From: Antrihabitans stalagmiti
GTDB lineage: Bacteria; Actinomycetota; Actinomycetes; Mycobacteriales; Mycobacteriaceae
DNA: 64,000 nucleotides
Reading direction: 5' to 3'
Assembly: GCF_016482825.1 (NCBI RefSeq)
Contig: NZ_JAEMNV010000001.1
Coordinates: forward strand, 868,001 to 932,000
Both the position numbers and the translations under genes were made by a program. Every line of letters starts with the position of its first letter. Within the stretch, counting starts at the first letter, position 1. The notes beneath the pieces were generated by a model. That model was not told the origin of the DNA, made no database searches, and saw only the letters and a list, made by a program, of their open reading frames with translations. Below, piece by piece: positions 1 through 64,000 of this stretch.

Positions 1-138
1 GGCGGCATCGGCGGCGAGCCGAAGGTCATCGCTGCCCTCGGCATCGTTGTGCCTAGTCTCAAACGGGACCGGCCTCGCCTCACTGCCGCACTGCACGTTG
101 CTGCACAGGGCATTTCGCGCAGTATGCCGGCTACGTGA
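1..138 (+). CDS. IclR-type regulator, C-terminal fragment (5' end outside window)
   Basis: The first 45 codons of the window read in frame to a TGA at 136-138. The peptide contains VIAALGIVVPSL followed by a helix ending ISRSMPAT. This resembles the end of the effector-binding domain of IclR-family regulators, where a last beta strand is followed by a helix of the LxxAAxxISR type. The gene starts left of the window. Its last 8 bases overlap the convergent MFS gene. An IclR regulator beside an aromatic-acid transporter is a common arrangement, so it may control that transporter. The identification rests on a short stretch and is moderate only. Confidence 0.6.
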   Translation, partial: GGIGGEPKVIAALGIVVPSLKRDRPRLTAALHVAAQGISRSMPAT

Positions 139-1369
139 TTCGGGCAGGGACTGTCGCCAGCGCAACGACAGCGAGTAGCGCGGCAAGCGCGAAGCCGTAG
201 AAGCCCCACGGGTAGGCGATCCCGGCGGTCACCATCGCACCGCCGATGGACGGCCCGACGATCGCTCCCACACGCCCGACTCCGGCAGCCATCCCCAGCG
301 CGGTACCCCTGATCTGAGCTGGGTAGAGATGGCCGACGAAGGCGTAGACGAGCACCTGCGCGCTGAACACGAAAATTCCCGTCAGCAACACGGCCGCGTA
401 CACCAGCAGCGAGCTGTTCATCTTGATCGAAAGCAATGCGAGGAACACTGCCGCAAGTCCGAACCAGGCAAGCACGGTCGGCTTGTTGCCACGCGAGTCG
501 GAGATGGCACCGGCAATGAGCAGGCCGATCACTGCGCCGACATTCAGCACGAGCAGCAGTCCGGTGCCCGCACGAATCGAGTAGCCTGCCTCGCCCATGA
601 TCTTCGGCAGCCAGGTGTTGAGTCCGTAGACGAGCAGCAGACCCATAAACGACGCCAACCACAGACCGATACTGACTCGCAGGTACACGCCCTTCACAAC
701 GTCGCGACTGCGGCTCACCGCCTGCGTTCCCGCAGGTGCGGACTTGGCCGCAAGGTAGGACTCGGATTCGGGGAGTTTCGCCCACATGATCGGCAGGGTC
801 AGCAGACCCGCGACTCCGCCGATCACGAACATCGCCTCCCAGCCGTATGCCTCGATGACCCAGAGGCCGAGTAGCGCCGTCAGGACCGCGCCGACGTGAT
901 AGCCGGTCATCATTCGAGTCACTGCAGACCCGCCACGACCCGGACGCGCGAACTCCGTCATAAACGCGAGAGCGGTCGGCAGACATGCGCCGAGTCCCAG
1001 ACCGGCGAGGAATCGCAGAGCGGTGAACGTTTCGACATTCGGTGCGAACGCAATCGCGATGGTCAGCACCGAGAAGGCCGCGATGCTGCTGATCAGGCTT
1101 GTTCGGCGACCGAATCGGTCGGCGAGTGGTCCGATGGTCACCGCCCCGATGCCGACGCCGATCAGTCCGACGGTCGATGCAACGGTCAGCGACGAGTCGG
1201 TGAAGCCGAGCGCGCCGGATTTCGAGAGTGTCGGGATGACGGCACCGAGAACGACCAGATCGAAGCCGTCCAACGCTACGGCGATCCAGCACAGCAGCGT
1301 CGGCCACATTGTCGAATCCGTTCGACCCGATTTCGCCGTACCTGTTTTGGGCAACTGGAGAGATGACAT
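131..1369 (-). CDS. MFS transporter, aromatic acid:H+ symporter-like
   Basis: A 412-residue protein with about 12 hydrophobic segments. The first membrane segment carries the DGFD motif typical of the aromatic acid:proton symporter (AAHS) branch (PcaK/BenK-like), and the loop between segments 2 and 3 has GPLADRFGRR, the MFS signature. Length fits the family. It probably imports an aromatic or other carboxylate from outside the cell; the substrate cannot be read from sequence. An IclR-type gene converges on its 3' end, and a perfect palindrome lies 44 bases upstream of its start, so IclR control is plausible. An amphipathic 20-residue N-terminal tail precedes the first membrane helix. Confidence 0.85.
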   Translation of the reverse strand: MSSLQLPKTGTAKSGRTDSTMWPTLLCWIAVALDGFDLVVLGAVIPTLSKSGALGFTDSSLTVASTVGLIGVGIGAVTIGPLADRFGRRTSLISSIAAFSVLTIAIAFAPNVETFTALRFLAGLGLGACLPTALAFMTEFARPGRGGSAVTRMMTGYHVGAVLTALLGLWVIEAYGWEAMFVIGGVAGLLTLPIMWAKLPESESYLAAKSAPAGTQAVSRSRDVVKGVYLRVSIGLWLASFMGLLLVYGLNTWLPKIMGEAGYSIRAGTGLLLVLNVGAVIGLLIAGAISDSRGNKPTVLAWFGLAAVFLALLSIKMNSSLLVYAAVLLTGIFVFSAQVLVYAFVGHLYPAQIRGTALGMAAGVGRVGAIVGPSIGGAMVTAGIAYPWGFYGFALAALLAVVALATVPARIT

Positions 1370-1412
1370 GGTCTAGACCGTGACAGGGACCACACCTTGC
1401 GGACCAGCGATC

Positions 1413-1431
1413 GATTTCACTGAGTGAAATC
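1413..1431. promoter_or_regulatory. Palindrome upstream of the MFS gene (candidate operator)
   Basis: GATTTCACTGAGTGAAATC is a perfect inverted repeat with 9-base arms around one central base. It lies 44 bases upstream of the MFS start codon and within 15 bases of the 3' end of the neighbouring small gene. Size and position fit a dimeric regulator site, possibly for the IclR-type protein at the left edge. No T-run follows, so a terminator is less likely. Confidence 0.5.
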
Positions 1432-1442
1432 ATGGCTCCGAC

Positions 1443-1730
1443 CTAGTTGGATGGCTTCGGCACGTCTACTTCCCAGCGGGCACGTCGTTCGTCGTCGGAT
1501 TGCTCCCACCACGGCGTACCCCGTTCGCCGAGAGCAACTTTCGTGGCCTGCACACCTGCGCGCGCCTCCGGCGCACCGTCCGTTCGTTTCACTTCTCGTC
1601 GCCACGCCATCAGGATCGAGCGCAACTCCGCATTGCGATCGTCCGGAATTGCCGGATCCGTCGCGCGCCAGCGCCGACCATTGACGACGATGTAGCGACC
1701 GTCCTCGGTGTGCTCGACGTCGGTGGCCAT
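1443..1730 (-). CDS. Small conserved actinobacterial protein (often labelled biopolymer transporter Tol)
   Basis: A 95-residue soluble protein. I start it at the ATG at 1730 because the recognisable family begins there: an EHTEDGRYIVVNGRRWRATD-type opening, then a charged helix with MAWRREVKR, then KVALGERGTPWWE. Short actinobacterial proteins with this pattern are often labelled biopolymer transporter Tol, a label without good support: there is no membrane segment and no Tol-like domain. The reading frame extends 49 codons upstream, but that part is arginine-rich and looks like read-through. Function unknown. It is transcribed towards the MFS gene, with the palindrome between them. Confidence 0.7.
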   Translation of the reverse strand: MATDVEHTEDGRYIVVNGRRWRATDPAIPDDRNAELRSILMAWRREVKRTDGAPEARAGVQATKVALGERGTPWWEQSDDERRARWEVDVPKPSN

Positions 1731-1802
1731 ACCTTGCAGCCTGTCACAGCACGGCGCCTCCGCGACCTCCCGACGCTTTACAGCAGGCCAGCGATCTTGC
1801 AT

Positions 1803-1826
1803 ACTTCTGGACATCCGTCCAGTAGT
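1803..1826. promoter_or_regulatory. Inverted repeat upstream of the HSL-type esterase (candidate operator)
   Basis: CTGGAC-ATCC-GTCCAG at 1807-1822 is a perfect 6+4+6 inverted repeat. It extends outwards by ACT and AGT across one mismatched pair. It lies 56 bases before the esterase start and 72 bases before the divergent small gene. The size and symmetry suggest a TetR-type operator; the regulator is not obvious in the window. Confidence 0.4.
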
Positions 1827-1881
1827 GGCGGCGGCCACACTTGTCGAGCCGCTGCGAATCCGAAAGACATCAAACACCGTT

Positions 1882-3024
1882 ATGACGACTCCCCCGCGCC
1901 CGCCGAAACAGGTCGCACAGATCGCGCCCGAGGCCTATCGCGTTCCCAAGCCTCCGGCGTGGATTCGTGTGGCCCGACCGATCGCAGCGGCACTGACCAC
2001 ACTCCCAACGCCGCTGCGGCGTTTGATCGGTGGCAGACAGATCGAGGTCGACGGACAAGCTCTGCATCCCGAGATTCAGACTGTTGTCAGGTTGCTCAAT
2101 GCCGTCCCCGGACCGGACTTCACAGGCAAGTCGCTTGCGGACGGTCGGGCTACCCTCGACCTCGAGTCCTCCATCTTCGGCGGCGAACCGCTACCGGCCG
2201 ATCTCGAGACAATCGCAATACCCACGGCCGAAGGTTCGATCAACGCTCGTCTCTACCGGCCGCCAGGCACCCGACCCGCAGGCCTCGTCGTGTTCTTTCA
2301 CGGCGGCGGCTGGGTACTCGGCAGTCTCGACAGCCACGACACCACCTGCTCGTTTCTAGCGAACAAAGCCGGCGTCTGCGTCATGTCCGTCGACTACCGC
2401 CTGGCCCCTGAGCATCGATTTCCCGCCGGCGTCGACGATGCCGTCGCAGCATTCAGGTTCGCAGTCGAACACGCCGCCGATCTCGGCATCGATCCCGCCG
2501 CAATCGCGGTGGCGGGCGACAGCGCAGGCGGCAACCTGTCGGCCGTCGTCGCGCAAGTCACCGCAACAACCGGCGAACAGCAACCCGCGCTCCAGGTGCT
2601 CATCGTCCCCGTCACAGATTTGTCGGCCAAACGCCAGTCGTACCAATACTTTCGGGACGGCTTCTTCCTCACCGAAGCACACATGGATTGGTACAGGGAG
2701 CACTACCTGACCGACGCGGATCAGGCCCTCGACCCCCGCGTCTCACCTTTGCTTGCCGACGACGTCAGCGGAGTGCCGCCCGCCTATATCGCGGTCGCCG
2801 GCTTCGACCCGCTTCGCGACGAGGGCATCGCCTACGCTCGCAAACTCGAAGACGCAGGTGTCCCAACGACTCTGCGCGTACAGGCGGAACTCATCCACCC
2901 ATTCACCGCAGCATTGCTGAGTGCGGCGTGCCGAGCGGCGACCGAGGAAATCGCGGTAGCAATACGCGCCGGACTTGCTCATGCCGCAGTGCCGGGCTCG
3001 GTGAAACGACGCTCGACGCGCTAG
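1882..3024 (+). CDS. Alpha/beta hydrolase, hormone-sensitive lipase family esterase
   Basis: A 380-residue carboxylesterase of the hormone-sensitive lipase family. The oxyanion-hole motif HGGGW is near residues 139-143, the nucleophile motif GDSAGG near 211-216 (Ser about 214), with candidate acid Asp in GFDPLRDEG near 309 and His in LIHPF near 339. The catalytic set is therefore complete. The N-terminal 100 residues form the usual cap region. I use the ATG at 1882 because the upstream extension of the frame (to 1708) is low-quality and overlaps the divergent gene. The stop codon shares the sequence CTAG with the stop of the convergent 43-codon ORF. Likely role: hydrolysis of short acyl esters; physiological substrate unknown. 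Confidence 0.88.
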   Translation: MTTPPRPPKQVAQIAPEAYRVPKPPAWIRVARPIAAALTTLPTPLRRLIGGRQIEVDGQALHPEIQTVVRLLNAVPGPDFTGKSLADGRATLDLESSIFGGEPLPADLETIAIPTAEGSINARLYRPPGTRPAGLVVFFHGGGWVLGSLDSHDTTCSFLANKAGVCVMSVDYRLAPEHRFPAGVDDAVAAFRFAVEHAADLGIDPAAIAVAGDSAGGNLSAVVAQVTATTGEQQPALQVLIVPVTDLSAKRQSYQYFRDGFFLTEAHMDWYREHYLTDADQALDPRVSPLLADDVSGVPPAYIAVAGFDPLRDEGIAYARKLEDAGVPTTLRVQAELIHPFTAALLSAACRAATEEIAVAIRAGLAHAAVPGSVKRRSTR

Positions 3025-3152
3025 AGTTCGAAGTCTCGGGATGTCAGTTCGATACGAGGAGTGCCCGTGGTCGATATCACGCCACCAATCGAAGCAATAC
3101 TCGCGTGGGTACGAAGGATGTTCGCCATCTGACGTCGCTCGTCGGCCGTCAT
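3021..3152 (-). CDS. Small ORF of 43 codons coupled to the GAPDH gene
   Basis: The ATG at 3152 overlaps the GAPDH stop codon in the sequence ATGA, the same coupling seen between many genes here. The 43-residue product (starts MTADERRQMANIL, ends ELTSRDFEL) has a charged helix followed by a short beta-prone stretch with STTGTPRIEL. It looks protein-like rather than like out-of-frame sequence. Its stop codon overlaps that of the convergent esterase through CTAG. I do not recognise the family. It may be a small partner of the enzyme upstream. Confidence 0.5.
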   Translation of the reverse strand: MTADERRQMANILRTHASIASIGGVISTTGTPRIELTSRDFEL

Positions 3153-4705
3153 CCCTTCGGGAACGTCGGATACTCGATTCCGGATAGGTATTGCACGGTC
3201 CGCACGACCTGGCACGAGTAGCCGAATTCGTTGTCGTACCAGACGTAGAGGATCGCGCTGTCGCCGTCGACGATCGCGGCGTTGGCGTCGATGATGCACG
3301 CTGCCCTCGATCCGATGAAGTCGCTGGACACCGCGTCGGTCGCAGCGGTGTAGTCGAGGTTGCGGCTCAGTGGACCCGACAGCGATGCCTGTCGAAGGTT
3401 CTCCAGCACTTCCTGTTTCGTGGTTTCGCGCTTCAGTTGCAAACTCAGGATCGCCACCGAGACATCGGGCGTCGGTACTCGAATCGAGTTGCCGGTTATC
3501 TTCGCCTTCAGGTCCGGGAGCGCTTTGGCGACGGCGGAGGCCGCACCCGTCTCGGTGAGCACCAGGTTGAACGGTGCAGACCGGCCACGGCGATCCGCAC
3601 TGTGAAAGTTGTCCAGCAGGTTCTGGTCGTTGGTGAACGAGTGCACGGTCTCGACGTGACCGCGGGTAATACCGAACGCGTCTTCCATCGCCTTGAGCGG
3701 CGGAACGATGGCGTTGGTCGTGCAGGATGCGCACGAGAAGATCTGCTGCTCGAGATCTAGCGTCCGGTGGTTGACTCCGTGCACGATGTTCGGGACGTCG
3801 CCCTTGCCTGGCGCGGTCAGCAGTACCTTGGCGATGCCGGGACGCAGGTGTTTGGACAGCCCCTCGCGGTCGCGCCACTTGCCGGTGTTGTCGATGAGGA
3901 TCGCATCGTCGATGCCGTATTCGGTGTAGTCGACGCTCGCGGGGTCGTCGCTGTAGATGAATTTGATGACGTTGCCGTTGGCGACGAGCACGTTGTTGTC
4001 TACGTCGACCTTGATCGTGCCGTTGAAGTGCCCGTGGATCGAGTCGCGCCGCAGCAACGACGCGCGTTTCGCCAGGTCACCTTCGCCACCCTTGCGGATG
4101 ACGACAGCTCGCAGGTTCAACCCGTTGCCCGACCCGGCTTTTTCGATGAGCAGGCGGGCGACCAGCCGACCGATACGACCGAAGCCATAGAGGACCACGT
4201 CCCGCGGACCCTGCGGTTCGCTCTTGTTGTCGCCTGTGACCTCGTCGAGCGCAACGGCTGTGAAGTCGGGAACCGACAATCCACGCCCGTCGGCGCGATA
4301 TGCCATCACCAGCAGACCGAGGTCGATTTTCGATGGTCCGAGGTCGAGGGCAGCGAGCGCCTGCAGGAACGGAAAAGTCTCGTCGACCGACAACTCCTCG
4401 CCACCGACCTGGCGCGCGAAGCGGTGGGTTCGGAGGATGCTGATAACCGACTTGTTCACCAGAGACCGACTGTGCAGCAGGATCGTCACACCCTTGGTGC
4501 GGTGCAGAGCACCGATGACTGGAATCATCGCCTCCGCGATTGCTTCCTGCTCGTTCCAACGGGTCAATTCTGGGGAGGTCAACCAAACATCCTTGGGGTC
4601 GAATTCGGGGCTACTGAAGATACGAGGATATCGGAGTGAGCTGTAGTCGATAGTGTGTGTTTGCTCTCGGATTCCGAGCGGCAACGCACACTTTCTCGGG
4701 GTCAC
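3149..4705 (-). CDS. gap: Glyceraldehyde-3-phosphate dehydrogenase, long form
   Basis: NAD(P)-dependent GAPDH, oxidising glyceraldehyde 3-phosphate to 1,3-bisphosphoglycerate. The Rossmann motif YGFGRIGRLVARLL is near residues 173-186, the catalytic cysteine lies in SCASCTTN, and the C-terminal WYDNEFGYS motif is present. Unlike the ~335-residue glycolytic enzyme it has about 165 extra N-terminal residues, including LLHSRSLVNKSVISILRTHR, as in the long-form (~480 aa) GAPDHs of some actinobacteria and gammaproteobacteria. The frame starts at GTG 4705, overlapping the stop of the upstream LysR gene (GTGA). The first ~45 residues are not family-like, so the true start may lie further in. A 43-codon ORF follows by ATGA overlap. 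Confidence 0.85.
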   Translation of the reverse strand: MTPRKCALPLGIREQTHTIDYSSLRYPRIFSSPEFDPKDVWLTSPELTRWNEQEAIAEAMIPVIGALHRTKGVTILLHSRSLVNKSVISILRTHRFARQVGGEELSVDETFPFLQALAALDLGPSKIDLGLLVMAYRADGRGLSVPDFTAVALDEVTGDNKSEPQGPRDVVLYGFGRIGRLVARLLIEKAGSGNGLNLRAVVIRKGGEGDLAKRASLLRRDSIHGHFNGTIKVDVDNNVLVANGNVIKFIYSDDPASVDYTEYGIDDAILIDNTGKWRDREGLSKHLRPGIAKVLLTAPGKGDVPNIVHGVNHRTLDLEQQIFSCASCTTNAIVPPLKAMEDAFGITRGHVETVHSFTNDQNLLDNFHSADRRGRSAPFNLVLTETGAASAVAKALPDLKAKITGNSIRVPTPDVSVAILSLQLKRETTKQEVLENLRQASLSGPLSRNLDYTAATDAVSSDFIGSRAACIIDANAAIVDGDSAILYVWYDNEFGYSCQVVRTVQYLSGIEYPTFPKG

Positions 4706-5601
4706 TCCCAGGCAGCCCCGACGATGTCTCGGAAACGCGCTGCGGGAGCAGACAATTGCCGATCGGCACGCCAGGTGAGACCGATCGTGCGTCGTGCACC
4801 ATCGGCGCTGATTCGGATACCTATCGTCCCCGACGCACCGGCGGTCGGCTCGGGAACGATCGCGACGCCGAGCCCTGCCGCTACCAGACCTTCGATCGTC
4901 GCAAGGTCCTGACTCTCGAAAGAAACATCGGGGACGACGCCTGCATCGCCGAGGAGCGCATCGACGTGGCTGCGGAAGCCGAAACCCAGCGGCGTCATGA
5001 CGAACTGATCACGGGCAACCTCGTTGAGTCGCAGCGCCTTTCGTGTCGCGAAGCGGTGCCCCGGCGGAACGATCAGTACCAATCGATCCTCTTGCAGGGC
5101 GTGCCAGCCGAAGTCCCCCGGTGGCCTTCCCGATGTGATCGCCAGGTCGACTGCCCCCGAATCCAGATCGAGCAGAATATGGTGCCCCGGTTCCTGTCGC
5201 AGCACGACCCGAATTCGGGGCGCTTCGTCCCGAACCGTACGCAGCACCGCCGGAACCACCGACGTGGCAATCGAATCCAGGAACGCAAGCCGAGCGACGC
5301 CGGTATCGGGATCCAGAACGGTCTCGAGGTCACGGAGCAACTGCTCGTATCGTGCGGTGACATCGCGCGCCGCCGCGACGACGATCTCCCCCACCGGCGT
5401 GATGTGGATGCCGTCCGTCGACCGCTCGAATACTCGAGTGCCCAGCTCGGTCTCCATCCGAGCGAGCGCGCGCGAGAGCGTCGGTTGGCTCGTTTCCAGA
5501 ATGGCCGCGGTGTCGGTGACGTGGCCGTACTCAGCAAGGGCTACGAGCCAGTCGAGATCGCGAATGAACACGGTCCGATCATACGTCTGACGTATCGACA
5601 T
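4702..5601 (-). CDS. LysR-family transcriptional regulator
   Basis: A 299-residue LysR regulator. The N-terminal winged helix-turn-helix has the usual sequence (DLDWLVALAEYGHVTDTAA, then SQPTLSRALARMETELG), followed by the co-inducer domain. The frame opens at ATG 5601, but a GTG at 5571 sits right before the conserved DLDWL start and would place the ATACGTC palindrome outside the coding region, so 5571 is a serious alternative. It is divergent from an MFS transporter, the classic LysR arrangement, and its 3' end overlaps the long-form GAPDH gene by GTGA. It probably controls the transporter and possibly its own operon. Confidence 0.88.
   Translation of the reverse strand: MSIRQTYDRTVFIRDLDWLVALAEYGHVTDTAAILETSQPTLSRALARMETELGTRVFERSTDGIHITPVGEIVVAAARDVTARYEQLLRDLETVLDPDTGVARLAFLDSIATSVVPAVLRTVRDEAPRIRVVLRQEPGHHILLDLDSGAVDLAITSGRPPGDFGWHALQEDRLVLIVPPGHRFATRKALRLNEVARDQFVMTPLGFGFRSHVDALLGDAGVVPDVSFESQDLATIEGLVAAGLGVAIVPEPTAGASGTIGIRISADGARRTIGLTWRADRQLSAPAARFRDIVGAAWE
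5581..5595. promoter_or_regulatory. Candidate LysR binding site
   Basis: ATACGTCTGACGTAT is an inverted repeat with 7-base arms around one base and fits the T-N11-A pattern of LysR boxes. A further half-site GACGTAT lies at 5620-5626, between the LysR start and the divergent MFS gene. Spacing of a strong box and a weaker half-site is typical of LysR-controlled divergent promoters. Confidence 0.5.
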
Positions 5602-5652
5602 CAGCAGTCATGCGCATTGGACGTATGACGACTGCAAGCGGACCGTCGACGT

Positions 5653-6870
5653 GTGACTGCGATCATGCGAGCGGAGACCGGCGAGGGCTACCTACCCGGC
5701 ACAGCCGACTATCGCCGAGTGATGGCGTCGCTGTTCGTGGCAGGCGTTGCAACCTTTGCCCTGCTCTACAGCACGCAGGCAATCCTGCCCACACTCAGCG
5801 CGGAGTTCGGAGTCTCCTCCACCGCAGCCACGCTCACCGTCTCACTGACCACTTTGGGCCTCGGCGTCGCGCTGCTGATCACCGGTCCGCTGTCCGACAT
5901 CGTGGGCCGCACCCGACTTATTCAGCTGTCGCTCACTGCGTCCGCGCTGATCGGTACCGCAGGCGCGCTTGCACCCAATTGGTCGACTCTGCTCACCTTG
6001 CGGCTTGTGGAAGGCGTTGCACTGGCCGGACTTCCGGCTGTCGCGACGGCCTACCTTCGTGAGGAACTGCACCCGTCGACCCATGCGCGCGCCGCCGGGC
6101 TCTATATCGGCGGCACTGCGTTCGGCGGGATGGTCGGCCGGCTGCTGACAGGCTCGGTCGCCGATGTAGCGGGCTGGCGCTGGGCGCTCGCCGCGACCGG
6201 CATCCTTGCTGTGGTGTGCGCTCTTGTGGTGCGCGCGTTGCTGCCGCAGTCCCGTCGGTTCGTCTCGACCGGCTCGGGCACGCGGACTGCACTGCGTTCG
6301 ACGCTGCGGGCAGCGTCGGACCCCGCGCTAGTGCTGCTGTACCTCATCGGGTGCGCTTCGTCGGGCGCCCTGGTTGCCGTATTCAACGTGCTCGGCTTCC
6401 GTTTGTCCGGTGCGCCTTTCGATCTCGGACCGAGCGCGGCGAGCCTGGTGTTCCTCGTCTACCCACTCGGCTCGCTGAGCGCGATGTTGTTCGGACGCAT
6501 TGCCGACAGCATCGGTCGCCATGCCGTTCTCCCTCTCGGCGTCGCCCTCGCGGTGGCCGGAATACTTGTGACCGGTCCAGCCACGTTGCCTGCCATCGTG
6601 GTCGGGCTCGGTCTGTTGACCGCCGGCTTCTTCGCGGTTCACGGCATCGCGAGCGGCTGGGTTCCTGCCCGCGCGCACGCCGCGGGAATCCCCACCGGGC
6701 AGGCGGCGTCGCTGTATCTGTTTATGTACTACCTCGGCTCGTCCGTCTTCGGGAGCCTCGGCGGCAACGCCTGGAGTGCCGACGGGTGGCCGGGCGTCAT
6801 GATGCTGTCGCTCGCGCTGTTCCTGGTGACCGCACTGTGCGCACTCGCCATGCGAAAGCGCCGAACCTAA
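5653..6870 (+). CDS. MFS transporter (YnfM-like, drug or metabolite efflux)
   Basis: A 405-residue, 12-segment major facilitator. The loop 2-3 motif is GPLSDIVGRTRLI and the second-half counterpart is GRIADSIGRHAVL, both standard MFS signatures. The first membrane segment (ATFALLYSTQAILPTLSAEF) is typical of the YnfM-like subgroup. The start is GTG 5653 or ATG 5665, with little to decide between them. It is divergent from the LysR gene with a palindromic box between, so LysR-controlled export is the natural reading; the substrate is not apparent. Its last four bases overlap the convergent membrane-protein gene. Confidence 0.85.
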   Translation: MTAIMRAETGEGYLPGTADYRRVMASLFVAGVATFALLYSTQAILPTLSAEFGVSSTAATLTVSLTTLGLGVALLITGPLSDIVGRTRLIQLSLTASALIGTAGALAPNWSTLLTLRLVEGVALAGLPAVATAYLREELHPSTHARAAGLYIGGTAFGGMVGRLLTGSVADVAGWRWALAATGILAVVCALVVRALLPQSRRFVSTGSGTRTALRSTLRAASDPALVLLYLIGCASSGALVAVFNVLGFRLSGAPFDLGPSAASLVFLVYPLGSLSAMLFGRIADSIGRHAVLPLGVALAVAGILVTGPATLPAIVVGLGLLTAGFFAVHGIASGWVPARAHAAGIPTGQAASLYLFMYYLGSSVFGSLGGNAWSADGWPGVMMLSLALFLVTALCALAMRKRRT

Positions 6871-7622
6871 TCGGCGGGGTGTTGTTGTGTCGGTGTGCCA
6901 CCGATGAGGTCGTCCCAATGTCTCCGCACGGGCGCCCACCTGTGATCGAAGGCCGCGGCTCGCTGCCGAGCGCGCGCGAGCTTCGTCGTCGAGTAACGCC
7001 ACCGCGCCCATGGCGACGTCGGCCGTGCCAGCCTGACCGCAGCGATCCAGGTGATCGGCGAAACGAACATCCCGAGCAGTGCAGTCGGATATTTGCCTTT
7101 CAGCGCGGTCACCGCAACAAGGACGAAGTTGACCGACAGCGCGGCCATGACGCCGATGCGTGCAGCTACGTCGGCATCGGCAAGACCCTTCACGTCGACG
7201 GGCGACAGTCCGAACACCGCAAACCCGATGCACGCCGCCGCGAGGGTGACCATGTTCACCGACAGCTGGCCTTCTTGTGACCAGTACACGTCCTGCAGTC
7301 GAAAGATCATCGCGAACTCGTCGAGCACAAGTGACGAACCCATGCCGACAAGGACGGCCGCGAGGTAGGTCCAACCGGACAGCGGCGGCGCGCCGACTGC
7401 TGCGAAGCCGCCGACAATCAGCAGGATCACCCCTGGCGTGGAGTGGTGCATGTGCACGCCACCGCTACTGAGGTTGTGAAACGGTCCCTTCCCCGCGCGG
7501 ATCATTCGGGTGATCGTGCGGGTGGCAAGGAAGGTGACGACGAATACGACGAAACCGACGAGCAACGGCCCCTTGTGTCCGTCGACAACGTCGCTGTGCC
7601 ACCAATTCTGCAACCACTCCAT
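6867..7622 (-). CDS. Conserved integral membrane protein of unknown function
   Basis: A 251-residue protein with about six hydrophobic segments between residues 18 and 200 and a basic, arginine-rich C-terminal tail. A histidine-rich motif HMHHSTPG lies at the start of the second membrane segment (around residue 57), and acidic residues (LDEFAMIF) sit near the fourth. I recognise no named domain. It lies 23 bases downstream of the SulP permease on the same strand and is probably co-transcribed with it, which suggests a role linked to anion transport. That is inference from position only. Confidence 0.7.
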   Translation of the reverse strand: MEWLQNWWHSDVVDGHKGPLLVGFVVFVVTFLATRTITRMIRAGKGPFHNLSSGGVHMHHSTPGVILLIVGGFAAVGAPPLSGWTYLAAVLVGMGSSLVLDEFAMIFRLQDVYWSQEGQLSVNMVTLAAACIGFAVFGLSPVDVKGLADADVAARIGVMAALSVNFVLVAVTALKGKYPTALLGMFVSPITWIAAVRLARPTSPWARWRYSTTKLARARQRAAAFDHRWAPVRRHWDDLIGGTPTQQHPAD

Positions 7623-7645
7623 GACGGCGATGATAGGCAGCGCAG

Positions 7646-9343
7646 TCAGCGCGGCTCTGTCGCGGATTCACCCGACCATCGCCGGTAGGCGTCGACCGCG
7701 CTCGGCAGCGTCATAAAGATGCGCTCTTCACCGATCTTGTCGATCATTCCCGCCGCAGCCAGCGAGTTGCGAAGGTCCTGTTTCACGCGCGCGAGCCCGA
7801 AAACGATGCCACGATCGACGAGTTCGGTTCGCAACTGATCCAATGCGTCCAAAGCGGTGAGATCGACTTCGACGTTGGCCTCCACATTGGCGACGAACCA
7901 CCGTGCGGGGTCGGGAGATTCGTCGACCGCCTGTAGCGCGCGACGACGGAAGTTGTCCGCGTTGGCAAAGAACAGCGGGGCGTCGTAGCGGTAGATGACC
8001 AGGCCGGGTATCGCCGCCGCATTCGGGTAGTCGTCGATATCGTGCATACCGCTGATGCCCGGCACGTAGCCGAGAATGCCGTCGTGCGGTCGAGCAACAC
8101 GGCGCAGGAGGTCCAGGATCGACAGTGCAACAGCGACCGCGACGCCGTACAGGACGTCGAAGGTCAGCACCGCGCACGTGGTGAGTAATGCCAACAGCAG
8201 TTCGCTGAGGCGAAAATGCGCGATACGACGAAACTCTGCGATGTCGATCAGGCGCGTCGCGGCGTACATGACAAGGGCGCCGAGGGCGGCGCTCGGAAAG
8301 ATTGCCAGCACACCACGGGCTGTGAAGATTGCGAGCAGCACGGTCACCAACGCAACGAGCGAGTACAACTGCGTCCTGCTTCCGAGCGTGACACCGATCG
8401 CCGTTCGAGATCCGCTGCTGCTCACCGGAAAACCCTGCAACAGACCGGCCGCGACGTTGCCTGCACCCAGTGCGCTCAGTTCGACATTGGGATCGATCTC
8501 GTCGCCGGTGCGTGCTGCAAAAGCACGAGCAGTCAATACATTGTCCGAAAACGCAACTATTGCGATACCGACGGCGGGCAGCAGCAAGACCTTGAGATCG
8601 TCGAACGGCACCCCGTCGAGGCCCGGTACCGGGAGACCACCCGGGATCTCACCGACGACCCGAATCCCGCTCTCCTGCAGTGAAAACAGTGCCGTGATTC
8701 CAGTCGCCGCCAGAATTCCGATCAATGGTCCGGGTAGCTTCGGCGACAATTTCGCCAGTCCGAACAGGCTGGCAAGTACGCCGGCTGCGAGCGCAACGGT
8801 GGGCCAGTGCACCCGATCGAGTTGAGTGAAGAAGGACTCCAGCTCAGCTCCGAACGACCTTCCCTGCACAGGGATTCCGGTGACTTTGCCTATCTGGCTG
8901 GAGATCATCATGCAGGCAATACCGGCCATGTAACCGACGAGGACTGGCTTCGACAGCAAGTCGGCGAGCAGACCCAACCGAGCCAATCTGGCAACCAGAC
9001 AGATCACACCGACCAAGACGGCGAGAACCGCTGCGAGTGCTGCGTATCGATCCGGATCGGCAGCGGCGATCGGACCGAGAACAACAGCGGTCATCAACGC
9101 CGTCGTCGACTCGGGACCGACCGACAACTGCCGCGACGACCCGAGGACGGCGTACAGCACGATCGGCCCGAGCGTTGCCCACAATCCGACCACCGGCGGC
9201 AGACCAGCGACCGTCGCGTACGCCATCACCTGCGGAATCAGATAGGCGGCGACCGTGACGCCTGCGACGATGTCGCCGCGCAACCAACTGCGTTGATAAC
9301 CCTGGAACTGCGCAAAGCCTGGTGCCGCCCGCTGCCATTGCAT
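7646..9343 (-). CDS. SulP-family anion permease with STAS domain
   Basis: A 565-residue SulP transporter. The N-terminal part has the family signature region (AYLIPQVMAYATVAGLPPVVGLW) and 10-12 membrane segments up to about residue 410. A C-terminal cytoplasmic STAS domain follows at about 440-555, starting IYRYDAPLFFANADNFR, which is the usual junction. SulP proteins move sulfate, bicarbonate or related anions; the sequence does not tell which. No carbonic anhydrase is fused. The membrane-protein gene at 6867-7622 follows closely. Confidence 0.9.
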   Translation of the reverse strand: MQWQRAAPGFAQFQGYQRSWLRGDIVAGVTVAAYLIPQVMAYATVAGLPPVVGLWATLGPIVLYAVLGSSRQLSVGPESTTALMTAVVLGPIAAADPDRYAALAAVLAVLVGVICLVARLARLGLLADLLSKPVLVGYMAGIACMMISSQIGKVTGIPVQGRSFGAELESFFTQLDRVHWPTVALAAGVLASLFGLAKLSPKLPGPLIGILAATGITALFSLQESGIRVVGEIPGGLPVPGLDGVPFDDLKVLLLPAVGIAIVAFSDNVLTARAFAARTGDEIDPNVELSALGAGNVAAGLLQGFPVSSSGSRTAIGVTLGSRTQLYSLVALVTVLLAIFTARGVLAIFPSAALGALVMYAATRLIDIAEFRRIAHFRLSELLLALLTTCAVLTFDVLYGVAVAVALSILDLLRRVARPHDGILGYVPGISGMHDIDDYPNAAAIPGLVIYRYDAPLFFANADNFRRRALQAVDESPDPARWFVANVEANVEVDLTALDALDQLRTELVDRGIVFGLARVKQDLRNSLAAAGMIDKIGEERIFMTLPSAVDAYRRWSGESATEPR

Positions 9344-9432
9344 ATCGGCAGGATCCCCTACTACGACCCGTTCCGCTATGACCCCGACGATTCGGGCAGG
9401 TTGTTCAGCGTCGAAGTGATAAAACTCCTTCC

Positions 9433-10200
9433 ATGGCTGAACGCGTCACCTTCCCGAGCTCTACCGGCCCCCTGCTTGGCGGCATCATCGATCGCCCGGC
9501 AGGCGAGATACGGGGCTGGGGTGTCTTCTCGCACGGATTCACCCTCGGCAAGGACTCCCCCGCATCGGCGCGAATCTGTAAACAGTTGGCAGCGGACGGA
9601 ATTGGCATGCTGCGCTTCGACGCTCTCGGACTCACCGATTCCGAAGGAGACTGGGGTGACGGTTCGTTCACGGTCAAAGTCGACGACGTAGTCAAAGCGT
9701 GCGAGTTCATGGCCGAGCGTGGCACGCCGGCCGACATCCTGATCGGTCACTCGTTCGGGGGCGCCGCGGTGATCGCGGCCGCGAGGCAGTCACCCGCCGT
9801 ACGCGCGGTCGTCACCGTCTGTGCGCCCGTCGATCCGTCACATGCCGAGAAGCAGTACGACGCCGTCGTAGACCGGGTGCTGTCCGAGGGCAGCGCCGAA
9901 TGGCTGGTCGGCGGACGCAAACTCACTCTCAAAAAGGCTTTTGTCGAGGACGTCCGCAACGCGCAACTGAAAGAGAAGATTCGTGGCCTGCATCTGCCGC
10001 TTCTGATCCTGCACTCACCTACGGACAACACCGTCGGCATCTCGAATGCGAGTGAGATCTTTCAAACCGCCCGTCACCCAAGAAGTTTTGTATCGCTCGA
10101 AGGATCGGATCACTTCCTCACCAAGCCCGGTCAGGCCAAACGGGCGGGTCGCATCATAGGCGCGTGGGCAGATCCCTACCTTGGTCCGAACGGCACCTGA
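9433..10200 (+). CDS. Alpha/beta hydrolase
   Basis: A 255-residue alpha/beta hydrolase. The nucleophile elbow GHSFGG lies near residues 104-109 (Ser about 106), the acid Asp is probably in HSPTDNTV near 197, and the His in GSDHF near 227. The layout matches the hydrolase half of proteins that in many bacteria are fused to an OsmC-like domain; here the OsmC part is absent and the protein ends after the hydrolase. It runs divergently from the SulP gene and its last 25 bases overlap the convergent hydrolase. Substrate unknown. Confidence 0.82.
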   Translation: MAERVTFPSSTGPLLGGIIDRPAGEIRGWGVFSHGFTLGKDSPASARICKQLAADGIGMLRFDALGLTDSEGDWGDGSFTVKVDDVVKACEFMAERGTPADILIGHSFGGAAVIAAARQSPAVRAVVTVCAPVDPSHAEKQYDAVVDRVLSEGSAEWLVGGRKLTLKKAFVEDVRNAQLKEKIRGLHLPLLILHSPTDNTVGISNASEIFQTARHPRSFVSLEGSDHFLTKPGQAKRAGRIIGAWADPYLGPNGT

Positions 10201-11420
10201 GACAACCACTCACCGATCGCAGCCGCCGCCAGACTCGAGCCGGTGGGCGCACCGGGGGCGATCGGGCCGCCGAAGTGTGTACCTGCCACTCGGACGGAGG
10301 TCTTGTCACTCGCACCGAGCGCGCCGAACATGGCGGCGGCATCCTCCGGGAAACATGCTTGGTCGCCGGTCAACTCGATGAAAAGCGATGGCACCGTGAC
10401 CCCTGGTGCGCAGCGAACGAAGTCCGCGTTGGTACTCAGTGCCGACCAGGTCGACAGCCAGGCGTCGGGCGTCGACAGCCGTCCGAAGCCGACAAGTCCG
10501 TAGTTCGTCAGATCCGGTCGACGTCCGAACAGCGACCCGTAGGGCCGCTCGTTCGCGCTGAGTGACAGATCGGTGAATCGGAGGTCCGCGTCGGTGCGGT
10601 AGACGGTCAGCACACGTGGCGCCAGCGACGCACGACGATCACCAGCGTCCCCCGAAGCCTTGTACCGGTGACGCGCCGCAGCGGCGTTCGACACTCTTGC
10701 ACGCGCGATTTCGTCCAATCTCGCGATCCGGTCCCGTTGAGCTGCGCGATAGGCGGTGACAAAATCGGCTGAGTAACTGGAGCTTTCGGGCGGTTCGGCG
10801 TAGCCGTTTGCTGGGCTGAACGGGTCGAGTTCCTTAGTGACGGAGAGCGGATCGCTCTCGTCAGCTACCGACGGATCGATCGAACGCAGTAGCAACGCGC
10901 CTTGGCCCGGATGTGGGGCCATGAAGATCGCGGCGCCGGGAAGTGGCAGGTCTGCACCACCGAGGTCCACCGGGCGGCCCGCCGGCGTTCGAGTGAGCCG
11001 TTGCGCCGCAGGTAGTCCCGCCTGCTGGTGGTAGAACGCGAACAGCGTTCCGCCACCCGAATGGCCGAGACTCACGCCGGGCTCGAAGCCGTGGTCGCGC
11101 AGAAACACCTGTCCTGCAGCCACATCGAGCAGCGCCTGCTCGTGCACAAGCGCAATGTCGTTGTTCACCGAGCGGGTCCCCTGCGTCCACACCGCGAATC
11201 CGCGGGCCAGCAGTTCGGGAACGAGCACATGATGCGTCAGGTCCTGCCGAGGATGCATCAAACTCACCACCGTCTGCGCGCCCGGCACGGTACGCAGGAC
11301 ACCGGTAACTTTCGCGCCGTCGTGAGTGTCGAGTTCGTGGACACTTGTCACCGTGTTCGCAGGCACCTCGGCCGATTCGATATACCGACCCGCGCCTACT
11401 CGCTCCGCAGTGTCGGTCAT
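10176..11420 (-). CDS. Alpha/beta hydrolase, last gene of the maleate isomerase operon
   Basis: A 414-residue protein starting at ATG 11420, whose A of ATGA begins the overlap with the upstream gene's stop. The nucleophile motif GHSGGG is near residue 117-122, preceded by strands typical of the fold, and a C-terminal GTHFGGP supplies a likely catalytic His. It is larger than simple esterases, with an inserted region around residues 150-260. Position at the end of a maleate isomerase / VOC operon suggests it cleaves an amide, ester or C-C bond in the same breakdown route. Which bond is not known from the sequence. Confidence 0.75.
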   Translation of the reverse strand: MTDTAERVGAGRYIESAEVPANTVTSVHELDTHDGAKVTGVLRTVPGAQTVVSLMHPRQDLTHHVLVPELLARGFAVWTQGTRSVNNDIALVHEQALLDVAAGQVFLRDHGFEPGVSLGHSGGGTLFAFYHQQAGLPAAQRLTRTPAGRPVDLGGADLPLPGAAIFMAPHPGQGALLLRSIDPSVADESDPLSVTKELDPFSPANGYAEPPESSSYSADFVTAYRAAQRDRIARLDEIARARVSNAAAARHRYKASGDAGDRRASLAPRVLTVYRTDADLRFTDLSLSANERPYGSLFGRRPDLTNYGLVGFGRLSTPDAWLSTWSALSTNADFVRCAPGVTVPSLFIELTGDQACFPEDAAAMFGALGASDKTSVRVAGTHFGGPIAPGAPTGSSLAAAAIGEWLSQVPFGPR

Positions 11421-11662
11421 CGTGGCTCTATCCGCATGGCGTCTTTGTCCCACTGGGTAATTCGCGAGTTCAACAATCCGGCGATACAGCTGTACCAGAC
11501 CGCGTGCCTGCAGCCGGTCGATCGGCGGTCGATCACGATCGCCGACTCCGAGCTGATCCGAAAGTACGGACCTACTCGGTCGATCGTCACCGCCGCGTCC
11601 TTGTCGGCTACCGCGGCGATGGACGTGTTCTCGGGTACGTCGAGCAGGAACATCGTTGTCAT
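11417..11662 (-). CDS. 81-residue conserved-looking unknown protein in the maleate isomerase operon
   Basis: The ATG at 11662 overlaps the stop of the VOC gene (ATGA) and its own stop overlaps the start of the hydrolase (ATGA), so it is locked into the operon by translational coupling on both sides. The product starts MTTMFLLDVPENTSIAA and has a balanced composition: a short beta-rich first half (AVTIDRVGPYFRIS, AIVIDRR) and then a helix with CRHAVWYSCIAGLLNSRI. There are two cysteines but no recognised motif. Short partner proteins are common in aromatic-ring pathways, but I do not identify this one. Confidence 0.68.
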   Translation of the reverse strand: MTTMFLLDVPENTSIAAVADKDAAVTIDRVGPYFRISSESAIVIDRRSTGCRHAVWYSCIAGLLNSRITQWDKDAMRIEPR

Positions 11663-12276
11663 CGGTTGGCCAACTCCCATGCCCCCGCGGTACGCTCGAC
11701 GATCAGCTCGGCCTTGCGAGCAAGCAGCGCCCCCATGCTCACGTCGGGTCCGCCGACGATCTCGACGAGCGCGTCGATGGTCAGGTTGGCGTCGAGATCT
11801 TCCTGCGGCGTCACCGGTCGCATCGCTCTGGTGAACTCGATCATGTACCCGTTGGGATCGTGGGTGTAGATCGATTCGATCGTCTCGTGCTGGATCTGCA
11901 TTTCGACGGGCCACGAGCTGCCGTCGAGCCGCCGCCGGTATTCCATCAGGTCGGCCTCGCTGTCGACATGGATCGCGAGGTGCCGAGATCGAATGAACCA
12001 GATCGGGACCTCTGCTTCGAAACGTGAATACGAATCACCCTGCGGTCCACCAGCGAACGGTGCTGTGCCGAAGTAGTAGAAGAACGCGAGGCGGTCGTCG
12101 TTGCCGATGTCGAAGAAGAAGTGGATGAAGTCCGGATGCTTGTCGGGTCCCCAGCCGGCCGCGCAAATCGAGTGCACGACAGGGAATCCGAGTACGTCTC
12201 GATAGAACTTCACCGTCGCGGCCGGGTCGAACGTCGGATAGGCGACGTGGTCGACACCGCGCACTGTGTGCTGCAT
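11659..12276 (-). CDS. VOC (glyoxalase/dioxygenase-fold) protein
   Basis: A 205-residue vicinal-oxygen-chelate protein. It opens with the typical GVDHVAYPTFDPAATVKFYRDVLG, and likely metal ligands are His10, His103 (HLAIHVD) and Glu147 (GYMIEFTR). A single VOC module of this kind can be an extradiol-type dioxygenase, a lyase, an isomerase or a glyoxalase. About 55 residues after the VOC core form an extra helical tail. It lies 12 bases after maleate isomerase and couples to the 81-aa gene, so it probably acts earlier in the route that yields maleate. Confidence 0.82.
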   Translation of the reverse strand: MQHTVRGVDHVAYPTFDPAATVKFYRDVLGFPVVHSICAAGWGPDKHPDFIHFFFDIGNDDRLAFFYYFGTAPFAGGPQGDSYSRFEAEVPIWFIRSRHLAIHVDSEADLMEYRRRLDGSSWPVEMQIQHETIESIYTHDPNGYMIEFTRAMRPVTPQEDLDANLTIDALVEIVGGPDVSMGALLARKAELIVERTAGAWELANR

Positions 12277-12288
12277 CGTGTTTCCTTT

Positions 12289-13044
12289 CTAGGCGATTAC
12301 GGACGCAACGTCGGCGCGAAGCAAACTGCCCGCGCCCGGAATCGTCACTGGCAGTTGCAAACTCCTCAGGAGGCTGTAGGCGCCTGCGGTGGCCGCGGAC
12401 AGGACGGGGACTCCGAACTCCTGCTCCGCGGCATCGACCAAATCGAGGGACGGCATCTGTACACAGGCAGAGATGACAAGGGCGTCCACTCCGGTGAGGT
12501 CGAGTGACCTGGCTGCCGCCATAACCCGATCACCGGGTATGCAGCCGACCTCGGCGTTGTCGGCGACGTCGAGCGCTCGCCAGTCGGCCACCACGAAGTC
12601 TTCGGCCTCGAGATACTCCACCACCTTCTCCGCGAGCGGACGAACGTACGGGGTGACGATCGCGATCCGCGTCGCGTCGATCGCACGAAGCGCCTCGACG
12701 AGTGCGCCCGCACTGGAACGAATCAGCGCGGGCGAGCCACCGGTCGCCAGTTGCTCCGCTACCGAACTCTCGACACGCTGGTGCTCACCGGGTCCGCCGA
12801 CCATCAGCGCGACGAGGCACGCGTAGAGAATCACCTCGGGTGAGGCATCCGCAATCTCCAACACACACCGCTCCCGCTGCGCGTTCATGGCGGCAAGCTG
12901 CGCAGGCGACACCGTGTGCATCCGCATCCTCGTCGAATGAAACGAGAACTGCGCCAATGAATGTCGACGCAGGAGCTCAGGCAGCTCCGTCTCGACGGTG
13001 ACGTTCGAGCTCGGTACAACGAGCCCGATCCGGTGCAAGGTCAT
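12289..13044 (-). CDS. maiA: Maleate isomerase (maleate cis-trans isomerase)
   Basis: A 251-residue Asp/Glu racemase-superfamily enzyme converting maleate to fumarate. Counting from the ATG at 13044, the two cysteines fall at residue 76 (ILYACLVAL) and 194 (ISACVQMPS). These are the positions of the catalytic pair known from Nocardia farcinica maleate isomerase, which supports both the call and the start. A good ribosome site (AAGGAGAG) lies just before this ATG; the longer frame to 13110 has none. It is first in a leftward operon with VOC, the 81-aa protein and a hydrolase, and is divergent from the hyu operon. Related arylmalonate decarboxylases have only one such cysteine, so maleate isomerase is preferred. 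Confidence 0.85.
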   Translation of the reverse strand: MTLHRIGLVVPSSNVTVETELPELLRRHSLAQFSFHSTRMRMHTVSPAQLAAMNAQRERCVLEIADASPEVILYACLVALMVGGPGEHQRVESSVAEQLATGGSPALIRSSAGALVEALRAIDATRIAIVTPYVRPLAEKVVEYLEAEDFVVADWRALDVADNAEVGCIPGDRVMAAARSLDLTGVDALVISACVQMPSLDLVDAAEQEFGVPVLSAATAGAYSLLRSLQLPVTIPGAGSLLRADVASVIA

Positions 13045-13074
13045 CCGCTCTCCTTCTTGTTTACGTACACGACA

Positions 13075-13158
13075 AGTATTCGACGCTTGTGTCGATTCGT
13101 CAAGGCGCAAAGTCGCTCACAATTGGGTATTGACATATTTTCGGCCTCGTCGAATACT
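13075..13158. promoter_or_regulatory. Divergent promoter region with paired inverted repeats
   Basis: The 155-base gap between the maleate isomerase and hyuA genes contains AGTATTCGACG at 13075-13085 and its exact reverse complement CGTCGAATACT at 13148-13158. The second copy extends into a local palindrome (GTCGA-ATAC-TCGAC). A promoter for the hyu operon is visible as TTGACA at 13130-13135, 17 bases, then AATACT at 13153-13158, so the right-hand repeat covers the -10 box. This fits repression by a dimeric regulator, most simply the TetR protein encoded in the hyu operon. Confidence 0.5.
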
Positions 13159-13199
13159 CGACGCAGACGTAAATCAAACGGCGCAAGGAGTGCACTGCC

Positions 13200-15302
13200 A
13201 TGGGTTATGTGATCGGTGTGGACGTCGGTGGCACGTTCACCGATGCAGTTCTCGACGACGACGCCGGCACCATAGTCGCGGCCAAGGCGCCGTCGACACC
13301 GCCGGACTATTCACGGGGCGTACTCGACGTCCTCGAAGCGCTGGCAGCTCAACTCGGCGCTCCCGTCGAGGAGATGTTGGCCAACACCCATCACATCGCA
13401 CACGGCACGACGTCGTCTCTGAACGCGCTGGTGATGGGCAACGTGCCGCCGGTCGGCTTCCTCACCACGAAGGGCCACCGCGACTCGATCTACATCATGA
13501 ACGTCGAGGGCCGCTACCTCGGTAGCTCTCCCGAGGAACTACAGAACGTGATGGGGCAGAGCAAGTCCCACGGTCTGATCCCCAAGAAGCATGCGCTCGA
13601 GGTGACCGAGCGGCTCGACCGCGACGGAAACGTCGTCGTCGCACTCGACGAAGACTCCGCGCGCGAGTCGATCCGAACCCTGCTCGCCGACGGTCTGCAG
13701 GCAATCGCCGTCTCACTGCTGTGGTCGTTTCGAAACCCGGTCCACGAGCAACGGATTCGCGAGCTCGTCCACGAAATCGACCCGACGATATTCGTATCGC
13801 TGTCGAGCGAAGTCAGCCCGCGCATCCGCGAATTCGCCCGCAACGCAACAACAATCATGAGCACACAGATCGGTCCCGGCCTACGGGACTACCTCGGCTC
13901 GTTGGAAGCAAAGCTGCGCGAACGTAAACTGGCGGGTCCGCTGCTGGTGATGCAGAGCAACGGTGGCGCTGTCGCAGCAGCCGAAGCCCCTCGCAACGCC
14001 ATCAGCACCGTTGGGTCGGTACTCACCGGTGGCGTTGTCGGCGCGGTATCGCTCGGCAAACAACTCGGACACCGCAACATCATTGCGACCGACGTAGGCG
14101 GCACCACGTTCCTCATCGGACTCGTCGTCGACGGCGAACCCGTCCGCGCCAGCAGCACCGTCATCAACCACCATCCGATCAACGTGCCGACACTGAAAGT
14201 GCACGCAATCGGCTCCGGCGGCGGCGCGATCGCACGACTCGACTCGGGCGGCAACCTTCAGGTCGGGCCGCACAGCGCACAGGCGGTCCCCGGTCCGGCT
14301 TGTTACGGGCAGGGCGGCACCGAGCCGACCAACACCGACGCCAACCTTGTACTCGGAATTTTGCCCGAACGCGGACTGCTCGGTGGTCGCAAACCACTGG
14401 ACAAAGAACTTGCCCGCGAGGCGATCCGGACCAGAATCGCAGAGCCGCTCGGCCTTTCCATCGAAGAGGCGGCAGCCGCGATCTATGCGGTGCAAAACGC
14501 GCAGACCGGCGACCTACTCCGAAAGACGGTCGTCGAAGCCGGCCACGATCCTCGCGACTTCGTCCTCTACGCCTTCGGCGGTGCAGGCCCAGCACACTGC
14601 GCTGCCTATGCCGCGGAAGTCGGCGTTCGCGAAGTGATCGTCCCTCTCGGGCAGGTCGCGTCCGCGTTCTCCGCCTACGGCCTCGCTTCGTCGAACATCG
14701 TTCTCGCCGCCGAACTGTCGGACCCCGGCACGATGCCGATGGATCCACTACGTGCCGCACGGAACTTCGACCGGCTCGAATCGCAAGTGCGAGAACAGCT
14801 CGATCGGCAGGGACTGACCTACACCTCCGTGCAGATCGAACGTGAAATCGACATGCGGTTCGCCATGCAGCTCGCGGAAGTCGCAACACCACTCCCCGAC
14901 GGTGCTCTCGACGCAGCTGCCATCGCGCACGCCTCGGACCTCTTCGAACAGAAGTACGCCGACTTGTATGGCGCCGGAAGCGGTTTCCGTGAGGCAGGCA
15001 TTCAAGCGATCACCTTCCGCGTCCGGGCAACGGGCATTCTCCCGTTCTCGCCTGCACTACCCGAGCTCAAGTCGGCCGACTCCACCGACGCCTCCGCCGC
15101 GCGGCTCGGCAGCCGAAAAGTGTGTCTCGACAACGCTCACGGTTACGTCGATACCGACGTGTACGACTACAGCAAGCTACTCGCCGGGCACGTGCTGTCA
15201 GGACCCGCAATCGTCGAAGTACCGACCACAACCGTTGTCGTGCCGCACAACACCACCGGCACAGTCGACCGCCTCGGCAACCTCAACATCGTCGCGAAGT
15301 AG
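13200..15302 (+). CDS. hyuA: Hydantoinase/oxoprolinase family subunit A (HyuA-like ATPase subunit)
   Basis: A 700-residue HyuA-family protein. It opens with the phosphate-binding motif VIGVDVGGTFTDAVLDD and has the second ASKHA-type motif ATDVGGTTFLIGLV near residue 300, followed by conserved regions such as YGQGGTEPTNTDANLVLG and FGGAGPAHCAAYA. These subunits use ATP to activate a cyclic amide or ketone; the family includes N-methylhydantoinases, 5-oxoprolinase and acetone/acetophenone carboxylases. The ribosome site AAGGAG is 8 bases before the ATG. It is the first gene of a six-gene operon. Substrate class cannot be fixed from this subunit alone. Confidence 0.88.
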   Translation: MGYVIGVDVGGTFTDAVLDDDAGTIVAAKAPSTPPDYSRGVLDVLEALAAQLGAPVEEMLANTHHIAHGTTSSLNALVMGNVPPVGFLTTKGHRDSIYIMNVEGRYLGSSPEELQNVMGQSKSHGLIPKKHALEVTERLDRDGNVVVALDEDSARESIRTLLADGLQAIAVSLLWSFRNPVHEQRIRELVHEIDPTIFVSLSSEVSPRIREFARNATTIMSTQIGPGLRDYLGSLEAKLRERKLAGPLLVMQSNGGAVAAAEAPRNAISTVGSVLTGGVVGAVSLGKQLGHRNIIATDVGGTTFLIGLVVDGEPVRASSTVINHHPINVPTLKVHAIGSGGGAIARLDSGGNLQVGPHSAQAVPGPACYGQGGTEPTNTDANLVLGILPERGLLGGRKPLDKELAREAIRTRIAEPLGLSIEEAAAAIYAVQNAQTGDLLRKTVVEAGHDPRDFVLYAFGGAGPAHCAAYAAEVGVREVIVPLGQVASAFSAYGLASSNIVLAAELSDPGTMPMDPLRAARNFDRLESQVREQLDRQGLTYTSVQIEREIDMRFAMQLAEVATPLPDGALDAAAIAHASDLFEQKYADLYGAGSGFREAGIQAITFRVRATGILPFSPALPELKSADSTDASAARLGSRKVCLDNAHGYVDTDVYDYSKLLAGHVLSGPAIVEVPTTTVVVPHNTTGTVDRLGNLNIVAK

Positions 15303-15314
15303 GAGCACCCAACA

Positions 15315-15398
15315 ATGACTCTGTTACCCGTCGCGGACCTTCCCTCCGCTCCTCGCTCGTACCTCGCTGCGATGCTCACGAAGGACCTCGACTCATGA
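15315..15398 (+). CDS. 27-codon ORF between hyuA and hyuB
   Basis: ATG at 15315, preceded by GGAG, opens a 27-codon frame (MTLLPVADLPSAPRSYLAAM...) whose TGA at 15396-15398 overlaps the hyuB start in ATGA. It may be a real micro-protein, a coupling leader that brings ribosomes to hyuB, or chance. I recognise no family. Confidence 0.3.
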   Translation: MTLLPVADLPSAPRSYLAAMLTKDLDS

Positions 15399-17711
15399 CT
15401 ATGGCAATTCCAGGCTCCGAAATCTTCGCAAGCCGACCCGTCGATCCCGACGAACTCCACCGCTCGCTCCCGCCGTCGTTGCCTGCACATACCGTCACCC
15501 AGGAGCAGATCGACAACATCGACCCGCTCACCTACGAGGTGGTGCGGCACCGACTCTGGTCGGTCACCGAAGAAATGGGCGAAGCACTCAAGCGGATGTC
15601 GGGGTCCCCGATCGTCACCGACGCCAACGACTTCGACTTCGCAATCTGCGACGAGGTCGGTCAGGAAGTGCAGGTCGGCCTCTACAACACGATGTTGGTC
15701 GGTGCCGTAGACCTCGCCATTTACTGGACCCTGCAGCACCGCGCAACCAATCCGGGCATCGCCGAAGGCGACATGTTCCTGTGCAACGACCCGTGGGTCG
15801 GTGGCGGGCTGCATCAGAACGACGTCATCGTCTACCAGCCGGTCTTTCACGACGGCAAACTGTTTGCATGGACCAGCGCGATCTGCCACGAACCGGACCT
15901 CGGCGGTGTCGGGCTCGGCTCGTTCTCCCCCGCCGCGCAGGACGTCTTCTCCGAGTCGCTGCCGACCCCGCCGATAAAAGTGATGCGTGACAACGTATTA
16001 CAGGCCGACGTCGCCGACGCCTGGGTACGGCGATCGCGGGTACCGATGTTGGTGGGCCTCGACCTGCGCGCCAAGATCGGCGCAAACACGGTTGGCCGCA
16101 ACCGCTTGCACGCGGTCATCGAGCAGTACGGCGCCGACACCGTCAAGGCGGTCATGAAGCGCATGATGTCGGATGCGGAACATCGACTGCGCGACAAGCT
16201 CACCGGCCTACCCAACGGAACTTGGAAAGCTACCGGGTACCAGGACCAGTCGCATACAGGCGACCGCGGACTGCACAAGATCACCGTCGCAATGACCAAG
16301 CAGGCCAACCACCTCACGTTCGACTTCACCGGCACCGACAAACAGGTCGGGGTCATCAACTGCACGTACGCAGGAATGCGCGGCGGCGTCATGCTCGCAC
16401 TGCTGCCGATCCTCGCGGGCGACATCCCGTGGTCTGCCGGCGGATTGATGCGCTGCTTCGATCTGATCTCCGAAGAGGGCACGATCAACAACGCGACGTA
16501 TCCCGCTGCTGTGAGCCGCGGTCCCATCGGTCCCGCGTGGTTGACCGGAACGCTTATCGCCGAATGCCTTTCGCAGATGCTGGATCGCTCTGTCGATCTC
16601 GGCAAGAGTGTGCAGGCGGCGTGCTGCGGCACGTGGGACACAGCGGTCATCGCGGGCCTCGACGAACGCCCGGAGACTCCGGTGCCATTCCTCAACATCC
16701 TGATGGAACCGATGGCAGGCGGATACGGCGCACGCCCGACCGCCGACGGTATGGATACGGGCGGGCTGTTCTGCATCCCGATGGGACGCGTCCCCGACAC
16801 CGAGATGACGGAATTCCTCTACCCCGTACTCACACTCTGGCGGCGCGAAGAACCCGACTCGGGTGGACCTGGTCGGCACCGCGGTGGTGTGAGCGCGTCT
16901 GTCGCGATCACTCCGTACGGCACCAGTCTGCCGATGGGCCTGGTACTCGCATCCGCCGGAAAGGCTGTGTCGCAGAACAACGGTCTATCGGGCGGCTATC
17001 CCGGAAACACCGGCGTCGACATCCTGGCGCGCAACAGCGGCGTCAACGAACTGTTCGCTGCCGGATCGATACCGGCGACCCTCGACGAACTCGACGGCGC
17101 CCGCGAACTCGGTCCCTGTTATGCCGAGAGTTACGTCGCGCCAGGCGAAGTGCTGTACATGCACTGGCAAGGCGGCGGCGGGTACGGCGATCCGCTGCTT
17201 CGTGACCCCGATGCTGTCGCCGCCGACGTCCGCGAAGGGCAAGATAACGGAGGCCGCGGCGGAATCGGTCTACGGAGTTGTGCTCGGCGACGATTCAGCG
17301 ACCCGCACGAAGCGGACGGCGAAACGCCAACAGCGCAAGGATCGTTCGACCGGATTCGTCACCGATGCACCGACCATGGACCTGACCGGCGCTCGCCGAC
17401 TCGACGACAACCTCGCCGAAGTGACTGTCGGCAGCATCCATGTCATCGCGTGCACACACTGTGGGCGTCTGCTCGGCGACGAAAGAAGCGACACCCAGCT
17501 CCAACTGGCCCGCTACGACGGTCCGTCGTCGGAGGCAGGTCCGCAGGTGACGTCCGATCCGACCGAGTACGTCGACGCTCCGGTTGTGTTCCGCCAACTT
17601 TGCTGCCCAGGATGCTGGACGGCGTTCTACTCCAGCATCGTTCCCGCCGATCACCCCAACCATGCGCTCGATCTGGCGCGCCTCCTCCCAGCAGCGCCGG
17701 TGACGACGTGA
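15395..17711 (+). CDS. hyuB: Hydantoinase/oxoprolinase family subunit B with zinc-ribbon tail, frameshifted
   Basis: HyuB-type catalytic subunit. Residues about 40-610 carry family landmarks (MFLCNDPWVGGGLHQNDV, FDFTGT, the late QGGGGYGDPLLRD). Near 17,236 the frame breaks: the main frame reads EGQDNGG and then turns into arginine-rich nonsense, while the next frame continues sensibly with GKITEAAAESVYGVVLGDD. Removing one G from the GGG at about 17236-17238 restores a 771-residue protein. The tail (about 680-770) has CTHCGRLLG and CCPGCW, a zinc-ribbon pattern like the small subunit of acetone/acetophenone carboxylases. Start ATG 15395 has AAGGA upstream. The stop overlaps the ligase start (GTGA). 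The shift may be a sequencing error or a real mutation. Confidence 0.8.
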
Positions 17712-19366
17712 GCAGATCCGATTGGGACGGCCGTCTCGTTCCCTATCCGAGCGACCGTGCCGATGCCTACCGCTCGAGCGGAGCATGGAGCACCCTGACC
17801 ACCGGACGGCGGCTCCACGGCGTCGCCGTCCGGTTCCCAGATCGCCCGGCGGTCATCACCGCCGACGCGACGATCACCTACGCCGAACTCGACAGGCGAA
17901 CCGATCTGCTCGCCGCGGGTCTCGCCGAACGTGGGCTGCGGCCGCGTGACCCTGTCCTCTTTCAGCTGACGAATCGGCTCGACACCGTCGTCGCCTGGTA
18001 CGGGTCGATCAAGGCGGGAGTGATCCCCGTCGCGACGCTCGCCGCCCACCGGGGTCACGAGATCGGTCAGATCAGCCGAAAGGTCGGGGCAGTAGCGCAT
18101 TTCGTCGATTCGAGCGTCGTCGGGCTTGTGGAATTCGCCCGCAACCATGCGGTGGGCCACCCGACGATCCAGCACGTCCTCGTCGCCGACGAGCCGATCG
18201 GCGCCGACATCGATCCCGGGTCGGCGCGAACGCTGGTCGAGCGAATCGACCGGGGAATCGATCCTGCAGACGTCGTAGCCTTTCAGCTGTCCGGCGGAAC
18301 TACGGGCGTCCCCAAGGTAATCCCCCGCATCCATGCCGAGTACTGGAACAACGCACAGCTGTACGCGCAGCGCCTCGGTTGGGACGAGAACACCGTTGTC
18401 GCGCACCTCATTCCGATCGTCCACAACGCCGGGATCTCCTGCGGACTGCACGCGGCGCACTCGGTGGGCGCGTGTCTCGTGCTCGCCACTCCTGACGCGC
18501 CGAGCGCGTTCCAACTGATGGCGCAATCGCGTGCAACCGACGTACTGATAGGCCACGGCCACTATCAAGCTGTGCAATCGCCCTCGTTCGAGCAGGCCCG
18601 GACGCACCTTCGACACGTAGTGCTGTCCGGCGCGAAGGTCAGTCCCGACCTCTTCGAACACGTACAGGCAGGTGGTGTGTGGGCGGGGCAGTTGTTCGGT
18701 ATGGCGGAGGGCATGTTTCTCGCGTCACCACCGGACTCGCCCGCCGAAGCCCGGCAGACCACTGTCGGAACGCCGATCAGTGTTCACGACGACATCCGGA
18801 TACTCGAGCCGGGAACCGAAGACGTTGTCGCTGACGGGACTATCGGCGAACTCTGCTGCCGTGGTCCGTACACGATCGTCGGCTACTTCGACGCGCCCGA
18901 CCACAATCGCACCGCCTTCACGTCGGATGGCTTCTACCGCACCGGCGACCTCGCCGCGATCTCCCTGATCGACGGCGTTCGGTACGTTTCCATCGAGGGT
19001 CGGATCAAAGATGTGATCAATCGTGGCGGCGAGAAGATAAACGCCGAAGAACTCGAAGCACTCCTCATCCTGCATTCCGGCATCGCAAGTGTGGCCGTTG
19101 TAGCAATGCCGGATCCTCGTCTCGGCGAAAAGACCTGTGCCTACCTGGTTTCCGCGGACGGCGAGCGGTTGTCGATCGAGGAGGTCCGCGACCACCTCGC
19201 ACGCCTCGGCGTTGCAAAATACAAGTGGCCGGAACGACTCGAGTGGATCGACGAGCTCCCCCGAAGCAATGTCGGCAAGGTCGACAAACGGCTGTTACGA
19301 ACCGACATCGCCACGAAAGTGACGGCTGATCTTGCGGTGAGCGGTGAAAACTATGCGACTCGATAG
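17708..19366 (+). CDS. Acyl-AMP/CoA ligase, aryl-acid type (2,3-dihydroxybenzoate/salicylate-AMP ligase-like)
   Basis: A 552-residue ANL-superfamily adenylating enzyme starting with GTG inside the hyuB stop (GTGA). The P-loop LSGGTTGVPK lies near residue 194-203, the hinge region TGDLA near 411, GRIKDVINRGGEKI near 432-445, and the C-terminal catalytic Lys in NVGKVDK near 525, so it should be active. Overall pattern (opening GRRLHGVAVRFPDRPAVIT; NPxxHN-like PIVHNAGISCG) resembles EntE/DhbE and the salicylate-AMP ligases, which favour aromatic acids. Owing to the hyuB frameshift, the frame reads continuously from hyuB through this gene; that fusion is not real. It is followed by an aryl-CoA-type hydroxylase, suggesting activation before ring hydroxylation. 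Confidence 0.85.
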   Translation: MSRSDWDGRLVPYPSDRADAYRSSGAWSTLTTGRRLHGVAVRFPDRPAVITADATITYAELDRRTDLLAAGLAERGLRPRDPVLFQLTNRLDTVVAWYGSIKAGVIPVATLAAHRGHEIGQISRKVGAVAHFVDSSVVGLVEFARNHAVGHPTIQHVLVADEPIGADIDPGSARTLVERIDRGIDPADVVAFQLSGGTTGVPKVIPRIHAEYWNNAQLYAQRLGWDENTVVAHLIPIVHNAGISCGLHAAHSVGACLVLATPDAPSAFQLMAQSRATDVLIGHGHYQAVQSPSFEQARTHLRHVVLSGAKVSPDLFEHVQAGGVWAGQLFGMAEGMFLASPPDSPAEARQTTVGTPISVHDDIRILEPGTEDVVADGTIGELCCRGPYTIVGYFDAPDHNRTAFTSDGFYRTGDLAAISLIDGVRYVSIEGRIKDVINRGGEKINAEELEALLILHSGIASVAVVAMPDPRLGEKTCAYLVSADGERLSIEEVRDHLARLGVAKYKWPERLEWIDELPRSNVGKVDKRLLRTDIATKVTADLAVSGENYATR

Positions 19367-20897
19367 TGTCGCCGTGCTCGGCGGCGGGCCAGGAGGCCTC
19401 TACGCCGCGCGGTTGCTCAAGCTGCGGCACCCTGACGCCGATGTCGTCGTCTACGAACAGGGTTTGCCCGACAAGACATTCGGCTTCGGAGTCGGGTTGG
19501 CGTCGCGGACGCAGCGCAACTTGCGCGATGCCGACTCAGCCTCCCTGGACGCCATCATCGAGGTCGCGTACTCCCATGAAATGTCGATGCAGGTGGGTGA
19601 TCGCATCGCGCGACTAGCGCAGCGCAGCCTGTCCGCGATCGCTCGCACCGACCTGCTCTCGGTACTGCAGGCGAAGGCGACCGAGGCAGGCGTACGGCTG
19701 AATTTCGGTACGCGACGCGACATTGCCGCACTGGACGCCGATCTCATCGTGGCCGCCGACGGCGTGAACAGCGCCACGCGCACCGACATGGCCGAGCAGT
19801 TCGGCGTGACCGTCGATACCGGTGCGGGTCTGTACCTCTGGTGCGGCACCGAATTCGCCTTGCCGAGTGCAGTATTCGTGCCCGTGACCACCGAGCACGG
19901 CACGTTCGTCGCACATGCCTACCCGTATGCGCACGATCGCAGCACCTTTCTCATCGAAACGGACGAACAGACCTGGCGCAACGCCGGATTCGACCGTACG
20001 ACGGAATCGACACCTCCCAACGAAAGCGACAAAGAATCGTTGGGCTACCTGGAGCAGGCTTTCGCCGGTCCACTTTTCGATCACGCACTCATCGGAAATC
20101 GCACACGCTGGATGCGGTTTCGGACCGTCAAATGCGCGACGTGGCACACGAACAATATCGTCCTGCTCGGCGACGCTGCGCATACAGCGCACTACTCGAT
20201 CGGCTCAGGGACGAAGCTCGCGATGGAGGATGCGATCGCACTCGACGCGGCCATCGCCGGCGCGCCCGATCTCGCGTCCGCGCTCGAGACCTACGAGGCA
20301 CAGCGCAGGCCCGCCGTCGACCATTTGCAGCAGATCGCGCAGCGCAGTGAACTGTGGTGGGAATCGTTCCCGCAGCGTATGCACCTGCCCGTACAGCAGC
20401 TCATGCTCGCCTATATGACTCGCGCGGGCAAAGTCGACATCGAGCAGTACGTACGGTCAGCGCCGCAACTCGCCAAGGAGGGGCTGGCAGCGTACGCCGG
20501 TACCGACCCCGGTGAGGTACCGGAGAATGGCATCAGCGAATGGATTCTCGAACAGCCGTTGAAACACAGATCAATGCTGTACCTCGATCGAATCGCACCC
20601 GACGACCTGCGCTGCGTCGCAACCACATCGACGCTCGAAGTAGGGGTTTCTTCGGCGTGGTCGGCCGACGCCGACAAACTGGTGGCAAACGCTCCGACGG
20701 CCGAAGCACTCTGGCTTACCGGACCGTCCGATCGCGCTGCGTTGCTGACCCGGCTGGACGTCGCGGAACGGCTGTCGGCTGTCGGCGACACCCTCGTCGT
20801 CGTCGAGGGTCCGAGCGCATTCAGAGCCGACCTCGCCGCCGGACTCGCCAGCGGACGCACCCATCTCGTCTCGATCGACACGGGAGGAGCGGTGTGA
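19353..20897 (+). CDS. FAD monooxygenase of the salicylyl-CoA / anthraniloyl-CoA hydroxylase type
   Basis: A 514-residue flavoprotein hydroxylase. The FAD/NADH motifs are VLGGGPGGLYAARLLK at the N-terminus, DLIVAADGVNSATR near residue 130, and LLGDAAHTAHYSIGSGTKL near 275, the last being close to that of aryl-CoA hydroxylases such as salicylyl-CoA 5-hydroxylase. Residues 1-380 match a single monooxygenase module; the remaining ~130 residues (around LLTRLDVAERLSAVGDTLVVVEG) are unassigned. Bifunctional relatives carry a full old-yellow-enzyme domain there; this tail is far too short for one. I use ATG 19353; a GTG at 19344 is also possible. It overlaps the ligase end and couples to the TetR gene (GTGA). 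Confidence 0.82.
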   Translation: MRLDSVAVLGGGPGGLYAARLLKLRHPDADVVVYEQGLPDKTFGFGVGLASRTQRNLRDADSASLDAIIEVAYSHEMSMQVGDRIARLAQRSLSAIARTDLLSVLQAKATEAGVRLNFGTRRDIAALDADLIVAADGVNSATRTDMAEQFGVTVDTGAGLYLWCGTEFALPSAVFVPVTTEHGTFVAHAYPYAHDRSTFLIETDEQTWRNAGFDRTTESTPPNESDKESLGYLEQAFAGPLFDHALIGNRTRWMRFRTVKCATWHTNNIVLLGDAAHTAHYSIGSGTKLAMEDAIALDAAIAGAPDLASALETYEAQRRPAVDHLQQIAQRSELWWESFPQRMHLPVQQLMLAYMTRAGKVDIEQYVRSAPQLAKEGLAAYAGTDPGEVPENGISEWILEQPLKHRSMLYLDRIAPDDLRCVATTSTLEVGVSSAWSADADKLVANAPTAEALWLTGPSDRAALLTRLDVAERLSAVGDTLVVVEGPSAFRADLAAGLASGRTHLVSIDTGGAV

Positions 20898-21670
20898 CCC
20901 GCTCCGTCCGCAACGGCCGATATCCTTCGCCTATGCCCGCACCAAAAGGAAGCTCGACCGAACCAGCAGCACGCGCATCGAGCAGCACTCGCCGCGACCT
21001 GGTCGAGAAGCAGATCATGGAGCAGGCCACCCTGCTCTTCGCCGAACGAGGATTCGCGGGCACGAGTCTTCAGGACATCGCCGACGCGATGGGACTGACC
21101 CGTCCCGCGCTGTACCACTACGTCGCGAACAAGGACGAGGTTCTTGCGCGCCTCGTCACCGAGATCACCGAGGAACCTGCGGTGATCCTGGCAGGTATCA
21201 ACGAACGGAAAGACCTGGGACCGGTCGACAAACTGCACGCGATGGCGACAGCGATCGCCCTTCATCACGCTGCGGCCCCCGAGCGGTTTCGACTGATCAT
21301 CCGTTCGGAAGCCGAACTTCCCGAAGCTCTTTCGAAGACCTACGCCCAGAGTCGTCGGCGAGTTCTCAGCGAGTTCACGACGGTTGTCCGCGACGGCATC
21401 GAGGCAGGCGCATTCCGTCCACTCGATCCACGATTCGCTTCGCTGAGCATCATCGGCATGCTCAACTGGATGGCCTGGTGGTACCACCCCGACGGCGACG
21501 CAAGCGCCGAGACGGTCGCGGAGCAACTCGCAGATATGGCCGTCCACAGCGTGCTGCAGGAAGGCCGCACACCACCCGTCGCTCTGGACGGACCTTCCCG
21601 GGCAATCAAACTGCTCCGGCAGAACGTCGATTACCTCGAACAGCACTTGGGCAAGCAGAGCCGGGAATAG
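20894..21670 (+). CDS. TetR-family regulator of the hyu operon
   Basis: A 258-residue TetR regulator. The helix-turn-helix region reads EQATLLFAERGFAGTSLQDI and then MGLTRPALYHYVANKDEVL, with a C-terminal ligand-binding domain. The GTG at 20894 overlaps the stop of the monooxygenase gene (GTGA) and has a strong ribosome site (GGAGGAG) just upstream; an ATG at 20933 has none, so I prefer the GTG. Encoded inside the catabolic operon, it probably represses the divergent promoter at 13045-13199 and releases it when a pathway compound binds. Confidence 0.87.
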   Translation: MTRSVRNGRYPSPMPAPKGSSTEPAARASSSTRRDLVEKQIMEQATLLFAERGFAGTSLQDIADAMGLTRPALYHYVANKDEVLARLVTEITEEPAVILAGINERKDLGPVDKLHAMATAIALHHAAAPERFRLIIRSEAELPEALSKTYAQSRRRVLSEFTTVVRDGIEAGAFRPLDPRFASLSIIGMLNWMAWWYHPDGDASAETVAEQLADMAVHSVLQEGRTPPVALDGPSRAIKLLRQNVDYLEQHLGKQSRE

Positions 21671-21697
21671 CGCACTCCGTCAGTGGTTCTACCCAAC

Positions 21698-22534
21698 ATG
21701 GCCGACAACTCTGCACACATCGCACGCTTCGGAACACACGGCGTCTGGGGCTGGTTCGGCAAGTTCTCCCCCGACGAGGCGCGGACCATCGAGGAGTTGG
21801 GGTACGGCACCATCTGGCTCGGCGGCTCGCCGAAGCACCTCGGTCCTGTTCGTAAGGTGCTGGACGCTACCGAGCACATCACCGTCGCGACAGGCATCGT
21901 CAACATCTGGAACACCGACGCCGCGACCATCGCCGGCGAATACCTGGAACTCGAACGCGACTTCCCCGGCCGGTTCTACCTCGGTATCGGCGCCGGCCAC
22001 CCCGAGGCGACGGCGGAATACGAGAAGCCGTACGACGCGGTGAGCCGCTACCTCGACGTCCTCGACGAGACGCAGGTCCCGACCGAACGTCGTGTGCTCG
22101 CCGCGCTCGGCCCGCGGATGCTGCGACTGGCGGCTCAACGCGCCTTGGGGGCGCACCCGTATCTGACACCGCCTGCACACACGCAGATCGCTCGCGAACA
22201 GCTCGGCGACCATGCGTTACTTGCGCCCGAACACAAGGTTGTCCTCGACACCGACCCGGAATCCGCGCGCGCAGTTGGCCGTCCGCCGGTCGACCGCCCG
22301 TATCTGCACCTTGCGAATTACGTGTCGAACCTGAAGCGCCTCGGCTGGACCGATGCCGACATCGCCGACGGCGGCAGCGACGCACTGATCGATGCGCTCG
22401 TCGCCCACGGCAGTGCGGCGAGCGTCCGCACACAGGTCGATGCCCACCTCACAGCGGGCGCCGACCACGTGGCCGTTCAAGTTCTCGGCGACGGCGACCC
22501 GATTGCCGCGCTGGCGGAGATCATCCGCGGCTGA
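21698..22534 (+). CDS. LLM-class (luciferase-like, probably F420-dependent) oxidoreductase
   Basis: A 278-residue TIM-barrel protein of the luciferase-like family. Characteristic stretches are RTIEELGYGTIWLGG, ITVATGIVNIWN and the glycine-rich FYLGIGAGHPE. The pattern fits the mycobacterial-type F420-dependent subfamily rather than the FMN bacterial luciferases. ATG 21698 is chosen over GTG 21683. It lies 27 bases after the TetR gene and is probably the last gene of the hyu operon. It could reduce or oxidise a ring or side-chain intermediate. It converges on the acyl-CoA dehydrogenase gene with only 9 bases between. Confidence 0.84.
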   Translation: MADNSAHIARFGTHGVWGWFGKFSPDEARTIEELGYGTIWLGGSPKHLGPVRKVLDATEHITVATGIVNIWNTDAATIAGEYLELERDFPGRFYLGIGAGHPEATAEYEKPYDAVSRYLDVLDETQVPTERRVLAALGPRMLRLAAQRALGAHPYLTPPAHTQIAREQLGDHALLAPEHKVVLDTDPESARAVGRPPVDRPYLHLANYVSNLKRLGWTDADIADGGSDALIDALVAHGSAASVRTQVDAHLTAGADHVAVQVLGDGDPIAALAEIIRG

Positions 22535-22543
22535 GGAACAGGT

Positions 22544-23719
22544 TCAGGTTCGGCGGGGCTTCGGAATCACGTACCGACCGAAGACCAGCTCACGCAACAC
22601 GTCGTCGCCGCCCTCGATGATCGAGACGTACCGCATGTCCCGCAACAACTTTCCGATCGGCAGCTCGCTGGTGTAGCCGAGTCCGCCGAACATCTCGGAG
22701 CCGACGCTTGCGATATCCCAGCCCGTTTGGCCACAGAACATCTTTGCGGTCACGGCAGATTTGAGGGTGCCCTGTCGCGCGAAGACCGTGGCTGCATCGT
22801 CTCTGCGCATGATCGCGTCGTAGTCTCGCGCCGCTTTGAGGCAGTGACTCTTCATAACATCGATCTGCATTTCCATCTGGCCGAGCCGACTCGCGAACAC
22901 CGGACTGTCGAGCAGTGTCGTGTCCCGAAACTGTTTCGACTTCGCGTAGTCCATGCAGTGGTCCCGGATTCGACGCGCGATGCCGATCGCACTTGCTGCG
23001 ATCAGGATCCTGCTCGCGTTCAGCCCGATTTCGAGCACTCGAAGGCCGTTGCCTGCCAACTGGTTTGCCGCCGGTACCCGGCAACTGTCGAGGTTCACCT
23101 CGAAGGTGTGCGACGCCCGAACACCGTTGACGTCCCACCTCTTGACGATTTCGACCCCGGGGGTGCCTCTCGGAACGAGTATCGCGAGGTGGCCGTCCGG
23201 ATCGTCGTGAGCCCGCGCAACGACGATGAGGAAATCGGCGAAATCCGCGTTGGTGGAGAAGTATTTCGGTCCGGAGATGACGAGGTCGTCCCCCTCCCGA
23301 CGTGCGACGGTCTCGATTTTTGCAAGCTCGCTTCCTGCGCGGCGCTCACTGCCCATCGTCGCGCAGAAGGACCCATCGGCGGCCATCGGCTTCAGATAGC
23401 GGTCCTTCAGGTCGTCGGAACCGTAGAGCTGGACGACGCTGGTGCCGAGCACCGAGATGAACAGCGTGAACGCGATACCCGCATCGCCATAGGCTATTTC
23501 GTTCACGATCTCGACGCTGTCCTCTAGGCACAATCCCCGTCCACCGAACCGCTCCGGCAGCCACCAGTTGGCGAGCCCCGCATCGGCGAACTTCTCGTAC
23601 ACCTGTGCCGGTTTGTCTTCCAGCTGGTCCCACTGCGTGTTGCCACCACCGAGTTCGGTTTTTGCGAACTGCCGGACGGTCTTCAGATCGCCTTCGAAAG
23701 TCATTGTCCCGCCTATCAT
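22544..23719 (-). CDS. Acyl-CoA dehydrogenase-like protein coupled to the loading PKS
   Basis: A 391-residue acyl-CoA dehydrogenase. The FAD and substrate regions are visible ([39 protein letters not shown]), and the C-terminal [18 protein letters not shown] holds the expected catalytic Glu position. The ATG at 23719 overlaps the stop of the upstream PKS (ATGA); a second ATG at 23704 is also plausible. Translational coupling to the loading-module PKS argues for a biosynthetic role: introducing a double bond into a starter, extender or tethered chain, or oxidising the finished acid. It lacks the companion genes of methoxymalonyl-ACP pathways. It may also be a fatty-acid enzyme recruited by position. 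Confidence 0.83.
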
Positions 23720-26700
23720 TCGGCAAATGCTCGTGAAATGAGGTTCTCGACGTCGAGTGCGTCGATCTCGTCGTCGACGTCGTGTGAAAGGTCGCCGGAA
23801 GCATCGTCGGAGATCTCGCTGTCGGATGCCTCGTCCTGGTCTGCGTCGGCAGCGAAGAGCAGCCGCAACAGATGGTCGGCCAAAGCGGCCGGCGTCGGAT
23901 AGTTGAAGACGACGGTCGGCGGAATCTGGACCCCGGTGTCCTTGCGGACCTGGTTGCGGAACTCGACGCCGCTCAGCGAGTCGAAGCCGATCTCCTTGAA
24001 CGACTGATCCGGGTCGATATCGTCGGTCGACGGATAGTCCAACACGATGGCCGCCGTAGTCAGCAACAGGTCCACCATCTCCTCGCGCTGAGCGTTCGGC
24101 GCGAGTTCACGCAGTCGCTGCACCATCGGCGGCTCCTCGGGACCTTCTTCTGGCTGCGTCGCCGTCATGGTCTTGAACAGGGCGGGTAGCACGCCGAGAG
24201 GGGTGAGTACTGGCGCATCGTGGGCGAGCGCGGCGTCGAACATGGCGGTGCCCGCCTTGGCTGCGATCGGGACTATGCCGCTACGTCGGAACCGTGCGAT
24301 GTCGATTTCGCCGAGCCCAGCGGCCATGCCGAGCTCCCACGGTCCCCAGGCCAGCGCTGTCGCCGGCATACCGCTGGATTTTCGATGCACCGCAAGCGCA
24401 TCCAGGAACGCGTTGGCTGCCGCATAGTTGGCTTGTCCGGGCGTACCGATCGTGCTCGCGACAGACGAGAAGAGGACGAACGCGTCGAGGTGCAGCTCCT
24501 TCGTCAACTCGTGCAGGAACCATGCGGCGTCGACCTTCGGCCGCAGTACAGCGTCGATCCGCTCCGGCGTCAGCGAATCGGCAGCGCCGTCGTCGAGGAT
24601 TCCGGCCAGGTGGACAACGGCCGTGAGCGGAGCCTCGGCGGGGATTCGCGCAACCTGTTCGGCCAATGCCGCTGCGTCCGACACGTCACACGCTGCCTGC
24701 GCGACTTCCGCACCGAGAGCGGTCAATTCGGTGATCTGATCCGCTGACGCCGGTCCGCTGCGGCTCAACAGCAGCAGGTGTCGCACTCCGCAGTCGGCAA
24801 CGAGGTGACGTGCGAAGAGGGTCCCGAGTCCGCCGGTCGCGCCGGTGACCAATACCGTCCCGTTCGGGTTCCACCTCGGCGGCGAGGTGGAGACGGCGGG
24901 AAGTTGCGCGAGCCGCGGTACGAACGCGACACCACGCCGCAACGCTACCTGCGACTCCCCCAACGACGCTGCAGCCTCGATGGCTCGACGCGATTCCGGA
25001 TGGTCGTCGACGTCGACCAGGATGAACTGATCCGGATGCTCGGCCTGAACCGATCGAACCAAGCCCCATACTGCGGCGATGGACAGGTCGGGAGATTCGC
25101 CTGCACCGACCGCCACGGCTCTTGTTGTCACGACAACGAATCTTGGCCGCTCGGGTCGTTCGTCTCGCAGTCTCTCCTGAATCCTGCCGAGTACCTCGTG
25201 AAGTACCTGTTTGACAACGGTCGGTACGTCGCCTCCCGGCCGTCCGGCGACGTCGATGACTTCCAGCGGCGCCGCCGCATCCGAGGCAAGCGGAAGTGGC
25301 ACCCATTCCACCGCGAGCAACGAATTTTGTGTCGCGACACCAACGATTTGCTCAGCCGAGGCAGGCAACATCGTGAGTGCCTCGACCGACAGCACCGCCG
25401 AGCCTTCGGAATCGACTATCGACAGCGAGACTTCGGTGGCGCCAGTGCGGACGATCCTGACATTCACGGTTCTATTGGCGCTACCGCCGGTCGAATGGAA
25501 CGACACTCCGGACCACGAATACGGCAGTAGTGCTTCCGAACTGGACACCTCGAACAAGGACAGCATCGGTTGCAGTGCCGCATCGAAAAGGGCCGGATGG
25601 ATTGCGAATGCCCCGGCCGGTACAGGTTCGGGCAGCTCGATCTCACCGAAGACCTCGTCGTCCCGGCGCCACAACCTGCGAACCCCCTGAAACGCCGGAC
25701 CGTATCCGTAGCCTCGACCGGCCAGGCGAAGGTACAGATCGGCCGTGTCGATCGGTGTCGCATCCTCGGGAGGTAGAACCTGCAGCGTGGGTTCGGAAAT
25801 CTTGGCCGTCGACAGCGATCCGGCGGCATGCCGGACCCACGAAGAATCGCTCGCGTTACGTGAGTAGATGCCGATCTCGCGTCGTATCTCGTTTTCCACC
25901 GGTCCGACGATGATCTGCAGCTGCGCCGAGTCGTCGCCGAGAAGCAACGGCGCCTGCAGGTTCAGCTCCTCGACGCTGTGACATCCAGTCGCCTTCGCGG
26001 CGTGCTGCGCCAACTCCACCAGGGCCGCGCCGGGGAACACGACCGTGCCGAAGATCGCGTGATCGGCCAGCCAGCTGTGGTCCGCCCGCGACACTCGGCC
26101 GCTGAGCACCCACTGGTCACCCACGGCCAGTTCGGTTGCAGCCGTGAGAAACGGATGGTCGATCCGTGCGAGACCGGCGTCGCTTACATGGGCGTGCGCC
26201 GACGCAGTCGGAACCCAGAACCGCTGCCTGTCGAATGCGTAGGTCGGTAGGTCGACGCGATTGCCGACAACACCGATCGCAGCAAAATAGGAGGGCCAAT
26301 CGACTGGCACGCCCGCAACCTGCAAGCGTGCCAAAGCCTCTGCAACCGAACGCAATTCCGACTTGGTTCCGCGCGCGACGGGAATCACCGGCAGGTCGAT
26401 GCCGGCAGAGTGGAGAACGTCTTCGGCCATGCCGGACAGCACACCGTCCGGTCCGACCTCGACGAGTACGCCTGCCCCAGCTCCGACTGCCGCCCGAACT
26501 CCGTCGGCGAATCGCACAGCCTCGCGGACATGTCGCACCCAGTACTCGGGCCGTTCCAACGCGCCGGGTTCCGCGATCGCGCCGGTCACGTTCGACACCA
26601 CCGGAATTCGTGGGGCCGAGTAGGTGACCGATCGCGCGACCTCGCCGAATGCGGCCAACATCGGCTCCATAAGCGGGGAATGGAATGCATGTGAGACCCG

Positions 26701-29700
26701 GAGCCGTTTTGTTCGTCGCCCCTGTTCGGCCAGATACGAGGTCACCTCGGCGACGGCAGCTTCTGCACCTGAAATCACTGTCGTTGCAATGCTGTTGACC
26801 GCGGCGATCGATACAGCGGAAGCATTGCCGTTGATCGCGCCGCGGACCTCAGCTTCGCCCGCCTCGACGGCGACCATCGTCCCGCCACGCGGCAACGCCT
26901 GCATCAACTTGCCGCGGCACGCGACAAGCCTGGCCGCATCAGCGAGCGTGAACACGCCGGCGACGTGAGCAGCCGCAAGTTCGCCGATCGAATGCCCGAC
27001 GAGGACCGTGGGAACGACACCGCAGGATTCCAGCAAACGGAACGAGGCAACCTCGAAGGCGAAGAGCGCGGGCTGCGTCATGACGGTCTCGTCGAGCAGA
27101 CCGGCAAGTTCGGAGCCAGGCTCGGCACCAACGACCTCATCGACCGAGTGGTCGAGCAGCGGGTCGAGTTCGGCACACACCGCACGCCATGCGTCGGCGA
27201 ACACCGGAAAGGTCTGCACGAGTTCACGACTCATGCCGAGCCTTTGACTGCCCTGGCCGGAGAACAGCAGGCCGACGTCCGGCGTCGACGACGAATGCCC
27301 GACGAACACCCCATGCGCCCGTGTGCCCTCTGCCACGGCGTTCAGGCCGGCGCGCAGTTCGTCCAGGCTCGAGCCGAGCACGACTGCACGATGCTCGAAT
27401 GCCGGCCTCGTCGTGGCAAGCGACCACGCGATGTCCGGCGCGCTTCCGGTCGCGGTGACCAGCTTTGCGGCCTGTCCCGCCAGCGCCTTCGGGCTGCGCG
27501 CCGACACCAGCCAGGACAGCACTCCGGTGGGTTCGGATGCGGCCGCGACTGTCTGCTCGTCACCCTGCTCGAGGATGACATGGGCATTGGTACCACTGAT
27601 CCCGAACGAGGAGACCGCGGCACGTCGGGTATCGGTTTCGGGCCAGGTCTGTTCCTCCGCAAGCAGTTCGACCGCACCCGAAGTCCAGTCGACCTGGCTC
27701 GTCGGTTCGTCGACGTGCAGCGTGCGCGGCAACGTGCCGTGCCGCATTGCCATGATCATCTTGATCACGCCCGCAACACCTGCGGCAGCCTGAGTGTGCC
27801 CGATGTTGGACTTCACGGATCCGAGCCACAACGGTTGCGACCGGTCCTGTCCGTAGGTCGCCAACAGTGCCTGCGCCTCGATCGGGTCGCCCAACGATGT
27901 ACCCGTTCCGTGCGCCTCGACAGCATCGATGTCGCCTGCCCGCAGGCCTGCGTTCGCCAGCGCGTTTCGGATCACCCGTTCTTGGGACGGACCGTTAGGG
28001 GCAGTGAGTCCGTTGCTTTCGCCGTCCTGGTTGATCGCCGAACCACGAAGCACGGCAAGCACATTGCGTCCGTTGCGCCGGGCATCGGACAACCGCTCCA
28101 GCACGAGCACCCCAACGCCCTCCGACCAGCCGGTGCCGTCGGCGGCGTCCGCGAACGCTTTGCACCGGCCATCGTTCGCCAGTCCGCCCTGACGTGCGAA
28201 CTCGACGAAGATGCCCGGAGTGGACAGCACGGTCACCCCACCTGCGAGCGCGAGCGAGCAGTCCCCCGACCGCAGCGACTGTGCCGCAAGGTGTAGTGCC
28301 ACAAGCGAAGACGAGCACGCGGTGTCGACGGTGACAGCAGGGCCCTCCAGCCCCAACGAATAGGCGACACGTCCGGAGACGACACTGCTCGCACTGCCGG
28401 TGAGGGCGTGGCCGCCGAGGCTGTCGGGGACGTCGTGCAGGCGCGGGAGGTAGTCCTGACTCATCGAGCCCATGAATACAGCAGTCCGGCTGTGGCGCAG
28501 GGCCGTTGGATCCTGACCCGTTCGCTCCAACGCCTCCCATACCACTTCGAGAACGAGTCGCTGCTGCGGATCCATAGTCAGCGCTTCACGCGGACTGATG
28601 CGGAAGAATCCGGCATCGAAATCGCCTGCATCAGAAAGGAATCCGCCGACCCTCGCATGCTTCGCGGCGGGATCCGCGGGCCAACCACGATCATCCGGAA
28701 ACGGTGCGATCGTATCCACGCCGTCCGCAACCACCCGCCACAGATCTTCCGGCGAGGCGATCCCACCCGGTAGCCGGCAGCTCATGCCGACGATCGCGAT
28801 CCGGTCGTCGTCGCGGGCCGCGCTGGTCTCGTACGTTCTGAGGTTGCCGTCCTGCCCTCCGAGTTCGGCACGCAGATGCGCGACCAAGGCGGCCGGCGTC
28901 GGGTGGTCGAAGAGCAACGAGGTCGGCAGTGTCAGCGCAGTCGCGGCGTTGAGACGATTGCGTAGTTCGACGGCTGTGACGGAGTCGAACCCGAGCTCCT
29001 TGAAGGTCGAGTCACGGTCGACCAGTTGCGCGTCGCCATGCCCGAGTACGGCGGCAGCATGTGACCGGACCGCGGTCCAGACATCGCGCTCGGTGCGGGC
29101 AGCGGGTGCTTGCGTTTCGGGTGTCGGTGCCGGTGCCGGTGCCGGTGACTCGCCTGAGCCAGTCACCCAGTACTGCTGTCGTTGAAATGCGTACGTGGGC
29201 AGGTCGACTCGCTGTGCGTCCGCGAACAGCGGCAGCCAGTCCACCGACACACCGGCGGTGAACAGGCTCGCCATGGACAGCAGCAGCCGACGCGCTTCGT
29301 CTTCGTTCCTGCGCAACGTGCCCTCCACGACCGCGGTCGAGACGGTGTCCTGAATGGACATCGCCAGCACCGGGTGTGGACTCACCTCGATGAAGACGCC
29401 GTGCCCAGCGGCAGCCAGCGTCGCGATGGTTTCGGCGAAGCGGACCGGCTCCCGCAGATTCCGGTACCAGTACTCGGCATCCAGGTCGGGAGCCGCCGCA
29501 GGTCCGCCGGTGACTGTCGAGTAGAACGCGATCGGGCTTGCTGTTGTCGCGACACCCTCTGCCGCATGCAGTACCTCGTCGCGGATCGTCTCGACCTGCG
29601 CCGAATGGGATGCGTAGTCGACGGGGATCACCTTTGCGCGAACCCCACGGGTTTCGCACTCGGCGACCACCGAACACACCGCGTCGACAGCACCCGAAAT

Positions 29701-31740
29701 CACGACCGAGTTCGGTCCGTTGATCGCTGCGACCTGCACAAGGTCTTCGTCGACGGCATCGGCCGACATCGCGAGCGACGCCATAGTCCCGTGCCCGGCG
29801 AGACCCGCGGCGATCGCCTTGGCACGCAGGACGACAAGGCGCAACGCATCGGGCAGCTCGATGATTCCGGCCGCGCACGCTGCCGCTATCTCACCTTGGG
29901 AGTGGCCGACGACGGCGGCAGGGACGACACCTGCCGCACGCCACACCTGCGCCAAAGACACCATGACTGCGAAAAGAACGGGCTGCACCACGTCGACTCG
30001 GGCAAGGGCTGCCTCGTCGTTCAGCACATCGCGCAACGACCAGTCGACGAGCCCGTCGAGCACCTGCTGACACTCGGCCATACGCGCGCCGAATACCGGC
30101 GTCGAATCCCACAGACCGCTTGCCATTCCGACCCACTGGGAGCCTTGGCCCGGAAAGACCCACACGACACCGGGTTCGGCAGCAGCGGAGCCGGTCACGA
30201 CGTTGGCTGCGGGTTCGCCTGCAGCGAGTGCCGCCAGGTTCGCTGCGAGGTCTTCGCGGTCGGATGCGACGACGACCGCCCGATGCTTCATCAGCGATCG
30301 TGACGATACTGTTGAATAGCCGACGTCGCGTATGGACAGGTCCTGACCTGCGGTCACCCAGTCGGCGAGTCGCCTTGCCTGGGCGCGCATGGCCCCAGCT
30401 GTCCTGCCCGACACGACTACGGGAACGGCCGTGGCGAGCTCGGGCTGTGGCCGTGTCCGCGGTGAAACGGAGTGCGCGCCGACGACAAGGTGGCAGTTCG
30501 TCCCACCCACGCCGAAGGAGCTGACGCCGGCGAGTCGACCTGCGTCGGTCGGCCATGGACCCGTGGTGTTGTTGACACGAAGTTTCCACTCCTGCAACGG
30601 TATCGACGGATGCGGAGTCGCGAAGTTCAAGCTCGCCGGGAGCCGTCGATGCTTCATCGCCAATGCAACCTTGATCAGTCCGATCACACCGGCAGCCGCG
30701 TCGAGATGACCGACGTTCGTCTTCACCGATCCGACGAGCAACGGAGCCGACGCCGAGTGCGACGGACCGAACACCGCACCGAGGGCCCCCGCCTCGATGG
30801 GATCGCCAGCCTTGGTTCCGGTGCCATGCAACTCGACGTACTGCACATCGGCGGCATCGACGCCCGCCTGCGCATGCGCGGCTCGAAGTAGGGCCTGTTG
30901 TGAGTTCAGATCCGGGACGGTGAGCGCAGCGCTGTCTCCGTCGTGATTGACTGCGCCACCGAGGACGACGGCGTAGACGGGGTCACCATCGGCGATTGCA
31001 TCGTCGAGTCGCTTGAGTACGACGATCCCCGCGCCTTCGCCCTTGACGAATCCATTTGCCCGCTCGTCGAACGTGTAGCTGCGGCCGTCCGGCGACAGCG
31101 CGCCGGCCTTGGCAAGCGCGAGTGTGCTTTCCGGAACGAGGTTCAGGTGGACACCACCCGCCAACGCCATGCCGACAGCTCCCGAGCGCAAGCTCTCACA
31201 CGCCATGTGCACCGCGACGAGTGACGAGGACTGCACCGTGTCGACCGTGAGGCTCGGCCCCCGCAGTCCGAGCTGATGCGACACCCGATTGGCAATCAAC
31301 CCTCTGCTGAGGCCGGCAAGCGAATGGTGCGAGATGGCGTCGGGACCCGACCTGTGTACCAGCGACGCGTAGTCGTCCCCCGTCGCGCCGACAAAAACCG
31401 CCGCGGAGCTACCGCGCAGCGAGTCGGGCGCTACGCCGGCGTCTTCCAATGCAGCCCAGCTCAATTCGAGCACCATCCGCTGCCGTGGGTCCATCGCGAC
31501 GGCCTCGCGCGGCGAGATGCCGAAGAACCCCGCGTCGAAGCCTGCAACGTCGTCGACGTAGCCACCACGACCGAAGCCCGACAGCTCGGGGAGCTCCGGC
31601 CAGCGTCCGAGCGGCGCCTCGGTGATCGCATCGGTTCCGTCCGAGAGCAGCCGCCAGAAGTCGCGAATACCGTCCGCGCCGGGTACCCGGCACGACATTC
31701 CTACGACAGCAACAGGAATCGGCTCGTTGTCACCCATCAC
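23716..31740 (-). CDS. Type I PKS: KSQ loading module plus extension module 1 (KS-AT-DH-KR-ACP)
   Basis: A 2,674-residue modular PKS. Loading module: KS at 8-430 with Gln170 in TVQSSSL instead of the active Cys (a decarboxylating KSQ), AT at 530-830 with GHSQGE and YASH (methylmalonyl, so a propionyl starter), ACP at 885-955 (LGFDS). Module 1: KS at 980-1405 with TACSSSL, AT at 1500-1790 with GHSIGE and HAFH (malonyl), DH near 1895 with [13 protein letters not shown] near 2295 with LDD (B-type) and an intact YxxxN, ACP near 2585. There is no ER. No N-terminal docking coil, as expected for a first protein; the C-terminus is acidic and docking-like. Start is GTG 31740 (GGGAGG 8 bases upstream) or ATG 31737. 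Confidence 0.93.
29126..29147. repeat. GGTGCC microsatellite in the loading-module linker
   Basis: Three tandem GGTGCC units plus a partial fourth. On the coding strand they encode alternating Pro-Ala between the loading AT and ACP, a typical flexible PKS linker. Confidence 0.7.
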
Positions 31741-31891
31741 GTTTGCAACCTCCCGCTAGCGCATCCGTCCTCGACAATGAAGAGACGCGAAAGGTCCTTC
31801 CGGATACGTTTCGCGGCGACAACTTCCGGTCGAGGGCAGATCGATGACGATCCTGGTGTATCCCGGTAGGCATGCGCGGCATCTGATCGGC

Positions 31892-32671
31892 ATGCACACT
31901 TCTGTAGAGGACCGCGATCAGGCGCGTTGGCTGCGACGCTTCCATCCGGCGCCGGCGGCGCCCGTTCGACTGGTGTGCTTCCCGCATGCCGGAGGATCGG
32001 CGACGTATTTTCGGCAGCTGTCGGCAGCGCTCTCCCCTGCAGTCGACGTGCAGGCGGTGCAGTATCCCGGTCGACAGGAACGTCACATGGAACCGCTGAT
32101 ACCGGATCTTGCAACGCTGGCGGACCTGACAGCGCAGGTTGTCGTTCCGGACGGCCGCGCGACCGCGTTCTTCGGGCACAGCATGGGGGCCACTGTCGCG
32201 TTCGAGGTCGCTCGCCGGTGGGAAGAACAGAACCGAATTCTGCTGAGCCTGTTCACTTCCGGTCGACGCGCGCCGTCGATTCCCCCGAAAGAGCGCGTAG
32301 CACTCGACACCGACGACGACGTGTTGCTCGAGCTGGCCAAGCTGGACGGCACCGACCCGCGATTGCTCGTTGACGAGGATGTCAGGCAGATGATCCTGCC
32401 CGTGATTGGCAATGACTACCGTGCCGCCGAGACCTATCGCTGCAGCGATGGCGCGACGGTTCGCTGTCCGATCGTGATGTTGCGTGGTGCGAGTGATCCG
32501 CGCGTGTCCGAACCCGAGGCACAGCGGTGGCGCGTGCACACCGCAGGACGGTTCACAGCGCACACGTTCACGGGCGGACACTTCTACATCGACAGCAATA
32601 TCGGCGCCGTTGCCAGCCTCATTGCCGCTGAACTGGGTGCAGCTACACCAGCCCGAGCTGCGCGACCTTGA
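31892..32671 (+). CDS. Type II thioesterase of the polyketide cluster
   Basis: A 259-residue external thioesterase. It opens with VRLVCFPHAGGSATYFRQL, the standard type II pattern, has the nucleophile motif GHSMG near residue 95, and ends with GGHFYID supplying the His. These enzymes clear wrong or stalled acyl groups from PKS carrier proteins. The ATG at 31892 is chosen because the family pattern begins shortly after it; the frame extends to 31844. It is divergent from the loading PKS with about 150 bases between, a likely shared promoter region. Its last 29 bases overlap the convergent LuxR gene. Confidence 0.9.
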   Translation: MHTSVEDRDQARWLRRFHPAPAAPVRLVCFPHAGGSATYFRQLSAALSPAVDVQAVQYPGRQERHMEPLIPDLATLADLTAQVVVPDGRATAFFGHSMGATVAFEVARRWEEQNRILLSLFTSGRRAPSIPPKERVALDTDDDVLLELAKLDGTDPRLLVDEDVRQMILPVIGNDYRAAETYRCSDGATVRCPIVMLRGASDPRVSEPEAQRWRVHTAGRFTAHTFTGGHFYIDSNIGAVASLIAAELGAATPARAARP

Positions 32672-33362
32672 TGCCTGCTTCGAAACGACTACGCGCCCCG
32701 AGCCGCTGCATGAGGTCCGCGGTCATCCTGCGCACAGTTCGGGGCGAGACGCCGAGGCGACGGGCAGTGGCTTCGTCGGTGTAGCCGGCCTGCAGCAGCA
32801 AGACCAACTCGAGTTCGCGCTCGCTGAAGGCGAGCTGGTCCGCTGGATTCGACTCGATCTTCGTGCTCTGCTTCCAGAACCGTTCGAGCAGTGCCGCCAT
32901 GGTGCCGACGAGTGCAGGATCTCGAACTTCGAGCAGATCCATCTCCGGTCGGTCCGGGTTCGCGGGAACCAGAACCACGGTCCGATCGACGACGACGAGC
33001 GGGAACGGGACCTCGGGAAACGTTCGGGATCCGCCCCCTAACCTCGTCCGCTTTCGAATAGCGCAGAGGCTGACTGGATCTCGGGTGAATGCCGCCGGGA
33101 AGACCGTTCGAGTCACGACGCCTCTGGTACGTGCCAGTTCGGCTTGCGCCGTGTTCGAACTGAACAGTTGTTTGCTCTGCGAGGTGTCGGGAAGCATTCC
33201 GAATATTTCGGAGCGTGCACCTGTGGTGAGCTGTTTGATTCGACGCTCGAGCAACGGGCCGCTGTTCCGACGCCACATGTCGTCGGACCCCGGCGAATCC
33301 ATCATGTCTTCGATCAGGTGCGACGTCGCATGTTTTGTTGCGGTGCTCAATGTTTCGGTCAT
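32643..33362 (-). CDS. LuxR-type transcriptional regulator
   Basis: A 239-residue regulator with a C-terminal LuxR helix-turn-helix at about 172-235: FSERELELVLLLQAGYTDEA, then RLGVSPRTVRRMTADLMQRL. The N-terminal ~165 residues show a possible sensor fold with no response-regulator phosphorylation site. The start has a clear ribosome site (AAGGAG). It lies between the two PKS blocks and is probably the pathway-specific regulator; the GNAT gene lies 28 bases upstream on the same strand. Confidence 0.88.
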   Translation of the reverse strand: MTETLSTATKHATSHLIEDMMDSPGSDDMWRRNSGPLLERRIKQLTTGARSEIFGMLPDTSQSKQLFSSNTAQAELARTRGVVTRTVFPAAFTRDPVSLCAIRKRTRLGGGSRTFPEVPFPLVVVDRTVVLVPANPDRPEMDLLEVRDPALVGTMAALLERFWKQSTKIESNPADQLAFSERELELVLLLQAGYTDEATARRLGVSPRTVRRMTADLMQRLGARSRFEAGIKVAQLGLV

Positions 33363-33390
33363 CGGAATTCGCTCCTTGTGAACCGCATGG

Positions 33391-33987
33391 TCACCATTCC
33401 TCGCCGTCGACGTTGAGTGCGAGATGGATATTCGGGGTACCTGCGACCGCCAGGAGGTGTCGCCTGCACCAGATCAGGGCGTCGACCGAGCCTGCATCGG
33501 TAAGGCTCGCGACAACGGACAGCGCGGGTTCGTTTGCAGCGAGCACACTCGCCTCCAACCGAGTCCAGTTCCGCCGCTGGGCTTCTCGCACTGTCTCGCT
33601 CAGTAGCGCGTGCGCGACACCTGTGCGTCGATGCGCGTCGGCCACGGCAACGGACACCTCCGCCGCACAGGTGGATGTCGGGATCAACTGCGCGAATCCG
33701 ATCGGTTCTATCCGGTCGTGTCGGCCGGCCTCCGCGATCAGAGTCACTGCGTCGGGAGTACCCGCTCCTAGCAGATTCCGGCACAGGGAGTCGCTGATCC
33801 GCGGCATCGGCGATCCGAAGCGACTCGAGCGGCTCGCTCCCGACATTCCCGCGAGGATACTGCGTACGACAGCTGTCTCACCGCTATCGAGCGCGCGGAC
33901 GCGTAGCGACGACTGTTCTCCGACGATTGCGGCCCGCGACTCGCGTTGCCGCCATCGTGATCGTGTAGCGGTGTGACCGATTGCCAT
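33391..33987 (-). CDS. GNAT-family N-acetyltransferase
   Basis: A 198-residue GNAT protein starting at ATG 33987; the frame continues 30 codons upstream without family pattern. The core shows EVSVAVADAHRRTGVAHALL, matching the acetyl-CoA-binding V-x-x-x-x-R/Q-x-x-G-x-G/A motif, with DAGSVDALIWCRR in the last strand. Substrate unknown. It is divergent from a TetR gene with a perfect palindrome between them, and may be co-transcribed with the LuxR gene downstream. It could be a self-protection or tailoring acetyltransferase or unrelated to the polyketide. Confidence 0.78.
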   Translation of the reverse strand: MAIGHTATRSRWRQRESRAAIVGEQSSLRVRALDSGETAVVRSILAGMSGASRSSRFGSPMPRISDSLCRNLLGAGTPDAVTLIAEAGRHDRIEPIGFAQLIPTSTCAAEVSVAVADAHRRTGVAHALLSETVREAQRRNWTRLEASVLAANEPALSVVASLTDAGSVDALIWCRRHLLAVAGTPNIHLALNVDGEEW

Positions 33988-34067
33988 GGCACGAACCCCC
34001 GAATTGCCTCGAGATCGTCTGTTTCCCAGGCGATACCGGGCGTAGACGACCGGACCTGGCTGACATC

Positions 34068-34083
34068 TATACGGCACCGTATA
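34068..34083. promoter_or_regulatory. TetR-type operator between GNAT and TetR genes
   Basis: TATACGGCACCGTATA is a perfect inverted repeat with 7-base arms around CA. It lies 55 bases before the TetR start and 80 bases before the GNAT start. Position and symmetry fit autoregulation of the TetR gene and control of the divergent GNAT-LuxR pair. Confidence 0.6.
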
Positions 34084-34138
34084 CTTGAAACGTTACCATC
34101 GGGCGTCGGGTTGTCAATAAGAAAGGCGGACAAATCGG

Positions 34139-34714
34139 ATGGCTGCTGTCACCCACACACCGCGCACGGCATGGATCGAACAGGGCCTGCGTGCCCTTGC
34201 CGACGGCGGCCTCGGCGCGGTCCGCGTCGAGGTTCTCGCTCAATCACTCGGCGTGACCAAAGGCGGGTTCTACGGACACTTCGCCGACCGGAATGCGCTG
34301 CTCGACGCCATGCTCGACACGTGGGAGCGCGACGTCACCGACAGGACTCGTGAACAGGTCGAGAGTGTCGGCGGCGACGCACGCACGAAGATTCAGCGCG
34401 CGGGCCTGCGAACTTTTTCCGGAGACCGCCTCTTGCCGATCGACCTTGCCGTGCGCGACTGGGCACGGCACGACGCGGCAGTCCGCGAAAGGCTCGAGCG
34501 TGTCGACAACAGTCGCATGGACTATCTGCGAGAACTGTTCGGCGCCTTGTGTTCCGACGCCGACACAGTCGAGGCGCTCAGCACCATGGCGTTCTGTCTC
34601 GGTATCGGCATCCACTTCCTCGCCGCCGACCACCAGGGCCGCAACCGACGTGATGTCCTCGCCATCGCGTCGAGTCTGCTGGTCAACGAGTATCCAGCGA
34701 CCGCCGAGCGCTGA
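34139..34714 (+). CDS. TetR-family regulator
   Basis: A 191-residue TetR regulator. The DNA-binding domain occupies about residues 8-55 (GLGAVRVEVLAQSLGVTKGG, then FYGHFADRNALLDAML). The C-terminal domain ends with a hydrophobic helix (TMAFCLGIGIHFLAA) typical of the dimer interface. It is divergent from the GNAT gene, with a palindrome in the shared promoter region. Because it sits between the PKS blocks it may tune cluster expression, but it could equally control only its neighbours. Confidence 0.87.
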   Translation: MAAVTHTPRTAWIEQGLRALADGGLGAVRVEVLAQSLGVTKGGFYGHFADRNALLDAMLDTWERDVTDRTREQVESVGGDARTKIQRAGLRTFSGDRLLPIDLAVRDWARHDAAVRERLERVDNSRMDYLRELFGALCSDADTVEALSTMAFCLGIGIHFLAADHQGRNRRDVLAIASSLLVNEYPATAER

Positions 34715-34851
34715 TCCTTTTCCGGTTCCGCCGGCCGCGATCGGTCGTTGGCCGGAAGAGGCCATCGGGACAGGATAGGCCGCATCGTCGGCGAGGATGT
34801 GGTTGGCGCACAAAACAACTCCACCGCCCGCTCGAAGTAAGGACGGAAAAC

Positions 34852-35550
34852 ATGACCAATCCACTGCTGCTGCCCGTCGTGGTCGTCCAGGGAATTTGGC
34901 TGCGCGCGACAATGAAACTTGCTCCGCCGCCAACAGGACCCGCGTTCGGGGTAGAGGGCGAAGGCACCCGCCCCCCCATTCGCTTGGCCGTTGTCGGCGA
35001 ATCGACAGCTGCCGGCTACGGGGTCGACACGCACGCCGAAGGGTTCGCGGGGTCGGTGGCGCGCGAACTCGCCGCTCGAAGCGACCGGCCTGTCGAATGG
35101 CAGACCATCGGCCAGTTCGGCGCAACCGCGCGCCGCATTCGGCATCGCCTCATCCCTCAGATCACAGCGAAGCCGGACTTCGTCATCGTGCTCGCGGGCG
35201 GCAACGACGTTCTCGCCCGCAGGCGAGGAGACGAATGGCGTAGCGAGCTCACCGCGATACTCGAGGCCCTGTCCGAGGGTGCCGAGCAAACTGTGATCAG
35301 CGAGATACCCCGCTTCGCCAACTCCCCTGCGTTTCCGTCGATCTTCGCCAGGTTCGTCGACGAACGAGCAAACGAGTTCAACGAGATCTCGCGCGCGATG
35401 TGTGCCGATCGACCAGCGACGACCTGGATCACGTGCCCGCCACCGACCGCCGACTACTTTGCCTCCGACGGCCTGCACCCCAACCAGTACGGCTACAGCC
35501 AGTGGGCCGAAGCAGTCGCCGGCCAGCTGCCGATCGCCGACCGTTCCTGA
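34852..35550 (+). CDS. SGNH/GDSL-type esterase
   Basis: A 232-residue SGNH hydrolase. Block I is VVGESTAAGYG (Ser near 51), block III is GGND near 116, and block V is SDGLHPNQYGY with the catalytic Asp and His near 206-209, so the active site is complete. The short N-terminal hydrophobic stretch (LLLPVVVVQGIWL) might be a membrane anchor or weak signal. Ribosome site AAGGA precedes the ATG. A strong hairpin terminator follows. Role unknown; it may act on an ester in the cell envelope or, less likely, on the polyketide. Confidence 0.85.
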   Translation: MTNPLLLPVVVVQGIWLRATMKLAPPPTGPAFGVEGEGTRPPIRLAVVGESTAAGYGVDTHAEGFAGSVARELAARSDRPVEWQTIGQFGATARRIRHRLIPQITAKPDFVIVLAGGNDVLARRRGDEWRSELTAILEALSEGAEQTVISEIPRFANSPAFPSIFARFVDERANEFNEISRAMCADRPATTWITCPPPTADYFASDGLHPNQYGYSQWAEAVAGQLPIADRS

Positions 35551-35565
35551 CACCTTCGACTCAAA

Positions 35566-35603
35566 AGGTGTGCCGTTGATTCGTAAGAATCAACGGCACA
35601 CCT
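35566..35603. terminator. Strong bidirectional hairpin
   Basis: AGGTGTGCCGTTGATTC, loop GTAA, then its exact reverse complement: a perfect 17-base-pair stem between the converging GDSL esterase and P450 genes. It probably ends transcription from both sides and so marks the 3' end of the large PKS operon. Confidence 0.85.
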
Positions 35604-35627
35604 CGTTGTCGGCCGAAAGAACGACAG

Positions 35628-37046
35628 TCAGTTCTCGACGAGCTTCAGATCGGCTGTGCGAGGCACCAATTCGAGGCGTGCGTCGTTTTCCGGCACGATC
35701 AGGACCCCGCGACTACGGGTGCGTTCCGGTGTCGTATCTTCCCGACGCAGTTCGCAGGTCGACAGCACGTTGCTGAGCACGGCCTTGATCTCGGTGATTG
35801 CGATCCGATCGCCGAGGCATCGAATCGCGCCTCCTCCGAACGGAATCCACGTATTTGCGCCAGGCTTGACATCGAGAAAGCGCTCCGGACGAAACGCTTC
35901 GGCGTCGTCGTAATGATTCGGATCATGATTGAGCAAATGGGCGCTGGCGAACAGTTCGTCGCCCACTTCGTAACGCACGCCGCCGATCTCGAGCGGCTTC
36001 ATAACCTTGCGGAGAATGATCATCGGCAGCGGTGGACGCACCCGCAACAGCTCGTAGACGACCGCGGTGAGGTACGCGTCGCCGGCGCCCTCGTCGAGTT
36101 CGGCGCGCACTCGTTGCGCCACTTCCGGTTCGCGACTGAGGTATTCGAGCGCCCAGCAGATGGCCGATGCCGTGGTCTCCGTGCCCGCGACGAACATCGT
36201 CATGACTTCGTCGCGGATTTCGCGGGTGGACAGTGCGGAGCCGTCGTCGTGTGTGATGCGCAGCAGCATCGACAGCATGTCGTCCCCCAGATCGCCCGAG
36301 GACCTGCGCTCCTCGATGGCCTCGAACAACAATTCGTCCGCACGCTCGCGATGCCGGAGAAAATGGTCGACGCCGGTGCTCCGGATGGCCCGGAGCAGCC
36401 AGGTCACCGGACGAGGCGCGCGCTCGAACATCAACACCGTCGCAAGGTGGTTGTTGAACTCCATCACCTGAAAGATTTCTTCTCCCAGGTCGTCCCAGCT
36501 CGACGGGGTCACCCGTCCGAAGACAACCTCACGGATCACTTCGATCGTGTATCGGTGCGCGTGCGGGTGAACCGAGATGATCTCCTCGCGTGGCCACTTC
36601 GCGACGTCGTGTTTTGCCCGAGCGATGGCCGCGGCCTCGATTCGTTTGAACGCTTCGCCTTTGATGCTCGGCATCAGTGCCTTTCGCCGAGCAAGGTGCG
36701 CTTCCTCGTCGAGGAAGGCGAGTCCGGTTCCACCGAAGAACTTCTCGAGGATGTCGCTGCCGTTACCGGTGTGCAAAACGTCGCGCGGCGCGAGAAACAT
36801 CGCCTTGACGTCGTCGGGATCGGAGATGAGGTAGATCTTCGCCTTCGGCCGGAAGTTCATCCTGAACCGATGCCCGTGCTCAGTGCGCAACTGCGACAAC
36901 CACACGGTTCGTAGCGTCCTGTACTTCCACAGCTGCGCGATCAGGGGCAGCGTCGACCCCGGCAGCTCGGTCGAAGGGATGACCTCGGGTTGGCGCATCG
37001 CTGAATGATCGACCGGGCAACCGGTCATGGTGTCGGGAGTTGGCAT
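35628..37046 (-). CDS. Cytochrome P450
   Basis: A 472-residue soluble bacterial P450. The oxygen-binding I-helix has AGTETT near 284-289, the ExxR motif appears in VYELLRVRPP, and the heme loop FGGGAIRCLGDRIA places the ligand Cys at about 410. There is no fused reductase, so it needs separate ferredoxin partners, which are not in the window. It follows the MFS gene by 30 bases with a good ribosome site (AAGGAAG) and ends at the terminator, making it the last gene of the PKS operon. It is the best candidate for a late hydroxylation or epoxidation of the polyketide. Confidence 0.9.
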   Translation of the reverse strand: MPTPDTMTGCPVDHSAMRQPEVIPSTELPGSTLPLIAQLWKYRTLRTVWLSQLRTEHGHRFRMNFRPKAKIYLISDPDDVKAMFLAPRDVLHTGNGSDILEKFFGGTGLAFLDEEAHLARRKALMPSIKGEAFKRIEAAAIARAKHDVAKWPREEIISVHPHAHRYTIEVIREVVFGRVTPSSWDDLGEEIFQVMEFNNHLATVLMFERAPRPVTWLLRAIRSTGVDHFLRHRERADELLFEAIEERRSSGDLGDDMLSMLLRITHDDGSALSTREIRDEVMTMFVAGTETTASAICWALEYLSREPEVAQRVRAELDEGAGDAYLTAVVYELLRVRPPLPMIILRKVMKPLEIGGVRYEVGDELFASAHLLNHDPNHYDDAEAFRPERFLDVKPGANTWIPFGGGAIRCLGDRIAITEIKAVLSNVLSTCELRREDTTPERTRSRGVLIVPENDARLELVPRTADLKLVEN

Positions 37047-37075
37047 CGGTGTGCTTCCTTTGTAGTTGGATCAGG

Positions 37076-38473
37076 TCAGTTCGTTGCTGCGGCCACCTGG
37101 GCCGCCTCGACGGTGTCACTACTCCGCTCGGCGCCGAGCATGAGCAGCGTGAGGCCCGCAGCGAGGCTGCAGCCGGCCATAAAAAGCCAGGCCGTGTGGA
37201 AGGCGGCAAGGTCAGGACGAACATCGAGAATCACTGCGACAACAGCGACTCCGATCGCAACACCGACCTGCCTGCACATCGTCATCAGTGCGCTGCCCGT
37301 GGCAAAGCGCTCCGGCGGAAGGGACAGCGTTGCCGCCGACGCGACGCTCGTCAGGAGTAGACCGAGCCCGACGCCGCCGACGAGCAGCGCGGGCAGAAAT
37401 GTCGTCGTGTACGCGGGAGCGACTTCCGTCGCAAGCACCCACCAGACACCTGCCGCGGCGAACAGCACACTGCCTACCAGTCCAACCAGGCGAGCACCGT
37501 AGCGCTCAGCGAGGATGCCGCCGGGGACAGCTGCCACGGCGACCATCAGTGGTCCAGGCGCAATCTCCATGGCCGCACGCAACACAGAGTGGTGCCAGAT
37601 CCCGGTGAGGAACAAGGTCGAGGCAAGGATCAACGCAGCGAACGAGCCGAACAGGAAGAACGTCGCGAGATCGCCGACAGCGACGCTTCTGATGCGCAGG
37701 ATCGCGGGATCGATGACGGGCGCCGGATGCCGGAACGTGCGTCGCACGCTGAATACGACGCCGACGATGCCGAGCGCAAACAGTCCGACCACGCCGCCGC
37801 TGGTCCAACCCCAATCCGGACCCTGAACGATCGCCGCAACGATCGCCGCTGCCGTTGCGGCAAGGACAACTGCGCCGAGAACGTCGGGAGCGGTCGGTCG
37901 CTCCTCGCGCATTTCCGGCAGCGTCCGTATGCCGACGATCACGGCGGCGACGCCGATCGGCAGGTTGACGAGAAACACCCAGCGCCAGTCGGCCTGAACG
38001 AGCAAGCCTCCGATCGGCGGACCGAATGCGGCGCCCGCTCCACTCATCGCAGACCACAAACCTATTGCTGCACCGCGTTTCTCGGCTGGGAACAGAGCGA
38101 GCAGCAGGCCGAGCGAGCTCGGCGTCATCAAAGCTGCGCCAACGCCTTGCGCGACGCGGCCTGCCACGAGCACCTCGAGCATCGGAGCCGCAGCGCAGGC
38201 AGCGGAGGCCAGCGTGAACACGACGAGTCCCACCAGAAATGCGCGCTTGCGTCCCGACCTGTCTGCCCACCGCCCGGCGGGCATCAGCAGCGCGGCGAAC
38301 GTGATCGCGTAGGCGCTGAGGACCCAGGAGAGGTCGCCGAGGGTCGCGTCGGAGAACGAAAGCAACATGTCGGGGAACGCGATGTTGACGATCATCACGT
38401 CGAGTGACGATACGAATACTGCGACAAGTACGACGGCAATAGCGCCGCGACGTCGCGGCTCGACCTGATTCAT
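37076..38473 (-). CDS. MFS exporter, DHA2 (14-segment) family
   Basis: A 465-residue drug:H+ antiporter-2 type transporter. Its start (ATG 38473) overlaps the stop of the terminal PKS as ATGA; a start 4 codons earlier is possible but less coupled. Visible motifs include [13 protein letters not shown] in the first segment, [13 protein letters not shown] in loop 2-3, and the motif C-like region [11 protein letters not shown] in segment 5. About 14 membrane segments are predicted. Being translationally coupled to the last PKS, it most likely exports the finished product and may give self-resistance. Confidence 0.88.
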
Positions 38474-41400
38474 GACTCGATCCACCTTTTCGTCGTTGTT
38501 GCGGTGTCGATTGCGGCATCTCCGATGAGGGAGAAGTGGTCAGCGACGACATCGGCTTGCTCGTCGCTCTCCTGCCACCACGGCCAGTCGATCGGGGCGG
38601 CGCCCCCACCGATTCCTTCGGTTGCGCGGATCAGTAGCGTCGGCGCGCCGATCTGTGTGGATCGGCGGTCGCGCAGCAGGCGCATGTAGGTGCCCATTGC
38701 GAGCCAGGCGTCGTCGCCGATCTCGTCGTCTCGGGTGTCTCGACGGTCCCGGAGAATCTCGGCCATGACCATCGCGAAGATCCGATCGGTCTCCTGCCGA
38801 TCAGCGGGCATGGGCGTGTCGATCATCACGACCCCGGCTACAGCGCTGCCCTGCTTCTCGAGTTCGGCTGCGAGCGAGTGCGCGACCAGGCCACCGATCG
38901 AATAGCCGACGAGCACGATAGGACCGTCACCGACAACTCGCCTCATCGAGGACGCGAGCACATCCACGGCGACCGTCCAGGAGCGTGGCACCGCTTCCGT
39001 GCCACGAAAGCCGGGGAGCGAGCATGCGAAGACGTCGTGCGTTGTGTCGAAATGGTCCGCGAATCTCATGAACTGATGCGGACCGGATCCGACGACGAAC
39101 GAGGGAACACAGACGAGTTTCGTTGTCGCACTGCCGGATGCAAGCTTGACGACGAAGTTGTCGTCGGCCCCCTCCAGTTCGGCGGCCGCTGCGAACGAGC
39201 GGCGAAACTGTGACGCCTCCGCCAGCATCGGTAGCGCGTCCGCGATCGTTCCCGCGGCAAACGCGTGCCGAATCATCTCGCCGACCGTTCCGCTACCACT
39301 TCCGAATTCAGGGACGAGCTCGGCGTATCGGGCGGGGGTCGGTTCTTTTGCCACTTCGAATGTTTCGAGGATCAGCCGTGCGGTTGCGGTCGGTGTCGGG
39401 TGCTCGAAGATCAGGGTCGCGGGAAGTTTGTGACCCGTAGCCTGCGTCAACCGGTTACGCAACTCCACCGCAGCAAGCGAATCGAAACCAAGATCCTTGA
39501 ACGCCCGATCAGGATCCACACTGCCCGAACCCGAATGACCCAACACCGCCGCAACATGAGACCGCACAAGATCGACAACAACCGACTCCCGCTCAGCAGC
39601 AGGCATTCCGGCGAGCCGCTGCGCCAACGAACCCGAACTGGCCGCCACCTCTCGCACCGGTGCCCGCACCAATCCACGCAGCAGTGCCGGAAGCAGCCCG
39701 GCCTTGGCTTGGTGTCGCAGCGCAGCGAGATCGAGCTGAACCGGAGCAAGAAGCGCCCGATCCGACCGCAACGCCACATCGAACAAACCCAACGCCTGCT
39801 CCGCCGACATCGCACCCACCCCCAACCGACCCAACCGCGCCAACTCCTCCTCCCCCAACCCACCCGTCATCCCCGTGCCATCCGCCCACAACCCCCACGC
39901 CAACGACACACCAGGCAACCCCTGCGCCCGACGCAGCACCGCAACCGCATCCAACCCAGCATTCGCCGCCGCATAATTCGCCTGACCCGCACTACCCACC
40001 AACGCCGCCATCGACGAAAACAACACAAACGCCGACACATCCAACCCCGCCGTCAACTCGTGCAACACCAACGCCCCATCCACCTTCGGACGCAACACCC
40101 CCGCCAAACTCTCCTGCGACATCGACTCCACCACACCGTCATCGAGCACACCCGCCGCATGCACCACCGCCGTCAACGGCCACTGCAACGAATCCAACAA
40201 CGCCCCCACCGCACCCCGATCGGCCACATCACACACCTCCACCCGCACCTCGGCCCCCAACGCCTCGAGCCCCGCCAACACCTCGAGCCCCGCCGCATCC
40301 ACCCCAGCCCGACCCCGCCGCGACACCAACACCAAACGCTTCACCCCATACACACCCACCAAATGCCGAGCCAACACCAACCCCAACCCACCCGTACCAC
40401 CCGTAATCAACACCGACCCCTCCGGATCGATCGGCGCAGGCACCGTCAACACAACCTTGCCGACATTGCGACCCTCCCGCAAAAACCGAAACGCCTCCCC
40501 ACCAGCACGCACATCCCACGTCCGCACCGGAGCATGAGCCAACACACCCTCGGCGAACCACTCGACGACCTGGGCGAGTGTTTGCTGAATTCGGTCGGCG
40601 CCAGCTGCCTCGGATACATCGAACGCCCGATACCGCACACCAGGGTGTTCTCGCGCAACGACTTCCGGGTCTCGAACATCGGCCTTGCCGATCTCGAGGA
40701 ACCGGCCACCTGGCGACAACAGACCCAAGGTGGTGTCGATGTATTCGCCTGCCAGCGCATTCAACACGACGTCCACACCGGTTGCGAAGGTCTCACCGAA
40801 GCCGAGGTCTCGCGACGAGGCGATCCGATCTTCGGCAATCCCCAACTCCCGCAACGCGTCCCACTTCGACGGACTCGCCGTCGCGAACACCTCGGCACCA
40901 AGGTGCTGCGCGATCCGAACAGCCGCCATCCCCACCCCACCAGCCGCGGCATGCACCAGCACCCGCTCCCCCGGCTGCACACCCGCCAGATCGATCAGAC
41001 CGTAGTACGCAGTCAGATACACCACCGGCACCGCGGCTGCCTGCACGAACGACCAGTCGTCCGGCATAGTGGTGACCATCTGCCGATCGGCGACGGCAAC
41101 GGGACCGAAGGTATCCGACACCAGCCCGAACACGCGATCGCCTGGTGCGAGATCGGTTACCGCCGAACCGATCTCGAGCACCACCCCGGCTGCCTCGCTA
41201 CCGAGCGGCGCATCGCCCGGATACATCCCCAAGGCGATCAGAACGTCCCGGAAGTTCAGGCCTGCAGCCCGCACTCCTATCCGCACTTCGTCTGCTGCCA
41301 ACACTCGGTCGGCATCCGACGCCACGATGGCGAGATGTTCGAGCGAGCCTTTCTTCGTGATTCCCAACCGCCACAGGCCCTCCCGAGGACCGCTCGCACG

Positions 41401-44400
41401 CACGAGACGAGGCGCGAGCACACGTCCGGCGCGGATCGCAAGCTGCGGCTCGTCGGTACCGACCAGCGCACTCCAGTCGGGATCGGGACCGTCGTCGACG
41501 TCGACCAGTACGAACCTGCCAGGATGCTCCGACTGCGCGCTTCGCACGAGCCCCGAGACCCCGGCCGCAATCGGATCCTTCTCGGCGTTACGGGTCGCCA
41601 GCACCAACCGCGCGTCGGCGGGCGCCTGTGCCAGCCAGGTCTGCACAGACTCCAGAGCTTGCGCTGCAGTGTCCACGCGCGCCACCTCGACAGCACCGGC
41701 TCGCACACCGTCGGGTACCGCGACCCACTCCAGCTCGAACAACGAATCGTGTCCACCGCCGAGCTGCGCCGCCTCCACAGGACGTGTGTCCAGGCGAGCC
41801 ACCTCGAGAACGGGATCGCCGTGTTCGCTGACGATGTCGATCCGCAGTGCGGGTCCGTCGGACTGTCCGATAGCCCGGATCCGCACCCGGACTGTCGAGA
41901 CGTCCGACCGCCCAAGCCGAACACCCGACCACGAAAACGGCAGCACCGCAGCCACATCCGCACCCTGCTGCAGCAGGACACCGTGCAACGCCGCATCGAA
42001 CAGAGCGGGATGTATCACGAAGCCTTCGGCAAGTGCCTCTTCCGGCAGCACGACCTCTGCGTAGATGTCGTCGCCGCTGCGCCAGGCTGCTCGGACGCCC
42101 CGAAATGTTGGGCCGTAGTCGAACCCGAGGTCGGCCATCCCGGGGTATAGATCCCCGACCGCAGTCGACTTGGCACCCGGCGGTGGCCAGTGCACCGGAA
42201 ACGGTTCCGGCACAACCACGTCCGCAGTCAGCCAACCGCGCGCATGGCACGTCCCGCTGTGGTCGTCGTCCTGGCGCGAAAAGATCCCGATCTCGCGGCG
42301 GCCGTCCGTATCGGCGTGCCCGACCGTCACCTGGATTCTGCGCGTCGTGTCGGCATCGAGCACGAGAGGAGCTTCGATCACCAGTTCGTCGGGTACAGGG
42401 CACCCGACGGTCCGACCGGCCGCGAGTGCCAGCTCGACCAGCGCTGTGCCGGGTAGCAACACGATCCCGAACACCATGTGGTCGCGGGTCCATGGGTGCG
42501 TGTGCTGGGATATCGATCCGGTGAACAGCCACTCGTCGCTGTCGCCGATCTGCGCTACCGCGGCCAAGATCGGATGGTCCACCCGACCTAGACCGGCCGC
42601 CGAGATGTCCCCGACACCAGCGGTCGGCATGATCCAGAAATGCTGGCGCGTAAACGCATACGTGGGCAGGTCGACCTGCTGCGCGCCCGTACCGTCGTAG
42701 AACGTCGGCCACTGCACCGCTGCGCCCGCGACGTGCGCCTGCCCGAGGAACCCTGCAAACGTCGCGGGTTCGGAGTGGCGAGCACGCAGCGCCGCAGCGA
42801 CAAGGATGTTGTCGTTCTCGTCGAGGGTTTGCCGCGCCATCGCGGTCAAAATCGCGTCCGGGCCGAGTTCGAGGAACCGACGAACCCCCAGCTCGTGCAG
42901 GGTTGCGACGCCGTCTGCGAACCGCACCGCCTTGCGGACATGGTTCACCCAGTACATCGGGTCGGTCAGCTCCACAGACACGAGAGCGCCTGTCAGGTTC
43001 GACACGATCGGGATCCGCGGTTCTGCGAACGTCAGACTCTTTGCCACGCTCTCGAACTCGGTGAGCATCGGTTGCATCCGGGGCGAGTGGAAAGCGTGGC
43101 TGACCTTGAGCCGTGTGGTCTTTCGGCCCGACCACTGCGGCAGCCATTCGTCGACCGCATCGGTGTCGCCGGATACGACGACAGCGCGCGGCGCGTTCAC
43201 CGCTGCAATTGCCAGCCGACCGGCGAAGCCGTCGAGCGACGGCGCGATTTCGGACTCGTCGGCCTGGACCGCAACCATCGCGCCACCCGGCGGAAGTGCA
43301 CCCATCAAGCGTGCCCGCGCCGCCACGAGTGTGCATACGTCCGGCAACGTCAACACGCCGGACACATGCGCGGCGGCAAGCTCGCCGACAGAATGGCCGA
43401 TCAGGTAGTCCGGACGTATGCCGAGTGATTCGACCAACCGGAACAACGCGACCTCGACGGCGAACAACGCGGGCTGGGTGAACTCGGTCGCATCCAACAG
43501 CGTGGAATCGTCGGACAACAAGTCTCGCACCGAGCGACCGACCCGCCCGTCCAACTCCGCGCAGACCTCGTCAAGCGCGCGGTCGAATACCGGAAACGCC
43601 TGCGCCAGTTCGGCACCCATGCGCGCCCGCTGCGATCCCTGGCCGCTGAACATAAAGGCCGTCTTTCCATCGACAGCCCGCGTCGTTGAAACGTCGGCTG
43701 CCAGCGCATCGAGCCCGTGCAACAGTTCGTCGCGCGTCGATGCGACGACGACCGCACGACGCTCGAGCAGCGCTCGCGTCGTGGCTTGCGAGAATCCGAC
43801 GTCGAGTACCGACACATCGGGCCGCGCTAGCAGGTGAGCACGTAGCCGACCGGCTTGCGCACGCAGTGCGCTGTCGGTGCGGGCCGAGACGAGCACCGGT
43901 GCCGCGGGGAGCACCCGATCGACGCGAACCTCCACCGGTACATCGGCAGGCGCCTCTTCGAGGATGACATGCGCGTTGGTGCCGCTGATCCCGAACGACG
44001 AAACCCCGGCTCTACGCGGCCTCCCGTTGCGCGACCACTTCTGCGCCTCGGTGAGCAACGCGACGTGGCCGGACTCCCAATCCACATGCGGCGACGGTTC
44101 GTCCACATGCAGCGTCGCGGGCAACAATTCGTGCTGCAACGCAAGCACCATCTTCATCACCCCCGCAACACCCGCGGCTGCGGACGTATGGCCGATGTTC
44201 GACTTGATCGAGCCCAACCACAACGGGTTCGTCCGGTTCCGGCCATAGACCGCGAGCAACGCTCTCGCCTCGATCGGGTCGCCAAGCTTCGTACCCGTCC
44301 CGTGGCCCTCGACGGCGTCGACATCCTCGGGACCCACATCAGCGTTGGTCAGCGCAGCCCGGATCACCCGTTCCTGCGCGGATCCGCTCGGTGCCGTCAA

Positions 44401-45312
44401 TCCGTTGCTCGCACCGTCCTGATTGACTGCGCTGCCACTCAGCACAGCCAAGATTCGTCGACCGTTGCGCCGCGCTTCGGACAGCCGCTCCAACACGACC
44501 AGACCGACACCGTCGGCAAAGCCGGTGCCGTCAGCCGCCGCGGCATACGCCTTGCACCGACCGTCCTCCGCGAGACCACGCTGCCGACTGAACTCGACGA
44601 ACAACGTCGGTCCGGCAAGGATCGTCACTCCGCCGACCAACGCCAGCGAACAGTCACCTGCACGCAAGCCCTGTGCCGCCTGATGCATCGCGACCAACGA
44701 CGACGAACACGCCGTATCGACCGACACTGCTGGTCCGGCCAAACCGAGCGCATAGGAGACGCGGCCCGAAAGGACACTGGTCAGCAGGCCGGTGCGATAC
44801 CCCTCCAATTCGGGTGGCATCGGTTCGCCGTACTCCGATTTGAATCCTCCGCAGTAGACTCCGGTAGCGCTGCCGCGCAACGACACCGGATCGATGCCCG
44901 CATTTTCGAACGCCTCCCACGCCGCTTCGAGCAACAACCGCTGTTGCGGATCCATCGCCAGCGCCTCGCGCGGGCTGATCCCGAAGAACTCGGCGTCGAA
45001 CTCGCCTGGCCGGTCGAGGAAGCCGCCGCCGCGGGTGTAGAACTTTCCGATCCGATCCGGATCCGGGTCGTACAGATCATCGATATTCCAGCCACGGTCG
45101 GTCGGCACGCTGGTGATCGCATCGCGACCGGATGCCACGAGTTCCCACAACTCGTCCGGCGACGAGACGCCGCCCGGATACCTGCAGCTCATGCCGACGA
45201 TGGCGATCGGTTCGGTCGACTGCGCAACGAGCCGACGGTTCTGCTGCCGTAGTCGGTCGGTTTCCTTGATCGACTTCCGCAGTGCCTCTACCAGTTCCGT
45301 GTTCGAACTCAT
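38470..45312 (-). CDS. Type I PKS, final module: KS-AT-DH-ER-KR-ACP-TE
   Basis: A 2,280-residue single-module PKS. N-terminal docking coil at 1-33; KS at 34-455 with TACSSSL (Cys202), HGTGT and NIGH; AT near 545-835 with GHSVGE (Ser641) and HAFH (malonyl-specific); DH with [11 protein letters not shown] (His945) and [10 protein letters not shown] (Asp1106); ER at 1315-1610 with [15 protein letters not shown] near 1630 with LDD and YAAAN (B-type); ACP near 1937; TE near 2020-2280 with GYSIGG and a late ADHFSLI. All domains look active, so it adds a fully reduced unsubstituted C2 unit and releases the chain. Starts inside the upstream PKS stop (ATGA). Residues about 1585-1951 lie in a DNA segment identical to the neighbouring PKS gene. 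Confidence 0.94.
39458..40558. repeat. 1,101-bp perfect repeat, copy in the terminal PKS gene
   Basis: Identical at every base I compared to 45637-46737 (constant offset 6,179). It covers the ER end, the whole KR and most of the ACP. The coding strand from about 40,540 to 39,760 is very rich in G and T, with Leu mostly TTG, Gly GGG/GGT and Val GTG, while the flanks prefer CTC, GGC and GTC. This combination of repetition and skew fits a GRINS element. Confidence 0.9.
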
Positions 45313-48300
45313 GCAACATCCTCCTGAACCATCCGGATGAGAGCATCGGCGTCGAGATCGTCGATCGACGCGGCATCGTCGCCGGGCAGGTCGTCGGAGA
45401 GATCACCGGCCGCCAGCTCTCGCAGTGTGTCGAGCAGGCCCGCCCTGCGCAGCCGCTCGATCGGAATCGCAGCCAACAGGTCGCGGATCTCGTCGTCACC
45501 CGATGGCCGGTCCGCGTCGGGCGCGTCATCCGGCCTTACGATCGACAACACGTAACGTGCGGCCGCTGTCGGCGTGGGATGCTCGAAGATCAGCGTCGCG
45601 GGAAGTTTGTGACTCGTAGCCTGCGTCAAGCGGTTCCGCAACTCCACCGCAGCAAGCGAATCGAAACCAAGATCCTTGAACGCCCGATCAGGATCCACAC
45701 TGCCCGAACCCGAATGACCCAACACCGCCGCAACATGAGACCGCACAAGATCGACAACAACCGACTCCCGCTCAGCAGCAGGCATTCCGGCGAGCCGCTG
45801 CGCCAACGAACCCGAACTGGCCGCCACCTCTCGCACCGGTGCCCGCACCAATCCACGCAGCAGTGCCGGAAGCAGCCCGGCCTTGGCTTGGTGTCGCAGC
45901 GCAGCGAGATCGAGCTGAACCGGAGCAAGAAGCGCCCGATCCGACCGCAACGCCACATCGAACAAACCCAACGCCTGCTCCGCCGACATCGCACCCACCC
46001 CCAACCGACCCAACCGCGCCAACTCCTCCTCCCCCAACCCACCCGTCATCCCCGTGCCATCCGCCCACAACCCCCACGCCAACGACACACCAGGCAACCC
46101 CTGCGCCCGACGCAGCACCGCAACCGCATCCAACCCAGCATTCGCCGCCGCATAATTCGCCTGACCCGCACTACCCACCAACGCCGCCATCGACGAAAAC
46201 AACACAAACGCCGACACATCCAACCCCGCCGTCAACTCGTGCAACACCAACGCCCCATCCACCTTCGGACGCAACACCCCCGCCAAACTCTCCTGCGACA
46301 TCGACTCCACCACACCGTCATCGAGCACACCCGCCGCATGCACCACCGCCGTCAACGGCCACTGCAACGAATCCAACAACGCCCCCACCGCACCCCGATC
46401 GGCCACATCACACACCTCCACCCGCACCTCGGCCCCCAACGCCTCGAGCCCCGCCAACACCTCGAGCCCCGCCGCATCCACCCCAGCCCGACCCCGCCGC
46501 GACACCAACACCAAACGCTTCACCCCATACACACCCACCAAATGCCGAGCCAACACCAACCCCAACCCACCCGTACCACCCGTAATCAACACCGACCCCT
46601 CCGGATCGATCGGCGCAGGCACCGTCAACACAACCTTGCCGACATTGCGACCCTCCCGCAAAAACCGAAACGCCTCCCCACCAGCACGCACATCCCACGT
46701 CCGCACCGGAGCATGAGCCAACACACCCTCGGCGAACAGCCCGGTTATTGCGAGGAACATCTGCTGGATCCGGTCCGGTCCGGCATCGACGAGGTCGAAC
46801 GCGCGATAGCGCACGCCATGATGGCGATCCGCGACAACGTCCGGATCGCGGACATCGGCCTTGCCCATCTCGACGAATCGGCCGCCGGGAGCCATCAACC
46901 CCAAAGTGGCGTCGACGAATTCGCCGGCCAGTGCATTCAGCGCGACATCGATACCCGCAAAGGCAGTGCCGAAGCCGAGGTCACGCGACGACGCGATCCG
47001 ATCCTCGGCAATCCCCAACTCCCGCAACGTGTCCCACTTCGACGGGCTCGCGGTCGCGAAGACCTCGGCCCCAAGATGATGCGCAATCCGAACAGCCGCC
47101 ATCCCCACCCCACCAGCCGCGGCATGCACCAGCACCCGCTCGCCCGACCGCACATTCGCGAGGTCGACCAAGGCGTAGTAGGCGGTCAGATACACCACCG
47201 GCACCGCGGCCGCCTGCACGAACGACCATCCGGCGGGGATGGGCACCAGCATGCGGTGATCCGTCACCGCAATCGGTCCGAATCCATCGGTCATCAATCC
47301 CATGACTCGGTCACCCGGTGCCAGATCGGCTACCTCGGAACCGATTTCGAGCACGACCCCGGCGCCCTCGCTTCCGAGCGGCGCGTCGCCCGGATACATC
47401 CCCAACGCGATCAACACATCCCTGAAGTTCAGCCCGGCAGCTCGAACCCCGACCCGAATCTCACCCGCTGCGAGCGGCCGTTGCGCGTCCGATGCGACGA
47501 TCGCCAATCCGTCGAGCGAGCCCTTCGCCGTGATACCCAACCGCCACAGGTTATCTCGCGGCGACGGTGCCCGCACGAGCCGCGGCGCCGTGACGACGCC
47601 GTCGCGCACAGCGAGCTGGGGCTCACCGAGGTCGGCCAACGCGGCCCAGTCCGGCTCCGGACCCCCATCGACATCGACCAGAACGAAGCGACCAGGATGC
47701 TCCGACTGCGCGCTACGCACCAGACCCGACACCCCCGCCGCTACAGGGTCGTTCTCGGCACCGCGAGTGACTAGGACCAGCGGCGTCTCGGACTCCTTTG
47801 CCAGCCAGGATTGCACGACGTCCAATGCGCCTGCCGCTGTGTCGACGTGCGCTACCTCGACCTCGCTGGTGGCCGAACCATTCTGCACCGCAACCCATTC
47901 CAGCGCGTACAACGACTGCTGCCCACCCCCGAGTTGTCCCGGATCGACGGGCCGGGAGGCCAGTCGATCTACGGTGACGACAGGTTCGCCCTGCTCGGTA
48001 GCCACATCGACGCGCAGCAGGGTTGCTCCGGTACGGGTGATTCGCACTCGTGCCCGAGTAACCCCGCTGTGTCCGAGCTGCACACCGGACCAGGAGAACG
48101 GCAGCTCGACTGCCGATCCCGAGGTCTTGCCGATGAGCGCCGGATGCAGTGCTGCGTCGAAGAGCGCCGGGTGGACTGCGAAGCCTGCACCGCTGATGCC
48201 GTCGGGGAGTGCGACCTCGGCGTAGGTGACATCGCCAAGCCGCCACGCCGCGAGCAGCCCGCGGAAGGTCGGGCCGTAGTCGTAGCCGACGTTCGCCAAA

Positions 48301-51300
48301 TCCTCGTACCAGCCGTCGACAGCTATGGGCTCGGCTCCAGCCGGCGGCCACTGTGACGGAAAGCGCTCCTGCACAATCACATCGGTGGTCAACCAGGCAC
48401 GAGCGTGGCAGATGGCGTTCTGCTCACTGTCGGTACGGGAGAAGATTGTCACCTCGCGGCGGCCGTCGTCGACGACTCGCCCGACCGTCACCTGGATCTG
48501 TCTGGCGGTGTCGTCGAGCACAAGTGGTGCCTCGATCACCAACTCGTCCAGCGTGGGGCAGCCAACTTCGTGTCCGGCAACGGACGCCAGTTCCACGAAG
48601 GTGACACCAGGCACGATGACGGTGCCGAGCACTACGTGATCGCGGGTCCATGGCTGGGTGTCTTGCGACAACCGCCCGGTGAGGATCCACTCGTCGCGGT
48701 CACCGACCTGTAGCGCTGCGGACAGCAGGGGATGGTCGATTCGGCGGAGCCCTGCGGCGGACACGTCATTGCCACCGACACCGGGTGTCAACCAGAAGCG
48801 CTGCGGTGTAAAGGTATACGTCGGTAGCGCGACGCGCGTAGCGCCGGTTCCGACGAAGAACACCGGCCACTGGACCGCGACGCCCGCCACGTGCGCTTCG
48901 GCCGCCGAGATCGTGAACCGGTCCAACCCGCCGTCGTCGCGACGCAGAGATCCGATAACCGCAACGTTCGGCCCCACGGACTCTTCGACTGCCATCGTCA
49001 GCACCGGGTGCGGCGACATTTCGATGAAGCACGTCGCGCCGTCGGCGGCCAACGCCCGCACGGCGGGTTCGAATCCGACTGTGCCGCGCAGGTTTCGGTA
49101 CCAGTAGCCGGCGTCCATCGTGGTGGTGTCGATGACGCTGTCGGTCACGGTCGAATAGAGCCTGATCGTCGAGCGCTGCGGCTCGAGTGGGGCGAGCAAC
49201 TCGAGCAACTCGCTCTCGATCGCCTCGACCTGCGCAGAATGCGACGCGTAGTCGACCGCAATCCGGCGAGCCCTGATCTCGTCGCGTTCGCAGGTGGCGA
49301 TGAGGGCGTCCAATGCGTCCGGTTCGCCTGATATCACCACCGACGCAGGACCGTTGACTGCTGCGATCGACACTCGGTTTCGATAGGGCGCAATCAGTTC
49401 GGTGACGTGGTCGGCCGACAATGCGATCGATACCATTGCGCCCCGGCCAGCCAACCGTTCCCGGACCAATCGGCTGCGCACGGTCACGATCCGGGCGGCA
49501 TCGCGCAACGACAGCGCCCCGGCGACGTATGCGGCAGCGATCTCGCCTTGCGAATGCCCAACCACCGCAGCTGGTTCCACCCCGGAGGCGCGCCACAGCG
49601 CGGCAAGGGAGACCATCACGGCAAACAGGGCAGGCTGCACGATGTCGACACGTTCGAGCGTCGGTGCACCGTCCTCGTCACGGAGCACATCCTCTAGTCG
49701 CCAATCTACGAACTCCGCGAAAGCCTCACCGCACGCGGCGATCCGCTCGGCGAACACAGGCGAGGAATTCAAGAGCCCGACAGCCATGCCGACCCATTGC
49801 GCGCCCTGCCCAGGAAACACGAATACCGCGTCGCCTCCGCCGGAGTGACCCTGGAACACGCTGGCAGCCGGCTCGTTAGCGGCGAGGGCGCTCAACCCGG
49901 CCAGCAACTCGTCTCGGTCGGTTGCCACGACCGCGGCGCGGTGCTCGAGCTGAGCGCGTGTAGTTGCCGAGGAGAAGCCGACGTCGAGCAACGACACATC
50001 GGGCCGCTCACGAAGGTGGGCGAGCAGCGCGCCCGCTTGCGCCCGCAGCGACTTCTCACCGCGCGCGGACACGAGCACGGGAACCACAGGGATCGCTCGT
50101 TCGACCTGCATGGTCTCTGTCTCCGATGCAGGCGCTTCCTCGAGGATGACGTGCGCGTTGGTCCCGCTGACGCCGAACGACGACACACCTGCGCGACGCG
50201 GGTTCCCGTTCCTCGACCATTTTCTGGACTCGGTGAGCAGCTCGACCTGTCCTGAATCCCAATTCACATGTGGTGAAGGCGAATCGACGTGCAGGGTCGA
50301 CGGAAGAATTTCGTGCCGGAGCGCCTGCACCATCTTGATCACACCTGCGACGCCTGCCGCGGTCGAGGTGTGGCCGATGTTCGACTTGATCGATCCGAGC
50401 CGCAGCGGGCCGTTGGTCCGTTCACGTCCGTAGGTGGCCAGCAACGCCTGCGCCTCGATCGGATCACCGAGCTTCGTTCCGGTGCCGTGGCCCTCGACAG
50501 CATCGACCTCGTCCCCGCGCACCCCGGCGTTCGCCAACGCAGCCTTGATGACTCGCTCTTGCGACGGCCCGTTCGGCGCCGTCAGACCGTTGCTCGCACC
50601 GTCCTGATTCACCGCGCTGCCGCGAACGACCGCCAGCACTCGGTGGCCGAGCCGCTGCGCCTCCGAAAGCCGCTCCAACACGACAAGTCCGACACCATCA
50701 GCAAAGCCCGTTCCGTCTGCGGCAGCCGCGTACGACTTGCACCGACCGTCGGGCGAGAGCGCGCGCTGCCTACTGAACTCGACGAAGAGGAACGGGCCCG
50801 ACAGCACGGTGACGCCGCCGACGAGCGCCATGGACGACTCCCCCGCTCGCAGCGACCCGATTGCGAGATGCAATGCCACCAACGACGAGGAGCAGGCGGT
50901 ATCGATCGACACCGACGGTCCGGTGAGGCCGAGCGTGTAGGAGACTCGGCCCGACACCACGCTCGACGTCGACCCGGTCAGCCGAAAGCCCTCCAGCTGT
51001 GACTGACCGCCGGCGGGTCCGGCTGCATAGTCCGATGCGCCGACGCCGCAGAAGACTCCGGTATCGCTACCCCGCAGCGAGGTCGGGTCGATGCCGGCGT
51101 CCTCGAGCGCCTTCCATGCCGCCTCCAGCAGCAGCCGCTGCTGTGGGTCCATGGCGAGCGCCTCACGGGGACTGATCCCGAAGAAATCGGCATCGAAATC
51201 GGCTGCCCCGTCGATGAATCCGCCCACGCGCGTGTACGACGTGCCTGGCTGATCCGGATCGGGGTGGTACAGCTGCTCGAGATCCCAGCCGCGATCGGTA

Positions 51301-51557
51301 GGCAGGCCCGACATCGCATCGCGGCCCGAGGCGACCAATTCCCACAGTTCGGCCGGCGACGTCACCCCGCCGGGATACCGGCAGCTCATCCCCACGATTG
51401 CGATGGGTTCGTTTGCGCGTTCTTCCAGTTCCCGCAGTTGCGACCGGGTTTCGTTGAGATCGACCGCAACCTTCTTCAGGTACCGAACGAGTTTGTCCTG
51501 CTGGGGATCCGCGCTGCCGGTGTCCATTCCAACCCCTGTCATGCCAACCCCTGTCAT
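45309..51557 (-). CDS. Type I PKS, penultimate module: KS-AT-DH-ER-KR-ACP
   Basis: A 2,082-residue single-module PKS. N-terminal docking coil ([20 protein letters not shown]), KS with TACSSSL and NIGH, AT near 667 with GHSQGE and YASH near 772 (methylmalonyl-specific), DH near 972 with [13 protein letters not shown] near 1379 ([12 protein letters not shown]), KR near 1652 with LDD and YAAAN, ACP near 1959, then a C-terminal docking region ending [13 protein letters not shown]. It should add a fully reduced methyl-branched unit. Start and stop both overlap neighbouring PKS genes as ATGA. Three ATGs in a 15-base tandem repeat open the gene. Residues about 1607-1973 lie in DNA identical to the next PKS gene. 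Confidence 0.94.
45637..46737. repeat. 1,101-bp perfect repeat, copy in the penultimate PKS gene
   Basis: Partner of 39458-40558. The identity ends sharply: the base before it (45636) and the base after it (46738) differ between copies, and flanking ER sequence is similar but clearly diverged. A recent gene-conversion or duplication event is the simplest explanation. Confidence 0.9.
51528..51557 (-). repeat. 15-bp tandem duplication at a PKS start codon
   Basis: On the coding strand ATGACAGGGGTTGGC is followed by ATGACAGGGGTTGGA and then ATGGAC. This gives three in-frame start codons, each of the last two preceded by AGGGG. The protein would begin [12 protein letters not shown] if the first is used. 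Confidence 0.85.
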
Positions 51558-54500
51558 GCCGTGCCGATGTCGTCGATGCCGAATTCGGCGTCGATCAGCG
51601 CGAAGACCTCGTCAGCTGTCGTCGCCGCCTCGATCTGTTCGCTTGCCCGTCCGCCCGCGGTGACGGCCGCCAGCATCGTGCGCAGGCGCGCGGCAACGCG
51701 CACCTGTTCGGTAGGTGTTGTCGCCGTGAGCATTTCCTCGAGCTTCTGCAGTTCCCGGTCGATCGGGACTTGCGGCTCGTCACCCGAACTCCCGCCGAAT
51801 TCGGCGAGCAACTGCGTCGCGAGCGCCGCAGGTGTCGGGTGGTCGAAGACGAGCGTCGCAGGCAGGCGCAGACCGGTGAACTGTGTCAACCGATTTCGCA
51901 GGCCGACGGCGCCGAGCGAGTCGAAGCCGAGGTCCTGGAAGGGTCGATCGGGGGCGACTGCAGCCGGGGACTTGTGGCCGAGCACCGCGGCGACCTGCGC
52001 TTGCACCAACTCGAGGACGATTCGTTCCCGATCGACGTCCTGAGCGCTGGTGAGACGTTGCACGAACGACTCGTGAGCAGCCTCCACACCGCGCGCCGGC
52101 GTACGCACCAGACCACGCAGCAAAGCAGGCAGTGTGCCCTCACGGGCCTGCACGAGCAGCGCAGCGGGATTCAGCTGGACCGGCGCAAGTACGGATGCAG
52201 CTGCGCCGAGGGCGTGGTCGAAGAGTTCGAGCCCGAATTCTACCGAAAGCGCTTCTACCCCCAGCCGTTCCAACCGAACGAGGTCGGTGCTACCGAGCTC
52301 GCCCGTCATCCCGGTGGCATCGGCCCACAGCCCCCACGCCAGCGACGTTCCGACCAACCCCATGGCGCGACGCTGCTGCGCCAACGCATCCAGCGCAGCG
52401 TTCGCGGCGGCGTAGTTGCCCTGCCCCGGACTGCCGATCAGCGCTGCGACCGACGAGAACAGCACGAAAGCTGCGAGGTCCATATCGGCGGTCAGTTCGT
52501 GCAGGTGCCACGCCGCATCCACCTTCGGTCGCAGCACGCGCGCCAGCTGTTCGGGGGTCAGAGTTTCGATCAAGCCGTCGTCGAGCACACCTGCAGCGTG
52601 GACGACGGCGATCAACGGCTGCTCCAGCGAATCGAGAAGTGTTGCAAGCTGATCCCGATCGGAAGCGTCGCACGCTTCGACCCGTACGGTTGCTCCTGCC
52701 GCCTCCAGATCAGCAACTACGGCAGCGACGCCCGGCGTAGCGCTGCCACGCCGACTCACAAGCACCAGCTGCCGCGCGCCGTGCGTGGCAACGAGGTGCT
52801 TTGCGACGACGGCGCCCAAACCACCTGTGCCGCCGGTGATCAGGACGGTTCCGTCGGGGTCGAACACTGGCGTTGTCTGCGGCGTCGCCACAGTTGCCCG
52901 CGCGAGCCGCGGCGCAAGTAGTCCGGTGTTGCGTACGACCAACTGCGGCTCATCGACACCGGCAAGCGCTGCCCAGTCCGGGGTCTCCTCGCCGCCGAGA
53001 TCGACGAGCAGGAAGCGGTCCGGGTGCTCGGACTGTGCGCTGTGCACCAGACCCCACGCGGGCGCCTGGGACACATCCGGCGAATCGCCCTCGATGGCAA
53101 CCGCATTGCGAGTGACGACGATCAACCGTGACTGGGTCGTGCGGTCGCTCGCGAGCCAGCTCTGCACCAGTTCCAACGCTCGTGCGGCGACCGCCTGCGC
53201 CGCGACGTGTGTGTCACCCGGTGGTGACTCGACGGCTGCAACAACGACATCGGGCACTGCAGCTCCTGCGGCGAGTTGCTCGTCCAGCGCTGCCAGATCG
53301 GTGCACCGTTGTCCGCTGCCTGCGACGGCGCCGAGTAGGACGACGTGCCCCGCCTGGCCCAACGGAACGCTGACAGCCGTCCAGTCGCGCTGGTACAGGG
53401 AACGCTGGGCGGCGAGCCGCGTGGACTGCAGCTGCGTCCGATCGACCGGGCGAACATCCATCCGTCGCACACCGCCGACCGCCAGACCGGTCTCGTCGGC
53501 GAAGTCCAGCCGCAGCGCGTGCTCCCCCGCCGTTGCAACGCGGACCCGGAGCCTGGTGAGCCCGGTTCGCTCCAGATGCACACCGGACCAGGAGAACGGT
53601 AGACCGCCGCCTGCAGTGGGTCCTCGGTAGAGCTTGCCGAGACCACCGTGCAGGGTGGCGTCGAACAGCGCGGGATGCAGGCTGAATCCTGTTGCAGCTC
53701 CAGCGCTTTCCGGCAGTTCCAGCTCTGTGTACACCTCGTCGCCGAGCGCCCAGGCGGCCTGGACCCCGCGGAACGCAGGACCGTACGCGAAGTCGCCGTC
53801 GGTGAGGTGGGCATAATCGCCGAGCCGGGCATACACGGTCTCGACGGCCACCGGCTCGGACCCGACGGGCGGCCAGTGCGTGGGGAACTGCGCCGACTCG
53901 GGTGGCACACCGAGCCAACCGCGGCCGTGGCAGACCGCTGACTGCGGCTCGTCTGCGCTGTCCTGTCGGGAGAAGATCGCTACCGGGCGGCGTCCGTCGT
54001 CCGCCGCTGCGCCGATACTCACCTGGAGCTGACGGACGGTGGTCTCCTCCAAGATCAGCGGCGCCTCGAGCACCAACTCGTCCAACGCGGGGCAGTCGGC
54101 AATGCGGCCTGCCACCAGCGCCAGCTCGACGAGCGTCACACCCGGTACGAGTACGAGCCCGAACACCATGTGGTCGCGGGTCCACGGTTGTGCGTCGATG
54201 GACAGCCGACCCGTGACAAGCCACTCGTCGCGATCCCCGATCTGCGTCGCCGCAGCCAGGATCGGATGGTCGACGCGGACGAGACCGGCCTCGGCGGCTG
54301 TGTTCGTCCCGACGCTGGGAGCGAGCCAGAAGCGTTGGCGTTGAAACGCATACGTCGGCAGATCGACTCTGCGCGCGTTGCTGTTCGCGTAGATCGGGGT
54401 CCAGTCGACTGTGACGCCGACACAGTGCACCTCGGCGAGCGAGAGCAGAAATCGTTCGAGTCCGCCGTCGTCACGGTGCAGCGATCCGACCACCACGATG

Positions 54501-57500
54501 TCGGTCTGCCCGACCGTAGCCTCCACCGCGGTGCTCAGCACAGGATGAGGCGAAACCTCGACGAAGCAGCTGGTCCCCTGGTCGGCAAGTGCCCTGATGG
54601 CGGGCTCGAAACCGACCTGACCCCGCAGGTTTCGATACCAGTAGTCCGCATCGAGGGTCGCTGTGTCGACGAAGCCTCCAACTGCCGTGGAGTAGAACGG
54701 AATCCGGCCCGATACGGGAGCGATCGGTGCGATCGCCTCCAGAAGCTCGGCCTCGATCGTCTCGACCTGCGCCGAGTGGGAGGCGTAGTCGACCGCGACC
54801 CGGCGGAACCTGACGCTGTCGCGTTCGCAGACCGCGGCGAGCTCGTCGAGAGCGCCCTGCTCACCGGAAATCACGACTGCCGCAGGCCCGTTGACGGCGG
54901 CGACCGACAGTCGGCCGGCATAGGGTGCGAGCAATTCTTCGACCTGCTGCACCGGCAGGGCGATCGACGCCATGCCACCTCTGCCGGCCAATCGCTCACC
55001 GATGAGGCGTGAGCGCAGCGTGACGATTCTGGCGGCATCGTCGAGTGACAACCCGCCCGCAACGTAGGCAGCGGCGATCTCACCCTGCGAATGCCCGACC
55101 ACTGCAGTCGGTTCCACGCCATGCGCACGCCACAGCCGGGCGAGTCCTGCCATCACCGCGAACAGTGCGGGCTGGACGACGTCGACTCGATCCAACAGCT
55201 CGGCGTCGCCGCGAAGCACCTCGGTAAGCCGCCATTCGACGAACTGCCCGAGCGCCGTCTCGCACGCGGCAATCTCGGCGGCGAACTCCGGCGCGGACTC
55301 GAGCAGCTCGGCAGCCATTCCAGCCCACTGCGCACCCTGGCCGGGAAAAACGAAAACGGCTCCCTTGCCGAGGGTTCGGCCGACGACGACGTTGTCGGCC
55401 GGTTCGCCGGCAGCGATCGCGGCGAGCCCCGACAGCAGCCCCCCACGATCGGCAGCCACAACGGCGGCCCGACGTTCCAACTGCGCACGGGTGGTCGCCG
55501 TCGAATAGGCGAGATCGGGAAGGGTCACGTCGGGTCGACCGACAACGGAGGTGTGCAGCTGTTCTGCCTGCGCTCGCAGGGCTGCATCCGTGCGCGCCGA
55601 CAGCAGCACCGGCACCACCGACGGACCGGACGTCGCTACATGCTCGCGCTGCGGCGAATCCGGCGCTTCCTCCAAGATCAGATGCGCGTTGGTGCCGCTG
55701 ACACCGAACGACGACACCCCGGCACGTCGCGGGCGACCGTTGCGCGACCACGCCCGCGCCTCGGTGAGCAGTTCGACCCCACCCTGATCCCAATCGATGT
55801 GTGGTGAGGGTGAATCCACATGCAGTGTCGCGGGCAGTGTCTCGTGCCGCAGCGCCTGCACCATCTTGATCACGCCGGCGACACCGGCGGCGGCCGACGA
55901 ATGACCGATGTTCGATTTGATCGAACCCAGCCAGAGCGGGCCGTTCGTGCGATCACGTCCGTAAGTGGCAAGGAGCGCCTGGGTCTCGATTGGGTCGCCC
56001 AGTGTGGTGCCGGTGCCATGGCCTTCCACTGCGTCGATGTCTGCCGGACCCAGACCCGCATCGGCAAGCGCCTGGCGGATCACCCGCTCCTGCGAGGGTC
56101 CGTTGGGTGCGGTCAGTCCGTTACTCGCGCCGTCCTGGTTCACCGCGCTGCCGCGGATCACCGCCAGCACCTCATGACCGTTCCGCTGCGCGTCCGAAAG
56201 TCGCTCCAGCACAACGAGCCCCGCCCCGTCGGAGAATCCCGTACCGTCCGCAGCCGCCGCGTAGGACTTGCATCGGCCGTCCGGGGACAGTGCTCGCTGT
56301 CTGCTGAACTCCGTCAGCAGGTACGGGCCCGCCATCAGCGTCACCCCGCCGACCAGCGCCATTGAGCATTCGCCAGAGCGCAGCGCACGAGAAGCCAGGT
56401 GCATTGCGACAAGCGACGACGAGCAGGCCGTGTCGATCGACATGGCCGGACCTTCGAGGCCGAGTGTGTAGGAGATCCGCCCGGACGCCACACTCGTCGT
56501 GGTGCCGGTGAGCCGGTAGCCCTCCAGTTCCGACGAGTTGGAGCCGCCGTAGTCGGTGGTGACGACGCCTGTGAAGACGCCGGTATCACTGCCGCGCAGC
56601 GAGTTCGGGTCCACACCTGCGTCTTCCAGTGCTTCCCACGCAAGCTCGAGCAGTAGCCGCTGCTGCGGATCCATGGCCAATGCTTCGCGCGGGCTGATCC
56701 CGAAGAACTCCGCATCGAAGGCCCCCGCATCTGCGAGGAAGCCGCCGCCGCGAGTGGACACGGTGCCGGGCTGATCGGGATCGGGATCGTAGAGCCGTTC
56801 GAGGTCCCAGCCGCGATCGGTGGGCAGTCCAGTGACGGCGTCACTCCCTGCTGCGACGAGGTCCCACAGCAGCTTCGGTGAACCGGCGCCGCCCGGGTAA
56901 CGGCAGCTCATACCGACGATCGCGAGTGCTTCGTCCGCGGCTGCGGGCTCGCGGACCACCGGTGCAACTGGCACCGAATGCGTCTCCGCACCAGCAACTT
57001 CGGTGAGTAGCAGCCGTGCGACCGCGGCGGGCGACGGATGGTCGAAGACAAGGGTTGCGGGCAATCGCACGCCGGTGGCCCGGGTGAGCCGGTTGCGGAG
57101 CTCGACCGCGCCGAGCGAGTCGAACCCGAGGTCTTTGAACGCCCGCTCGGGGTCGACGGCGCCCGCAGCGACGTGGCCGAGCACGGAGGCGACATGAGAC
57201 TGCACGAGTTCGGCGACCATGCGCGCGCGGTCCGCATCTCCGAGGCCGGAAAGCTGTTGTGCCAGTGAGCCGCCGGCGGCACTGCGGCGGCGCGTTCCAC
57301 CGGCGGGCACGAGTCCGCGCAGCAACGCAGGCAGGTTTCCGGCACGGGCCTGATTGCGCAGTGCGCCCAGATCGAGCTGAACCGGCGCGAGCATCGATGA
57401 TGCCGAATCCGAGTCCACCGAGACTACGGCCTGGTCGAACAGTGCAAGGGCCGCTTCGGTAGGGAGCGCACCGACACCCATGCGGGCAAGACGGGCGTGG

Positions 57501-60500
57501 TCCGCCGCGTCCAGAGCTGCTGCCATGCCGCCGGCTTGTGCCCAGAGTCCCCAGGCGAGTGCCGTTGCGCTGCGCCCAGAGGAGCGGCGTACGTCTGCGA
57601 GCGCTTCGACCGCGGCGTTGGCTGCAGCGTAGTTTCCCTGGCCCGGACTGCCGAGCAGTGCTGCGACCGAGGAGAACAACACAAACGCCGAGAGGTCGAG
57701 GTCTGCCGTCAGCTCGTGTAGATGCAGCGCCGCATCGAGTTTCGGGCGCAATACCGCATCGATCCGATCGGGCGTCAGCGATTCGACGAGTCCGTCGTCG
57801 AGCACACCGGCGGCGTGCACGACCGCGCCCAGCGGGTGCCGGAGGGAGGACAGCAGCTCGGCAAGCGCGCCACGATCCGCGACGTCGCACGCGGCAACCA
57901 CGGTTCGAGCGCCCAGTTCGGCCAGCTCGGCAACCAGGTCGTCGACACCGTCGGCGGCCGGACCGCGTCGACTGACGAGCAGCAGTCGACGAGCGCCGTG
58001 CTCCCGCGCGAGGTGCTTCGCGAACACCGCTCCCAAACCACCTGTACCGCCGGTGATCAGCACGACCCTGTCCGGGTCGAGCGCCAACCCTGACACCGCG
58101 TTCACCTGTGCTCGTGCGAGTCGCGGTACGAGCACACGGCCCGCTCGCAGCGCCAGTTGTGGCTCGTCCTGGCCTGCGAGAGTGGCCCATTGCGGATCGT
58201 TGGTGTCGGAGTCGGAGTCGACGAGCACGAAACGGTCCGGCTGCTCGGACTGGGCGCTGCGGACCAGACCCCACACCGCGGCGTGCGCGATATCGGGCGA
58301 CTCGACCGCGACCGCGTTCCTGGTGACGACGAGCATCGTTGCTGCGCTGGGCTGTTCGGCTGCAAGCCACTGTTGCATCGTGTCGAGGACGGCGCCGACG
58401 AGCGTCCGCGTTCGCTCGGCCACGTCTCCCGATGCCACGGCGTCGGTTGCCTGGAGATCATCGACGCGCACGACGACCACCTCGCGCGGGTCTGCGGGCG
58501 CTTCCGCGAGCTCGACCCACCCCATGGCGAACAGTGCGTTGTTGCTCTGCGCGGCAGCGAGTTTCGCGGGATCGACGGGTCGCACGGCGATCGAACGCAG
58601 CGATATGACAGGACCACCGGTCTCATCGATCGCATCCAGCTGCAGCGCGGATTCGCCGGTCGCGATCGAACGGACGCGCAGAGTCGTGGCACCGGGGCGG
58701 TGCAATTGCACACCTGCCCAACTGAACGGCATTCGCTGCGCACCGGATCGGTCTGTGAGCAGAACAACCCCACTCTGCAGCGCCGCGTCGAAGAGTGCCG
58801 GGTGGATGCCGAACCCCGAACTCTCCTCCGGCAACGTCACCTCGGCGTACGTCCGGTCTCCGTCCCGCCAGAGTGCCTGCACCCCTTGGAAGGTGGGTCC
58901 GTAGTCGTAGCCGATCTCGCTCAAGTGCTCGTAGAGGCCGGCGATCTCGACAGGTTCGGCGCCCGCCGGCGGCCACTGCGACGGCCAATCCGCGGGCAGT
59001 TCCGTGCGTGGCGCAGTGTCGGTACCGAGGACACCGCGCGCGTGGCAGGTGGTCTCGCTGCCGCCGTCCAGGCGGGAGAACACCGCGACCTCGCGCCGGC
59101 CATCGGCACCGGCCGCGCCGACCGTAACCTGCAGTTGCCGTGCAACACCGGGCTCCAGCAGCAGCGGCGCCTCCAGCACCAGCTCGTCCAGCACGGTGCT
59201 TTCGGTGTGTCGACCGGCAGCGAGCGCGAGTTCGACCAGACCCGTACCCGGCACGACGATAGTGCCGAAAAGCTGATGTTCGGCGGTCCACGGCGCTGTG
59301 TCGGTGGACAGTTGGCCGGTGCAGATCCATTCGTCGCGGTCACCGACCGATGTCGCGCCCGTCAAGACGGGATGGTCGAGTCCGGCGCCAACAGCGTCCC
59401 GATGTCCCGTGGTCGGGGCGAGCCAATAACGCTGGCGCTGGAATGCGTACGTGGGCAGCGATATCCGTGCCGCACCACAGTCGGCGTAGTAGGTCTGCCA
59501 GGCAACGGCGATGCCCGCGGTGCTCACGTCGCCGAGGAAGCGTGCAAAACCATCGGCTTCGGACTTGCGGGCCCGTAACGCCGCCAGGACCGCGACGTCG
59601 TCGCCATGGCTGTCCAGCGTCTGACGCGCCATCGGGGTCAGTACGGCGTCCGGGCCGAGTTCGAGAAATCGCCGCACGCCGAGGTCGTACAGACTGCCGA
59701 TACCGTCGGCGAACCGAACGGCCCGTCGCACGTGCTCGACCCAGTACTGCGCACTGCACAACTCCTCGGAGGCGATCACTGCGCCGGTCACGTTCGACAC
59801 GATCGGAATCTTCGGCTCGGCGAAGGTCAAACCCGCTGCCACCGTGGCGAATTCAGAAAGCATCGGCTCCATCCGGTGCGAATGGAAGGCGTGACTGACT
59901 CGCAGTCGGGTGGTCTTGCGGTCGGCGAACTGCGGCAACCACTCGTCGATCGCGTCTGCGTCGCCGGATACAACCACCGCCGCGGGACCGTTCACTGCAG
60001 CAACATCGAGGCGTCCGGCGAACGCGGACAACGACTCGACGACCTCCGATTCGCTCGCCTGCACCGCGGCCATTGCGCCGCCTGCAGGTAGCGCGCCCAT
60101 CAACCGTCCGCGTGCCGCAACCAATTCGCAGGCCTCCGGCAGCGACAACACCCCCGCCACGTGCGCAGCGGCCAACTCGCCGACCGAGTGGCCGATCAGG
60201 TAGTCGGGTCGCACACCGAGCGATTCCACCAACCGGAACAACGCGACCTCGAGTGCGAAAAGGGCGGGCTGGGTGAATTCGGTCGCATCCAGCAGTCCCG
60301 AGTCGTCGGACATCACGTCCCGCACCGACCTGCCGACGTGTGGGTCCAACTCGGCGCACACCCCAGCCAACGCGGCATCGAACACTGGGAAAGCCTGTGC
60401 CAGTTCGGCACCCATGCGGACGCGCTGAGCGCCCTGGCCGCTGAACAGCACGGCTGTCCTGCCGGTGACCGGGCGCGCGACGTCGATGGCGGCAAGTCCG

Positions 60501-62113
60501 GCAAGCAGCGCGTTTCGATCGGCGGCGACGATGACCGAGCGATGCTCGAGTTGCGCACGTGTCGTAGCCGCCGAGAATCCGACATCCGGTAGCGACAGTT
60601 CGGGTCGGGCAAGCAGATGCGCGCGCAGCCGCTGCGCCTGGGCATGCAGCGCGGGCTCCGAACGCGCCGACAGTGGCACCACGAGCACCGGCGCCGAGCC
60701 CCTCGAGTGCGTCGGGGCGGGGTCGTCCAGTGGGGCCTCTTCGAGGATGACGTGCGCGTTGGTCCCACTGATACCGAACGAGGAGATACCTGCCCGGCGC
60801 GGTCTGCCGTTCCGCGACCATTTCCTCGCTTCGGTGAGCAGCTCGACTTCGCCCGATTCCCAATCCACATGGGGCGATGGCGAATCCACGTGCAGAGTCG
60901 CGGGCAACAGCTCGTTTCGCAACGCGAGAACCATCTTGATCAGCCCAGCAACGCCCGCGGCTGCCGACGTGTGGCCGATGTTCGACTTGATCGACCCGAG
61001 CCACAGCGGACCGTGCGAGCGGTCGTCGCGTCCGTAGGTGGCCAGCAGGGCCTGCGCTTCGATCGGGTCACCCAGTTTCGTGCCGGTGCCATGTCCCTCC
61101 ACCGCGTCAACCTCGGCGGCGCTCAGTCCCGCATTTGCAAGCGCCGCGCGAATCACCCGCTCCTGCGCGGGACCGTTCGGGGCAGTCAGCCCGTTGCTCG
61201 CACCGTCCTGATTGATCGCACTCCCCCGCACCACCGCGAGCACGTTCCGCCCGTTGCGCCGAGCATCCGACAGTCGTTCCAGTACGACCAGACCAGCACC
61301 GTCTGCGAACCCGGTGCCGTCAGCTCCGGCCGCATACGCTTTGCAGCGCCCGTCCGCCGAAAGCCCGCGCTGCCTGCTGAACTCCACGAACAGGAACGGC
61401 CCGGCAAGCACGGTGACGCCGCCGACAAGGGCGAGCGAGCAGTCACCGGCCCGCAATGCCTGTGCCGCTTGGTGAATCGCCGTCAGCGAGGACGAACACG
61501 CGGTGTCCACCGTCACCGCGGGACCCTGTAGCCCCAGCGAGTAGGCGATTCGGCCTGATACAACACTGCCCTGGTTGCCTGCCAGTCGAAAGCCTTCGAG
61601 TTCGGGCAGCATGGTTCCGCCGTAGTCCGAGGTGACGGCACCGGTGTACACACCGGTGTCACTGCCGCGCAACGACATCGGATCGATACCAGCGTTTTCG
61701 AAGGCTTCCCACGCCACCTCGAGCAGGATTCGTTGCTGCGGATCCATCGCCAGCGCCTCACGCGGGCTGATCCCGAAGAACTCGGCGTCGAAATCACCGA
61801 TTCCGTCCACGAAGCCGCCACGCTGCGCGCTTACTGTGCCGGGCCTGTCCGAATCAGGATCGTGGAGCCGGTCGAGGTCCCAGCCGCGATCGGTCGGGAA
61901 CTGCGTCATCGCATCTCGGCCTTCGGCTACCAATTCCCACAACTCGTCCGGTGACGACACCCCTCCGGGCAGCCGGCAGCCCATGCCGACGATCGCCAAC
62001 GGCTCGGTGTCACGCTCTTCCAGCTCGCGCACCCTGCGGTTCGCCGAACGCAGCTCCGTTGTGACCCGTCGCAGGTAGGTGCGTAGCTTCTCGTCCTCCG
62101 AAGTGCCGGTCAT
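51554..62113 (-). CDS. Type I PKS with two modules: KS-AT-DH-KR-ACP and KS-AT-DH-KR-ACP
   Basis: A 3,519-residue bimodular PKS. After an N-terminal docking coil (1-37), module one has KS at 38-460, AT with GHSVGE near 641 and HAFH (malonyl), DH with [11 protein letters not shown] near 945, KR near 1351 with LDD and YAAAN, and ACP near 1661. Module two has KS from 1727 with TACSSSL near 1894, AT with GHSQGE near 2341 and YASH near 2443 (methylmalonyl), DH with [11 protein letters not shown] near 2647, KR near 3091, ACP near 3396 and a C-terminal docking helix ([12 protein letters not shown]). The DH-KR spacing (about 400 residues) leaves no room for an ER, so both modules should leave double bonds, giving a conjugated diene. 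ATGA overlaps link it to both neighbours. Confidence 0.94.
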
Positions 62114-64000
62114 AGCGATCCGAGCTCCTTGTCGATCAATTCGTACATCTCGTTGTCCGACACGGAATCGAGGTCGTCGTCGGACGAGTCGTCAGCTGCG
62201 CCGAGAACGGTCCGTAGCCGGTTGCTCAGCGACCGCAGACGCGGCGCGATCTCGGCGAATTGCGCCTCGTCGGCCGCAACGGTCGCCAGCAGTGTTTCGA
62301 GGCGGCCCAATTCGTCCTGGAAGGGCGAGCGGTCCGGTTCTGCGCCGACGCCGACCTCACCGAGAACGAGCCGCGCGACGGCAATCGGGGTCGGAAAGTC
62401 GAAGACGAGTGTGGCGGGCAGTCGTACACCCGTTGCCTGGGTGAGCCGGTTGCGCAACTCGACCGCAGCGAGTGAATCGAACCCGATGTCCTTGAACGCC
62501 CGGTCCGGCTGCACGGCTGCGGAGCTGGCGTGGCCGAGGACGGCTGTGACGTTGGCCAGCACCAACTCGAGCACGACGTGTTCGCGGTCAGCCTCGGCGA
62601 CCCCGGCGAGGCGCTCGGACAGCGTCGCGTTGGCAGGCTCGGCGCGTCGTGCCGACGTGCGGACGAGTCCGCGGAGCAGCGCAGGCAACAGGCCGGCGCG
62701 CGATTGCGCCCGCAGCGCAACCGGATCCAGCTGGACCGGCGCCAACATCGACACCTCAGCGTTCAGCGCACGATCGAACAGGTCCAGCCCGAGCTCGGCA
62801 GGCAGCGCCCCGATGCCGGTACGTTGCATTCGCTCGAGGTCCGCGACGCCGAGCTCACCGGTCATGCCCGTCGCATCGGCCCACAGTCCCCAGGCGAGGG
62901 AGACCGCGGGCAGCCCCGTGGCGTGTCTGCGCGCAGCGAGTGCGTCGAGCGCAGCGTTGGCGGCCGCATAGTTCGCTTGACCCGCGTTGCCGAGAACTGC
63001 TGCGGCCGAGGAGAACAGCACGAACGCCGAGAGGTCGGAACGCTCTGTGAGTTCGTGCAAGTTCCACGCTGCATCGAGTTTCGGCCGCAGTACTGCATCG
63101 ATCTTGTCGGGTGTGAGTGATTCGATGAGTCCGTCGTCGAGTACGCCCGCGGTGTGAACCACCGCGGTCAACGGTATGTCCAGCGAATCCAGCAGCGCCG
63201 CAGCCTGATCGCGGTCGGCGACATCGCATGCCACGATTCGTGGCCGGGCCCCGAGCGCTTCGAGTTCGATACGCAGGTTGTCCGCACCGGGTGCGAGCGG
63301 TCCGCGCCGCGAAACGAGCAACAGATGCCGGATACCGTGCGATTCGACCAGGTGCTTTGCGACCCGCGCTCCGAGTCCGCCGGTGCCACCGGTGACGAGG
63401 ACCGTCTTGTCCGGGTCGAGTGGTGCTGGAACGGTCAACACGACCTTGCCGATGTTGCGGCCCTCGCGCAGGTACCTGAACGCGTCCGGTCCCCGACGGA
63501 CATCCCAGGTGCGTATCGGAGCCGGGGCCAGTACCTCCTGTTCGAACATCGCTGCGATCCGGGTGAGCATCTGCTGGATTCGCTCGAGACCGGCCTCCGC
63601 GAGATCGAACGAGCGGTAGCGAATGCCGGGGTGATCGTCGGCAACGACCCGCGGGTCGCGGATGTCGGTCTTGCCCATCTCTATGAACCGACCGCCACGG
63701 GGTAGGAGATCCAGTGTTGCGTCGACGAATTCGCCTGCCAACGAATCGAGCACCACGTCGACGCCCGCGCCTGCGGTGGCCGAAAGGAACGTGTCCCGGA
63801 AGTCGAGATCCCGTGAAGAGGCTATCCGCTCGTCGCTTATCCCTAACGCGCGCAACGCATCCCATTTCGATGGGCTCGCCGTTGCGAAGACTTCCGCGCC
63901 CGCATGCTGCGCCAACTGCACCGCTGCCATGCCGACTCCACCGGCTGCGGCGTGCACGAGCAGCGTCTGCCCTGCCCGCAGGTCGGCGAGATCGAACAGG
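62110..64000 (-). CDS. Type I PKS, 3' part: ER (partial)-KR-ACP and docking end; 5' end outside window
   Basis: About 629 codons of a larger PKS run off the right edge; the frame is open to base 64000. The visible part opens inside an ER ([19 protein letters not shown], the NADPH-binding loop), continues with a KR near codon 200 ([28 protein letters not shown]-type) and an ACP near codon 500-575 ([11 protein letters not shown]), and ends in an acidic docking helix ([15 protein letters not shown]). The presence of an ER implies a reducing module, probably with a DH to the right. Its stop overlaps the next PKS start as ATGA, placing it just upstream in the assembly line. Confidence 0.92.

What the first reader, a model, noticed from the sequence alone, without database searches (positions are those of the whole stretch)
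45940..46720. Intense codon and base skew inside the PKS repeat: a probable GRINS element
Within both copies of the repeat, the coding strand switches to TTG, GGG/GGT, GTG and CGG codons and is nearly depleted of NNC codons, then returns to the CTC/GTC/GGC use of the neighbours. Long open antisense frames appear here as a by-product. Repetition plus strong GC and TA skew within PKS genes matches what has been described as GRINS (genetic repeats of intense nucleotide skews), linked to PKS diversification. Other modules in the window do not show it.
Basis: partly seen in the sequence, partly recalled or inferred. Interest (0 to 1): 0.78.

Follow-up and report, generated by a model that had tools for sequence, protein, structure and literature searches.

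The report
Recoded repeat in polyketide synthase genes
Two neighbouring genes of a bacterial polyketide assembly line carry the same 1,101-base stretch, rewritten to favour G and T on the coding strand; it is a clear example of a known kind of repeat (GRINS), and it offers clues to the open question of how such repeats arise.

Summary
The unit is larger than reported: 39458-40558 and 45637-46737 are identical over 1,101 bp, while adjoining homologous sequence is 58-76% identical. The block covers the end of ER, all of KR and half of ACP in two adjacent PKS modules. Coding-strand GC and TA skews are +0.45 and +0.49; the same protein with a neighbour gene's codons gives 0.12 and 0.20. At the lowest of three thresholds, the limits of the G/T-rich segment match those of the repeat within 12 bp. 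The GRINS criteria that I could read are met. The nearest KR proteins, the window's other modules included, are not or weakly skewed, so the block was probably recoded in place. The skew follows gene orientation, reaches the amino acids and cuts predicted single-strand folding to about half or less; the substitution spectrum gives no clear deaminase signature. I favour conversion-driven recoding towards a strand good for RecA pairing; that step is inferred. New member of a known kind.

The parts
45637..46737 (-). GRINS copy in gene B: end of ER domain, KR domain and first half of ACP; identical to the other copy over 1,101 bp
   Evidence: exact match at offset 6179; keto-rich maximal segment 45636-46742 at the lowest threshold; GC/TA skew 0.45/0.49 over 45639-46736
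45944..46728 (-). most skewed core (end of ER and KR domain) of the gene B copy
   Evidence: maximal-segment scan at the middle threshold, keto fraction 0.77; codon counts for 45939-46736
39458..40558 (-). GRINS copy in gene A: same block
   Evidence: maximal segment 39457-40570 at the lowest threshold
39765..40549 (-). most skewed core of the gene A copy
   Evidence: middle threshold
45309..51557 (-). gene B, PKS module KS-AT-DH-ER-KR-ACP, 2,082 aa
   Evidence: ORF, Pfam domains
38470..45312 (-). gene A, PKS module KS-AT-DH-ER-KR-ACP-TE, 2,280 aa
   Evidence: ORF, Pfam domains
46978..47247 (-). weaker duplicated, skewed tract in the ER domain of gene B (270 bp, below the 500-bp GRINS length)
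   Evidence: identity 0.88, |GC| 0.25, |TA| 0.32
40798..41067 (-). weaker duplicated, skewed tract in the ER domain of gene A
   Evidence: identity 0.90, |GC| 0.32, |TA| 0.30
62455..63546 (-). unskewed paralogue of the block, control
   Evidence: GC/TA skew -0.01/0.03, 62.8% aa identity
51899..52876 (-). unskewed paralogue of the block, control
   Evidence: 0.04/0.12, 62.3% aa identity
57098..58081 (-). unskewed paralogue of the block, control
   Evidence: -0.01/0.14, 60.2% aa identity
23959..24894 (-). unskewed paralogue of the block, control
   Evidence: 0.00/-0.02, 45.2% aa identity

Best explanation
The block is a GRINS: an ER-end/KR/ACP coding segment that was recoded in place to G and T on the coding strand and then (or at the same time) homogenised between two adjacent PKS modules, most likely by gene conversion. 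Shown: the skew, the identical repeat, limits that agree at one threshold, an open reading frame with KR and ACP domains, protein relatives with little or no skew, and the same coupling of repeat and skew in a second PKS cluster of the genome and in other genera. Inferred, likely: gene conversion as the homogenising step. Inferred, about 0.3: the skew itself comes from biased conversion. Copies whose coding strand is rich in G and T make single strands that fold little and that RecA holds well, so they pair and donate more often; each exchange moves the tract further towards G/T, while GC content and protein function hold. Coding strands already lean to G at codon position 1, which would set the usual sign.
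For: Identity and homogenisation: 1,101 bp at 100% against 58-76% in the two adjoining aligned 100-bp bins on each side; limits of skew and of identity agree within 12 bp in both copies at the lowest of three thresholds. Published criteria met. In-place recoding: the nearest KR proteins (62-65% aa) have skews of at most 0.14/0.19; the KR sits in a group of 28 with 27 below my skew threshold (SH-aLRT 94, quick tree), and the label 'skewed' needs 8 changes, gains or losses, on a 130-KR tree, 6 forced by starred branches. Convergence: at identical residues third bases agree 55.2% on average (range 41-64) with 15 skewed KRs (mean aa identity 49.8%) but 42.5% (24-54) with 116 others (mean 52.2%). 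Coupling: in 100 kb of contig C12, 97 of 98 exact repeat pairs of 40 bp or more have both copies in skew blocks that make up 12.15% of the DNA; in 45 loci (22,434 windows, some loci overlap) the share of windows with both skews above 0.2 rises from 5% at under 60% identity to 65-68% at 95% and over. Nucleotide-level process: V+G+L+W+F+C make 45.0% of residues against 37.7% (highest 39.8%) in 27 sisters; P+T+H+Q+N+K 10.9% against 15.1% (lowest 12.7%); Leu shifts to TTG at the first base. Pairing: predicted ssDNA folding -18.0 (coding) and -11.2 (template) kcal/mol per 150 nt against -30 to -34 in four paralogues at similar GC; TGG/GTG/GGT 169 per kb against 45-77; RecA dissociates most slowly from TGG repeats (PMC3763553, abstract and passages).
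Against: The pairing step is not tested. TGG-type triplets are no more frequent than base composition alone predicts (173.8, sd 11.5); no shared motif stands out between two unrelated GRINS beyond codon shuffles at k=6 and 7 (k=8: 219 against 192.7, sd 14.6); folding adds nothing to identity once skew and GC are held (t=1.0). The same RecA paper reports that RecA does not recognise Chi as a nucleation site and argues that secondary structure cannot by itself explain the sequence preference. Unskewed near-identical repeats exist (72 of 500 windows at 95% and over); 533 of 914 strongly skewed windows have no partner above 85% in the same, cut, locus. In the window three short regions above 80% identity lack one of the two skews (60118-60357, 44878-45027, 43348-43557). 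Of the six residues summed, only Val and Gly are clearly raised; Ser is raised as well. In L124 a repeat has A/C-rich (negative) stretches on the coding strand, and the survey holds 20 strongly negative windows against 914 positive, so the sign is not fixed. Limits agree at one of three thresholds only. The 100% identity may be overstated: 1,101 bp exceeds short reads, and a 3.4-kb stray contig (C25) shares stretches with the other cluster.
Confidence: 0.85

Rival explanations
1. Strand-biased mutation: transcription exposes the coding strand (R-loop), deamination turns C to T and A to G, and the skew is a mutational scar; repeats follow from breaks at R-loops.
For: The sign follows the gene: 49 of 49 skew blocks in four family genomes with convergent PKS genes are G/T-rich on their gene's coding strand (the KRs of these genomes are close relatives, so this is largely one orthologous cluster). 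Among 13 skewed KR pairs C/T differences (188) exceed C/G (135), with a transition bias of about 3.7 against 2.6 in 12 unskewed pairs. G-rich coding strands favour R-loops (general knowledge).
Against: From unskewed to skewed sister, fourfold C goes mainly to G: 40 C-to-G against 15 C-to-T for L036 to L043, 30 against 14-15 for L041, a ratio like the C/G to C/T ratio of 228:96 among unskewed pairs. One other lineage gives 12:17 and 16:15 (L047, L053). GC content is hardly lower (0.65; the window's paralogues 0.66-0.70).
Confidence: 0.25
2. Selection on translation or mRNA: NNG/NNT codons or weaker mRNA folding are favoured in this domain.
For: Third positions and Leu codons change strongly; coding-strand RNA folds somewhat less (-32.8 per 100 nt against -35.3 to -40.1).
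Against: Four other KRs in the same cluster show nothing of it and the nearest relatives little; amino acids shift too; the RNA effect is small for the sense strand and large for the antisense (-13.8), which has no known product; skew tracks repeats.
Confidence: 0.08
3. Horizontal import of a ready-made skewed cassette from another organism, then duplication.
For: Skewed KRs occur in several genera of the family and beyond.
Against: Outside the two copies no DNA match of 300 bp or more exceeds 72% in the own genome or in 201 family genomes with two candidates scored each; of 64 plasmid records with a match, 63 lie at 60-80% and one at 80-90%, not listed and not looked at; the window's own other modules lie in the same tree group, except the one at 45%; skewed KRs elsewhere share only 44-52% of residues.
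Confidence: 0.05
4. Assembly artefact: the repeat is a collapsed or copied stretch and the two genes differ in truth.
For: Draft genome in 44 contigs; repeat longer than short reads; stray contig C25.
Against: The skew itself does not depend on assembly; the other cluster's copies are distinct and show the same pattern; homologous sequence just outside differs by a few bases (97% over 39377-39676).
Confidence: 0.07

Closest known systems
[quoted passage not shown] 2021
   Same: About 1 kb, in an assembly-line PKS with AT domains in the modules, near-identical to another region of the same PKS, intense GC and TA skew (criteria read in PMC9899208 and PMC10394414).
   Different: Covers the end of ER, KR and half of ACP, 100% identical; skews (0.45/0.49) well above the 0.15 and 0.25 thresholds. 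The azalomycin pair lies in a KS-AT-DH-KR stretch. How unusual this block is among published GRINS was not tested.
Near-identical repeated PKS domains of the mycolactone locus (PMC2569948, passages)
   Same: PKS domains homogenised within one locus, ascribed there to recombination-mediated domain replacement or gene conversion.
   Different: There domains of one function are nearly all alike; here one block in two of the modules. Skew was not compared.
TG-rich sequences preferred by RecA, TGG repeats (PMC3763553, passages)
   Same: Coding strand rich in the same triplets, 169 per kb.
   Different: An in vitro property of RecA; no link to GRINS was found in the library (0 papers hold GRINS, RecA and polyketide).

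Membership tests
GRINS | At least 500 bp with >80% DNA identity to another region of the same PKS | tested here: met
   1,230-bp regions at mean identity 0.99; 1,101 bp exact
[quoted passage not shown]
   0.42-0.43 and 0.45-0.46 over the regions
GRINS | Lies in coding DNA of an assembly-line PKS | tested here: met
   KS, AT, DH, ER, KR, ACP domains by Pfam in both genes, TE in gene A
GRINS | About 1 kb long | tested here: met
   1,101 bp
GRINS | Recoding with biased base composition relative to homologues | tested here: met
GRINS | Gene conversion history | tested here: inconclusive
   Sharp identical tract between older homologous flanks; no reads, strains or orthologous cluster to show the event; of 4 genus genomes searched, the own one included, 2 have any match, the other being a 53% aa unskewed KR
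GRINS | Any further criterion of the original paper | not tested
   paper not held
Transposable element | Terminal inverted repeats at the block's edges, or a gene of its own | tested here: not met
   Three weak inverted pairs in 45400-46980; one (45563-45581 with 46691-46709, 79%) lies near the edges but not at them; no Pfam hit in three antisense ORFs

The most novel reading that the evidence does not exclude
GRINS are a base-composition drive: a tract with G/T on the coding strand, hence A/C on the other, folds little on itself but pairs perfectly with its partner, so it wins exchanges between PKS modules and spreads its composition step by step, at unchanged GC and strongly enough to change amino acids. 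Strand sign is set by coding bias, not by replication; where local coding leans the other way an A/C-rich tract can form, as perhaps in L124.
Probability: 0.25. Interest if true: 0.82.

Novelty: new member of a known kind. Interest (0 to 1): 0.5.

Why it matters
Passages that I read present GRINS as repeats that may speed polyketide diversification through gene conversion; as I recall, the original paper leaves their origin open. This block is a clean case: recoding and repetition cover nearly the same unit. With convergent-gene controls and sister KRs of little skew it separates explanations: replication strand, codon choice and import fare badly, and deaminase-type mutation alone has mixed support, which leaves fixation bias tied to exchange as the leading, testable idea. 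If right, it would also guide module swapping in PKS engineering.

Tried and rejected
Import of a cassette: rejected on the KR tree and third-base test. Replication-strand skew: rejected, because sign flips with gene orientation within a few kb in four genomes, largely one orthologous cluster. Deaminase signature: not clear; no C-to-T excess in the L036 to L041/L043 pairs, an even ratio in L047/L053, and more transitions among skewed pairs than among unskewed ones. Chi-like or other shared motif: GCTGGTGG occurs once in the KR block and not in the C12 copy tested; shared 6- and 7-mers at shuffle level, 8-mers slightly above. Low folding as a factor apart from skew: no support. Antisense gene: no Pfam match in three ORFs. 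Tandem repeats: one short array, 46425-46473. Differences among five C12 copies: G/T and C/G dominate, which composition may explain (not computed), so I draw nothing from it. Dating by orthologues: no orthologous match in the genus.

Dropped before counts: 5 of 50 loci under 9 kb were left out of the identity-skew survey. Its top two bins hold 521 windows, 21 more than the 500, which skipped windows without G/C or A/T (probably masked N runs; not checked). One search kept windows at 85% identity and over and a sample of the rest. KR hits shorter than 250 residues and duplicates were dropped; two more rows were dropped for the tree (130 of 132). Loci were found by peptide patterns from the query, so they are not a random sample; thresholds for 'skewed' (0.18 in the KR tests) are mine.

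Full report
Observation. In 150-bp windows the + strand GC skew reaches -0.43 or beyond in two places only, 39751-40550 and 45901-46700, with TA skew -0.40 to -0.66 in the same windows. The PKS genes lie on the minus strand, so the coding strand is rich in G and T. With 300-bp windows the smaller of the two skews averages 0.44 in the blocks, is at most 0.27 elsewhere in the window, and at most 0.20 in nine 20-kb control stretches of the same genome. Drawing codons for the block's protein from the usage of gene C (51554-62113) gives GC skew 0.116 (sd 0.021, highest 0.185) and TA skew 0.203 (sd 0.029, highest 0.294) in 2,000 draws; observed 0.45 and 0.49. The effect is therefore neither chance nor due to the protein.

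Anatomy. Genes A (38470-45312) and B (45309-51557) each encode one module KS-AT-DH-ER-KR-ACP; A ends in a thioesterase. The block 39458-40558 equals 45637-46737 over 1,101 bp. By the Pfam limits it runs from the end of ER through KR into the first half of ACP. Identity in aligned 100-bp bins is 63% and 76% in the two bins upstream (coding direction) and 76% and 58% in the two downstream; further upstream it ranges from 43 to 92%. A dip at 39698-39757 (keto fraction 0.50) falls between KR and ACP. Two 270-bp tracts in the ER domains (40798-41067, 46978-47247) show the same coupling more weakly; three other short regions above 80% identity lack one of the skews.

Recoding. Core third positions are G 71, T 23, C 6, A 0%; fourfold sites G 75, T 19, C 6, A 0%; Leu TTG 35 of 39; C/T-ending twofold codons use T in 28 of 32; Gln, Lys and Glu use G in 23 of 23. 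G among G+C and T among T+A rise while GC stays 0.65. The protein changes too: against 27 sister KRs of low skew on 322 shared columns, Val, Gly and Ser are the highest of 28 and Thr the lowest of 28, while Trp, Phe and Cys are not raised. The KR and ACP domains are recognised by Pfam at full length; that residues for catalysis are present is my reading of the translations from recalled motifs.

Relatives. The nearest KR proteins have little or no skew: Streptomyces chumphonensis, Saccharothrix sp. NRRL B-16314 and Kitasatospora sp. A2-31 (62-65% aa; highest skews 0.14/0.19), and the window's own other modules (60-63%; a fourth at 45%). On a 130-KR tree the block sits with 27 KRs below my threshold (SH-aLRT 94), and the 16 skewed KRs need 8 changes of the label, 6 forced by starred branches; the count cannot tell gains from losses (quick tree, threshold of 0.18 for both skews chosen by me). 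Skewed KRs elsewhere share only 44-52% of residues, yet agree more at third bases: convergence rather than descent. In Streptantibioticus silvisoli two skewed KRs (L043, 0.37/0.35; L041, 0.28/0.32) have a relative of low skew in the same species (L036, 0.03/0.08; 76-77% aa), a separate case.

Same genome, other cluster. Contig C12 around 245-305 kb holds a second PKS cluster with nine skew blocks. Five copies aligned over the long blocks are mosaic: 0.75-1.00 identical in most 150-bp bins of the skewed part, with abrupt drops to 0.58 between two groups; by my reading of the translations they cover KS and AT parts (no Pfam run). Of 98 exact repeat pairs of 40 bp or more in 100 kb, 97 have both copies in skew blocks and one has neither. 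A third PKS-like stretch, C1 480-500 kb, shows no such skew (highest 0.16).

Which process? Sign: in four family genomes with convergent PKS genes 2-4 kb apart, 49 of 49 blocks are positive on their own coding strand, so replication direction is not the cause (gene orientation also from KR matches). These four are not independent: their KRs group at 100% support, and in two of them some blocks also overlap long antisense ORFs. In two more genomes (L123, L124), 13 of 16 blocks agree, one lies outside long ORFs, and two in L124 are A/C-rich, one of them overlapping no ORF of 700 aa or more; the repeat there carries the linker after KR, the ACP and the C-terminal tail in an A/C-rich stretch. Spectrum: fourfold changes from L036 to L043 run C-to-G 40, C-to-T 15, G-to-C 5, T-to-C 0, with a C/G to C/T ratio like that among 12 unskewed pairs (228:96). 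There the spectrum looks ordinary and the direction does not, which suggests biased fixation rather than a new mutation source. Against this, L047/L053 pairs give 12:17 and 16:15, and 13 skewed pairs show more transitions than unskewed ones (C/T 188, C/G 135; bias about 3.7 against 2.6). The counts rest on few lineages. Dose: the share of skewed windows climbs with repeat identity from 5% to 68%; windows overlap and several loci share contigs, so no p-value is given.

Physical consequence. With DNA parameters the block folds at -18.0 and -11.2 kcal/mol per 150 nt (coding, template) against -30.2 to -34.0 and -29.5 to -33.8 in four paralogues; two C12 copies give -22.4/-16.1 and -22.2/-15.3. 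A strand poor in C and A and a partner poor in G and T can hardly self-pair, yet they pair with each other fully. RecA is reported to dissociate most slowly from TGG repeats, with CCA the least stable at low RecA (PMC3763553, abstract and passages), and a paper title in two reference lists ties recombinase preference to ssDNA secondary structure (title only, paper not held); PMC3763553 itself doubts that folding is the whole reason. TGG-type triplets reach 169 per kb against 45-77, though composition alone predicts 174. I take this as a plausible reason why such tracts exchange well. It is not a test: folding explains nothing beyond skew and GC.

Judgement. GRINS membership is firm on the criteria that I could read. 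Homogenisation by conversion is likely, with the caveat of a draft assembly. The mechanism of recoding is open; I put biased conversion at about 0.3, strand-biased mutation at 0.25 (raised from 0.20 on rechecking), and leave part unassigned. The finding is a striking member of a known kind. What is useful beyond that is the set of contrasts (sisters of low skew, convergent genes, nearly coincident limits, amino-acid spill-over), which make the open question testable. I found no paper joining GRINS and RecA in the library, and only three that spell out the GRINS name; the library lacks most subscription papers.

Noticed in passing
window 40798-41067 and 46978-47247: A second, weaker duplicated and skewed tract in the ER domains of genes A and B (88-90% identity, skews 0.25-0.32), below the GRINS length limit; perhaps an eroded or nascent tract.
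   Followed up: partly
own genome, contig C12 about 245000-305000 (L104-L106): A second PKS cluster with nine skew blocks, five copies of a long one being mosaic; 97 of 98 exact repeat pairs lie within the blocks.
   Followed up: partly
L108 (own genome, contig C25, 3,361 bp): Stray PKS-like fragment that shares exact stretches with the C12 cluster; repeats may have broken the assembly, so module counts there may be wrong.
   Followed up: no
L124:3983-7658 and about 10300-13957 (G084): Two near-identical copies of about 3.7 kb, some 6.3 kb apart, skews up to 0.67/0.72; in the first copy DH, ER and KR-ACP lie in three different frames, ORFs break in the second as well, and there are indels between copies; sequencing error in G-rich runs or real decay.
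   Followed up: partly
L124:6901-7800 and 13201-14100: Repeated A/C-rich stretch (skews to -0.35/-0.30 on the coding strand) over the linker after KR, the ACP and the C-terminal tail, directly after a G/T-rich stretch: a repeat whose skew changes sign.
   Followed up: partly
L118, L120, L121, L122: Convergent PKS genes whose skew sign flips with gene orientation over a few kb, a natural control for replication strand; largely one orthologous cluster.
   Followed up: yes
L041, L043, L036 (Streptantibioticus silvisoli): Within one species, two skewed KRs and a relative of low skew (76-77% aa), a good set for polarising the recoding.
   Followed up: partly
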